Assembly: GCA_001871115.1 (NCBI GenBank)
Contig: MNUR01000116.1
Span: forward strand, 1 to 39,994
Length of the DNA: 39,994 nt
Reading direction: 5' to 3'
From: Elusimicrobia bacterium CG1_02_56_21
GTDB taxonomy: Bacteria; Elusimicrobiota; Elusimicrobia; Elusimicrobiales; UBA9959
This document shows, piece by piece, positions 1 to 39,994 of this stretch. Made by a program: the position numbers and the translations under genes. The notes under the pieces are model-generated. The model saw only the letters and a program-made list of their open reading frames with translations, did not search any database and was not told where the DNA came from. The first letter of the stretch is position 1. Each line of letters begins with the position of its first letter.

Positions 1-656
1 TGCCCGGCTGAAATGAAGTTGGACCGGGTTTCGCGCGCGAATTCCTGGGCGGGCTCGGCCGTCTCCCCGGTTATGAACAGGTCCAGCCCGGAGGCCACGG
101 CCTGTTCGAACATCCGTGCCCCGCCGCCGCTGATGATCCCAGCGGTTTTTATCTTTTCTGTGCCGAACCTGAAGCAGAGAGGTTCAGCGTCCAGCTTTAT
201 GGCCAGCGCCGCGGCTATGTCTCCCATTGTGCGGGCCTTCGGGAAAGAGCCGCTGAAGCCGATGGTTTCGCCGTCATAATCCCCGAAAGGTTTCAGGCTG
301 ACGGCGCCCAGCATTTTAAGGAGCCGGGCATTGTTGCCGCAGACGGGGTGTTTATCTAGGGGTAAATGCCAGGCGCAGAGCGAGAGCCCGCTCCGGAACA
401 GGGCTTCCAGTTTGCGTTTTAAGGGGCCGGCGAAAGGCCGGGAACGGCCCCAAAGCAGGCCGTGATGGGTTATGAGCATGTCCGCGCCGCAGGCCGCCGC
501 GCGCTTTATGCATTCCAGGGAAGCTGAAACGCCGAAGGCGATCTTGTTCACCTCTGCCCGCCCTTCGGCCTGAAGGCCGTTCTGGGAAGCGTCTTTAACT
601 TTTTTTGACCCGAGGTAGGAATCCGTGAAAGAAACTATTTTATCCCTGTCAGCCAT
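1..656 (-). CDS. Nif3-like dinuclear metal-centre protein (3' end cut by window edge)
   Basis: 218 codons are visible from an ATG at 656 preceded by a good GGAGG 5-10 nt upstream; the C-terminal end lies outside the window. The translation begins MADRDKIVSFTDSYLG and contains a LITHHGLLW segment and a later WHLPLD segment, the pattern of the Nif3/YbgI family (PF01784), in which the paired His residues bind a dinuclear metal centre. Family members are often annotated 'GTP cyclohydrolase I type 2 homolog', but their true reaction is not settled. It is the last visible gene of a minus-strand run that starts with the radical SAM gene near 3.6 kb, 39 nt after the exported GH57-like gene. No defect is seen in the visible part. 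Confidence 0.85.
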   Translation of the reverse strand, partial: MADRDKIVSFTDSYLGSKKVKDASQNGLQAEGRAEVNKIAFGVSASLECIKRAAACGADMLITHHGLLWGRSRPFAGPLKRKLEALFRSGLSLCAWHLPLDKHPVCGNNARLLKMLGAVSLKPFGDYDGETIGFSGSFPKARTMGDIAAALAIKLDAEPLCFRFGTEKIKTAGIISGGGARMFEQAVASGLDLFITGETAEPAQEFARETRSNFISAG

Positions 657-695
657 GTGACCTCCGTAATCTGGTTTTATCGCCGGCCGGCCTTT

Positions 696-2423
696 TTAAG
701 GCCTGAGGCCGCGTGACGGCTGCACCGCATAAATATAACCCCTGTTTATGCTGTCGGCAATATAATCGGTAATATCAAAATCCCCTGTTTCGTTCGGCGC
801 CAGTAAAAGAGCCGCGTAGCTCCACAGTTCCGGCGTTCCCTTAAGCAGGGAGGCGGGCACGAGCACCGAGATCTTTCCGTCTACGGTCTTTACTTTAAGG
901 GTGCCGGCGGCTACCGGGCCTTTGGGCGTGGTTTTATAAAGCGTGGCTCCGGAGGGGGCCACGTCAAGCGCATATTCCCAGGCATTATCAGGGAAGATCC
1001 GCAATGGCCGGCCATCGAGCGGCCGGGTCATCCCGGCGCGCGGCCGGTGGTTGACGTCAATATAGAGGTCCAGCCTGATATGGCTGAAGCCGGAGCTGTT
1101 TTTATCGGAATTATCCAGCTCCAGCGGGATAAACCGGAAAAGGATACCGTCAGGCCCCGCCGTCACGCTGAAGCCGTCCAGTTTCCAGACGCGGTTCGGG
1201 TCGGCCGCTGCCGGGAGGCCGGGGGTTTTTGCGGGGGGCTGGGCGGGCCTGGAGACGTTTTTAATTTCAAAGCCGCCGGGCACCGGGAGTATTTTTAGCT
1301 GGCCCGGGCGTTCCGGGCCCGTGCCGGCATCGGCCAGGCTTGAAAATACCCAGGGCGGGGGCGTTTTCTGCATCAGGCGGTAGGCGTTTCCCAGGGAATT
1401 CCTGATTTCTATTTCGGCCTCACTGGAAGTCTCCGGGTCGGCGGAGGCCAGGGCCCGCAGTTTCCTTCCTTCTTCCGAGGAAAAATATTCCTCAAAGGCC
1501 GGTGACGCTTTCGAGTAATTTCCCTGTACCGAGTTGAGGTGCAGCATAAGGTCGGACCTTGTCCGCGCCAGGGCCTCAAGCGCGCCGGCCTGCAGCGGGG
1601 CCGAGGCCCAGGGCGTATAATCGCCGCCCCAGGGCGCAGCGGCTTCCGCTATTTCGGAAGGGGCGGAAGCGGAGGAGAGCGCTGTTTTAAGCGCCTCGGA
1701 AACGGTGAGCTTTGCTTCAAGGGAAAAAGTTTTAAGCTCCGTCAGCAGCTGCGCGCGTAATGCTGCGGGGTCGGCGGAGGAGGTTTCGTCAAAAAGGGTG
1801 AAGGCCGGTCCCGCCGGGGGCGCGGCAGTTGAAAAATTGACGAAAGGCACGGCGTAAATGCCTTCATGCTCCATTACCGCGGCGGCAGAGGAAGCCAGCG
1901 GCCCGGTAGCCAGCCATTTAACTCCGAGCGCTTTAGCCAGCGGGAAGTAGTCAGCTGCCAGGCCGCCGGGAGGGCTGACCAGGCCTGAGGGGGATTTTTT
2001 CAGCGCTTTAAGCGCGGCGTCGCGGGCCAGTCCCAGGCGCAGCGCCAGGAAATACTGGTCGGAACGGGCGGGGGCGGATGAAGTCTTTCCTTCCCATTTT
2101 ACCTGGGACGCCGCGGGGTAATAGAGCAGCGGCAGAGGCGGGTCGCCGGCCGGGCGCAGCGCAAGTTCAAGGCGGCCTTCCTGCTCAAGCGCTTTAACGC
2201 GTTCCGCAAGATCTTTGGGAAGCGGGCCGAGAGCGGCGGTGAGCCTGAGAGCGGGGTTGAATTCCAGCGCGGCGATTATATCTTCGGCCCCGGCGGCTTC
2301 TTCCGGCACCCAGAGCAGGGCCTGCTGCGCGGCCAGAGCGGCCGGGAGGAGCACGGCCAGGGCAAGCGCTGCAAGTGTTCCCGTAGTCCAGGCCCTGAAA
2401 TTAATGCTTAATTTGTTTTTCAT
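696..2423 (-). CDS. Exported GH57-like (apparently degenerate) protein with C-terminal glucodextranase-C-like domain
   Basis: 575 aa. Residues 1-32 form a signal peptide (RAW, then an Ala/Leu-rich core ending AALAAQQ). Residues about 35-365 resemble a glycoside hydrolase family 57 fold: the LGVKWLATGP segment (166-175) matches the family's GVKWaaTDE region, and LGNAYRLMQKTPPPW (344-358) matches the helix usually reading hL.nVYrllg..pP.wL. The acidic residues expected near these motifs appear to be missing (TGP instead of TDE; SPPGG at 150-154 instead of PSEG), so catalysis is doubtful. Residues about 375-570 look like the C-terminal binding domain of glucodextranase (PF09985), with LDLYIDVNHRPRAG at 451-464. 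Likely a periplasmic or surface carbohydrate-binding protein. The neighbouring CBM48 gene fits an alpha-glucan theme. The family assignment is by motif memory only. Confidence 0.6.
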   Translation of the reverse strand: MKNKLSINFRAWTTGTLAALALAVLLPAALAAQQALLWVPEEAAGAEDIIAALEFNPALRLTAALGPLPKDLAERVKALEQEGRLELALRPAGDPPLPLLYYPAASQVKWEGKTSSAPARSDQYFLALRLGLARDAALKALKKSPSGLVSPPGGLAADYFPLAKALGVKWLATGPLASSAAAVMEHEGIYAVPFVNFSTAAPPAGPAFTLFDETSSADPAALRAQLLTELKTFSLEAKLTVSEALKTALSSASAPSEIAEAAAPWGGDYTPWASAPLQAGALEALARTRSDLMLHLNSVQGNYSKASPAFEEYFSSEEGRKLRALASADPETSSEAEIEIRNSLGNAYRLMQKTPPPWVFSSLADAGTGPERPGQLKILPVPGGFEIKNVSRPAQPPAKTPGLPAAADPNRVWKLDGFSVTAGPDGILFRFIPLELDNSDKNSSGFSHIRLDLYIDVNHRPRAGMTRPLDGRPLRIFPDNAWEYALDVAPSGATLYKTTPKGPVAAGTLKVKTVDGKISVLVPASLLKGTPELWSYAALLLAPNETGDFDITDYIADSINRGYIYAVQPSRGLRP

Positions 2424-2517
2424 CGTTTTGCTTTGAGGCCGGCTGTAAGGCGCGGAGCGCGCATGAAAAATAAAATTAGCTGCGCCCTTGAGCTTTTTTG
2501 CGGCTGCAGCCCCCCGG

Positions 2518-2982
2518 CTATTTTACGGTCAGCACCGAGACTTTCCTGCCGGCTTCAAATTCGGTGTCGGGATTCATCGGGTCCAGCAAGTCCTGACCGT
2601 CAATACGGCAGAGGTACCGGTACCTGCCGGGCGGCAGCGGCACGATGGCTTCCCAGGTTTTGGCGCTCTTTTTCACCAGCACCAGACCTTCCGGATTCCA
2701 TTTATTAAAATCGCCGGCTATCATTACTTCTTTGGCTCCGGCAATGGTTATTGAAAATTTCGCGAACCGCAGCTCGGGCTGGGGCGGGATGTCCGGCCTT
2801 TCGGCCCTGGCCCTGGCCGGGGGGATTATGGCGGTGCGGGAGGGTTTTATATTGGCCACGCTCCAGTGGCCTACAAAACTGAAATATTTATTGATGGCGT
2901 TATTGAAGAGCACGCTCGGGACGCTTACCAGCGCGAACGCGACAGCGGCGAGGATTAGCAGCAGCGCTTTCCTTTCTATCAC
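2518..2982 (-). CDS. Membrane-anchored CBM48/AMPK-type glycogen-binding domain protein
   Basis: 154 aa. One N-terminal hydrophobic helix (about residues 5-25, LLLILAAVAFALVSVPSVLF) is followed by a Pro/Arg-rich linker and a C-terminal E-set domain of about 80 residues. This carries the pattern typical of CBM48/AMPK glycogen-binding modules: VMIAGDFNKWNP, then WEAIVPLPPGRYRYLCRIDG and LLDPMNP. The start is GTG at 2982; its GTGA overlaps the TGA stop of the upstream radical SAM gene, so the two are probably translationally coupled. The role is likely binding alpha-glucan or another polysaccharide at the membrane; no catalytic domain is present. The domain call is strong, the biological role is inference. 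Confidence 0.75.
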   Translation of the reverse strand: MIERKALLLILAAVAFALVSVPSVLFNNAINKYFSFVGHWSVANIKPSRTAIIPPARARAERPDIPPQPELRFAKFSITIAGAKEVMIAGDFNKWNPEGLVLVKKSAKTWEAIVPLPPGRYRYLCRIDGQDLLDPMNPDTEFEAGRKVSVLTVK

Positions 2983-3635
2983 CGATTTTCTCCCTCTTCC
3001 AGTTTTGGCCTTAAGCGCGGCTCCGCTCCGAGCCGGCCGGCTAGGGCTTTGAATTTTTCAAGGTCTATGCCTTTGTCCTCCACGGCAGTCGCGAAAGCCT
3101 CCGGCAGCAGCAGCGAGGCTTCCCTGATGAATTCCTTTACCTTCTCAAAGCCGGTGGGAGCCCAGGGCGCCATAGGCCTCATCAGCGCGAGCCACTGCTC
3201 CGGGTCGGCTGTATTAAGGCTGACATGAACCGAATCTATCAGCCCTTTCATTTCGGGGACCACGTTGCGCCCAAGTACGGCGTTCGCCAGCCCGTTGGTA
3301 TTGAGCCTTATTTTCAGAGTGCACGGCAGCGGTTCGGCGCGGCCGGTTTTTATGAGCCGGGCGCAGGTGAGCAGGGCTTCAAAGCGCATGGTGGGTTCGC
3401 CGTAGCCGCAGAAAACAAATTCTTCAAAAGGAGCCGCCGCCCATTCAGCCTTGGCCAGTGCTATTACTTCGGCAGGGGACGGCTCATTGCCCTGCAGGTT
3501 CAGGTCGCTTCCGCGATAGTCCATCTTCCAGGTGTTTTTAACGCAGAAAACGCAGGCAGTGGGGCAGCTGTTGGTCAGGTTGACGTAGAGCGCGTTCTTG
3601 TAGCGGTAGACTATGCTGGGTTTTGAATTTTCCAT
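2979..3635 (-). CDS. Radical SAM protein, TatD-associated type
   Basis: 218 aa from ATG 3635 (MENSKPSIVY). An in-frame ATG at 3671 would add 12 residues; neither start has a strong ribosome binding site, and I prefer the shorter form because relatives begin shortly before the IVY..ALYVN strand. The CxxxCxxC cluster motif is in SCPTACVFCVKN, followed by FVFCGYGEPTMR, the GGEP-like SAM-binding segment, and LNTNG. This matches the short radical SAM proteins often found next to or fused with TatD nucleases; their substrate is unknown. No tatD gene is present here. The gene heads a minus-strand operon and its stop overlaps the GTG of the CBM48 gene. The C-terminal part (VEDKGIDLEKFKALAGRLG) is typical of the family. 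Confidence 0.8.
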   Translation of the reverse strand: MENSKPSIVYRYKNALYVNLTNSCPTACVFCVKNTWKMDYRGSDLNLQGNEPSPAEVIALAKAEWAAAPFEEFVFCGYGEPTMRFEALLTCARLIKTGRAEPLPCTLKIRLNTNGLANAVLGRNVVPEMKGLIDSVHVSLNTADPEQWLALMRPMAPWAPTGFEKVKEFIREASLLLPEAFATAVEDKGIDLEKFKALAGRLGAEPRLRPKLEEGENR

Positions 3636-3699
3636 TGTATGTACGATAGGCCGCCGGCATTTATTCGCCATCAGCTTTCTATTATTCTATCATTTAGAG

Positions 3700-4803
3700 A
3701 TGAAGATTTTGATAGCCCCTAACGCTTTCAAGGGAACCCTGACCGCGGCAGCCGCCGGAGCGGCCGCCGGAAGAGCGGTCGGGCGGGTCTGCCCCAGCGC
3801 GGATATAGAGGTTCTGCCTATAGCCGACGGCGGGGACGGGCTGCTTGAAGCCCTGCGCCCGGCCCTTGGCGGCAAAATAATGAGGAGCCGGGTGGAGGGG
3901 TCCCTCGGGGAAAAAATAAAGGCACGCTGGCTTCTGGCGGGCCGGACGGCCGTTATAGAAATGGCCGAGGCTTCAGGCCTCGGGCTGATGGGCGCGCGGA
4001 AGCTGCGGCCGCTGGACGCTTCCACCTTCGGAGTGGGGCAGCTGATAGCGGCCGCTGTGCGTAAAGGCGCCCGGGAAATTATCGTAGGGCTTGGAGGCAG
4101 CGCCTCGAATGACTGCGGAGCCGGCTGCGCGCAGGCCCTGGGTTTCTCCCTGCTGGATTCCGGCGGGGAGCCCATAGTGCGGGGGGCGCGCGGGCTTGCC
4201 TCCCTGGCAGCGATCCTTCCCCGCCGGGCAGCTTCACGGCTTAAACGCGTAAAAATAACCGGCCTCGCGGATGTAAAGAATATTCTTTGCGGCAGGTTCG
4301 GGTCCGCCCGCGTTTTCGGCCCTCAGAAGGGGGCCGGTCCGCGGGAGGTTGATTTTATTTCCGGGGCGGTCCTGAATTATTCCAGATTAACAAAGGCCTG
4401 CCTGGGGGCCGACGTTTCCAGGCTGCCGGGCGGGGCAGCGGCTGGGGGGCTGGGAGCCGGACTGGCGGCCTTTTTCGGGGCTGAATTGAGAGATGGTTCG
4501 GCTTTTGTGCTTGAAAAAGCGGGGTTTGAAAGAAAACTTGCCCGGGCCGACCTGCTCATAACCGGGGAGGGCTGTTTTGACTCCCAGACATTCTACGGCA
4601 AGGCCCCCGGCGCCGCTCTGGCCGCGGCTGTCCGGTTCGGAAAGCCGGCCATAGTGGTTTGCGGAGTTTCGCTTATTAAAACCCGCAGGGAGCTCAGGAG
4701 GCGCGGGGTATCTGGTGTGATAATGGCCGGCAGGGACCCCTCTCCCGCGGCCGCAATAGAGGCCGCGGTTATAAGAGACCTGCCGGGATTGCTCGGGGCC
4801 TGA
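3700..4803 (+). CDS. Glycerate kinase (GlxK/GarK family)
   Basis: 367 aa. Phosphorylates glycerate, most likely to 2-phosphoglycerate, feeding lower glycolysis. The N-terminus MKILIAPNAFKGTLTA is the family signature, followed by PIADGGDG (nucleotide/substrate region), EMAEASGLGL, GLGGSASNDCGAG and, in the second domain, LLITGEGCFDSQTFYGKAP and VVCGV. Length agrees with the usual 370-380 aa. The start is the ATG at 3700, because upstream in-frame sequence back to 3613 is not family-like. It is transcribed away from the radical SAM operon, with about 65 nt between starts. Very G+C-rich third positions. No obvious partner gene for glyoxylate or serine-cycle use is visible. Confidence 0.9.
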   Translation: MKILIAPNAFKGTLTAAAAGAAAGRAVGRVCPSADIEVLPIADGGDGLLEALRPALGGKIMRSRVEGSLGEKIKARWLLAGRTAVIEMAEASGLGLMGARKLRPLDASTFGVGQLIAAAVRKGAREIIVGLGGSASNDCGAGCAQALGFSLLDSGGEPIVRGARGLASLAAILPRRAASRLKRVKITGLADVKNILCGRFGSARVFGPQKGAGPREVDFISGAVLNYSRLTKACLGADVSRLPGGAAAGGLGAGLAAFFGAELRDGSAFVLEKAGFERKLARADLLITGEGCFDSQTFYGKAPGAALAAAVRFGKPAIVVCGVSLIKTRRELRRRGVSGVIMAGRDPSPAAAIEAAVIRDLPGLLGA

Positions 4804-4807
4804 AGAG

Positions 4808-4856
4808 CTAGTTACCGCAAACCATGACATTTCTACTTGCCGCCACCATGACATTT
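4808..4856. repeat. Two imperfect tandem repeats (25 and 24 bp), possible insertion-sequence end remnant
   Basis: Unit 1 (4808-4832) and unit 2 (4833-4856) both run CTA.TTGCCG/TTACCGC..ACCATGACATTT and share the 12-mer ACCATGACATTT. They lie directly after the glycerate kinase stop in an otherwise AT-rich intergenic stretch. Short tandem repeats of this sort are found inside the ends of IS21-like elements, but no transposase or second end is visible, so that origin is only a guess. Confidence 0.5.
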
Positions 4857-4899
4857 AAAAAAATCGTTACAATTGAACTGTAAATTGAATTGCAGCAGT

Positions 4900-4927
4900 T
4901 TGAGTTTAGCCTTAAATTTAATAATAT
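4900..4927 (+). promoter_or_regulatory. Possible promoter of the phosphohexomutase gene
   Basis: TTGAGT (4900-4905), 16 nt, TAATAT (4922-4927) in a strongly AT-rich stretch (about 4857-4940) that contrasts with the GC-rich genes on both sides. The -10 is weak, and several overlapping TATA-like hexamers follow, so the exact element is uncertain. Confidence 0.3.
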
Positions 4928-4988
4928 ATATATTCTACATAGTCCGGCCAAATGGCTGGCTAAGTCTGTTTTTTAAAGAGAGGCTTAA

Positions 4989-6401
4989 ATGAGTTCCCAC
5001 CAGTCAAACCATATTTCTTTCGGTACGGATGGTTTTCGGGGTATTATAGCCAGGGATTTCACCTACGATGTGGTCCGCAAGGTCGCTCAGGGGATGTCGG
5101 ATTACCTGTCCCATAAGCATCCGCGCGCCGACAAACCCAATATCGCCATCGGCTACGACAGGCGCTTTATGTCCGATCTTTTTGCCAGAACGATGGCGGA
5201 GATCATTTCCGCGAACGGCTTTTCAGTTACGCTCAGTTCCACCCCCCTTGCTACCCCGGCGGTAAGCCTGCTTACGGTAAAGGGCTACGGGATAGGGGTC
5301 GTGGTAACGGCCAGCCACAACAATCATTATTACAACGGCATCAAGGTAAAACAGAACGGGCGCTCGGCTCCTCCCGCGGTTACGGCCGAGATAGAGAATT
5401 ATATCGCCAAGGCCGTGCCTATGAAGCCCAACGGCGCTGCGATACCGGTAAAAGATTTCCGGCCCGCATATACGGATTACCTCAATTCCAAGGTGCAGTC
5501 CTCCAAGGTGCAGGCGAAGCTGCCCCGTCCGGTAGTTATAGACTTTATGTACGGAGTGGGCGCTGAAACGGCCGGTACGGTCTTTAATTCCAGGAATGTC
5601 ATAAAGATCCGCGAAAGGCATGACCCCCTTTTCGGAGGTATTTCCCCGGAGCCGGTGGAGAAGAACCTGGGGGAACTTGTTGCCGCGGTCAAAAAACACA
5701 AGGCGCTTTTCGGCGTGGCGCTGGACGGGGACGCGGACCGCTTCGCCCTGGTTTCGGATAAGGGTCAGTATATGACCCCCTGCCAGACCGCCCCGCTGAT
5801 GCTGGAATACCTGCTTTCTAAAGGCCAGTGCAAGGGAAAGATAGTCCAGGCCGTGTCCATGGGCTACCTCACCAAGCGGATCGCCCGCGCGGCTAATTTA
5901 CCTTTCGAGGAAACCCCGGTCGGCTTTAAATATATAGCGGAGAAAATGCTTGCCGGCGACGTGGCTTTCGGCGTGGAAGAGTCCGGCGGTTACGCCTGGA
6001 AGGGCAATTTGCCCGAGCGCGACGGCGCCCTGACGGCGCTGTTCGTGATGGAGATGGCGGTTAAGACCGGCAAGACCATTTCCGCTCTTTATTCGGAGAT
6101 AGAGAAGAAATACGGGAAATCCTGCTTTATCCGCAGGGACTTTAAGATAGAGAAGTCCATCCCCAACAAGCATTCTTTCGCCGTAAAGATAAAAAAGAAA
6201 CTGCCGAAGCTGCTGCTCGGGCACAAGATCACCGAGACCAACACTATCGACGGGCTCAAGATAGTCCTGGCCAACGACTGGTGGGTGCTGATGCGGCCTT
6301 CGGGCACCGAGCCCCTGCTGCGCACCTACGCGGAGACCGACAGCCAGGAGAACACCAGGAAATTCCTGGACCTGGCCCGCAAGCTGGTGGAGCCCAAGTA
6401 G
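4989..6401 (+). CDS. Phosphoglucomutase/phosphomannomutase (alpha-D-phosphohexomutase family)
   Basis: 470 aa. All four active-site elements of the superfamily are visible: N-terminal FGTDGFRG (11-18), the catalytic phosphoserine loop TASHN (Ser109), the metal-binding DGDADR (246-251), the sugar-specificity loop GVEESGGY (328-335) and the phosphate-binding RPSGTEP (436-442). It interconverts hexose-1-phosphate and hexose-6-phosphate for glycogen, cell-wall or nucleotide-sugar synthesis; motifs alone do not separate PGM, PMM and GlmM use. The EESGGY loop (rather than GEmSGH) favours the PGM-like group. Start ATG 4989, 186 nt after the glycerate kinase, with no strong Shine-Dalgarno. metK follows after 69 nt. 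Confidence 0.9.
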   Translation: MSSHQSNHISFGTDGFRGIIARDFTYDVVRKVAQGMSDYLSHKHPRADKPNIAIGYDRRFMSDLFARTMAEIISANGFSVTLSSTPLATPAVSLLTVKGYGIGVVVTASHNNHYYNGIKVKQNGRSAPPAVTAEIENYIAKAVPMKPNGAAIPVKDFRPAYTDYLNSKVQSSKVQAKLPRPVVIDFMYGVGAETAGTVFNSRNVIKIRERHDPLFGGISPEPVEKNLGELVAAVKKHKALFGVALDGDADRFALVSDKGQYMTPCQTAPLMLEYLLSKGQCKGKIVQAVSMGYLTKRIARAANLPFEETPVGFKYIAEKMLAGDVAFGVEESGGYAWKGNLPERDGALTALFVMEMAVKTGKTISALYSEIEKKYGKSCFIRRDFKIEKSIPNKHSFAVKIKKKLPKLLLGHKITETNTIDGLKIVLANDWWVLMRPSGTEPLLRTYAETDSQENTRKFLDLARKLVEPK

Positions 6402-6438
6402 GCCGGCCTGTTGCGTGCGGGGAGCGGCGGGAAAATTG

Positions 6439-6466
6439 TATAATTTGTATATAAATTCAGGAGGGA
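6439..6466 (+). promoter_or_regulatory. Possible -10 element and ribosome binding site of metK
   Basis: TATAAT at 6439-6444 lies 26 nt before the metK ATG, followed by a strong CAGGAGG ribosome binding site (6458-6464). No good -35 is found at the proper distance. The 69-nt leader is too short for a SAM riboswitch. Confidence 0.4.
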
Positions 6467-6470
6467 AAAC

Positions 6471-7667
6471 ATGAACTTCAAAGGTAAACGGTATGTGAGC
6501 TCGGAATCGGTGACGGAGGGGCACCCCGATAAAGTTTGTGACCAGATTTCGGACGCAGTGCTTGACGAGATAATGAAGAAGGACCCCGCCGGCCGCGTCG
6601 CCTGCGAAACCTTCATAACCCGCGGCATGGTGGTGGTAGGCGGCGAAATAACCACCAGGACCTATGTGGACGTGGATACACTTGTCCGCAAGGTCGTAAA
6701 GGACATAGGCTATACCCATTCCAGATACGGTTTTAATTACGAGACCTGCGCCGTCATCAACGTTATCGGCCGCCAGTCGCCCGACATAGCCCAGGGCGTG
6801 GATACCGGCGGAGCCGGCGACCAGGGCCTGATGGTGGGCTATGCTTCGGACGAGACTCCCGAACTTATGCCCCTGCCGCTGCAGCTGGCCCAGCGCCTTT
6901 CTATGCGCCTGGCCGAAGTGCGCAAGAAAAACATCCTTCCCTACCTTGGCCCCGACGGTAAGAGCCAGGTAACCGTAGAGTATCATGACGGCAAGCCGGT
7001 CCGGATAGAGACCATCGTGGTTTCCACCCAGCATACCGAGGAAATCCTGGACAAGAGCGGCCACCAGATAACCGAGAAATCCAGGAAAGAGATCATAGAC
7101 GCTGTCGTTACCCCGGTTATAAACAAGAACCTGATAGACAGGAAAACCAGGATCCTGGTTAATCCCACCGGGAAGTTCGTAGTTGGAGGCCCGCAGTCTG
7201 ACTCCGGGGTAACCGGCCGCAAGATCATCGTGGACACTTACGGCGGCGTAGCCCCGCACGGCGGCGGCGCGTTCTCCGGTAAGGACCCGACCAAGGTAGA
7301 CCGCTCGGCGGCCTATATGGCCCGCTACCTCGCTAAAAATATAGTTGCCGCCAAACTTGCCAGCGAGTGCACCGTCCAGCTGGCCTACGCCATAGGCGTG
7401 GCCGAGCCTGTCGGCCTCTATGTGGACACCCACGGCACCGGCAGGATAGCGGACGAGAAGCTCTCCAAGATAGTGCGCGACAGCTTCGACCTGACTCCCC
7501 GCGGCATCATAAAGACGCTGAATCTGCGCTCGCCGATATTCCGCAAGACCGCCGCCTATGGGCACTTCGGCCGGCCCGGTTTTTCGTGGGAAAAAACCAA
7601 TGCCGCGGACCTGCTTAAGAAAAAAGCCGCGGGCGCGCCCAAGAGCGAGTGCGCCTGCTGCGGCTGA
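6471..7667 (+). CDS. metK: S-adenosylmethionine synthetase
   Basis: 398 aa, the usual length. Makes S-adenosylmethionine from ATP and methionine in the cytosol. Signatures: [19 protein letters not shown] (N-terminal ATP/Met site), [12 protein letters not shown] (the family hexapeptide GAGDQG), and the glycine-rich P-loop-like [17 protein letters not shown]. The C-terminus ends KSECACCG, an unusual Cys-rich tail. The start has a good AGGAGG at 7-8 nt. SAM made here would serve the several radical SAM enzymes in this window (RimO, the TatD-associated type, and the SPASM protein), but there is no sign of co-regulation. An unusually long open frame on the opposite strand is a codon-bias shadow. 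Confidence 0.97.
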
Positions 7668-7775
7668 GCGGCAGGGCTTGATTATTGCGCCCGGGGCGAT
7701 CGGGGGGTCGCCGGGGCGCGGCGGTTGTTAAGGCCGGGGCAGGCGGCTCCGAACGAAGTTCCTACAGGGGGAAAA

Positions 7776-8129
7776 ATGAGAGTATTGCTGGTTGAAGATA
7801 ACGCACTTACCAGATACACCATCAAATCGCTGCTTGAAAAACTGGGGCACGAGGTGGTGGGCGAGGCCGAGGACGGCCCCAGCGCTGTAAAACATTTCAG
7901 CGAACTGAAGCCTGATATTGTTTTCCTGGACCTGATACTACCCGGCAAGTCGGGCGTGGAGATACTCGGGGACTTGCGGGCCGTAGACCCTGCTGCGCGG
8001 GTGGTAATTGTCACCGCCGTAGAGCAGGACGAGATAGACCGCCGCCTGAAGGACAAAGGGGTCAGTGCTATACTGCGCAAACCTTTCTCTTTCGACGACT
8101 TTAAAGCCCTTATGAAGGAACTGGAGTAA
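7776..8129 (+). CDS. Stand-alone CheY-like response regulator receiver
   Basis: 117 aa, a single receiver domain with no output domain. The acidic pair is E7-D8 (LLVEDN), the phosphoacceptor is Asp52 (VFLDLILPGKSG), the switch Thr is in VIVTA, and the conserved Lys is in LRKPFSFDDF. The start is ATG 7776 with AGGGGG just upstream; the in-frame upstream sequence is not receiver-like. The gene is 7 nt before a CheC-like phosphatase gene, a pairing that suggests a phospho-signalling module feeding motility, twitching or another CheY-type output. No histidine kinase is encoded within view. Confidence 0.92.
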   Translation: MRVLLVEDNALTRYTIKSLLEKLGHEVVGEAEDGPSAVKHFSELKPDIVFLDLILPGKSGVEILGDLRAVDPAARVVIVTAVEQDEIDRRLKDKGVSAILRKPFSFDDFKALMKELE

Positions 8130-8136
8130 GCTTGAT

Positions 8137-8742
8137 ATGGAAGTAAAAGCCAGCCAAATGTTGGAGAGGATAGCCTTGGCAAGCCTTGAGAAATGCGTGT
8201 CAAAGCTTTCCCGCATCTCTGCGGGAAAGTGGAGCGTGGAGGCCGCGCGGGTAACCTTTCGCAGCATGGATGAGGCGGTCGGCGAGCATTCCTCCGGGGC
8301 CGGCGGAACCGGGGCGGCCGTGTATTTCGAAGTCCGCGGCGAGTATCCTTTCACCTCCATGGTCGTCTTCCGGCCGGAGGATATAGACACTCTTTCCCGC
8401 GGTTTCCTCGGTTTCTCTTTCTCAAAACTCCCGAACCTTAATCAGGCGCAGGAGCTCCTGCTTTCCGAACTGGGCAATATAATACTGAACGCGCTCATAA
8501 GCTCCCTTTCAAACACCCTCAAACAAAGCTTTCTTCCTTCCGCCCCCAAGTGCGTGCAGGGAGAGACGAGGTTTTTGCTGGAAGCTCTGTGGACTTCCCT
8601 TGACCAGACCAAGAAGCATAGCCTGGTGACCGTGATATTGGATCTTCAGTGCGATAACAAGGTTACGCGCAGCGAAGTGATAGCTGTCATGCCGGAGAAC
8701 ATGGAGGCTGCCCTGTCAGCCGTTCTTGAGTCCGCCGGCTGA
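8137..8742 (+). CDS. CheC-like chemotaxis phosphatase
   Basis: 201 aa. The segment LLLSELGNIILNALISSLSNTL (108-129, active-site pair Glu111 and Asn114, pattern ExxN) matches the first catalytic helix of CheC/CheX/FliY phosphatases, with a Pro (in SFLPSAP) about 20-23 residues on, close to the family spacing. A second copy of the ExxN pattern, as in two-site CheC proteins, is not obvious, though ALWTSLDQ near 150 occupies a similar place. The likely substrate is the phospho-Asp of the receiver encoded just upstream. GGAG of the preceding gene's end (ctggag) may serve as its ribosome binding site. Confidence 0.7.
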   Translation: MEVKASQMLERIALASLEKCVSKLSRISAGKWSVEAARVTFRSMDEAVGEHSSGAGGTGAAVYFEVRGEYPFTSMVVFRPEDIDTLSRGFLGFSFSKLPNLNQAQELLLSELGNIILNALISSLSNTLKQSFLPSAPKCVQGETRFLLEALWTSLDQTKKHSLVTVILDLQCDNKVTRSEVIAVMPENMEAALSAVLESAG

Positions 8743-8766
8743 AAAGTTTTAGAACGGAGACTTATT

Positions 8767-9306
8767 ATGAGGATAAACTTTATCCCCCGCGCCCTGGTTG
8801 TGATACTCTTTCTCGGTTCCGCCTTCGCGGTTCCGGCTTCCTCACAGGTAAGTCTTGTTAACGTGAGCTGGGAAATTTCCAAACTCGCCGGTAAAAACCG
8901 CCTGCCTTATGTTCCGGTCGAGGACCTGCGCGCGGCCCCGGAATTCAAGTTTACGGATAATTTGCGGGCTATAGTGACGCTTCACAACTTCTCGTCCAAA
9001 GCGGCTGAGGGCCTGGTTTTGCGCTACGCACTGAGACTGCTCCTCCTGAAAACGGGGGACGCGCCCGAGCAGGCTTTCTGGGGCGTGCCTTTCTACGTGG
9101 AGGAGGTCCGGGTCTCCAAAATAAATCCGTCTTCTGAAAGAAACGCTAAAGTTATACGTTTTGAGATACAGAGCCAGTTTAATAAACTCAAGGGCAGCGG
9201 CTTCTCTCCTTCGGCGCTTAAGATGGAGATAATGCTGAGCCCACACCAGGGCGACGAGCCCTCTGCGATAATCCGCGAATCCATTATAAAAATACTTAAA
9301 CCGTAA
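8767..9306 (+). CDS. Exported protein of unknown function
   Basis: 179 aa with a Sec signal peptide (MRINFIPRALVVILFLGSAFA, cleavage probably after ASS-Q near residue 27). The mature part has alternating hydrophobic strands (FKFTDNLRAIVTLHNFSSKAAEGLVLRYALRLLLL; KVIRFEIQSQFNKLKG), suggesting a small beta-sandwich. I recognise no family. It follows the CheC-like gene by 24 nt with GGAG upstream of the ATG and probably shares its transcript. A hairpin sits directly at its stop codon. Confidence 0.7.
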   Translation: MRINFIPRALVVILFLGSAFAVPASSQVSLVNVSWEISKLAGKNRLPYVPVEDLRAAPEFKFTDNLRAIVTLHNFSSKAAEGLVLRYALRLLLLKTGDAPEQAFWGVPFYVEEVRVSKINPSSERNAKVIRFEIQSQFNKLKGSGFSPSALKMEIMLSPHQGDEPSAIIRESIIKILKP

Positions 9307-9327
9307 GCCCCGGAGGCCGTCCGGGGC
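9307..9327 (+). terminator. GC-rich hairpin at the end of the receiver/CheC operon
   Basis: GCCCCGGA (9307-9314), 5-nt loop, TCCGGGGC (9320-9327): an 8-bp perfect stem starting directly after the TAA. No T-tract follows, so it is either a weak or factor-dependent terminator, or an mRNA 3'-end stabiliser. Confidence 0.45.
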
Positions 9328-9415
9328 GCATAGCGCTTTGGCCGTCCGATGAGCATGGCTCCCGATACGGCATGACCATAGGTCTTATACGGAACCTATA
9401 AAGGAATGTACCATA

Positions 9416-10705
9416 ATGCTTGACATCAAACTTATCCGCTCCAATCCGGAGCAAGTTAAGGCCGCTATGGCCGACCGGAGCGGGAATTACCTCCCGGTGC
9501 TGGAGGAAATAATAGAGATAGACTACTCCTACCGCGCCGCTCTCGCCGAAATAGAGGAACTGCGCTCAAAACGGAACGAGGTTTCCAAGAAGATACAGGT
9601 AGCGAAAGTGTCCGGCGATGAGGCCGCCGCGCGGGCCGCTATGGCGGCGGCCAACGCCGCCAAGGAAGCCGTCAAGGCGCGCGAAGAAAACACTTCCACC
9701 CTGGAGAGGGAGCTGAACGCGCTGCTGCTCAGCCTGCCCAACTTGCCCGACGAAAGCGTGGGCAAAGGCGGCGGCCCGCAGGATAATAAAGTGATTTTCG
9801 AAGATGTTTCCTGCAGAAAGGAGTTCTCTTTCAAACCCCTGGACCATCATGCCGTGGGGGAGAAACTGGGTATACTGGACTTCGAGGCCGCCACCAGGCT
9901 TTCAGGCTCGCGCTTCGCGCTGCTCAAAGGCCAGGGCGCCCGTCTTGAGCGCTCCCTCACGCAGTTTATGCTGGATATCCAGGCCGGCGAACACGGCTAT
10001 ACAGAAATTTTTCCGCCTTTCCTGGTGACCGCGGAGACCATGACAGGCACGGGCCAGCTCCCTAAATTCGAAGAGGAGCTTTACAAGATAGCCTCCGAGT
10101 CGCCGATGTATCTCATTCCTACCGCCGAGGTTCCTCTGACCAATATGTACCGCGGCAACCTGATGAAAGAGGACGACCTGCCCGTAAAACTGACAGCCTG
10201 CACGGCCTGCTTCAGGCAGGAGGCCGGAACCTACGGTAAGGATACCCGCGGCCTTATCCGCAACCATCAGTTCAACAAAGTGGAACTGGTCTGGCTGTCG
10301 AAGCCGGAGGAGTCCATGGCCGCGCTGGAGAAGATGCGGGCCGACGCGGAAAAGATATTGCAGGTCCTCAAACTCCCCTACCGGGTCCTGGCCCTCTGCT
10401 CCGGCGACATGGGTTTCTCCTCGGCGAAGACCTATGACCTGGAGGTCTGGTTCCCCAGTGAAAAAGGCTTTCGCGAGATCTCCTCTATTTCCAACTGTAC
10501 CGATTTCCAGGCCCGCCGGATGAACACGCGCTTCAAGCGCGCCGCGGGGGGGAAGACGGAGTTCGTGCATACCCTTAACGGTTCCGGCCTGGCGGTGGGG
10601 CGCACCTTCGCGGCCATACTGGAAAATTACCAGCAGGAAGACGGCTCGGTCATTGTGCCGGAGGCCCTGCGCAAATATATGGGAGCCGATAAAATAGACC
10701 TATGA
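9416..10705 (+). CDS. serS: Seryl-tRNA synthetase
   Basis: 429 aa, normal length. Charges tRNA-Ser in the cytosol. The N-terminal MLDIKLIRSNPEQVKAAM starts the antiparallel coiled-coil arm (to about residue 110) that contacts the tRNA long variable arm. The class II catalytic core follows, with TAEVPLTN, motif 2 (ACFRQEAGTYGKDTRGLIR from about residue 264) and motif 3 (NGSGLAVGRTFAAILENYQ, about 387-405). AAGGAAT lies upstream of the ATG. The 109-nt leader shows no T-box features. The stop overlaps the start of the next gene by 4 nt (ATGA). Confidence 0.97.
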   Translation: MLDIKLIRSNPEQVKAAMADRSGNYLPVLEEIIEIDYSYRAALAEIEELRSKRNEVSKKIQVAKVSGDEAAARAAMAAANAAKEAVKAREENTSTLERELNALLLSLPNLPDESVGKGGGPQDNKVIFEDVSCRKEFSFKPLDHHAVGEKLGILDFEAATRLSGSRFALLKGQGARLERSLTQFMLDIQAGEHGYTEIFPPFLVTAETMTGTGQLPKFEEELYKIASESPMYLIPTAEVPLTNMYRGNLMKEDDLPVKLTACTACFRQEAGTYGKDTRGLIRNHQFNKVELVWLSKPEESMAALEKMRADAEKILQVLKLPYRVLALCSGDMGFSSAKTYDLEVWFPSEKGFREISSISNCTDFQARRMNTRFKRAAGGKTEFVHTLNGSGLAVGRTFAAILENYQQEDGSVIVPEALRKYMGADKIDL

Positions 10706-11895
10706 GAAAGCTTATTCTTATTGCCGCACTCTTTTTTTCCGCTTCCGCGGTAATGGCCAAGCCCCCCAAGTACGAGCCTCTGCCTGAAGACCTGCGGATT
10801 CTTTCAAAGCAGGGCATAGATGCTATTTATTCCGTTAATATCCCCGAGGCCAGGAAGTACTTCAAGGAGGGGTTGGAAAAATATCCCCAACATCCTTATC
10901 CCCATTTCGGGATGGCAATGGCTACCTGGGCCACCCTGGAATACCTGGAGGACGAATCGGACCCCAAGCTAGAAAAAGCCTACGGCGAGCAGACTGACGG
11001 AGCCATAGAGATAGCCCAGGCCTGGATAAAGAAACATCCCGGTGACGCTAACGCTTACCTTTGCCTTGGCGGGATGTACGGGCTGCGCGCCAGGCTGGCC
11101 GTGCAGCAGCATCGCTGGGTAAAAGCTTATTTCGACGGGAAAAAGGCTATTTCAAACACCAGGAAGTCCCTTAAGATAGACCCCGAACTTTACGACGCCT
11201 ACCTGGGCCTGGGCATGTACGAGTATTACGCCGGAACCCTGCCCGGCGCTATAAAGCTGTTCGCGACTTTTTTTCTGCGCGGCAACGCCGAAAAAGGCCT
11301 GGAGTACCTGAATATCTGCAAAGATAAAGGTTTCTTTAACGCCCTCGGCGCTAAATTGCTGCTGATAGAGATCTATACCCAGCCTGGCAAATTTTCCAAT
11401 CCGGCTATCGCCGTGAAATGGGCCCGGGAGCTGCGCGCAGAGTTCCCCGTGCACCCGCAGATGCATTTTGTGGAGATAGTTTCGCTTTTTGAGGATAAGA
11501 GATATGAAGAATCCCGCAGCGAATCTTTTTTATACCTCAAGGCCGTCAACGAGAACCAGCCGGCCTACCGCAAGCGCTATCTTCCGCGCGTCCTGACCGC
11601 AATCGGGACCACCTACATGGTTGAAAAGAAATACGAAGAAGCCGCGGTTTATTTCGCAAGGGCGGCCGCGACGCTTAAGGACGACCCTAAGGCGCATCCT
11701 GCCCGCTGGGGCGTATGGGCCATAGTCCGGCAGGGCAATGTCAGCGACCTTCTGGGCGCGCGCGATAAAGCTGTAGAGTATTATAAGCGGGCCAAGACGT
11801 ATAAGGACGAATGGGGTTTTGAGGAATCTATAGACGGATATCTGAAAAATCCTTTTGAGGAAACTATGCTGCCAGGGACCCTGCCCCCGCCTTAG
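10702..11895 (+). CDS. Exported TPR-repeat protein
   Basis: 397 aa. Signal peptide MRKLILIAALFFSASAVMA-K. The rest is helical repeats: IPEARKYFKEGLEKYPQHPYPHFGMA, TRKSLKIDPELYDAYLGLGMYEYYAGTLP and KYEEAAVYFARAAATLKDDP are TPR-like. The YYAGTLPGAIKLFATFF segment recalls the TTC39/Iml2-like TPR proteins, but the match is by eye. It is probably a periplasmic scaffold or assembly protein. It starts within the serS stop (ATGA), so it is translationally coupled to an unrelated housekeeping gene. It ends in a Pro-rich tail (LPGTLPPP). Confidence 0.8.
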   Translation: MRKLILIAALFFSASAVMAKPPKYEPLPEDLRILSKQGIDAIYSVNIPEARKYFKEGLEKYPQHPYPHFGMAMATWATLEYLEDESDPKLEKAYGEQTDGAIEIAQAWIKKHPGDANAYLCLGGMYGLRARLAVQQHRWVKAYFDGKKAISNTRKSLKIDPELYDAYLGLGMYEYYAGTLPGAIKLFATFFLRGNAEKGLEYLNICKDKGFFNALGAKLLLIEIYTQPGKFSNPAIAVKWARELRAEFPVHPQMHFVEIVSLFEDKRYEESRSESFLYLKAVNENQPAYRKRYLPRVLTAIGTTYMVEKKYEEAAVYFARAAATLKDDPKAHPARWGVWAIVRQGNVSDLLGARDKAVEYYKRAKTYKDEWGFEESIDGYLKNPFEETMLPGTLPPP

Positions 11896-11934
11896 TTCCC
11901 GGCTTGCTCCGGATTTATCGGTATTCACCAATAT

Positions 11935-12363
11935 ATGGAACTTTCAACTATAATTTTCCTGCTTCTCGCTATCCTGGGCTGGGGGCTGGCGGCGTTTTTT
12001 GACAAAGCCTGCCTCAGCCACGTGGACCCGTCCGGCGCTTTTTATGTGCGCCTGCTGTTTATGATAATCCTCTTCGTCCCCGCGGTTATCTGGAAATACC
12101 CCCAGACAAAGCAGGCCCTGCTCGGCTCGGATAAGCTGGGTCCTTTATTCGTGCTGGCGAGCGTACTGCTTTCAATGGCCGGGGTATTCTTTTTTTTGAA
12201 AGCTCTTTCCGGCGGCGCGGCCAGCAGGATAGTCCCCCTAAGCTCCACCTATCCCTTTGTCACTTTCATCATGGCCCTGCTCTTCCTTGGGGAGAGCTTC
12301 ACCCTTAATAAACTTGTCGGGACGCTGCTTATTTCGGGCGGAGTTTATTTTGTGTCAAAATAA
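11935..12363 (+). CDS. EamA-family small membrane transporter (single domain)
   Basis: 142 aa with about five hydrophobic helices, one EamA (DMT superfamily) unit rather than the usual tandem pair. Features are the WGLAAFFDKACLSH N-terminal helix, the RIVPLSSTYPFVTFIMALLFLGESF signature and the final helix LVGTLLISGGVYF. Single-unit members probably act as dimers; the substrate cannot be read from the sequence. No Shine-Dalgarno is visible before the ATG at 11935. It lies 39 nt after the TPR gene. Confidence 0.85.
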   Translation: MELSTIIFLLLAILGWGLAAFFDKACLSHVDPSGAFYVRLLFMIILFVPAVIWKYPQTKQALLGSDKLGPLFVLASVLLSMAGVFFFLKALSGGAASRIVPLSSTYPFVTFIMALLFLGESFTLNKLVGTLLISGGVYFVSK

Positions 12364-12416
12364 AACAGCGGGCGGCAGTAAATAAAAAAACAGCCCGGGC
12401 CCGGTATTACCGCCTT

Positions 12417-12773
12417 ATGACCCTAGGGGAATTTGAAAAAGAAACGGCAGCGGCCATAAGGTCGCTGCCTGTTTTTTTTAAAGAGCGGCTGAGCAATCTG
12501 GTGGTAATTGTCAGGCTCCGGCCGGAGGCCGCGCAGGTAAAGAAGTTCGGGCGAGGGCTGCTGGGTTTATATGAGGGGGTCCCGCTGTCCGACCGCGGAC
12601 AGGCTTACAGCGGTGTTATGCCGGATAAGATCACTCTTTTTAAAAGTAATATCGAGTCGGCCTGCGGGCGGGGGGGAAACCTTAAAGACGAGATCCGCCG
12701 CGTCCTGATACACGAAATAGCCCATCACTTCGGGATAGACGATGAAGAACTTATAAAGAAGGGGTTATACTAG
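12417..12773 (+). CDS. Zincin-like metallopeptidase family protein (PF06262-like)
   Basis: 118 aa. The C-terminal VLIHEIAHHFGIDDEEL (97-112) is a zincin HExxH motif with His99, Glu100, His103 and a downstream Asp108/Asp109, the hallmark of the small 'metallopeptidase family' proteins (PF06262). N-terminal MTLGEFEKETAAAIRSLP is also typical. Peptidase activity of this family has not been firmly demonstrated, to my knowledge. The start ATG at 12417 has no clear ribosome binding site. It is convergent with rimO; its stop lies inside the left arm of a long foldback. Confidence 0.85.
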   Translation: MTLGEFEKETAAAIRSLPVFFKERLSNLVVIVRLRPEAAQVKKFGRGLLGLYEGVPLSDRGQAYSGVMPDKITLFKSNIESACGRGGNLKDEIRRVLIHEIAHHFGIDDEELIKKGLY

Positions 12774-12890
12774 AGGACTGGAGGAATAGAAGACTTGAGG
12801 ATTAGTGAGATAAAGAAGGGGATTGCCAGAGGACTGGCAAGAATTCTTCTTCCGGCTGATCTTCTGATCCTCCGATCCTCTAGTCCTCTA
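12769..12890. repeat. Long imperfect foldback between convergent genes, with nested hairpin
   Basis: The outer arms TAGAGGACTGGAGGA (12771-12785) and TCCTCTAGTCCTCTA (12876-12890) are inverted with one mismatch. Each arm includes the stop codon of one of the two convergent genes (TAG 12771-12773; TAG of rimO at 12880-12882). A perfect inner hairpin TTGCCAG-AGGA-CTGGCAA spans 12823-12840. The spacer is rich in GAGGAT/GAGGAC-like words. It may act as a two-way transcription end, although it lacks T-tracts on either strand, or be a repeat element. A similar word pair occurs at 16265-16325. Confidence 0.55.
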
Positions 12891-14181
12891 CTTTTGCGGA
12901 GCGCAGATAGCCGGAAGCGCTTGTGATTTTTACTTTAACCATGTCGCCGGCTTTGAGGGATATCTTTTTATCCGTAGTGACTTCTACCCTCCCGTCTATC
13001 TCCGGTGCGTCGCGGTAGGTGCGGCCGAAGAGGGGGGAATCCATCAGGACTTCCGCCTTTTTCCCCCTGAAGTCCAGGTTTATTAAGTCCAGGGCCCTGC
13101 TCTGCGCGGTTATCAGCGCCTGCGCCCTTTCTTCTTTCACGTCCTCGGGTACCTGCCCGGGCATGCCGGCGGCCGGGGTTCCCGGCTCCCGGGAATATTT
13201 AAAAACTCCGACATTGTCAAAGCGCGTCTTTTTTACGAAGGCAAGCAGCCTGTTGAAATCTTCCTGGGTCTCGCCCGGGAAGCCGACAATGAAACTAGTG
13301 CGTATGGCTATATCGGGCATGCCTTTGCGGAGCTCGGCTATCTTTTCTTTGATGGACTTTTCCGTGGAGGTCCGGTTCATGCGTTTAAGCATCCGGTCCG
13401 CGATATGCTGCAGCGGCATGTCCAGGTAGCGGCACATGTTTTTATTGGACCGGATAATCTCAATTATTTCAGGCGTAAGCCGCTCGGGATAAGCGTACAT
13501 AAGGCGCCACCATTTAACGCCTTCGGTCCTGAGGAGCGTGTTCAGCAGCCAGGCCAGGCGCGGCCTGCCGTAAAGGTCCATGCCGTAGGAGGTCGTGTCC
13601 TGGGCTATCAAGGATATTTCAACGGCCCCGCTCTCAGCGAGGTTTTTTGCCTCTTCCACCAGAGATTCCACCGGTTTCGAGCGGAAGGCGCCGCGGATAG
13701 AGGGGATAAGGCAGTAGGTGCAGCGGTTGTCGCAGCCGTCGGCTATTTTGAGATAGGCGCTGTGCCTGGCGGTCAGGCGGGCTTTTCTGAGCGGGGAGTC
13801 CAAGAGGCCCTCGGCGGGCAGAATATAGTTCTTGCCCGACTCTACGGCCTCTGCCGCTTTTGAGAGGGCGTTTATCCCTACCAGGGCGTCCAGGCCCGGG
13901 AAGCGCTTCATAAGGCCTTCTTTCTCCCTTTCTACCAGGCAGCCCGCCACCATAACCTTCGAGAGCTTTCCTCGCGCTTTAAGCTGGAGCAGGCGCCGGA
14001 TCTCGCCTTCGGACTCCTCTACCGCGGAGCCCAGAAAAGCGCAGGTGTTTATAAGCGCGGCGTCAGCCCCGTCTTCTTCAGGGGACAGTTCCCAGCCGGC
14101 GGCGGCCAGTTCTCCCGCCATAACTTCCGCGTCAGAAAGGTTCTTGGGGCAGCCGAGCGAAACGATGAAGAGTTTGGGCAT
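12880..14181 (-). CDS. rimO: Ribosomal protein S12 methylthiotransferase RimO
   Basis: 433 aa. A radical SAM enzyme that adds a methylthio group to a conserved Asp of ribosomal protein S12. N-terminal UPF0004 domain with the three auxiliary-cluster Cys (Cys11 in SLGCPKN, Cys47 in NTCAFLG, Cys81 in AGCLVER); radical SAM cluster Cys150/154/157 in ADGCDNRCTYCLIP; C-terminal TRAM domain (from about 370, ending KVKITSASGYLRSAKVED). SLGCPKN and IPSIRG favour RimO over MiaB. The start is ATG 14181; an upstream in-frame extension lacks similarity. It is downstream of the CorA-like gene, separated by a large palindrome. Confidence 0.95.
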   Translation of the reverse strand: MPKLFIVSLGCPKNLSDAEVMAGELAAAGWELSPEEDGADAALINTCAFLGSAVEESEGEIRRLLQLKARGKLSKVMVAGCLVEREKEGLMKRFPGLDALVGINALSKAAEAVESGKNYILPAEGLLDSPLRKARLTARHSAYLKIADGCDNRCTYCLIPSIRGAFRSKPVESLVEEAKNLAESGAVEISLIAQDTTSYGMDLYGRPRLAWLLNTLLRTEGVKWWRLMYAYPERLTPEIIEIIRSNKNMCRYLDMPLQHIADRMLKRMNRTSTEKSIKEKIAELRKGMPDIAIRTSFIVGFPGETQEDFNRLLAFVKKTRFDNVGVFKYSREPGTPAAGMPGQVPEDVKEERAQALITAQSRALDLINLDFRGKKAEVLMDSPLFGRTYRDAPEIDGRVEVTTDKKISLKAGDMVKVKITSASGYLRSAKVED

Positions 14182-14215
14182 AATGGAAGTCTTAAGGTGC
14201 GGCGCTGCTGCTTGA

Positions 14216-14266
14216 GATAAGGTGACACACAACTTAATTTTGAATTAAGTTGTGTGTCACCTTATC
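14216..14266. repeat. Perfect palindrome: 24-bp arms, 3-nt loop
   Basis: Left arm 14216-14239 (begins GATAAGGTGACACACAAC) and right arm 14243-14266 (ends GTTGTGTGTCACCTTATC) are exact reverse complements around TTG. It lies between the CorA-like gene, whose TGA stop overlaps the right edge, and rimO, whose ATG is 35 nt further on. No T-tract follows on either strand, and the stem is AT-rich near the loop, so it does not look like a standard terminator. It is better described as a REP-like or miniature mobile repeat, or a strong RNA hairpin in the rimO leader. Confidence 0.9.
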
Positions 14267-15191
14267 AGTGTTTTTCCAGGCGCTTGATTGTTAGAAAAAT
14301 GGCAATGCCCACCGCTATCATCAGTGCCATGAAGGCCGGGTAGGCTGCGCGGGGGTTATGTATCCCGGTTATGGACGCGATCTCGGACATGCCGCCGACG
14401 CCGGCGAAGAAGCTGGGGACGGCTATGGCTATCACTATAGCGTTGAGGTTCTTCATCAGGATATTGAGGTTGTTGGCAACTATGGAGGCGCGCGCGCCCA
14501 CCAGCGAGGCGAAAATATTCGAGTAAATTTCGGCCTGCCTGTAGCACTGGTTGTTCTCGATGATGATGTCGTCGAGGAACTCCACGCTTTTCTGGGAGAG
14601 GCCGACCTTCTCGGTATTGTGCTTCAGGCGGTCTATCACGTAGGAATTGGCGTTTATGGCGTTGAGATAGTAGACCAGGCTCTTCTCCAGGGTAAACAGG
14701 TTCAGCAGGTGGCGGTTCTCCATAGAATGCGTTATTTTGGTCTCTATCTCCTCGGCTATCATATTGATGACCTTGAGATGCTCCATGAAATGGAAGATGG
14801 AATTGTAGATGAGCTTGAGGAAAATCTCGCGGATGCCGCTGACCTGTTTGAAATATTTCCCGGAGAACATATTGATGTCCTCGGAAAGCGCCAGGAGCAG
14901 TTTATCCTTGAAGAGGAACAGGCCCATCGAGGTGACCTTGAACATGAAATGGTCCTTGGAGGAATAGTTCTTGGGCCGTTTGAAAATAAGGGCCATATGG
15001 TCCGGTTCGAATTCCATGCGGGCGGGTTCTTCCGGGTCGAAGGCGGAGTTGAAGTCGTGCTCGTCCAGGGAGAAATTCTCTACCAGCCACTTCCTCTCGT
15101 CCTCGGTCGGGCTTATCACTACCCAGATAGCCGGGTTTTCGGTTTCTGACGGGATTATCAGGCGGTTTTCAATTTTATATCTCTTTATCAT
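14265..15191 (-). CDS. CorA-family divalent cation transporter with variant GMN motif
   Basis: 308 aa. Cytoplasmic N-terminal alpha/beta domain (1-150), long helix (150-245), and two C-terminal membrane helices (about 243-264 and 284-303), the CorA architecture. In canonical members a Gly-Met-Asn signature closes the first membrane helix; here the place reads GVGGMSE (264-270), Met kept but Asn replaced by Ser. The following loop, ASITGIHNPRAAYP, is also unlike the usual acidic loop. Such variants are known among CorA relatives, and ion selectivity may differ from Mg2+. No Shine-Dalgarno is seen at ATG 15191. It probably forms a transcript with rimO. Confidence 0.85.
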   Translation of the reverse strand: MIKRYKIENRLIIPSETENPAIWVVISPTEDERKWLVENFSLDEHDFNSAFDPEEPARMEFEPDHMALIFKRPKNYSSKDHFMFKVTSMGLFLFKDKLLLALSEDINMFSGKYFKQVSGIREIFLKLIYNSIFHFMEHLKVINMIAEEIETKITHSMENRHLLNLFTLEKSLVYYLNAINANSYVIDRLKHNTEKVGLSQKSVEFLDDIIIENNQCYRQAEIYSNIFASLVGARASIVANNLNILMKNLNAIVIAIAVPSFFAGVGGMSEIASITGIHNPRAAYPAFMALMIAVGIAIFLTIKRLEKH

Positions 15192-15233
15192 TAGTCAGTA
15201 AAGGGCCGTCATTCAGCCGCAGAAGTGCGGGGA

Positions 15234-15275
15234 TCGGACCACCGTCGCTGCCGCTCCCGGTCAGATCCCCGTTTC
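15234..15275. repeat. Inverted repeat in the sucD-corA intergenic region
   Basis: GGGGATCGGAC is opposed by GTCAGATCCCC with one internal mismatch, enclosing about 20 nt. It lies between the sucD stop (minus strand) and the corA-like start. No T-tract. The flank at 15291-15304 (TTGCGGCTATTCTG) recurs exactly at 30384-30397. Confidence 0.5.
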
Positions 15276-15322
15276 AGAACTTGCGCTACCTTGCGGCTAT
15301 TCTGCTCCGGGCCGAGGCCGCG

Positions 15323-16237
15323 CTACTTGCTTGCGGCTTTGGCTTTCTTATGGCTTTTAGCTTTAGTGGCAACTGCCGCGCCTATTTCGGAGAGGTTGTC
15401 CACCACGGTAGCTCCGGCCGCCTTCAGGGCCTCCACCTTTGAGGCGTGGGTTCCCGAGTTGCCTTCTACTATCGCGCCGGCGTGGCCCATGCGGCGCCCC
15501 GGAGGGGCCGTCTTCCCGGCCACAAAGCAGAATACCGGCTTGGTCATCTCTTCTTTTATATACCTGGCCGCGTCCTCCTCGGCAGAACCGCCTATTTCGC
15601 CTATCATGATGACGGCTTCGGTCTCGGCGTCTCCCTCGAAGAGTTTTAGGGTATCCACAAAATTCATTCCCTGCACCGGGTCCCCGCCTATGCCCACTAC
15701 GGTAGACTGGCCCAGGCCCTGGCTGGTGACCTGCCATACGGCTTCATAGGTAAGCGTGCCGGAGCGGGACACTACGCCTACATGCCCCTTGTTGTGTATA
15801 TAGCCCGGCATTATGCCGGCTTTGCATTCTCCGGGGGTGATGACTCCCGGGCAGTTGGGGCCTACCAGGGTTACGTCCCTGCCGGCCTCCGTCATCGCTC
15901 TAAGGCGTTTTTTTACGCGGACCATATCCATTACGGGTATGCCCTCGGTTATGCAGATTATCACTTCAATCCCGGCGTCAGCGGCCTCAAGAATTGAGTC
16001 CGCCGCGTAGGGCGGGGGGACGAAGATAAGGGAGGCGTTCGCGCCGGTTTCTTTTACGGCGTCGCGCGCGGTATTGAAGACCGGCTTGCCGAGATGCTCG
16101 GTCCCGCCTTTTCCGGGGGTTACTCCGCCTACTATATTGGAGCCGTAGTCAAGGCACTGTTGGGCGTGGAAAGAACCCTGGGCGCCCGTGAAACCGTGGA
16201 CAATGAGTTTTGTGTTTTTGTTGAGCAGTATAGACAT
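15323..16237 (-). CDS. sucD: Succinate-CoA ligase, alpha subunit
   Basis: 304 aa. With the beta subunit it interconverts succinyl-CoA and succinate coupled to ADP or GDP. N-terminal CoA-binding Rossmann domain ([33 protein letters not shown]), then [20 protein letters not shown], and the phosphohistidine loop [21 protein letters not shown] near residues 255-275. The extra Lys/Ala-rich tail ([13 protein letters not shown]) is unusual but harmless. AGGAG lies at 7-8 nt before the ATG. It is 95 nt downstream of sucC, in a gap holding a dispersed repeat. Confidence 0.96.
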
Positions 16238-16264
16238 ATAGTTATCTCCTAAAAAATATCATTT

Positions 16265-16325
16265 GAGGATCGGGGGGCCGGCTTTGCAAGGTTTGCCGCA
16301 CCTTATGGCTATTCCTCCGGTCCTC
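16265..16325. repeat. Dispersed GAGGATCGG/CCGGTCCTC foldback between sucC and sucD
   Basis: GAGGATCGG (16265-16273) and CCGGTCCTC (16317-16325) are inverted with one mismatch. The interior CGCACCTTATGGCTATTC resembles CTACCTTGCGGCTATTC near 15286 and the copy near 30380. It fills most of the 95-nt gap between sucC and sucD. Confidence 0.4.
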
Positions 16326-16332
16326 TATTCTT

Positions 16333-17490
16333 CTACTTCGCGGCGGCCACGGCTTTCTGCGCGGCTTCCCAGAGCGAAGAGGCCTGTTCCAGTTTCAGCC
16401 CGGACTTGGCCAGTATTTCCCTGCCTTCCTTTACATTGGTGCCTTCGAGGCGCACTATAAGGGGGATGTTTATCTTCACTTTCTTGGAGGCTTCCACCAC
16501 GCCGGAGGCTATGTTGTCGCATTTCATTATGCCGCCGAAAATGTTGACCAGCACCGCTTTTACCTTGGAGTCTTTGAGTATTATCTGGAAAGCGCGGGTG
16601 ATCTGGTCCACGTTGGCGCCGCCGCCTACGTCCAGGAAATTTGCGGCGTCCCCGCCGGCCATCTTTACCGTATCCAGGGTGGCCATGGCCAGCCCGGCCC
16701 CGTTGACCATGCAGCCGATATCGCCGTCAAGGCCGATATAGTTTATGCCTATCTCTTTGGCTTCCTTCTCTATTTCGGTGGCTTCATGGTCCGGCTTCGC
16801 CGCGAGGTCTTTATGGCGGAACAGCGCGTTATCGTCGGTCACTATCTTGGAGTCCAGGGCGATAAGCCGGTCGTCGCCTGTTATTACCAGCGGGTTGACT
16901 TCCACCAGGCTGGCGTCCTCTTCGATGAAGGCGCGGACCAGCCGGCACGCGAAAGCGGTGAATTCGCGGAAATTCTTCTGGGGGATGTTCAAGTCGAAGG
17001 CCAGCTGGCGCGCCTGGAAGTCGAGCAGGCCGGCCTCTACGTCCACCGGCAGCTTGATTATTTTTTCAGGGTGGCTCTGGGCAAGTTCCTCTATGGACAT
17101 CCCGCCTTCAGCCGAGGCTATTATCGTGGGGGTTGAGCCTTTGCGGTCCAGGACCACCGAGATGTAGATCTCCCGCTTGATGTCGCAGGCCTCATCCACC
17201 AGAACTTCCTCCACTATAAGGGCTTTTCCCTGGGTCTGGTGAGTGACCATTTTCATGCCGAGCATTTTTAAGGCCAGCTCCCGGGCTTCTGTCGGAGTTT
17301 TGGCCAGTTTCACTCCGCCGGCCTTTCCGCGCCCGCCGGCGAGCACCTGGGCTTTAACAACCCAGGGGCCGGGGCCGTCCAGGACCAGTTTGTCGGTGCT
17401 GTCGCCCAGCCTTATTACGCCGCAGCGCTTCTGCAGCGGAATGCCGTAGCGTCCGAAAATTTCTTTACCCTCGTATTCAAGTAATTTCAT
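16333..17490 (-). CDS. sucC: Succinate-CoA ligase, beta subunit
   Basis: 385 aa, usual length. Begins MKLLEYEGKEIFGRYGIPLQ (ATP-grasp entry); the ATP-grasp domain has VVKAQVLAGGRGKAGGV and LVEVNPL; the CoA-ligase half has GAGLAMATLDTVKMAGGDAANFLDVGGGA and VNIFGGIMKCD. Residues fixing ATP versus GTP preference cannot be decided here. AGGAG lies 7 nt before ATG 17490. It heads sucCD and is divergent from the 2-oxoacid:ferredoxin oxidoreductase genes; the shared 279-nt region probably carries both promoters. Confidence 0.96.
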   Translation of the reverse strand: MKLLEYEGKEIFGRYGIPLQKRCGVIRLGDSTDKLVLDGPGPWVVKAQVLAGGRGKAGGVKLAKTPTEARELALKMLGMKMVTHQTQGKALIVEEVLVDEACDIKREIYISVVLDRKGSTPTIIASAEGGMSIEELAQSHPEKIIKLPVDVEAGLLDFQARQLAFDLNIPQKNFREFTAFACRLVRAFIEEDASLVEVNPLVITGDDRLIALDSKIVTDDNALFRHKDLAAKPDHEATEIEKEAKEIGINYIGLDGDIGCMVNGAGLAMATLDTVKMAGGDAANFLDVGGGANVDQITRAFQIILKDSKVKAVLVNIFGGIMKCDNIASGVVEASKKVKINIPLIVRLEGTNVKEGREILAKSGLKLEQASSLWEAAQKAVAAAK

Positions 17491-17598
17491 TGAAGTTCTC
17501 CTGGGGAAGCCGGCTACCGTACAGCCGGACTTTTAATGTTTCGCGCAACTTGTTTTACTTCGGTCCGGACGTCCTGCCGGCACGCCGCGCATAGTTAC

Positions 17599-17634
17599 CG
17601 TTTGAATCCTGCACAATATAATTTGTAGTATAAT
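17599..17634 (+). promoter_or_regulatory. Probable divergent promoter region for korAB and sucCD
   Basis: The only AT-rich block in the 279-nt gap between sucC and the oxidoreductase genes contains two TATAAT hexamers (17617-17622 and 17629-17634). TTACCG-like and TTGAAT-like -35 candidates lie upstream but with imperfect spacing. On the opposite strand the same block offers TATACT and TATATT. It suggests overlapping divergent promoters. The remaining 17635-17769 leader shows no structure I recognise. Confidence 0.4.
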
Positions 17635-17769
17635 TCTTGGCGTAAAGTCCAGCGGAAAAACTGCCGGAGGCGGCGGTTTCAGGCCTATGAATGCCGGTCG
17701 GGAGCTATCCGCGTAAAACGGCCCGGGATGCAGGATCCACTCAAATCAAACGGGAGGTTCTATTCTATA

Positions 17770-19629
17770 ATGAACAATACAAAGAACAGCAGGAATATCT
17801 GTGTGAGTCAGCTTGACTCCGTTACCGTTCGTTTCGCGGGAGATTCGGGTGACGGAATACAGCTTGTCGGCAGCCAGTTCGCCAACGCCACGGCCATAGC
17901 CGGCAACGATTTAAGCACCCTGCCCGATTATCCTGCCGAAATACGTTCCCCGGCCGGTTCCCTGTCCGGCGTCAGCGGCTTCCAGATCAGCTTCGGGGAC
18001 GAAAGCGTGCTCACCCCCGGCAATAAGCCGGACGTCCTGATGGCCATGAACCCCGCGGCCCTGGCCGTGAACCTGAAGAACCTGGACAAAGGCTCGGTCA
18101 TCATCACCAATTCCGACGCTTTTACCCCGGTCGGGCTGGAGAAGGCCGGCTATAAATCCAACCCCCTGGAAGACAATTCTCTGGCTAATTACCGCGTTAT
18201 CGGCGTGCCGGTGAACACCCTGGCCGCCGGGGTGCTTAAAGATTCTACCCTTACCCCCGCGCAGGTCCTGAAATGCAAGAATTTCTACCTGCTCGGCATT
18301 CTTTACTGGATGTACGGCCTCCCGATGGAGACCACCAAGGCCTGGATAAAGACCAAGTTCGGCAAGAAATCCCCGGAACTCGCGGCCGCCAACGCCAAGG
18401 TGCTGGAAGCCGGCTACGACTACGCCGAAACCACCGAGATCTTCGACGCCCGGTTCCAGCTGAAGAAGAGCCCGGTGACCAAGGGCAAATACCGCAATTT
18501 GACCGGCAACGAAGCGGCGGCCTACGCGCTGCTCACCGCCGCCAAGCTCCTTAAAAAGAAGCTTTTCTACGGCTCTTACCCTATCACCCCGGCCACGGAG
18601 ATCCTGCATACCCTCGCCAAACACCGCGCCCAGGATGTGGTGGTCTTTCAGGCCGAGGACGAAATAGCGGCCATCTGCTCCTCCATAGGGGCGGCTTTCG
18701 CCGGCGAACTCTCCGCCACCGGGACCAGCGGCCCCGGGCTCTCCCTTAAGTCCGAGGCCCTCGGCCTCGCCGTAATAGCCGAACTGCCCCTGGTGGTAGT
18801 GGACGTGCAGCGCGGCGGGCCCTCCACCGGCCTGCCCACCAAGACCGAGCAGTCCGACCTGCTTCAGGCCGTCTACGGCCGCCACGGGGAGGCCCCCCTG
18901 GTGGTCCTGGCCGCGACCAGCCCCGCGGACTGCTTCGATACCACCCTGGAAGCCGCGCGCATAGCCGTAAAGTATATGACGCCGGTCGTGGTGCTGACCA
19001 ATGCCTATCTCTCCAACGGCACTGAGCCTTTCCGCATCCCCAAGCTCTCGGAACTGCCCAAGTTCGAGACCAGCCCCCTGCCGAAGCTTGAAAATTACAA
19101 ATGCTTCATGCGCGATCCCGACACCCTGGCCCGCCCCTGGACTTACCCGGGGCTAGCCGGCTACGAATACCGCGCCGGCGGCCTGGAGAAGCAGAATATC
19201 GAAGGCAATATCAGCTATGACGCCCTCAATCACGAGGTGATGACCGATCTGCGCGCGGACAAGATAGCCCGCGTGGTCAAGGAGATCCCGCCTACGAAGA
19301 TCAACGGCCCGGAAGAAGGCGAACTGCTGGTGGTAGGCTGGGGCTCCACCTACGGCGCTATCACCACGGCCGTCACCGAGGCCCGGAAGACAGGGCTCAA
19401 GGTCTCCTCCGTCCACATCAAGAACATCTTCCCGCTGCCGCCGGACCTTGGCACGATCATGCGGCGCTTCCGCAAGGTTCTGGTCCCGGAGGAGAATTCC
19501 GGGCAGTTCCGGATGCTCCTGCGCTCCGCTTATATGCTCGAACCCCTGGGCCTCAACAAGGTGCAGGGCCAGCCGCTCAATTCCGACGAAGTCCTGTGCA
19601 AGATCCAGGAAATCCTGAGGGGGAATTAA
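17770..19629 (+). CDS. korA: 2-oxoacid (probably 2-oxoglutarate):ferredoxin oxidoreductase, fused gamma-alpha subunit
   Basis: 619 aa from ATG 17770 (GGGAGG 12 nt upstream); an in-frame ATG at 17728 has no ribosome site. Residues about 12-190 are the gamma domain (TVRFAGDSGDGIQLVGSQFA), followed by the alpha pyrimidine-binding domain starting at about 205 (GNEAAAYALLTAAKLLKKKLFYGSYPITPATEIL), with EDEIAAICSSIGAAFAG, TGTSGPGLSLKSEALGLA and QRGGPSTGLPTKTEQSDL. With the beta subunit it would oxidatively decarboxylate 2-oxoglutarate to succinyl-CoA, or run the reverse, with ferredoxin as electron carrier. Substrate is inferred from adjacency to sucCD; other 2-oxoacids are possible. No delta or ferredoxin gene is present nearby. 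Confidence 0.9.
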   Translation: MNNTKNSRNICVSQLDSVTVRFAGDSGDGIQLVGSQFANATAIAGNDLSTLPDYPAEIRSPAGSLSGVSGFQISFGDESVLTPGNKPDVLMAMNPAALAVNLKNLDKGSVIITNSDAFTPVGLEKAGYKSNPLEDNSLANYRVIGVPVNTLAAGVLKDSTLTPAQVLKCKNFYLLGILYWMYGLPMETTKAWIKTKFGKKSPELAAANAKVLEAGYDYAETTEIFDARFQLKKSPVTKGKYRNLTGNEAAAYALLTAAKLLKKKLFYGSYPITPATEILHTLAKHRAQDVVVFQAEDEIAAICSSIGAAFAGELSATGTSGPGLSLKSEALGLAVIAELPLVVVDVQRGGPSTGLPTKTEQSDLLQAVYGRHGEAPLVVLAATSPADCFDTTLEAARIAVKYMTPVVVLTNAYLSNGTEPFRIPKLSELPKFETSPLPKLENYKCFMRDPDTLARPWTYPGLAGYEYRAGGLEKQNIEGNISYDALNHEVMTDLRADKIARVVKEIPPTKINGPEEGELLVVGWGSTYGAITTAVTEARKTGLKVSSVHIKNIFPLPPDLGTIMRRFRKVLVPEENSGQFRMLLRSAYMLEPLGLNKVQGQPLNSDEVLCKIQEILRGN

Positions 19630-19633
19630 CAAC

Positions 19634-20644
19634 ATGGAAAATACAATGGAAAAAAAGCTTACCGCTAAAAACTTCTCCTCGGGCCTGCCGGTGAAATGGT
19701 GCCCCGGCTGCGGCGATTTCGCCATCCTCAGCATGCTGCAGAAGACGATGGCCAATATGGGCCTGCCGCTGGAACAGTACGCCGTCATCTCCGGCATAGG
19801 CTGCTCCAGCCGCTTCCCGTACTATGTCAGCACTTACGGCTTCCATTCCATCCACGGGCGCGCTCTGCCGATAGCCACCGGGGTCAAGCTTTCGAAGCCG
19901 GAGCTGGCCGTTTGGGTCATCACCGGCGACGGCGACGGGATGTCGATAGGCGGCAACCACCTGATCCACGCTATAAGGCGCAATATCAGCCTTAAGATCG
20001 TGCTCTTCAATAACCGCATCTACGGCCTGACCAAGGGCCAGGCTTCCCCGACCACCCTGCAGGGCTCGAAGACCAAGACCACCCCGCTCGGCGCGATAGA
20101 CTACCCGTTCGATCCGACCCGGTTCGCGATCGGCCTCGACTGTACCTTCGTGGCGCGCGGGATAGACAACGATATAGCCGGAACTTCGGCCATTTTCGAG
20201 CGGGCGGCCAGGCATACGGGCACGGCCTTCGTGGAAGTGCTGCAGAAATGCGTGCCGTTCACGGATAAAGAATTCGACTCGCTCAAGGACCCCGCCACCA
20301 AGGAGGAGATGCTGCTCCGCGTCGAGCACGGCAAGCCGCTGGTGTTCGGCAAGGACAAGAACAAGGGCATCTCTTTCCGCAATATGCGCGCGGAAATAGT
20401 AGAGTTCAAAGCGGGCGCGGTCCCGGCCGAGGTCGCGATCTACGACGAGACCAATGCCGACATGGCCTACCTGGTGAGCGGGCTTCCCCACCCGGAATTC
20501 CCGACCCCCATCGGCGTGCTGAAAGCCGTCCGCAAGCCGGCCTACGAGGAGATGTATTACGACCAGGTAAAGACCATAGGGAATACCAAAGAGCATGAGC
20601 TCGAGGCCCTGCTTTCCGGGCCCGACGCCTGGGAAATAAAATAA
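19634..20644 (+). CDS. korB: 2-oxoacid (probably 2-oxoglutarate):ferredoxin oxidoreductase, beta subunit
   Basis: 336 aa. Thiamine-diphosphate-binding subunit: VKWCPGCGDFAIL (20-32, Cys23 and Cys26 for the iron-sulfur cluster), GIGCSSRFPYY, HGRALPIATG, and the TPP motif WVITGDGDGMSIGGNHLIHA, with FNNRIYGLTKGQASPT following. GAGGGGG lies 11 nt before the ATG, itself 4 nt after the korA stop, so they are one operon. A strong terminator follows at 20677-20725. Confidence 0.93.
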   Translation: MENTMEKKLTAKNFSSGLPVKWCPGCGDFAILSMLQKTMANMGLPLEQYAVISGIGCSSRFPYYVSTYGFHSIHGRALPIATGVKLSKPELAVWVITGDGDGMSIGGNHLIHAIRRNISLKIVLFNNRIYGLTKGQASPTTLQGSKTKTTPLGAIDYPFDPTRFAIGLDCTFVARGIDNDIAGTSAIFERAARHTGTAFVEVLQKCVPFTDKEFDSLKDPATKEEMLLRVEHGKPLVFGKDKNKGISFRNMRAEIVEFKAGAVPAEVAIYDETNADMAYLVSGLPHPEFPTPIGVLKAVRKPAYEEMYYDQVKTIGNTKEHELEALLSGPDAWEIK

Positions 20645-20676
20645 GAGCCGCTTAGCGGAGCCGGCAGTCAGCGGGA

Positions 20677-20725
20677 GAAGGCCGCGGAAGGTAAAAGTTC
20701 ACCTGTCCGCGGCCTTCTTCTTTTT
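20677..20725 (+). terminator. Rho-independent terminator after korB
   Basis: 12-bp perfect stem GAAGGCCGCGGA (20677-20688) / TCCGCGGCCTTC (20706-20717), extended inward by AGGT/ACCT, and followed by TTCTTTTT. The rest of the 272-nt gap (20726-20916) holds no gene; an AT-rich stretch near 20860-20900 probably carries the promoter of the next gene. Confidence 0.9.
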
Positions 20726-20916
20726 GCATTTATTTGCTGCCGCGGCGCCGCAGCCATGAGGAGGGCGGCGGGGCGCGGTCCGGGGCCTATGGGCCTATGG
20801 GGATACGGGGCCAAAGAATTTCAATAAATAGGCCCTTGGCCTGATGTGCCGAATGAGCGCATTTTATATCCTTATAGGACAGTAAGACTTTAAACCGCGG
20901 TTCTATTGAGGATAAA

Positions 20917-21912
20917 ATGAAAATCAAACTTATCGCCCTCTCCACGCTGATGAGTCTGGCTTCGGCGGCCGGTGCGCAGGACCTTGCCGCCCGGTTGCCC
21001 ACCATAGACGCCGGAACCATCTTAAACCAGATAAACAATAGCCAGCCCCCTTTCCCGCAGCCCGCGCTTGCCACGCTGGATACCTGCGTGTTCACTGATT
21101 TTAAAAATAATAAATGTTATTTCAAATGCCAGAGCGGCGCAATACTGACCGAGCCGGCCGTAAGACCGGATTTCTCCTCCGGAGAGCCTGCCGGCGCCTG
21201 CGCTACCCATATAATACGCCCTGTAGCGGCGGGCGCGTTCAGGACCCGGGATTTGGACTGGGCCAAACAGGTCGCCAAGGAACTGCGCAAAGAACTTAAG
21301 GGATACGGGATCTTCGCCAGCGTTATTGTTGTGGCCAAGCCCGGCAAAAAAGCTTTCCTCGCCGTGGAATTTAAAAGCTGGGCGGACTATGAACAGGTAA
21401 AAGACCTGTTCTACCAGGACCCCGGCAAGAACCCCAGCTATATGGACATAAGGGTCTCTCCGCGCGTACCCAAAGAAGCCGGCTCCGCGCCCGACCAGGA
21501 TATCGCCGCCGCAAAGAGCGCCGGCGATTATTCCCTGGTGCAAAGGGACCTGCTCCTGACCCGGATGACTTCCAACACCCTCAAGACCATAGCCCTTACA
21601 CTCAGGGGCCTGGACCAGCTTAACAGCCCAGACGCCGCTCCCGCCGCTTACTCTGAGGGAGTGCAGGAGACTTCCGCGGATATAGAAGAAGCCGTTACTG
21701 AAATGGAACTGGGCCTGAGAGCCAGGGACGGCCTGATGCTGCGCCAAGAGGTCTCCCGCATGGAGCCTATGGTAGCGCGCCTTGCCGGCCTGGCGGCGTC
21801 CATCGAAGGAGACGCCAATTACGGCTACTGGGCCGGTAAAGATATAAAGGAAATCTCTGATAAACTCACTGTTTATTTGTTTACTATCCGCGTTAACTCG
21901 GTGTTCCTGTAA
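20917..21912 (+). CDS. Exported protein of unknown function
   Basis: 331 aa. Signal peptide MKIKLIALSTLMSLASAAGA-Q. Near the N-terminus four Cys lie in CVFTDFKNNKCYFKC and GACATH, suggesting disulfides and an extracytoplasmic location. The middle has an alpha/beta segment (WAKQVAKELRKELKGYGIFASVIVVAKPGKKAFLAVEF). The C-terminal 130 residues are helical. I recognise no family. The gene stands alone between two terminators, so it is its own transcription unit. Confidence 0.75.
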   Translation: MKIKLIALSTLMSLASAAGAQDLAARLPTIDAGTILNQINNSQPPFPQPALATLDTCVFTDFKNNKCYFKCQSGAILTEPAVRPDFSSGEPAGACATHIIRPVAAGAFRTRDLDWAKQVAKELRKELKGYGIFASVIVVAKPGKKAFLAVEFKSWADYEQVKDLFYQDPGKNPSYMDIRVSPRVPKEAGSAPDQDIAAAKSAGDYSLVQRDLLLTRMTSNTLKTIALTLRGLDQLNSPDAAPAAYSEGVQETSADIEEAVTEMELGLRARDGLMLRQEVSRMEPMVARLAGLAASIEGDANYGYWAGKDIKEISDKLTVYLFTIRVNSVFL

Positions 21913-21927
21913 ACGAGAGGACTTGAG

Positions 21928-21960
21928 AAAACAGCCGGCCCGGGCCGGCTGTTTTTATTT
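21928..21960 (+). terminator. Rho-independent terminator
   Basis: AAAACAGCCGGCCC is followed directly by its complement GGGCCGGCTGTTTT and then TATTT, 15-40 nt after the stop at 21912. It is perfectly palindromic and has T-rich ends on both sides. The convergent SpoIID gene ends at 22026, so it could stop both directions. Confidence 0.9.
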
Positions 21961-22025
21961 ATCCGGACGGGAAATAATTTATCGTCGCTTCCGTTCAAGC
22001 CGGGCCCCGGCGCGGACCGCGGGTT

Positions 22026-24095
22026 TTATTTGCCGCTTTTCTTTACGTATTTAATGCGGCTTATTTTGGTTGCGGGGAAGTAGAAATCAAGTATGTCTTT
22101 GTAGGCCAGATTGTATTTGCCGGCCAGGCCGGCTGCGCCGCTCTGGCACATGCCTATAGCGTGGCCCCAGCCGCCGCCGTAAATCCAGTAATTGCGAACC
22201 TTGCCGTCTTTGAACCGGTTTATCTCTATCTCGAACAGCGTGCTTTTAAGCGAGCTGAAGCCTAACAGGTTCCGTATCAAATGTTCTTTTGTCACGGTTA
22301 TCGTTTTTTTCCTGCCTATCACTCTCAGTGAATTTACATTGCCGGAAGGACTGCGCCGGAGCGGGATGATATTAAGCAGCTCGCCTACCGCGTAATCCTT
22401 GTTGACCCGGAAGGTCATGTCTTTCTGGCGGATTATCTTCATCCAGCGGAACTCGGATGCGCGCACGCGGCCCGGGTAATTGCAGTTGGCGTCCGGGTTG
22501 CCGGTCAGCCAGAGGTGGTAGTCCCAGGGGTCCAGCGGCGCCTGGGCCTTGGCGGGGTCGATGTCGGGCTTGGTCACTAAATAGGGGGAATCTCCCCAGC
22601 CGGTGACTTCCCCGGAGGCCTGGGTCCAGCCGCCGCAGTTAGAGTGATAGAAAGTATAAGCGGGGCGGCCGTGATAGGTGAGGATCTCTCCCTCGGTATC
22701 GACCACGGCGCGGGTGGTGGTGTTGGCCTCTATAGATTTGCCTTTATAGGCCTGGCAGTGCTGGCTGTCGCAAAGGTGGTAGCCTTGTTTTTTATGTATC
22801 CCGCCTCGGGACCGGCGTATAAGGACCTGGGTACGGGCTATCACGGCCTGGGCTTTAAGGGATTCGTACGGCCATTGGGGCGCAACCTCGCTGGGCACGA
22901 CGCCAAGCAGGTAGAGTTCCGTTTCTATAACGTTCACAACTTCTATCCCGCGGCTGCCCGGGGACAGTTCCACATAGCCCCGGTACTGCCTGTCAGCCCC
23001 GCGGAACCAGGGGTTTTTTATCCTGGACGACGCGTCGAAGATCACGGTTCCGCCGGGTTTGGCCGGTTTAACCAGGATGGGCCCCTGGAAGCTGTTGTGC
23101 AGTTTGCCGTCAGGACCTTTCAGCAGCACACTGCGGCCGTCGTGATGGACCGTCCAGGTTTCGTCAGGCGGGATAGTGGCGTAAAGCTTGCCGCTGGCCT
23201 TGCCCGTGACCGTAAGGCCTTCAAAGGACTTCAGCCGCAGGAAATTGTTCCGCCCCTGTTTGCCGGTATTGGTAGCGCCTATCCCCACCCGGATCTTGAC
23301 GGAGCGGGACAGGTTCTCCAGCGCGTCCAGCGGCTCCATCACCAGCGGTTTCGTGATCCTGAAAGGCGGGCGTATTTCCTCGGGCTGCTTGGAGAGCTTG
23401 CCTTCCAGGATCTTCATCATCTTTGAAGCTATCGGATGGCCGGGGGCGTAATCTAGAACGCGGTAATACTGGTTCCAGGCTTCATCGAATTTGCCCTGCC
23501 TGGCGTAGATCCCCGCCAGGGGCAGCCGGGCCTCGGTAAAGGAAATGTCCTTGCGCAGCGCCTCAATAAGGGAGCTTTCCGCTTCTTTGTACATTTTAAA
23601 ATTCATGTAATTCCAGGCAAGGATATAATCCACGCCGGCAAAATCAGGGCGCAGCTGGCGGTAATTGTCCAGGTGCTCTATGGTTCTTTTTTTATCATCG
23701 AGGTTGGCGTAGACGCTGGCCAGGCCGAGTTCCGCTCTTGAGTGTTTAGGCTGCAGCTGCAGGGCCGTTTCAAAAGCCGAGCGCGCGCCGGTATAATCGG
23801 CCAGGTGAAAGCGCAGCCAGCCGAGTTCAGAGTAGATGTCGGGGTTCTCCGGGGCCCTCTCCAGAGCCCTGGTCATTAGGCTGGACGCCTGGTAGTAGCG
23901 GCCGGCCTGCTTCAGGCAGATAGCCGCGTTCATCAGCGGGCGCGGGTCGGCCGGGGACGCGGCCGCAAGTTCTGCGTAAGCCGAGGCTGCCTGGGACAGG
24001 TTCCCTTTCAGGTAAAGTTCGTAGGGCGGCGCGGCGCAATAACCGGCTGCCGATTGAAATAGGAGGAATAAAAGAATAAGATTAAGTCTTCGCAC
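22026..24095 (-). CDS. TPR-SpoIID/LytB domain protein
   Basis: 689 aa. GTG start at 24095 with no Shine-Dalgarno; an in-frame stop lies 18 nt upstream. Signal peptide MRRLNLILLFLLFQSAAGYCA. Residues about 25-230 are TPR units (NLSQAASAYAELAAASPADPRPLMNAAICL; AFETALQLQPKHSRAELGLASVYANL). The C-terminal half is a SpoIID/LytB (amidase-enhancer) domain: VVPSEVAPQWPYESLKAQAVIART, YHLCDSQHCQAYKG, TFYHSNCGGWTQ and GGGWGHAIGMCQSGAAGLA. SpoIID is a peptidoglycan lytic transglycosylase in sporulating bacteria; in non-sporulating diderms such proteins are thought to act on cell-wall turnover. TPR fusion suggests a scaffolded envelope role. Confidence 0.9.
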   Translation of the reverse strand: MRRLNLILLFLLFQSAAGYCAAPPYELYLKGNLSQAASAYAELAAASPADPRPLMNAAICLKQAGRYYQASSLMTRALERAPENPDIYSELGWLRFHLADYTGARSAFETALQLQPKHSRAELGLASVYANLDDKKRTIEHLDNYRQLRPDFAGVDYILAWNYMNFKMYKEAESSLIEALRKDISFTEARLPLAGIYARQGKFDEAWNQYYRVLDYAPGHPIASKMMKILEGKLSKQPEEIRPPFRITKPLVMEPLDALENLSRSVKIRVGIGATNTGKQGRNNFLRLKSFEGLTVTGKASGKLYATIPPDETWTVHHDGRSVLLKGPDGKLHNSFQGPILVKPAKPGGTVIFDASSRIKNPWFRGADRQYRGYVELSPGSRGIEVVNVIETELYLLGVVPSEVAPQWPYESLKAQAVIARTQVLIRRSRGGIHKKQGYHLCDSQHCQAYKGKSIEANTTTRAVVDTEGEILTYHGRPAYTFYHSNCGGWTQASGEVTGWGDSPYLVTKPDIDPAKAQAPLDPWDYHLWLTGNPDANCNYPGRVRASEFRWMKIIRQKDMTFRVNKDYAVGELLNIIPLRRSPSGNVNSLRVIGRKKTITVTKEHLIRNLLGFSSLKSTLFEIEINRFKDGKVRNYWIYGGGWGHAIGMCQSGAAGLAGKYNLAYKDILDFYFPATKISRIKYVKKSGK

Positions 24096-24227
24096 GGTGT
24101 ACTATATCGTATTAAATTATCATAAACATGCGAATAGGGAAACTGGCTGACAGCGTAACCTTAAATCCGGGCGGTAGCGTTCTTCCGGCCTTATTCTGTT
24201 TTTTTATGTTTCTTTGCGGCTGATATA

Positions 24228-24791
24228 ATGTCTGAAGAGCTTGCTGATTCCGAACTCATCTCCGCTTTCAAGGCCGGCGACGCCGAGGCTCTGGGCCTCC
24301 TGATGGAGCGGCACAAAGCCGCTCTTTACGGCTACCTGCTGCGCATTACCGGCAGGCGGGAAGCCGCGGACGACATTTTTCAGGAGGTGTTCCTGAAACT
24401 GGTAAAAAACCCTTCAGCTTACGGTGAAAGGGAAAAACTTAAGTCCTGGCTGTTTACAGTGGCCAGGAACGCGGCTATGGACTTTTTCAGGAAAGAAGGC
24501 TGCAGGGCCGAGGTTCCCCTGGAAGGCCGCGGGGAAAGTCCCGGCCCGGCGGATTTCACCGCCTCGCCCGAGCCCGGGCCCGAGGAAGCCGCCGTTAACA
24601 AGGCCTTAAGCGAAAAGCTGGAAGCCGCCCTGGCCCTGCTCTCGCCTGACCAGCGCGAGGTTTTCTACCTTCGCCATTATTCAGAGCTTTCATTCAGGGA
24701 AATAGCGGAACTTCTCTCGGTTCCTATAGGCACGGTGCTGGCCCGGATGAGCCGGGCGGCCGCCCTGCTGCGCAAAGAGCTGGCCGGCTGA
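24228..24791 (+). CDS. ECF-type RNA polymerase sigma factor
   Basis: 187 aa. Sigma-70 region 2 at residues about 10-80 (DAEALGLLMERHKAALYGYLLRITGRREAADDIFQEVFLKL..WLFTVARNAAMDFFRK) and region 4 at about 125-183 (LSPDQREVFYLRHYSELSFREIAELLSVPIGTVLARMSRAAALLRKEL), with an acidic linker and no regions 1 or 3, as in ECF factors. It is followed by a zinc-finger anti-sigma gene after about 90 nt, so it probably controls an envelope-related response and possibly its own operon. The start ATG at 24228 has no obvious ribosome site. Confidence 0.93.
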   Translation: MSEELADSELISAFKAGDAEALGLLMERHKAALYGYLLRITGRREAADDIFQEVFLKLVKNPSAYGEREKLKSWLFTVARNAAMDFFRKEGCRAEVPLEGRGESPGPADFTASPEPGPEEAAVNKALSEKLEAALALLSPDQREVFYLRHYSELSFREIAELLSVPIGTVLARMSRAAALLRKELAG

Positions 24792-24883
24792 TAAGCATAG
24801 CTCTTTAGCCGGCACTGGCACAGCTTAGGAAAAGACCTGCAATAAAACCGGGGTCCCGCGCGTTGTACATACAGGAGAATAAT

Positions 24884-25363
24884 ATGAACTGCGGTTACGG
24901 GGAAAAACTAATCCTTTATTTCTACGGCGAAGCCGGGGATGAACTGAAAGCCGGTGTTTCAAAACACCTGGCCGGTTGTGCAGCGTGCCGGGCTGATCTG
25001 GCCGCCCTTGAAGCCGCAGAAAAAGCGCTTGCTTCCCGCGCTGCCGGGCCTTCTGCCGCGGCTATTGAGGCCGTAATGATTGCGGCCCGCGCGTCGGTTT
25101 CGCGGAGCCGCCGCTTCTTTTTTAACTGGGGAGAGGCCCTGCTTTCCGGGGCTATGGTTTCGCTGCTCGCTGTAGGGTTCTTTATTGCCAGCCGCGGCAA
25201 ACCCGCCGACCTGGCGTGGAACAGCGGCCTGGATTCCGGCCTGGATTCGGTGGAATATTCAATGTACCAGGCGCAGTCGGACCTGGCCTCGGTATCCAGC
25301 GACTGGGAGTACGGGTACAGCGCGCTGGAAGACGAGGAATTTCAGCTGTACGGCAAGGCTTAA
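24884..25363 (+). CDS. Membrane anti-sigma factor with zinc-binding ZAS domain
   Basis: 159 aa from ATG 24884 (AGGAG at 24872-24876). The N-terminal HxxxCxxC motif is His28-Cys32-Cys35 (KHLAGCAACRADL), the ZAS signature. A single membrane helix lies at about residues 88-107 (LLSGAMVSLLAVGFFIAS), leaving a C-terminal periplasmic tail of about 50 residues (VEYSMYQAQSDLASVSSDWEYGYSALEDEE). It should hold the upstream sigma factor inactive until an envelope signal arrives. The periplasmic sensor tail resembles nothing I know. Confidence 0.88.
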   Translation: MNCGYGEKLILYFYGEAGDELKAGVSKHLAGCAACRADLAALEAAEKALASRAAGPSAAAIEAVMIAARASVSRSRRFFFNWGEALLSGAMVSLLAVGFFIASRGKPADLAWNSGLDSGLDSVEYSMYQAQSDLASVSSDWEYGYSALEDEEFQLYGKA

Positions 25364-25450
25364 TAAACGGATTTTAATATAACTGTTCAAAACAAAGACA
25401 AACGGGTTGTCGGGTAGAGCGGGCGGTAAAAAAATAAGGATGGAGGCTAT

Positions 25451-26116
25451 ATGAACAAGAAAATTGTAATGTGGGCGGCGGTAGTGGCCCTGGTTTCGGG
25501 CCCTGCGTTTAACCTGGCGGCCCAGGAAGGTCCCGGGGACGACGACGATATTGAAATGATGGAGGCCGGTCCGGGACAGCAGGGGATGCGCGGCGGTATG
25601 GGTCAGGGGCCGATGATGGTCAAGACCAAGATAATGCGCGGCGGAAAAGGAATGGGCGGGCCAGCTTTCCTGTCGCCTGACGAAACAATGTCTATGATCA
25701 AAAAGCATGACCCCGCCTTCGCGAAAAAGCTGGATGAACTGCGTGAAGCGGCTCCGGCCAAATACAAAATGGTACTGCATATGTCAGGAAAGATGTTCGG
25801 GATGGCCAGGATGCAGCAGGATGAGAGTATTGAAAAAGACGCCGTCCGCGCCATTGCTCTGGAGTTCGAATGTAAAGAGCTTTCTCTCAAATACGATAAA
25901 GCCTCTGATCCGGAAAAGAAAAAGATAAAGGAAAGCCTCAGGGTTTCGCTTGCCGAGCTTTTTGACCTGAAGTCCAAAGCGCAGGGACTGCGCGTCAAGC
26001 GGATGGAGAGCGATATGGCCCGCCTTAAGAAGAAGCTTGAAAGCCGCAAAGCCAATAAGTCCAAGATAGTTGAGCAGCGCCTGGAGCAGCTGACAGGCGA
26101 GGGTTACGGCTGGTAG
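25451..26116 (+). CDS. Met-rich exported helical protein, third gene of the sigma/anti-sigma operon
   Basis: 221 aa. Signal peptide MNKKIVMWAAVVALVSGPAFNLAA-Q. The mature N-terminus is acidic then Met/Gly-rich (GPGQQGMRGGMGQGPMMVKTKIMRGGKGMGG), and the rest is a charged helix-rich domain of about 150 residues, overall like periplasmic Spy/CpxP-type or metal-resistance chaperones, though none of their motifs is certain. AAGGATGGAGG precedes the ATG. The position after an ECF sigma/anti-sigma pair suggests it is a target or modulator of that system. A perfect palindromic terminator follows. Confidence 0.7.
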   Translation: MNKKIVMWAAVVALVSGPAFNLAAQEGPGDDDDIEMMEAGPGQQGMRGGMGQGPMMVKTKIMRGGKGMGGPAFLSPDETMSMIKKHDPAFAKKLDELREAAPAKYKMVLHMSGKMFGMARMQQDESIEKDAVRAIALEFECKELSLKYDKASDPEKKKIKESLRVSLAELFDLKSKAQGLRVKRMESDMARLKKKLESRKANKSKIVEQRLEQLTGEGYGW

Positions 26117-26140
26117 ACAGTCTTTAAGCAGGGAAATTTA

Positions 26141-26173
26141 GAAGCCCCGCGGGATATCCCGCGGGGCTTCTTT
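26141..26173. terminator. Bidirectional terminator between the sigma operon and a subtilase gene
   Basis: A 30-nt perfect palindrome, GAAGCCCCGCGGGAT / ATCCCGCGGGGCTTC (26141-26170), followed by TTT. On the other strand it is followed by TAAATTTCC. It lies between convergent genes ending at 26116 and 26202. Confidence 0.85.
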
Positions 26174-26201
26174 GCTCCGGAAAGTGGTTCGGGACGGCCG
26201 C

Positions 26202-27485
26202 TTAATACGCTCCCGGGCCGTAGACCTGTTTTTTTACGGCCGGCTGCTGCGCGGCGAGGATGTTCTGTGCCATAAAGGCCGCTACCGGGGCGCCTGCCCC
26301 CTGCTCCTCAGGGGATAACCCGACATTCACCGCGCCTTTTGTCAGTTCGGCCTTCAGCGCGTAGGCGCCTTTTATCCCAAGGCCTACCGCCAGCGCGGCC
26401 ATGCCGGAAATATGCGGGGCAGCCTGTGAGGTGCCTGCCATAAGCCTGAAGCTGCCTCCCGGGAAAGCGGAGAATATCCTTACACCCGGGGCTATAAAAT
26501 CAGTTTCCGGCCCGCGTGAGGAAAAACTGGTTATCTTATTGGAAAAATCCATGGCGGTCACGGCTACGGTGGCCTCATAAGCCGCCGGATAGTTGACCCG
26601 GCCTTTGTCATTGCCGGCCGCGCAGACCACCAGAATTCCGGCTTTCCTTGCCGCTTCTACGGCTTTTTCCTGGGCACCTGAGTATTTTGGCGCGCCCAGG
26701 CTCATATTAATAATGTCTATGTTCTGCCGCATTGCCCAGCCTATGCCGTCTATGATGTTGGAGACTTTGCCGGTCCCGCTGCTATTGAGCACTTTTACCG
26801 GCAGTATCGTCGCTTCGGGCGCGATTCCCGCCATCCCTTTCCCGTTACGGGCGCCGGCGATTATTCCGGCTACATGGGTTCCGTGCCCGCCGTCGTCGGA
26901 AGGGGCGGACGCCGGATTAAGGGCGTTGTAGCCGGGGGCGCAGTTCGGCGCAAGGTCGGGGTGTGAGCAGTCCACCCCTGTGTCCAGTACAGCTATCCGC
27001 GCGCCCTTGCCCATGGTCCGGGGCCAGACACGGGTAACCTGCAGCCTTCCCGCGCTCCATGGCAGGTGGTCAAATTTTCCATCGGCGTCGGCAAAGTTTA
27101 TATAGGGCGGCGAGACCGGGGCCGGCGGGGTTGAAACAGCGGGCGGCCCGGCCATGGGCTGTTCACCTTCCGCTATTGCCGGCAGCGCGGCTTGCGCGTC
27201 CTGAAGCGACAGCGGGTTTTTTCCCGTTCCGAGCCAGTAAATTTCTTCGTCGTTTTCCGCGCCGGTCACCCCGGGGGAGCGCGCGAGGTCGGCGGCTTTG
27301 AGCGCGTCCGGCAGTTCCGCCAGCACGGCGTTTATAAAAGAAAATTCTTTGATTATCCTGCCGCCGCGGCTTTCAATAAGGCGGGCCTGGGCCCCCGTTT
27401 CCACGGAAGGGGCGAAGGTTATTATCTGCTGCGCGGCAAAAGCGGGTGAGACCAGCAGGGGAAGGGCGAGCGCTAAAAATTTCAT
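26202..27485 (-). CDS. Exported subtilisin-like serine protease (S8)
   Basis: 427 aa from ATG 27485; a longer in-frame reading lacks a signal peptide at its own N-terminus. Signal peptide MKFLALALPLLVSPAFA-A, I9-like prodomain (IITFAPSVETGAQARLIESRGGRIIKEFSFINAVLAELP, about 20-80), Pro-rich linker (105-128), then the catalytic domain: Asp168 (AVLDTGVDCSHPDL), His201 (GGHGTHVAG), oxyanion Asn292 (VVCAAGND), Ser353 (MAGTSQAAPH). All four are present, so it should be active. The tail (AAQQPAVKKQVYGPGAY) is short and basic-aromatic. Paralogue of the protease at 28961-30172; the two flank a glycosyltransferase gene. Confidence 0.93.
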   Translation of the reverse strand: MKFLALALPLLVSPAFAAQQIITFAPSVETGAQARLIESRGGRIIKEFSFINAVLAELPDALKAADLARSPGVTGAENDEEIYWLGTGKNPLSLQDAQAALPAIAEGEQPMAGPPAVSTPPAPVSPPYINFADADGKFDHLPWSAGRLQVTRVWPRTMGKGARIAVLDTGVDCSHPDLAPNCAPGYNALNPASAPSDDGGHGTHVAGIIAGARNGKGMAGIAPEATILPVKVLNSSGTGKVSNIIDGIGWAMRQNIDIINMSLGAPKYSGAQEKAVEAARKAGILVVCAAGNDKGRVNYPAAYEATVAVTAMDFSNKITSFSSRGPETDFIAPGVRIFSAFPGGSFRLMAGTSQAAPHISGMAALAVGLGIKGAYALKAELTKGAVNVGLSPEEQGAGAPVAAFMAQNILAAQQPAVKKQVYGPGAY

Positions 27486-27573
27486 CGATAATGATTCTAG
27501 CAGTTTCAGTTGCGCCGCCGCCAACCGGGCACTCTTTTTTTTGCTAAAATTATCCGGTCGCGCTAAGTTCCAA

Positions 27574-28842
27574 ATGTATATACCTTCCCCCTGGAATCTC
27601 CCCGTAACCCTGGCCGCCAACGCGCTGGAATTCTTCCTGCTCGGTACCTGGTTGTTCTATCTTTTGCTCAGCCTGCGCGGTTTTTTTTCAAGGCCGTCCA
27701 CCCCGGGGAACTCTCTGCCGCTCCGCAGTTTCGCCGTATTGCTGCCGGCCCATGACGAAGAAAACGTTATCCCGATGGCGCTCGACAGCCTGAAAAGAAT
27801 AAACTATCCAGCCGGATTATTCGACATCTACGTGGTGGCCGACCATTGCACCGACAGGACTGCCGCAATAGCCAGGGCAGCGGGAGCGAAAGTTCTTGAA
27901 TATTGCGGGGAGGGCGTCAGGGGAAAAGGCCACGCGATCTGCCGGGCCACAAAAGAGATCCTTGCTCTTGGCCGCTATGACGCTCTTTGTTTTTTTGACG
28001 CGGACTCCCTGGCGCATCCTGAGTTTTTAATGGCTATGAGCGCCCATCTCAACCGCGGCGAAACCGCTATCCAGGGGCATGAGGTTCCCAAGAACCCGCG
28101 CGCCAACTGGCTTACAAAAACCTTGTTCGTCAGCCAGGTCATTTTTAATAATTTTTACCAGTACCCAAAGCATTATTTCGGCTTCTCGGCGACGCTCCAC
28201 GGGAAAGGCATGTGCTTTACCGCCGCGCTGCTGAAGGATTTTCAGTGGGACGGGAACTGCCTGACCGAGGATATAGAGATGCAGATGCGGCTTGTCAGGG
28301 CCGGAGTGCGGGTCTATTTCGCGCCTGAAGCCATAGTGTACGACGAGGTCCCCTCGGATATCCGCGAGCATTTTCACCGGTCGGTCAGGTGGGCGGTAGG
28401 AGCCCTGGAGACGGCCAAAAAACACGTCTGGGGCTTATGGAAGAGGGCCGTGCTGAAACTGGATTACCGCGCTTTTGAGACCGCTCTGCGGCTGACCCAG
28501 ACCTACAGGTTCATGCTGGGGGCCAGCATGGCCCTGCTGATGTACGCCAATAAAGGGCATTTTAATTTTCTTTTCTGGATCTTCGACCATCCAAAAGGAG
28601 CCCGGCTGACTTTTAAACTGCTGAACTGGATTCCGCTGGCTCTTTATCCTACCGCCGCGCTGCTTATAGACGGGACCCCGCTTGGCTACGCCGTCTATTA
28701 CCTGGTTATGATTTTGATGAGCATAGTGATGGTTATCCCTATTTACCTGGGCGCGCTGCATTTGAAAAAACGCAGGCGCTGGCACCGTACAGCACATTCC
28801 AGCCTGGTTTCTATAGAGGAAATAGTCGCGGACAAAACCTGA
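27574..28842 (+). CDS. Membrane-bound family 2 glycosyltransferase
   Basis: 422 aa. Start ATG 27574 (MYIPSPWNLPV), without a clear ribosome site; upstream sequence is the promoter region shared with the divergent protease. One N-terminal membrane helix (about 12-33), the cytoplasmic GT2 domain with VLLPAHDEENVI, DAD at FFDADS, TEDIEMQMRL and HRSVRW (the D, DxD, ED and Q/RxxRW positions), then C-terminal membrane helices. The layout is like processive GT2 enzymes or N-acetylglucosaminyltransferases. It probably makes or exports a surface polysaccharide; the acceptor cannot be read. Confidence 0.88.
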   Translation: MYIPSPWNLPVTLAANALEFFLLGTWLFYLLLSLRGFFSRPSTPGNSLPLRSFAVLLPAHDEENVIPMALDSLKRINYPAGLFDIYVVADHCTDRTAAIARAAGAKVLEYCGEGVRGKGHAICRATKEILALGRYDALCFFDADSLAHPEFLMAMSAHLNRGETAIQGHEVPKNPRANWLTKTLFVSQVIFNNFYQYPKHYFGFSATLHGKGMCFTAALLKDFQWDGNCLTEDIEMQMRLVRAGVRVYFAPEAIVYDEVPSDIREHFHRSVRWAVGALETAKKHVWGLWKRAVLKLDYRAFETALRLTQTYRFMLGASMALLMYANKGHFNFLFWIFDHPKGARLTFKLLNWIPLALYPTAALLIDGTPLGYAVYYLVMILMSIVMVIPIYLGALHLKKRRRWHRTAHSSLVSIEEIVADKT

Positions 28843-28906
28843 TCCGGCAGTTCCGCGCTGGCGGCAGGCAATACCAGGGCAGAGATCATTAAAGCAAAGC
28901 AAGGCA

Positions 28907-28946
28907 AAAAAAGCCCCGTTCCGCCTCAGGCGTACGGGGCTTTTTT
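28907..28946. terminator. Bidirectional rho-independent terminator
   Basis: AAAAAAGCCCCGT (28907-28919) pairs perfectly with ACGGGGCTTTTTT (28934-28946) over a 14-nt loop. A-tract and T-tract flank the stem, so it can stop transcription from the glycosyltransferase on one strand and from the convergent protease on the other. Confidence 0.92.
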
Positions 28947-28960
28947 GCTGCCTGTTTGTA

Positions 28961-30172
28961 CTAGCGCACCAGTTTGAAAGCGTCCACAAGGCCAGCGCCC
29001 TGGTCGGTTACGCTGAGCCCGGCAAGAGGGGTCGCGGCGGCTTTAAGGGCCGCTCTTACCGCTTCGGGGCTATTTGCTCCGGCGCCTACAGCGAGCGCGG
29101 CCAGGCCGGTTACGTGGGGGCAAGCCATAGAGGTTCCGGACATGGTCTTGTAACCGCCGCCTTTATAGGAAGAGTAGACATTGACTCCGGGGGCTATAAC
29201 CGCTATTTCGGCGCCCTTGGAGGAGAAGTAGGCAAGCCTGTCCGAAGAATCAGACGCTGAAACGGCTATCGCCTGCGGATATTTGGCGGGGTAATTGACG
29301 GGGCCGGAATCGTTACCGGCCGCGCAAACCACTGTCACTCCTGACTCATTGGCTTTTATCATGACCTGTTTGAGGGCTTCTGTTCCGCTGCCGCCGCCGA
29401 GGCTCATATTGATGACGTCAATATGGTTCAGTATGGCCCACTCTATGCCGGCCACTATCCAGGAATACTGGCCTGAACCGTTCTTGTCGAGAACCTTTAC
29501 TCCGTAAAGGTCAACTCCGGGGGCTACGCCGGCGACCCCTTTAAGGTCTCTTACCGCGCCGATGGTTCCGGCGACATGTGTGCCATGCCCGTGGTCGTCC
29601 GTGGGCAGGTCTCCGGGGGTTACGGCATTGTAACCGCCTTTATAATTGGGGGCCAGGTCGGGGTGGGTAGAGTCCATGCCGGTGTCGATGATGGCTACTT
29701 TTACGCCTTTACCGGAGGTATAATCCCAGGCGGCAGCAGCGTTAACGCGCTTGATGCCCCAGGGAAGTTCCTTCTCCGCGGGGTCAACCGCGGGCCTGAT
29801 CTCCTGGAATACGGGAGCTTCCCAGCCTTCGCCGGTGCGCACCATATTGAGTGCGCTTTCAACGGAGGGGAGGGGGATAGAGCTCATGGAAGCCGGTGCG
29901 GCTTCTATCCAGCGAAGGTAGCTGTCTTCGGCTACGTCGGTTACGCCCTTCAGGGAGTAGATGCTGGAGTCTTTTACATCGTCGGGGAAAACAGCCACTA
30001 GGGAGTCGATTACTGTGAATTTGCGGGTGACTTTTCCGCCTATGCTCTCAATGCTCTTTTCTATGGAGCCGCCGCGGTAGGCGTGTTCGAAGGTAACTAT
30101 TTTCTGCGAAGCCTGCGCCTGGACTGCCGCTATTGCCAGTACGCCGGCAAATAATGCTGTTAGTTTCTTCAT
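28961..30172 (-). CDS. Exported subtilisin-like serine protease (S8), paralogue
   Basis: 403 aa from ATG 30172, with GGAGGG 5-10 nt upstream. Signal peptide MKKLTALFAGVLAIAAVQAQA, I9-like prodomain (KIVTFEHAYRGGSIEKSIESIGGKVTRKFTVIDSLVAVFP), linker to about 135, then catalytic Asp163 (IIDTGMDSTHPDL), His196 (HGHGTHVAG), Asn287 (VVCAAGND), Ser348 (MSGTSMACPH). Complete and probably active. It shares the prodomain plan and many catalytic-domain words (TGxDxxHPDLAPN, NYPA.Y) with the protease at 26202-27485. It has its own strong promoter at 30224-30253 and a possible operator. Confidence 0.94.
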   Translation of the reverse strand: MKKLTALFAGVLAIAAVQAQASQKIVTFEHAYRGGSIEKSIESIGGKVTRKFTVIDSLVAVFPDDVKDSSIYSLKGVTDVAEDSYLRWIEAAPASMSSIPLPSVESALNMVRTGEGWEAPVFQEIRPAVDPAEKELPWGIKRVNAAAAWDYTSGKGVKVAIIDTGMDSTHPDLAPNYKGGYNAVTPGDLPTDDHGHGTHVAGTIGAVRDLKGVAGVAPGVDLYGVKVLDKNGSGQYSWIVAGIEWAILNHIDVINMSLGGGSGTEALKQVMIKANESGVTVVCAAGNDSGPVNYPAKYPQAIAVSASDSSDRLAYFSSKGAEIAVIAPGVNVYSSYKGGGYKTMSGTSMACPHVTGLAALAVGAGANSPEAVRAALKAAATPLAGLSVTDQGAGLVDAFKLVR

Positions 30173-30211
30173 TTTCCCTCCTGCTTGGCTATTGCAAAGT
30201 ATTGGGTCTTT

Positions 30212-30234
30212 AGTCCTAAACTCAATATAGGACT
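30212..30234. promoter_or_regulatory. Possible operator: AGTCCTA/TAGGACT inverted repeat over the -10
   Basis: AGTCCTA (30212-30218) and TAGGACT (30228-30234) form 7-bp perfect arms with a 9-nt centre, overlapping the -10 box and likely start site of the protease promoter. It could bind a dimeric repressor or fold as a hairpin at the mRNA 5' end. Confidence 0.4.
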
Positions 30235-30253
30235 TTTGTTTGATAAATGTCAA
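30224..30253 (-). promoter_or_regulatory. Sigma-70-type promoter of the second subtilase
   Basis: Read on the minus strand, TTGACA (30253-30248) and TATATT (30229-30224) are separated by 18 nt, about 50 nt upstream of the ATG. This is the best promoter match in the window. Confidence 0.75.
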
Positions 30254-30407
30254 TACTTTTTTGTCATGCCCAAAAATGTGGCAATCGGGGGGGTAAGCGC
30301 AGAGGGATTGCCGCAAATGCGCAAAATGTAAAAAAAATCGGGAATGCCGGATATTTTGCTCCGATCCCGGATCTTGCGCCTTTTTGCGGCTATTCTGATG
30401 CAGTCTG

Positions 30408-30572
30408 GGAGCCTGTCCGACATAAGCAATTTCGCCTGCAATTACCGCTTTTGTCCTGCGCCTTCGCGCCGCTTAACTCACAATCTCCGTAGAGTGTGCT
30501 CGTCTCGCGGCGCTTCGGCTCGGCTCCAAAATAGACAATTTCGTCATGAAAGCCTTATGTCGGACAGGCTCC
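30408..30572. repeat. MITE-like element: 19-bp perfect terminal inverted repeats, no gene
   Basis: The arms GGAGCCTGTCCGACATAAG (30408-30426) and its exact complement (30554-30572) enclose about 127 bp without a coding frame worth calling. Inside, CAATTTCG occurs twice (30427-30434 and 30536-30543) and a GCGCCGC/GCGGCGC pair gives a second foldback. No clear target duplication is seen. It fills the middle of the 442-nt gap 30173-30614, whose left part holds the protease promoter, a GGCAATC/GATTGCC hairpin (about 30282-30315) and a copy of TTGCGGCTATTCTG (30384-30397). Confidence 0.65.
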
Positions 30573-30614
30573 TGGGACAGGTTTGAGGCGGCTGAAAAGG
30601 CGGGCCGGACGGAT

Positions 30615-31499
30615 TTAGTAGCTTTTTATCTTGCTGGTGTCGAATTTGCCCACCAGCCCAGATACTTCCGGGTTGGACATTAACATACTGAGGGTTTGCG
30701 GGTTTTGCATTGCCAGGGCCACAAGTTCCGGGTTGGAGTTTATCATATCGCCCAGGGCCTGCGGATCGTTCATGAGGGCCTGGGCCGCGGGGGTGTTGAG
30801 CAAAGCGCCTACGATACCGCTGGAGGCTACTGCGCTTACTACGGCCGGGTTGTTCATAGCCGCTTTTACGATGGAGTTGTTTAAGAAATTGGCGGGGCCG
30901 CTGCCTTTGAGGTAGTTTGCCAGGCCCTCGGGGCTGGCTGTGGCGGCTTTAACCGTGCCTCTGGCCATAAAGCCGTTGACTACGTACTTATTGTTGAGCA
31001 AGGCGCTGACGGCTTTCGGGTTATTCATGGTCTTGCCTACGGCATAAGACAGATACCCTTTCTGGTTGCCCAGGCCCATCTGTTCTTTGGCCCTGGTTTC
31101 GCTGGATTCCAGCGCGGCCTGGTTTCCTGATCTCCCTTCTCCCTGGCCGGCTGCCGCGGTTTTCCGGGACTGCGCTTGGCGCGCTGCGGCGGCTTTACCG
31201 GCCTGCTCGGGGGTTTGCCGGGCCGGGCCGTCACCCTGAAGTTCCCCGGACTCCGCCCCGTCAGAGCGGTAGCGCACGCTGTAGCCCCGGTCGCGGAGGT
31301 CCGGATTGTAGTCGGTGTTATGGCGCTTTTTTATTTCACCTTCTGAAGCGTTAAAAACATTGTATTCTTCTTTGGAGAGGTCTACATCGCTGGAATTAAT
31401 CTTCATGGTCCAGCGGACAAGGGGCAGGGCCAGTATAATATAGACAGGTGTGAGGTAAAGCCAGAATTTCCGGCTGGATTTTTTCCGCTCCTGTTCCAT
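30615..31499 (-). CDS. Membrane-anchored protein with Asn-Pro helical repeats, unknown function
   Basis: 294 aa from ATG 31499; a TTG start at 31535 is possible, and neither has a good ribosome site. One N-terminal membrane helix (about residues 13-31, FWLYLTPVYIILALPLVRW), a polar Ala/Gln/Gly-rich linker (about 80-140), and a C-terminal half of short helical repeats built around N(N/D/S)P: MNNPKAVSALLNN, MNNPAVVSAVASS, MNDPQALGDMINS, MQNPQTLSMLMSN. These resemble the DP/STI1-like helical pattern, but I cannot assign a family. Probably a periplasmic scaffold. Confidence 0.7.
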   Translation of the reverse strand: MEQERKKSSRKFWLYLTPVYIILALPLVRWTMKINSSDVDLSKEEYNVFNASEGEIKKRHNTDYNPDLRDRGYSVRYRSDGAESGELQGDGPARQTPEQAGKAAAARQAQSRKTAAAGQGEGRSGNQAALESSETRAKEQMGLGNQKGYLSYAVGKTMNNPKAVSALLNNKYVVNGFMARGTVKAATASPEGLANYLKGSGPANFLNNSIVKAAMNNPAVVSAVASSGIVGALLNTPAAQALMNDPQALGDMINSNPELVALAMQNPQTLSMLMSNPEVSGLVGKFDTSKIKSY

Positions 31500-31754
31500 A
31501 TTCAATAATATAACACCGAAACTGCCAATAGTCAACAGCAGGCGGCGGGCAGGGCTGGGGCAGTTCGCGCTCTTCGCGGAGACTACTCAGGCCCGGGCCT
31601 GGCGGTTTCTTGCTAAGGGTATTTTCATTTTGTATTATTATCGATATCCATAGGCGTCGGCAGAGTCGCGCCTTATTATTATGGGGCAGCTTATTGTCCC
31701 GGCGGAAGTTTATGAGCGGCGGGCGGCCGTATTGTTTAACTCAGGAGGAGGATT

Positions 31755-32399
31755 ATGAAGAAAATTCTTATATTAGCCCTGTTGGCCCTTCCGGCAGCGG
31801 CCTATTGCCAGCAAGCCGAGGATGTCGATCCGGCGGCCTCCGACCAGGCCGGCTACGCTGACAGCCTGGAGCCGGTACAGCGGCCCGATACCCAGAAGAT
31901 AATGTCGGAGCTGTCTATTTCATTGCGCCTGAGCTCCAAGCAGGAGGAAAGGATTTCCTCGGCCGTAAACAAGAAGATGGCCCAGTTCGACAAAGTGATG
32001 AAGGAATATGACCGGAACTCGAAAGAAGAAAAAAAATGGCGCTATAAGATGAACGCTAACCGCTATGAAATGCTGAAGATGAACCGGGACCTTCCTGACG
32101 CTATACGCGAATATTTAGACGATGAGCAGCGCCAGAGCTACGATGAAATGCTGGAGGCCAGGGAAAAAGAAGCCGCCCCTGCCGTTAAACCTGTAAAAAA
32201 GAAACGCCTTATCAGGCGCAAAAAAGCCCCGGCCGCGTTAGAGGCCGATGAAGACGCCGGCCAGGTTATGGTGGACAAAGAGCCCGCCTCCAGGTCCAAG
32301 CCCGGCAAGAAGCGGGTTCTGCGCAGAAGGCCCGCCCCGAAACCCGAACCCGCGGCCGAGGAAGAGCCGGCCTATGAGGACGCGGGATCTTATCCCTAG
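31755..32399 (+). CDS. Exported helical protein with basic/Pro-rich tail, unknown function
   Basis: 214 aa. Strong AGGAGGAGG before ATG 31755. Signal peptide MKKILILALLALPAAAYC-QQ; the Cys at the end of the hydrophobic core (PAAAYCQQ) could be a lipobox-like site but the fit is poor. Residues about 45-140 are a charged helical segment (LSISLRLSSKQEERISSAVNKK..YLDDEQRQSYDEML), like Spy/LTXXQ-type periplasmic helices. The tail alternates KKKRLIRRKK and RVLRRRPAPKPEPAAEEEP. A small hairpin (about 32399-32416) follows. The 255-nt gap upstream (31500-31754) holds no recognisable gene. Confidence 0.7.
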   Translation: MKKILILALLALPAAAYCQQAEDVDPAASDQAGYADSLEPVQRPDTQKIMSELSISLRLSSKQEERISSAVNKKMAQFDKVMKEYDRNSKEEKKWRYKMNANRYEMLKMNRDLPDAIREYLDDEQRQSYDEMLEAREKEAAPAVKPVKKKRLIRRKKAPAALEADEDAGQVMVDKEPASRSKPGKKRVLRRRPAPKPEPAAEEEPAYEDAGSYP

Positions 32400-32455
32400 G
32401 TCCGCAGTGCGGAACCAGAGATTTGACCAAAAATTGAATTTTTTTTGCTGCGCTC

Positions 32456-32485
32456 TTGATTTTTACCGGTTAGAGTATCTATAAT
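32456..32485 (+). promoter_or_regulatory. Probable promoter of the prepilin/RiPP-like operon
   Basis: TTGATT (32456-32461), 18 nt, TATAAT (32480-32485), 67 nt upstream of the first prepilin ATG. No terminator is visible from here to 39676, so it may drive all eight genes downstream. Confidence 0.6.
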
Positions 32486-32552
32486 GATCGTTCCAATATG
32501 GGGGCAGGGGCCGTTGGAGGGATCGCTCTCACGGCCCGGGTGCAGGCTGTAA

Positions 32553-35180
32553 ATGATAAAAAATACTGACTATTTAAGCCGGATATTCTCCGGCCTTACC
32601 GGCCTCCGCGCGGGTATGAAGGCGCATGTGCCGGCGATCTCTTTTTCCCCGCAGTTCCGCCGGCAGGCCGGCGTTACCCTTACCGAACTGATGATAGCCG
32701 TTTCCGTGCTCACTATCGGCGTTATCGGCAGCATGGGCTCATTCAAATACATAAACCAGTCTATAACGCAATCGCGCATCAAGACCATCTCTACCAACCT
32801 GGCGCAGGAAAAGATGGAAGTGCTCAGGAATAAACCTTATTTCCAGCTCCTGGTGACCACGTCTACCGCCGTCACTACCGATTATTCCCCGAATTTCACC
32901 TATGACAATGAAAATTATCCGCCGCAGGTCATTACTCTCTGGGGCATGCCGGCGCTGACCCGGATTGTAAAAGTGGATTATGTCGCTCTTTCCGGTTCCG
33001 TAGCTACAGCCCTGCCTTATACTTCCAACGACACCGGCATGAAAAAGATTACGGTCAGCGTGCTGTGGACTATCAGGGGGACTGCGCAAAAAGTTACGCT
33101 TGAGAGTTATTATGAGAACCCCACCGCGGCTGTTCTTAGCTCCGGCCTTACCGGTACGGTAACTGATGCCAGTTCCGGAATTCCAGTGGGTAACGCGCTG
33201 ATCCAGGTTCAGGGCTCTCCAAAGTGGCGCGGCTACAGCGATCCTGTAACCGGCGTTTATTCCTTCCAGGTTGCTCCCGGAACCTATACTTTGGTCTGTT
33301 CTACCCAGGGCTATTTCCCGGCCAGCAGCTCCGAGCTCCAGGTGGCGGCCGGGGCTTATGCTACAAAGAATTTCAGCATAGGTAAGATAGCCGCGGGCTC
33401 TATCTCCGGCATGGCTTATATCCGGGACCACATGGTCATATATATGGTAGTGGCCTCCACCCAGATGGTGAACGGGGATAATATCGAATTCGTATCTCTA
33501 TATAATCCTACCACTTCCCAGATCAATATGCTGACCAACCCGGCAGACAGTAATTCCAATAATATAAAGCTTTCCTATTACGGCGAGGCTGGCGAGGGGA
33601 AAGATATTTCCGAGTTTTGGCTCAACCATTCCTCCACTTATGTTCCTGCCGGGCATTATTACCTTATCGCCAGCTCCGGAACTTTTACTTTCAAGGGCTA
33701 CACGGTAACCGCGGACGCAATCTTCACGAATGCGAATAAACCGCCCTGTTCCGACCTTGGAGGCGGTCTTCTTAACTGCATCTGGAGAGACAAGGCCGGA
33801 GCAATACGCCTTAGTGATGTGGGCGGCAATATTATTGATACTCTGGGCTGGACAAATAACGGCGCCGCCAAACCCGCCCCGTACTACGAGACTACCGCCA
33901 GGTCGATGCCGAACGGTATTGAGGAGGGCCGGCAGTTCTTCCGCTATACCGGTCCGGGTTACGGCAGCGAGGCTTCTGGCAATTGCTACGATAATAACGT
34001 TAATAGTTCCAACTTTTTCAGCTTTAACCCGGCTATTTTCAGGGCTATGAATATAGCCGCAGGCTACAAGGCTCCTGTTACCGGTACACCGGGCGCCGGC
34101 GCTATTGTAACTTCGAACGACGGGCTTTCTTCTCCCGCGACAGCTTCCTCCACCGGCTATTTTCTTCTTACCCAGGTGGCCACGGGCACGGTTGCGAATA
34201 TTGCCAGCACCTGGGAAGTGATGATAACCTCGTATGCGGTATCCAGTTCAAGCGCCGGCCTGAGCATTATTGCCAATCAGAATAAAGACCTCGGGGTTAT
34301 AGTGCTTTCTTCGGCTATCAGCGGCGGCATAGCCTCGGGCTATGTTTATGGAAGCGGCCCCGACCAGACCGTTCCCAAGTCCGGGTTCAGCGTAGGGAGC
34401 GCGGGAACGGTAGTTAATACCAATAGCCAGGGTTTCTACAGGCTTTTCCTTGCTACCGGGACCGCTGTTATAACTGCCAATTACGGCCTGGCTAACGGCA
34501 GTTATCAGAGTTCGGACGAGACCGTGACTATAACAGCGGGGGCCGTTACAAATGTGCCTGATTTTCACCTGGCGCAAAGCGGGACTATCACCGGCTATGT
34601 TACTTCCGGTACCGGCGCGCTTCCTAATATAGTGGTTCATGCCACTAATGGCGGCCCTGTTTATGAGGACACCAGCGACAGTACCGGGCATTACTACCTT
34701 ACAGCCGCCACTTCTTCGGTAGTTTATACGATAACCCCCGTGCTTGACCCGCTGCAGAGCTATACCTCTCTGCCTACCAGCCCCCTGACCGCCAGTATGG
34801 CGGTTCCGGGAGCCTCGGTTTTCTCGGGAACTATAACGGTGATAGGCGCGATGGCCACAATAACCGGCACGGTAGTAGCGAGTTCCGTTTCTATCACCAC
34901 CGGCGTCCTGGTGGTAGCCAGCACCGCGACAATTTCCGACCCGCTGGCCACTATCACAGCCGCTTCGTCCCTGACTTTGCCGGTATTCTATTCGGTTTCC
35001 AGCCAGGCGGACGGGACTTACAGCCTGGATGTCCGTTCCAGCACCAGTACGCTTTATAATATGAGGGCTTTCTATCCGGTGGTTAACGCTAATACAGGCG
35101 CGGTGACCTATACAAGCAGGAGCTTCTCTTCCGTGTCTGTCAGCACGGCCGGAACTACGGTCACGAGGAATTTCGCATGA
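32553..35180 (+). CDS. Very long prepilin-like protein with carboxypeptidase-regulatory-like and lamin-tail-like domains
   Basis: 875 aa. Class III signal RRQAG-VTLTELMIAVSVLTIGVIGSMGSF: cleavage after Gly40, Glu45 at mature position +5, then the hydrophobic helix. The leader is 40 aa from ATG 32553, or 19 from an internal ATG at 32616; neither has a good ribosome site. After a PilV-like stem, SGLTGTVTDASSGIPVGNALIQV..GYSDPVTGVYSFQVAPGTYTLVCSTQGY is a carboxypeptidase-regulatory-like fold. Residues about 300-440 (NGDNIEFVSLYNPTTSQINM) look like a lamin-tail domain. Three more Thr/Ser-rich beta repeats follow. Most pseudopilins are 100-250 aa, so this is an outsized tip or surface pilin. Confidence 0.8.
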   Translation: MIKNTDYLSRIFSGLTGLRAGMKAHVPAISFSPQFRRQAGVTLTELMIAVSVLTIGVIGSMGSFKYINQSITQSRIKTISTNLAQEKMEVLRNKPYFQLLVTTSTAVTTDYSPNFTYDNENYPPQVITLWGMPALTRIVKVDYVALSGSVATALPYTSNDTGMKKITVSVLWTIRGTAQKVTLESYYENPTAAVLSSGLTGTVTDASSGIPVGNALIQVQGSPKWRGYSDPVTGVYSFQVAPGTYTLVCSTQGYFPASSSELQVAAGAYATKNFSIGKIAAGSISGMAYIRDHMVIYMVVASTQMVNGDNIEFVSLYNPTTSQINMLTNPADSNSNNIKLSYYGEAGEGKDISEFWLNHSSTYVPAGHYYLIASSGTFTFKGYTVTADAIFTNANKPPCSDLGGGLLNCIWRDKAGAIRLSDVGGNIIDTLGWTNNGAAKPAPYYETTARSMPNGIEEGRQFFRYTGPGYGSEASGNCYDNNVNSSNFFSFNPAIFRAMNIAAGYKAPVTGTPGAGAIVTSNDGLSSPATASSTGYFLLTQVATGTVANIASTWEVMITSYAVSSSSAGLSIIANQNKDLGVIVLSSAISGGIASGYVYGSGPDQTVPKSGFSVGSAGTVVNTNSQGFYRLFLATGTAVITANYGLANGSYQSSDETVTITAGAVTNVPDFHLAQSGTITGYVTSGTGALPNIVVHATNGGPVYEDTSDSTGHYYLTAATSSVVYTITPVLDPLQSYTSLPTSPLTASMAVPGASVFSGTITVIGAMATITGTVVASSVSITTGVLVVASTATISDPLATITAASSLTLPVFYSVSSQADGTYSLDVRSSTSTLYNMRAFYPVVNANTGAVTYTSRSFSSVSVSTAGTTVTRNFA

Positions 35181-35680
35181 TAGGGAAAAGACGCGGCTAC
35201 ACGCTGATGGAAATGATGATGGCGGTGGCCATCATCGGTATCGTCTCCGGGGCCTCTGCGCCTCTCATGTTCCAGGCTACCAACTTCTGGCGGCTTACCT
35301 CGGCGCGCTACGCCATCCAGAGGGACGTGAGAACCGCCATCGACATGATAAACAGGTTCACCAGGCAGGCCCAGAGCGCGACCGTAGTGATAGACAGGGC
35401 TTCCGGCCAGCCTCCCGCTTCCCGGATACAATTTCAATACACTAATACTTCCGGCAATAATGTGATGATGTCTTTTTATCAGGACGGAAAAAAGCTTTAT
35501 GTGAACAATGACGGGAGTATAAATTTGCTGTCCGAGAACCTGGCTTATATCGCTTTTACCTATCCCAGGACCGACGATATCAGCATTATTTCAGTGGCCA
35601 TGACGATGCAGTCTCCCACCTATCGGGGCGGTAAAAAAGCGCTGCAGCTTTCTATACAGAAAGTGAGGATAATGAACTGA
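35177..35680 (+). CDS. Prepilin-like protein (PilW/GspJ-like minor pilin)
   Basis: 167 aa. Starts in the ATGA overlapping the previous stop. Signal KRRG-YTLMEMMMAVAIIGIVSGASAPLMF with cleavage after Gly7 and Glu12 at mature +5. The C-terminal body (RDVRTAIDMINRFTRQAQSATVVIDR..RIQFQYTNTSGNNVMMSFYQDGKKLYV) has the RxA...F..I minor-pilin layout of PilW/GspJ-type proteins. It would be processed by a prepilin peptidase and built into a type IV pilus or type II secretion pseudopilus; those machines are not in view. Confidence 0.85.
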   Translation: MIGKRRGYTLMEMMMAVAIIGIVSGASAPLMFQATNFWRLTSARYAIQRDVRTAIDMINRFTRQAQSATVVIDRASGQPPASRIQFQYTNTSGNNVMMSFYQDGKKLYVNNDGSINLLSENLAYIAFTYPRTDDISIISVAMTMQSPTYRGGKKALQLSIQKVRIMN

Positions 35681-36984
35681 TGAAGAATAAAAAAGGTCAG
35701 GTCCTGGTCGGGGTCATAGTGCTGCTTGTGATCCTGGCTATCATCATTCCCACCATGGTGAAATATGTGCAGAACGAGGCCAGGTGGAGCGTCAAGCAGG
35801 GACAGAACACCAATGCCTTCCAGCTGGCTGAATCGGCGGTGGACAGGGGGTATCAGAAAATAGCGGAGTCCACCTCTACCTGGGAAGATATTCAGAACGG
35901 GATTCCGCAGGCGGGGTTTAGCTTTGACACGGAATACAGCGACATGTCCGGCGGGACATACGCCATTTCTCTTACCAGCGGCCCCGAGAGCGGCGAGGTG
36001 ACCGTTCTGACCGTAGGCCGGGACAAGCAGAAAAAAGAGACCAGGGCGCTTAAGGTGGTTTATTCCAAAGGCGACGTAAACTCGGCCATGTACGCCAACG
36101 GAATTGCCGCGAGCGGCGGCGTAGTAATAGAATGGGGCCCGATGAAAAGCCTCGGGAGCATTGTGCTCACCGGCGCCTCCGACGTGGAATATCCCAGGAA
36201 GTATGCCGTCGGCTCTATCACCGGCTGGCCCAGTATCTCCCCCTGCACGGACAACCTGGAGAACTGGGCTTATAACTGTTCCCCGGGCGTGCCGCCGCCG
36301 CCCAGCATTTATCTGAAAGGCTATGAGGACGAGGCCAAGGCTACCAAGTGTCCGACCGCTAATCCTTTTAAATTCCCCAATACGGCCTCCCCGGCCGGAA
36401 GCTGCTATTTCCCTGGCAATACCAGTTTCAACGGGACAACTATGACTTCCTCCGGTACCGTTTACGTTAACGGAAACTTGAGTGTTAACAATGGTTTTTT
36501 GTACGGCAACCTTATAGTTACGGGGAACCTCGGTTTTACCGGCAACGGTGCCGGCCAATACCATATACCTACCGCGGGGGCGGTAGCGCCCTTTACGGGC
36601 GGTATTCCGGAGCTGGCGTGGAAGGAATATATGAAGTTAGATACCGCGGCCTCTGATGAATACTATGGAGATATAGGTTTCCAGACTGTCAATAGTACCG
36701 ATTTTTGGTTCAAATCCGGCGGCGCTACACCAGCCAAAAGTGTCGGGATAAAGACCAACCCGGCCGTGCGCGGTTTTGTCTACTGCGCGGGTGCTCTTTC
36801 CAGCACCGGCGCAGCTAATTTCCACGGTGTGGTTTATTCTCCCAGCGGCATTTCCGGTTTGGGCGGAAACAGCTATATCTTTTATGATGATAATGTGGCA
36901 AAAGCTATTTTAACGGACACTATTTATCCGTCCCGGGTCTCCTGGCTGGACAGCAAGCAGCCCTGGCCCGCCGGCTTGCCCTGA
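35680..36984 (+). CDS. PilX/GspK-like pilus-associated protein
   Basis: 434 aa. The TGATG junction overlaps the previous stop by one base. The N-terminus MKNKKG-QVLVGVIVLLVILAIIIPTMVKYVQNEARWS has the PilX-like arrangement: basic leader, Gly, long hydrophobic helix, no Glu at +5. The body is rich in Gly/Ser/Thr beta repeats with YVNGNLSVNNGFLYGNLIVTGNL, reminiscent of bactofilin-like or DUF-type beta-helix pilus proteins. Several Cys in SPCTDNLENWAYNCSP and ATKCPTANP..GSCYFPG may form disulfides. Six nt separate its stop from the kinase gene. Confidence 0.75.
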   Translation: MKNKKGQVLVGVIVLLVILAIIIPTMVKYVQNEARWSVKQGQNTNAFQLAESAVDRGYQKIAESTSTWEDIQNGIPQAGFSFDTEYSDMSGGTYAISLTSGPESGEVTVLTVGRDKQKKETRALKVVYSKGDVNSAMYANGIAASGGVVIEWGPMKSLGSIVLTGASDVEYPRKYAVGSITGWPSISPCTDNLENWAYNCSPGVPPPPSIYLKGYEDEAKATKCPTANPFKFPNTASPAGSCYFPGNTSFNGTTMTSSGTVYVNGNLSVNNGFLYGNLIVTGNLGFTGNGAGQYHIPTAGAVAPFTGGIPELAWKEYMKLDTAASDEYYGDIGFQTVNSTDFWFKSGGATPAKSVGIKTNPAVRGFVYCAGALSSTGAANFHGVVYSPSGISGLGGNSYIFYDDNVAKAILTDTIYPSRVSWLDSKQPWPAGLP

Positions 36985-36990
36985 GCCGCT

Positions 36991-37797
36991 ATGAAAAAAT
37001 CTCCTGCAGCTTTTCCAGGAATCTTTACTTTGCATATCGCCGGCTACAAACTTGGTTTTGAATCGCGCAGTAAGAATATCCTTTCGGTTTTAAAGGGCAG
37101 GTACGGCAGATTTATAGCAAAGGGCGGAGCGGATTGCCGGTTTGATGTTTCTGAAACTAAAGGCAGGCAAACCCCGTTTAAGCCGGCAGTTTCTATTGAC
37201 GGGACCTGCCTTGAAATAAAGCGCGGGGATTTTAAGGCGTCCATCGATGTGCGTACCAAGGCGGGAACGCTGAAAGCCGCCGCTAATGAACAGTGCCTGG
37301 ACGCTTTTTTGCGTTCTTTTCTAAGTTTCCTGCTTATCCGCTCAGGCGGTTTTATGTTGCATTCAGCCGGGCTTGTGAAAAACGGTAAAGCTTATATTTT
37401 CCCGGGTAAATCCGGAGCGGGAAAATCCACTCTTTCGAAACTTGCAGCATCGGCGGGGGCTGAAGTTATAAGTGACGAGATAAATTTACTGAAGTTTGAG
37501 AAGGGCAGCTTCAGGGCTTACGGTTCCCCTTTCTGGGGTGAAATGCGCGCCGATGGAAGGCCCGGTTCCTGGCCGCTGGGCGGTATCTATTTGCTTGGGA
37601 AGGCGAAAGTTAACAAGGTGAGCGCTGTTGCCGGCGGGGAAGCGCTTAAACTGCAGCTTCGCTGCCTGGTGAATTTTGATAAAACCCCGGGGGCGGCCGA
37701 GCGCGTGCTGAAAAACGCTTCGAGCCTGCTGGCAAAGGCGAAGTTTGAGCGCTTCGACTTCTCTAAAGCTAACGCCGATTTTCTGAATTTGATCTAA
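36991..37797 (+). CDS. HprK-like serine kinase of a PqqD/radical SAM peptide locus
   Basis: 268 aa. Walker A GKSGAGKST (139-147) and the acidic SDE (161-163), preceded by FMLHSAGLV (121-129), give the HPr kinase/PEPCK-like P-loop fold; no HPr or PTS gene is near. Related kinases occur beside PqqD proteins in peptide-modification loci, where some phosphorylate the precursor (known in some lasso peptide systems). Here the substrate is unknown; the adjacent 45-residue peptide has Thr14, Thr20, Ser30, Ser40 and Ser45 as possible targets. It starts 6 nt after the pilin operon's last stop, so is probably on the same transcript. Confidence 0.8.
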   Translation: MKKSPAAFPGIFTLHIAGYKLGFESRSKNILSVLKGRYGRFIAKGGADCRFDVSETKGRQTPFKPAVSIDGTCLEIKRGDFKASIDVRTKAGTLKAAANEQCLDAFLRSFLSFLLIRSGGFMLHSAGLVKNGKAYIFPGKSGAGKSTLSKLAASAGAEVISDEINLLKFEKGSFRAYGSPFWGEMRADGRPGSWPLGGIYLLGKAKVNKVSAVAGGEALKLQLRCLVNFDKTPGAAERVLKNASSLLAKAKFERFDFSKANADFLNLI

Positions 37798-37815
37798 TCG
37801 CCGTAAATTTAAATT

Positions 37816-38082
37816 ATGACTGTTGAAATAAAAAAGAACCTGGCTTACCGGCGCATAGCCGGAGAAGTTTTTGTAGTGGACGCTCCCAGGTCCGAGATGC
37901 ATGAACTTAACGGGCCTGCCGCGCTTATCTGGGAAGGCCTCGCAGCCGGAAAAACAAAAAAAGACCTGGTAAAGGCTATGACGGCAGAGTTCGAGGTGGA
38001 TGGGGAAACGGCGCTGGCCGACCTGGAAATATTTATTAAAGATCTGCTAGAGTCCGGCCTGCTTTCTGCCAAATCCGATTAA
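37816..38082 (+). CDS. PqqD-family protein (RiPP recognition element)
   Basis: 88 aa. Matches the PqqD winged-helix pattern along its whole length: NLAYRRIAGEVFVVDAPRSEMHELNGPAALIWEGLAAGKTKKDL..EFEVDGETALADLEIFIKDLLESGLL, including the GE, MHELNG and W.GL words. PqqD-type domains bind the leader of a ribosomal peptide and hand it to a radical SAM enzyme. No pqqA, pqqC or pqqE is present, so PQQ synthesis is not implied. It lies between the kinase and the small peptide gene. Confidence 0.88.
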   Translation: MTVEIKKNLAYRRIAGEVFVVDAPRSEMHELNGPAALIWEGLAAGKTKKDLVKAMTAEFEVDGETALADLEIFIKDLLESGLLSAKSD

Positions 38083-38108
38083 CCGCGTCCGAAGGTGGTA
38101 TCCGCTTT

Positions 38109-38246
38109 ATGAAAAAGAAAAAACCATACAAGAAGCCCGAAATGAAGACAGAGAAAGTGTTTGAAACCGCCGCGCTGGCTTGCGGCAAATGTCTAAGCGG
38201 GCCTATACACCAGCTGGCCTGCAAAAGCCTCAAGAAATTCTCGTGA
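38109..38246 (+). CDS. Candidate RiPP precursor peptide (45 aa, three Cys)
   Basis: ATG 38109, GAAGGTGG 10 nt upstream, TGA 38244-38246. The N-terminal half is Lys-rich (MKKKKPYKKPEMKTEKVFE), followed by TAALACGKCLSG and PIHQLACKSLKKFS. Cys25, Cys28 and Cys38 are candidate sites for thioether or other radical SAM chemistry. The 'KPE.K.EKVFETAALACGK' stretch resembles, from memory, small-peptide genes next to PqqD/radical SAM genes, but I cannot confirm the family. The stop overlaps the GTG of the next peptidase gene, the arrangement expected if a peptide and its processing enzyme are coupled. Function as a precursor is inferred; no experimental support. Confidence 0.7.
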   Translation: MKKKKPYKKPEMKTEKVFETAALACGKCLSGPIHQLACKSLKKFS

Positions 38247-38572
38247 GCTCCGGAGTTTCAGCTTTCCGGCTGGAAGGTTCCAGCATGAAACCGGTTTTTA
38301 AGCCCGGGAGCGTTGCGCTTATCAAGCCATTAAGTCTTTCTGCCGGGGATTGCGCGGTTTATTCCTATAAAGGCCGCAGCCTCCTTCACAGAGTGGTAAA
38401 AACAGAAGCAGCGGGTGCCTGGCTGGCGGACGACGCTGGGCGCATAGAGCCGCACCTGGTCCCTTGGGAGAATATCTCCGGAAAAGTCTTAAGCCGCAAC
38501 CCCCTGGCCGGCGGCCTCAGCGGGCGCCTATACTCAAAGATCCGCCGTTCGTTTTACTCCTGGTTCGCGTAA
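38243..38572 (+). CDS. S24/S26-type serine peptidase, possible leader protease
   Basis: 109 aa from GTG 38243, whose GTGA overlaps the peptide gene's stop; longer in-frame readings would lie inside the peptide gene. LEGSSMKPVFKPGSVALIKP carries the nucleophile Ser14 of the S24/S26 signal-peptidase fold, followed by GDCAVYSYKGRSLLHRVVKTE (His49 in the HRVV position used by Ser-His signal peptidases) and ISGKVLSRN. No membrane helix is obvious. The context suggests it cuts the leader or otherwise processes the neighbouring peptide; other signal-peptidase-like roles are possible. Confidence 0.75.
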   Translation: MSSGVSAFRLEGSSMKPVFKPGSVALIKPLSLSAGDCAVYSYKGRSLLHRVVKTEAAGAWLADDAGRIEPHLVPWENISGKVLSRNPLAGGLSGRLYSKIRRSFYSWFA

Positions 38573-38602
38573 ACCTGAAAACCCAGGCCCGGTCCTTTGC
38601 GT

Positions 38603-39676
38603 ATGTCCCAACAAATAGCCGCAAAACTTAATACGCTCACTCTTGAGCGCAATATCCCGGTTTCTATTACCGCCGAACTCACCCGCCGCTGCCCGCTTAA
38701 CTGCCGGCATTGTTATCTGCCCGAAACCCGGGGCCGGGCAAAGCCGGGGACTGAACTGAACACCGCTCAATGGAAAAATATCCTGGACCAGTTAGCGCGG
38801 GCCGGCGGGCTTTACCTGGTTTTTACCGGGGGGGAGCCGCTGCTGCGCACGGACCTGGCGGAAATCTGCCGCCACGCTAAAAAATTAAATTTTGACATCC
38901 GGATCTTTTCTACGGGCCTCGGCCTGACAGAGGAACTAGCTTCGGAAATTAAGAAAGCAGGGGTCTCCGCCTTTGAAATAAGTTTTTACGGCCGGCCGGC
39001 AGCGCATGATTCCATTACCGGGTTAAAGGGGTCTTTTAAAGCCAGTCTGGCAGCCGCGCGGCTGCTTAAGAAAACAGGTTTGGGTGTAAAAATTAAAACC
39101 CCGCTGATGGAAGTTAACGTTGGTCAGGAAACCTGGCTTCAAAAACTGGCTAAGCAGGAAGGTTTTGAGATCTCTTTTGACCCGGTGATCACTTCAGCTA
39201 ATGACAGGGATAATTCCGCCCTCCCGTTGCGCCTGACCGGCCCCAAACTGGCAAAAGCCGTGAAACTGCTTTCTTCTTCCCCCGATTCCCGACTTTCGAT
39301 TCCCGATTCTCGATCCCCGGCCCCCGATTTCTTATGCGGGGCGGGCCGCAATGTTTGCGCGGTAGGCCCAGGAGGGGAACTCTACTCCTGCCTGCAATTA
39401 CCTATAAAACTCGGGAATTTGGGCAGGCAAAAATTTTCCGCTATCTGGAAGAACAGTATATGGCTAAAAAAGTGGCGGAAGGCCGGCTTAAAGGACCTTA
39501 AAGGCTGCAAATCCTGCAAAGTTATGGCTTTTTGCAGCAGTTGCCCCGGTTTAAGCCTATTGGAAGAGGGGAATCTCTTTGCTCCAAACAAGCCGGCTTG
39601 TGAGATAGCGGGGATAATGGCTGTCATAGGCCGCAAGCAGAAGAGGATGCTATTTGCTTTAGGTCAGAAGCTGTAG
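38603..39676 (+). CDS. Radical SAM/SPASM peptide-modifying enzyme
   Basis: 357 aa from ATG 38603; a TTG two codons earlier is less likely. Cluster Cys30/34/37 in RRCPLNCRHCYLPE, SAM-binding FTGGEP (76-79 region). C-terminal SPASM-type Cys at about 245, 252, 263, 302, 305, 311, 314 and 333 (CGAGRNVCAVGPGGELYSC..CKSCKVMAFCSSCPG..ACEI), for two auxiliary clusters. SPASM enzymes with PqqD partners form C-C or thioether links in ribosomal peptides; the peptide at 38109 is the obvious candidate. Residues about 224-243 are a repetitive Ser/Pro/Asp linker. An insertion element begins 20 nt after the stop, so a later gene could have been displaced. Confidence 0.88.
   Translation: MSQQIAAKLNTLTLERNIPVSITAELTRRCPLNCRHCYLPETRGRAKPGTELNTAQWKNILDQLARAGGLYLVFTGGEPLLRTDLAEICRHAKKLNFDIRIFSTGLGLTEELASEIKKAGVSAFEISFYGRPAAHDSITGLKGSFKASLAAARLLKKTGLGVKIKTPLMEVNVGQETWLQKLAKQEGFEISFDPVITSANDRDNSALPLRLTGPKLAKAVKLLSSSPDSRLSIPDSRSPAPDFLCGAGRNVCAVGPGGELYSCLQLPIKLGNLGRQKFSAIWKNSIWLKKWRKAGLKDLKGCKSCKVMAFCSSCPGLSLLEEGNLFAPNKPACEIAGIMAVIGRKQKRMLFALGQKL
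39281..39331 (+). repeat. CCCGATTC-type short repeats inside the SPASM enzyme gene
   Basis: Degenerate repeats of CCCGATTC/TCGATTC encode SPDSRLSIPDSRSPAPDF between the radical SAM and SPASM parts. The stretch keeps the frame and sits in a linker, so it looks like a tolerated expansion. Confidence 0.55.
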
Positions 39677-39695
39677 GCAGAGAATAGACTATATA

Positions 39696-39994
39696 GGGGG
39701 CGCTGAAAAAGTCATTTTATGGTTGAAGTCTCGTAGTAAAAATGGGAAAATATAGGCGTAATACCGGTTAAAAACTGCACGGAATTTGCGTACAAGCCAT
39801 CAAAAACCGTGCAGTTTCGCAGCCAGGAGCCGCCCATGTATCGCCCCAAAGACCGCAAAACACCGCCCTTGTTCCCCGAGCTTTTCCCGCTTGGGGGCGG
39901 TTTAAACGCCGATAACCGCTGGATAAAACTGGGCGGCCTTATTCCCTGGGAGCGGCTTGAAGAGATTTACCGCGGATATTTTTCCGAAGGGCTG
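39696..39994 (+). mobile_element. Left part of an IS5/IS1182-like insertion sequence, runs off the right edge
   Basis: The left end GGGGGCGCTGAAAAAGTC (from 39696) has the GCTGAAAAAGT form common to ends of this IS group, and a matching transposase begins at 39836. The right end and target duplication are outside the window. The 11-bp inverted repeat AAACTGCACGG (39772-39782) / CCGTGCAGTTT (39807-39817), 24-nt loop, lies between the end and the transposase ATG, and may be a hairpin that blocks read-through from neighbours. Confidence 0.75.
39836..39994 (+). CDS. IS5/IS1182-like transposase, N-terminal 53 codons only
   Basis: ATG 39836 with AGGAG 8-10 nt upstream. MYRPKDRKTPPLFPELFPLG, then NADNRWIKLGGLIPWERLEEIYRGYF, which is the N-terminal pattern (RWIKLAxLIPWdxxEexY) of these DDE transposases. 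The catalytic residues are beyond the window, so activity cannot be judged. Confidence 0.85.
   Translation, partial: MYRPKDRKTPPLFPELFPLGGGLNADNRWIKLGGLIPWERLEEIYRGYFSEGL

Follow-up and report, generated by a model that had tools for sequence, protein, structure and literature searches.

Do five adjacent genes on an Elusimicrobia contig form a pathway for making a modified peptide and, if so, what kind of peptide, and in which role? In the window, the whole 39,994-nt stretch of DNA analyzed here, one strand carries genes for a putative kinase, a PqqD protein, a 45-aa Cys-containing peptide, an S26-like peptidase, and a radical SAM/SPASM protein, in this order. The ORF coordinates confirmed this layout as given in the original prediction, including the intergenic gaps of 18, 26, -4, and 30 nt. 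The peptidase start overlaps the end of the peptide gene by 4 nt (GTGA), and the radical SAM gene has an additional in-frame TTG at 38597. That the five proteins act jointly on the peptide is an inference.

The peptide is a real gene: it is under strong purifying selection and is present in 36 of 150 relatives and at 41 named genome loci from uncultured Elusimicrobiota, as a rule in one copy per genome. These loci were identified by searching genome contigs with the peptide alignment, which was used because a single-sequence scan of the contigs with the radical SAM protein gave no match; the peptide was not found in viral contigs. Homologs of the radical SAM gene that never sit beside a related small peptide would have refuted the reading of the five genes as a RiPP locus. 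The genome-neighborhood search yielded no such outcome: in these relatives and named loci, the peptide gene nearly always adjoins the other four genes of the set, which supports that reading. The set also fits the general definition of a RiPP locus, namely, a small conserved precursor gene that is inherited together with adjacent genes for a recognition domain and for an enzyme that modifies the precursor. The approximately 40 cassette loci span two classes and show two gene orders, with the radical SAM gene last in Elusimicrobiales and before the peptide gene in Endomicrobia and three other families. Recurrence of the set in two gene orders and about 40 genomes strongly disfavors the explanation that the five genes have nothing to do with one another and that the peptide merely has a structural or regulatory function as a small protein; this possibility, which could draw on the weak sequence matches of the kinase and the peptidase and on three loci that lack a radical SAM gene in place, is barely tenable. 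Those three loci (L073, L074, and L077, of which L074 is cut by the contig end) retain the kinase, PqqD, peptide, and S26 genes, and they also count against the explanation that we favor below. Only a partial gene set is present at L108 and L102.

The precursor peptide (38109..38246, +; MKKKKPYKKPEMKTEKVFETAALACGKCLSGPIHQLACKSLKKFS) is the most constrained of the five gene products, with pN/pS of 0.158 vs 0.40-0.50 for the four enzymes. All 45 distinct peptides contain a lasso-type leader motif, YxxPx[ILMV], the motif [AT]L[AG]CxKC, in which a signal-peptidase-like site precedes CxKC, and a C-terminal Ser, which is kept even in tails that otherwise cannot be aligned. In the window copy, the predicted leader comprises residues 1-24 (38109..38180, +), with Y7xxP10xM12 as the recognition motif and the small-x-small triplet A22-L23-A24 as the predicted cleavage site; this boundary is inferred. 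The predicted core, residues 25-45 (38181..38243, +; CGKCLSGPIHQLACKSLKKFS), contains Cys25, Cys28, and Cys38 and ends in Ser45. Across genera, the core hardly varies, and its three conserved cysteines would allow for Cys thioether cross-links without demonstrating them. The strong constraint on the peptide is of the kind seen in dedicated signals, cofactors, or modifiers, not in diversifying antibiotics. The AALAC segment was considered as a lipoprotein signal (lipobox), but this was dropped because A or T in position -3 and L in position -2 fit the small-x-small signal peptidase rule instead.

The leader motif has a matching partner in the PqqD-family protein (88 aa, 37816..38082, +), which was detected well above the threshold (Pfam PqqD PF05402, 57.6 bits, cut-off 23.4) and whose best PDB matches, TfuB1 and TbiB1, are both lasso B1 proteins. 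The B1 recognition motif in lasso leaders is established as YxxPxL, and B1 boosts the kinase (PMC10368454). Thus, a YxxPxL-type leader and a PqqD-like B1 protein, both typical of lasso systems, are present in the cassette. The kinase (268 aa, 36991..37797, +) contains a P-loop (GKSGAGKST), an invariant H124, and S-D-E at 161-163, all conserved in 25-28 orthologs. Its best NCBIfam score, with HprK_rel_A, is low, but the AF2 model (pLDDT 93.5) adopts a fold matching PEPCK (E 3e-9) and HprK/P (E 2e-4). In lasso systems, the target of HprK-like kinases is the C-terminal Ser of the precursor (PMC8498205), but one such kinase, BsfK, modifies Ser3 (PMC10368454). The choice of Ser3 by BsfK is at odds with the phosphorylation step that we propose below, as is the peptide of one variant locus (L149) that ends in Leu despite the presence of the kinase.

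Kinase-bearing lasso clusters (paeninodin, pseudomycoidin, and bsf) share with the cassette the stand-alone PqqD-like RRE, the YxxPxL-type leader, the HprK-like kinase, and the C-terminal Ser. The resemblance sometimes extends to an NTP_transf_5 gene, as in lasso clusters with phosphoglycosylation; such genes lie in or near the cassette, or the operon of the giant protein described below, at L149, L096, L182, and L180. Unlike these clusters, the cassette combines a Cys-rich core with a radical SAM/SPASM protein, and no lasso C protein (asparagine-synthetase-like macrolactam cyclase) was detected among the ORFs at the window end or among the conserved neighbor families.

The leader peptidase differs as well. 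Lasso clusters encode a transglutaminase-like B2 peptidase, which is absent from the window cassette; most cassette loci encode instead a small S26/S24-like serine peptidase (109 aa, 38243..38572, +, GTG start in the window). By sequence, this protein is weakly supported (Peptidase_S24, 21.0 bits, cut-off 23.3; TIGR02228, 26.9 bits, cut-off 51.85). The model is confident (pLDDT 91), and the fold resembles LexA, UmuD', and the type I signal peptidases SpsB and SipA, albeit with weak Foldseek E-values (1.9e-3 at best). The protein contains the features of type I signal peptidases of family S26 (Ser-His, Sec11/SipW/archaeal type), namely, Ser14 in an SxMxP-type box, His49, and a downstream Asp63/64; among 24 orthologs, M15, P17, and H49 are invariant, and D63/D64 are found in at least 90%. 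No membrane anchor or hydrophobic segment was seen in the 109 aa, suggesting a soluble enzyme. Only the variant locus L149 (genome G045) encodes a lasso B2-type transglutaminase peptidase (PF13471, 28.0 bits, cut-off 26), located beside PqqD, the kinase, the radical SAM protein, and a YEKPKL three-Cys peptide. By analogy with this B2-type peptidase beside the same partners, the S26 protein plausibly fills the leader peptidase slot.

The radical SAM/SPASM protein (357 aa, 38603..39676, +, ATG start) is supported in both domains by Pfam and NCBIfam and contains the CxxxCxxC motif (30-37) and conserved SPASM cysteines (245, 263, 302, 305, 311, and 314). A phylogenetic tree of this protein was dominated by long branches and was excluded from the evidence. 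Among solved structures, the best sequence match is SkfB (E 2.5e-17), a thioether-forming maturase, followed by PqqE (E 3e-15). Thus, the domain features of the sactipeptide maturases (SkfB and AlbA) and the ranthipeptide maturase PapB, a radical SAM and a SPASM domain with auxiliary-cluster cysteines in an enzyme predicted to act on a Cys-containing precursor, are present. However, those systems lack a kinase, their precursor cores differ, and their NCBIfam cut-offs were not met by the cassette enzyme. The affinity to SkfB and the three core cysteines could indicate a sactipeptide- or ranthipeptide-like antimicrobial cluster producing a secreted bacteriocin. We consider this quite unlikely: unlike bacteriocins, the core is nearly invariant, usually with a single copy per genome, no transporter or immunity gene was found in the cassette, and the recurrent neighbors are surface protein and pilin genes.

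The original prediction held that the pairing of an HprK-like kinase with a radical SAM/SPASM enzyme on one peptide would be unusual. Unusual it is, but not unprecedented because the SynChlorMet cassette of NCBIfam (TIGR04248-04251) combines an HprK-related protein (ScmC), a PqqD protein (ScmD), and radical SAM/SPASM proteins (ScmE/ScmF). The window cassette could be a simplified member of this known but uncharacterized system: it matches ScmC, ScmD, ScmE, and ScmF with 31.3, 23.9, 94.7, and 73.4 bits, and G093/L151, from the same taxonomic order, encodes three radical SAM proteins, the kinase, PqqD, an S26-like protein, an ABC transporter, and a precursor that contains LACSC and ends in Ser. 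None of these scores comes near its cut-off (125, 100, 400, and 400, respectively), and even L151 misses the Scm cut-offs; the window and the cassette loci have one radical SAM gene, not two; and for the kinase and PqqD, HprK_rel_A and lasso PqqD models outscore the Scm models. Membership in SynChlorMet thus appears unlikely, albeit not implausible. The HPr-rel-A system (TIGR04352 and TIGR04353) likewise shares an HprK-related kinase and a PqqD protein, with its cut-offs unmet (HprK_rel_A, 39.4 of 200 bits; PqqD_rel_X, 24.6 of 35 bits). The NCBIfam cut-offs of known cassettes were all missed, and the kinase, S26-like, and radical SAM proteins did not reach that of any curated family. Literature searches for SynChlorMet, for RiPP with radical SAM and HprK, and for PqqD with HPr kinase and radical SAM retrieved no paper, which is not proof of novelty.

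The explanation that we favor, and consider probable, is a RiPP-type cassette with a lasso-like chassis whose asparagine-synthetase-like cyclase is replaced by a radical SAM enzyme. Gene presence, order, and co-occurrence, motifs, selection, and folds were observed; no activity was shown, and each enzymatic step, the site of cleavage, and the identity and role of the product are inferred. Under this scenario, the PqqD-like protein would serve as a stand-alone RRE, binding the peptide through its YxxPx[ILMV] leader and presenting it; modification of the CxKC...C core would fall to the radical SAM/SPASM enzyme, most likely as a radical cross-link, either Cys-based (thioether) or of another kind; Ser45 would be phosphorylated by the HprK-like kinase; and the S26-like peptidase, with its putative Ser/His/Asp residues, would remove the leader after A22-L-A24, so that Cys25 becomes the first residue of a released core of about 21 residues. 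One predicted substrate would thereby undergo both radical SAM modification and HprK-type phosphorylation of a C-terminal Ser, a union of two RiPP chemistries, suggesting that the RRE, leader peptidase, kinase, and nucleotidyltransferase of lasso systems may form an exchangeable chassis for a different core-forming enzyme.

The five genes stand as originally described, but that description left out recurrent neighbors, namely, genes resembling pilin genes and one for a giant surface protein. In the window, minor pilin genes lie directly upstream of the cassette: a PilV-like protein (875 aa, 32553..35180, +; N_methyl, CarboxypepD_reg, and Lamin Tail Domain), whose family is represented at 22 of the 42 loci, including the window, and a PilW-like protein (167 aa, 35177..35680, +; N_methyl). 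A giant secreted protein of 4,000 to >9,000 aa is encoded downstream at 25 of the 32 testable loci, in both gene orders. In the window's own assembly, no giant was detected, which weakens the favored explanation, as does the lack of a transporter in the cassette: the F12-type N-terminus of the giant was not found there, the other type gave only weak FN3 matches, and a search with the propeller protein described next matched only a C-terminal tail. An Rrf2 homolog is encoded on another contig of this genome, with no giant there.

The giant and the protein of about 1,060 aa that follows it contain PQQ_2/BamB-like beta-propellers. Together with the strong conservation that the peptide shares with PqqA and MftA and the likeness of PqqD and the radical SAM protein to PqqD/PqqE, these domains could suggest that the peptide matures into a small cofactor, as in PQQ and mycofactocin, used by the downstream propeller proteins. 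This appears very unlikely: the matches of the propellers are to repeats of the BamB-like and fibronectin-associated kinds, with none to a quinoprotein equivalog. A kinase and an invariant C-terminal Ser are also not known to have a role in the PQQ and mycofactocin pathways.

Under the favored RiPP-type explanation, the mature product would be conserved rather than diversifying and would probably act with the giant surface protein and the pilin neighbors. A more specific proposal, which we advance only tentatively and with more doubt than conviction, is a new RiPP family, largely confined to Elusimicrobiota, in which the peptide, about 21 residues long, is modified by the radical SAM enzyme and phosphorylated (sometimes phosphoglycosylated) at its C-terminus; instead of acting as an antibiotic, it would serve a giant type-IX-like secreted surface protein and minor pilins as their dedicated ligand, tag, or assembly factor. 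The near-invariance of the peptide across genera and classes, along with the co-occurrence of the giant, suggests that this RiPP has a built-in role in the cell; whether RiPPs have such roles is open in most lineages.

Downstream of the cassette, the contig ends inside an ORF (39836..39994, +) whose start resembles a transposase N-terminus; because it had no Pfam match, this label rests on recognition alone. Immediately upstream of the cassette, a gene seen only within the same genus encodes a PilX-like protein (434 aa, 35680..36984, +), and its stop precedes the kinase start by 6 nt.

The five genes at window positions 36991-39676 (+ strand), which the original prediction had read from sequence alone as a compact candidate RiPP locus, were borne out as ORFs, including their coordinates and gaps. 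The proteins of this cassette passed the Pfam cut-offs for PqqD, Radical_SAM and SPASM. The S26-like protein and the kinase did not reach curated family cut-offs, and both were checked by structure prediction. The kinase model (pLDDT 93.5) matched PEPCK (E = 3e-9) and HprK/P (E = 2e-4). The S26-like protein model (pLDDT 91) had LexA, UmuD' and the signal peptidases SpsB and SipA as its nearest solved folds, with weak E-values (best 1.9e-3). Its conserved residues (M15 and P17 after Ser14, H49, and D63/D64) have a Ser-His-Asp arrangement of the type found in Sec11, SipW and archaeal enzymes; no membrane segment was seen in this protein.

The peptide was present in 36 of 150 relatives' genomes, all in the family of the window and spanning nine genera. 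A search of genome contigs yielded 41 named loci with the peptide, from Elusimicrobia, Endomicrobia, some unnamed bacteria and one Armatimonadota-labelled contig. Gene order, read only from loci of sufficient length, is usually kinase, PqqD, peptide, S26 and radical SAM; in Endomicrobia and three further families, the radical SAM gene instead stands between PqqD and the peptide, with S26 last. The co-occurrence on which the prediction was to be judged thus holds, the five genes being co-inherited in two gene orders, which argues against mere neighborhood inheritance. The cassette is real and conserved, and its RiPP reading, as far as comparative sequence evidence goes, is well supported.

The radical SAM gene is absent behind S26 in three loci, L073, L074 and L077, of which L074 ends at the contig end. 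L073 (MGUK01000058) and L077 (MGVB01000069) keep the kinase, PqqD, peptide and S26 genes, followed by genes for an EamA transporter and a PLD-family protein, with no giant (very large secreted surface protein). L108 contains only the peptide and S26 within the available stretch. On the Armatimonadota-labelled contig (L102, JAKQQT010000320.1), a good peptide copy lies near the contig end, the contig being cut shortly after; this is either a transfer or a misbinned contig.

Within the genus, the peptide is the most constrained gene of the cassette, with a mean pN/pS of 0.158 versus 0.40 to 0.50 in the four enzyme genes, pS being the same (~0.6) for all. Such constraint fits a precursor that yields a single fixed product, in contrast to a bacteriocin that diversifies. 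All 45 distinct peptide sequences contain YxxPx[ILMV] in the leader and [AT]L[AG]CxKC, and all end in Ser, which is kept even where the rest of the tail is unalignable (for example, ...GNPIFMIACRFRIRLS, ...GPFPQFACGSLPQAS and ...SVGRCKQLPMSS); 44 of the 45 have three Cys within the last 45 residues.

The chemistry and the cleavage site are inferred. In lasso peptides, the PqqD-like B1 protein needs YxxPxL for recognition and also enhances kinase activity (PMC10368454), and the precursor's C-terminal Ser is phosphorylated by HprK-like kinases (PMC8498205). Because the cassette shares YxxPx[ILMV] and the C-terminal Ser with this system, and the lasso B1 proteins TfuB1 and TbiB1 are among the nearest solved sequences to the window PqqD protein, the kinase is predicted, by analogy, to act on Ser45, with the caveat that the lasso kinase BsfK modifies Ser3 (PMC10368454). 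The residues ahead of Cys25 follow the small-x-small pattern of signal peptidase sites, with A or T at -3 and either A or G at -1, so cleavage would occur before Cys25.

A link of the cassette with pilins and giants is likewise an inference. The window has three pilin-like genes upstream of the cassette: a PilV-like gene (N_methyl, CarboxypepD_reg and Lamin Tail Domain), a PilW-like gene and a PilX-like gene, whose stop lies 6 nt before the kinase start; the PilV family occurs in 22 of 42 loci. Where genomes of the genus carry the pilin genes without the cassette, PilX is followed by other genes, and an FN3-type giant was not found there. Further upstream, a subtilisin-like S8 serine protease is encoded (28961-30316, - strand), with homologues upstream of the cassette in loci L083 and L094. 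Near the pilin genes of a cassette-less genome (L161, G021:C125, 1-13200, - strand), an open 4,400-aa frame starts like a filamentous-haemagglutinin-type two-partner exoprotein.

Downstream, a giant ORF (at least 1,200 aa, or open at the stretch end) starts in 25 of the 32 named loci whose sequence extends for 4 kb or more, whereas 20 control stretches of ~20 kb from the same genomes contained only four ORFs of at least 1,200 aa, the longest 2,235. The closed giants seen are 3,953 to 5,611 aa long, and open frames of the second type reach about 9,400 aa. The giants contain domains of the fn3, Lamin Tail and PQQ-propeller types. Behind them lie genes for a propeller protein of ~1,060 aa that bears a type IX sorting tail and for a member of the PorV/PorQ family (NF033709, 156.9 bits; cut-off, 90). 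One giant type, recognized by its N-terminus, is found in 12 of the 231 genomes examined from the class; the peptide is also present in 11 of these 12, in some cases with giant and cassette on different contigs (Fisher p = 1.2e-8 over the class and 0.04 when restricted to the family; relatedness makes the genomes non-independent). The window contig stops within a transposase-like ORF, 318 bases past the radical SAM gene; a search of the rest of its assembly found no giant. Open frames of about 9,200-9,500 aa in Elusimicrobiota (L167/L177, G018:C35; L169/L178/L182, G050:C2; L122/L180, G170:C55) encode secreted FN3/Ig/propeller proteins; they are followed by genes for a protein with a T9SS-like sorting tail and for a PorV-like protein.

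The cassette resembles a kinase-bearing lasso cluster in its parts but lacks the cyclase, in whose place stands the radical SAM enzyme; with B2 also absent in the window, it is not a lasso cluster, nor is it a member of SynChlorMet or HPr-rel-A by NCBIfam cut-offs. A sibling locus in the same family (L149, G045:C158, 2092-5709, - strand), behind a PilX-like fragment, supports the idea of a lasso-like chassis: it encodes a transglutaminase peptidase of the lasso B2 type (above cut-off for PF13471, below it for NF033537 at 23.3 bits), PqqD, a kinase, a radical SAM enzyme, a three-Cys peptide of 47 aa with a YEKPKL motif, and NTP_transf_5. In this locus S26 is missing, and the B2 peptidase is found in its place. 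Its peptide ends in Leu, so the Ser rule is weaker for this variant. NTP_transf_5 also occurs elsewhere: in L096 it precedes the kinase, in L182 it precedes the giant, and in L180 it lies behind the giant operon. In pseudomycoidin, the phosphate is glycosylated by such an enzyme (PMC8498205).

The pairing of an HprK-like kinase with a radical SAM enzyme, originally considered unusual, is present but not unique to this cassette, because a SynChlorMet-like relative (L151, G093:C182:36000-46000, 3255-9400, - strand), below all NCBIfam cut-offs, also has it. This locus encodes three radical SAM proteins, the kinase, PqqD, an S26-like protein, a UPF0489/TPR protein, an ABC transporter and a precursor that contains LACSC and ends in Ser. 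The genome of the window itself carries several additional radical SAM genes in one cluster (L186, G000:C31:45000-64900), one of which adjoins a cysteine-desulfurase-like gene.
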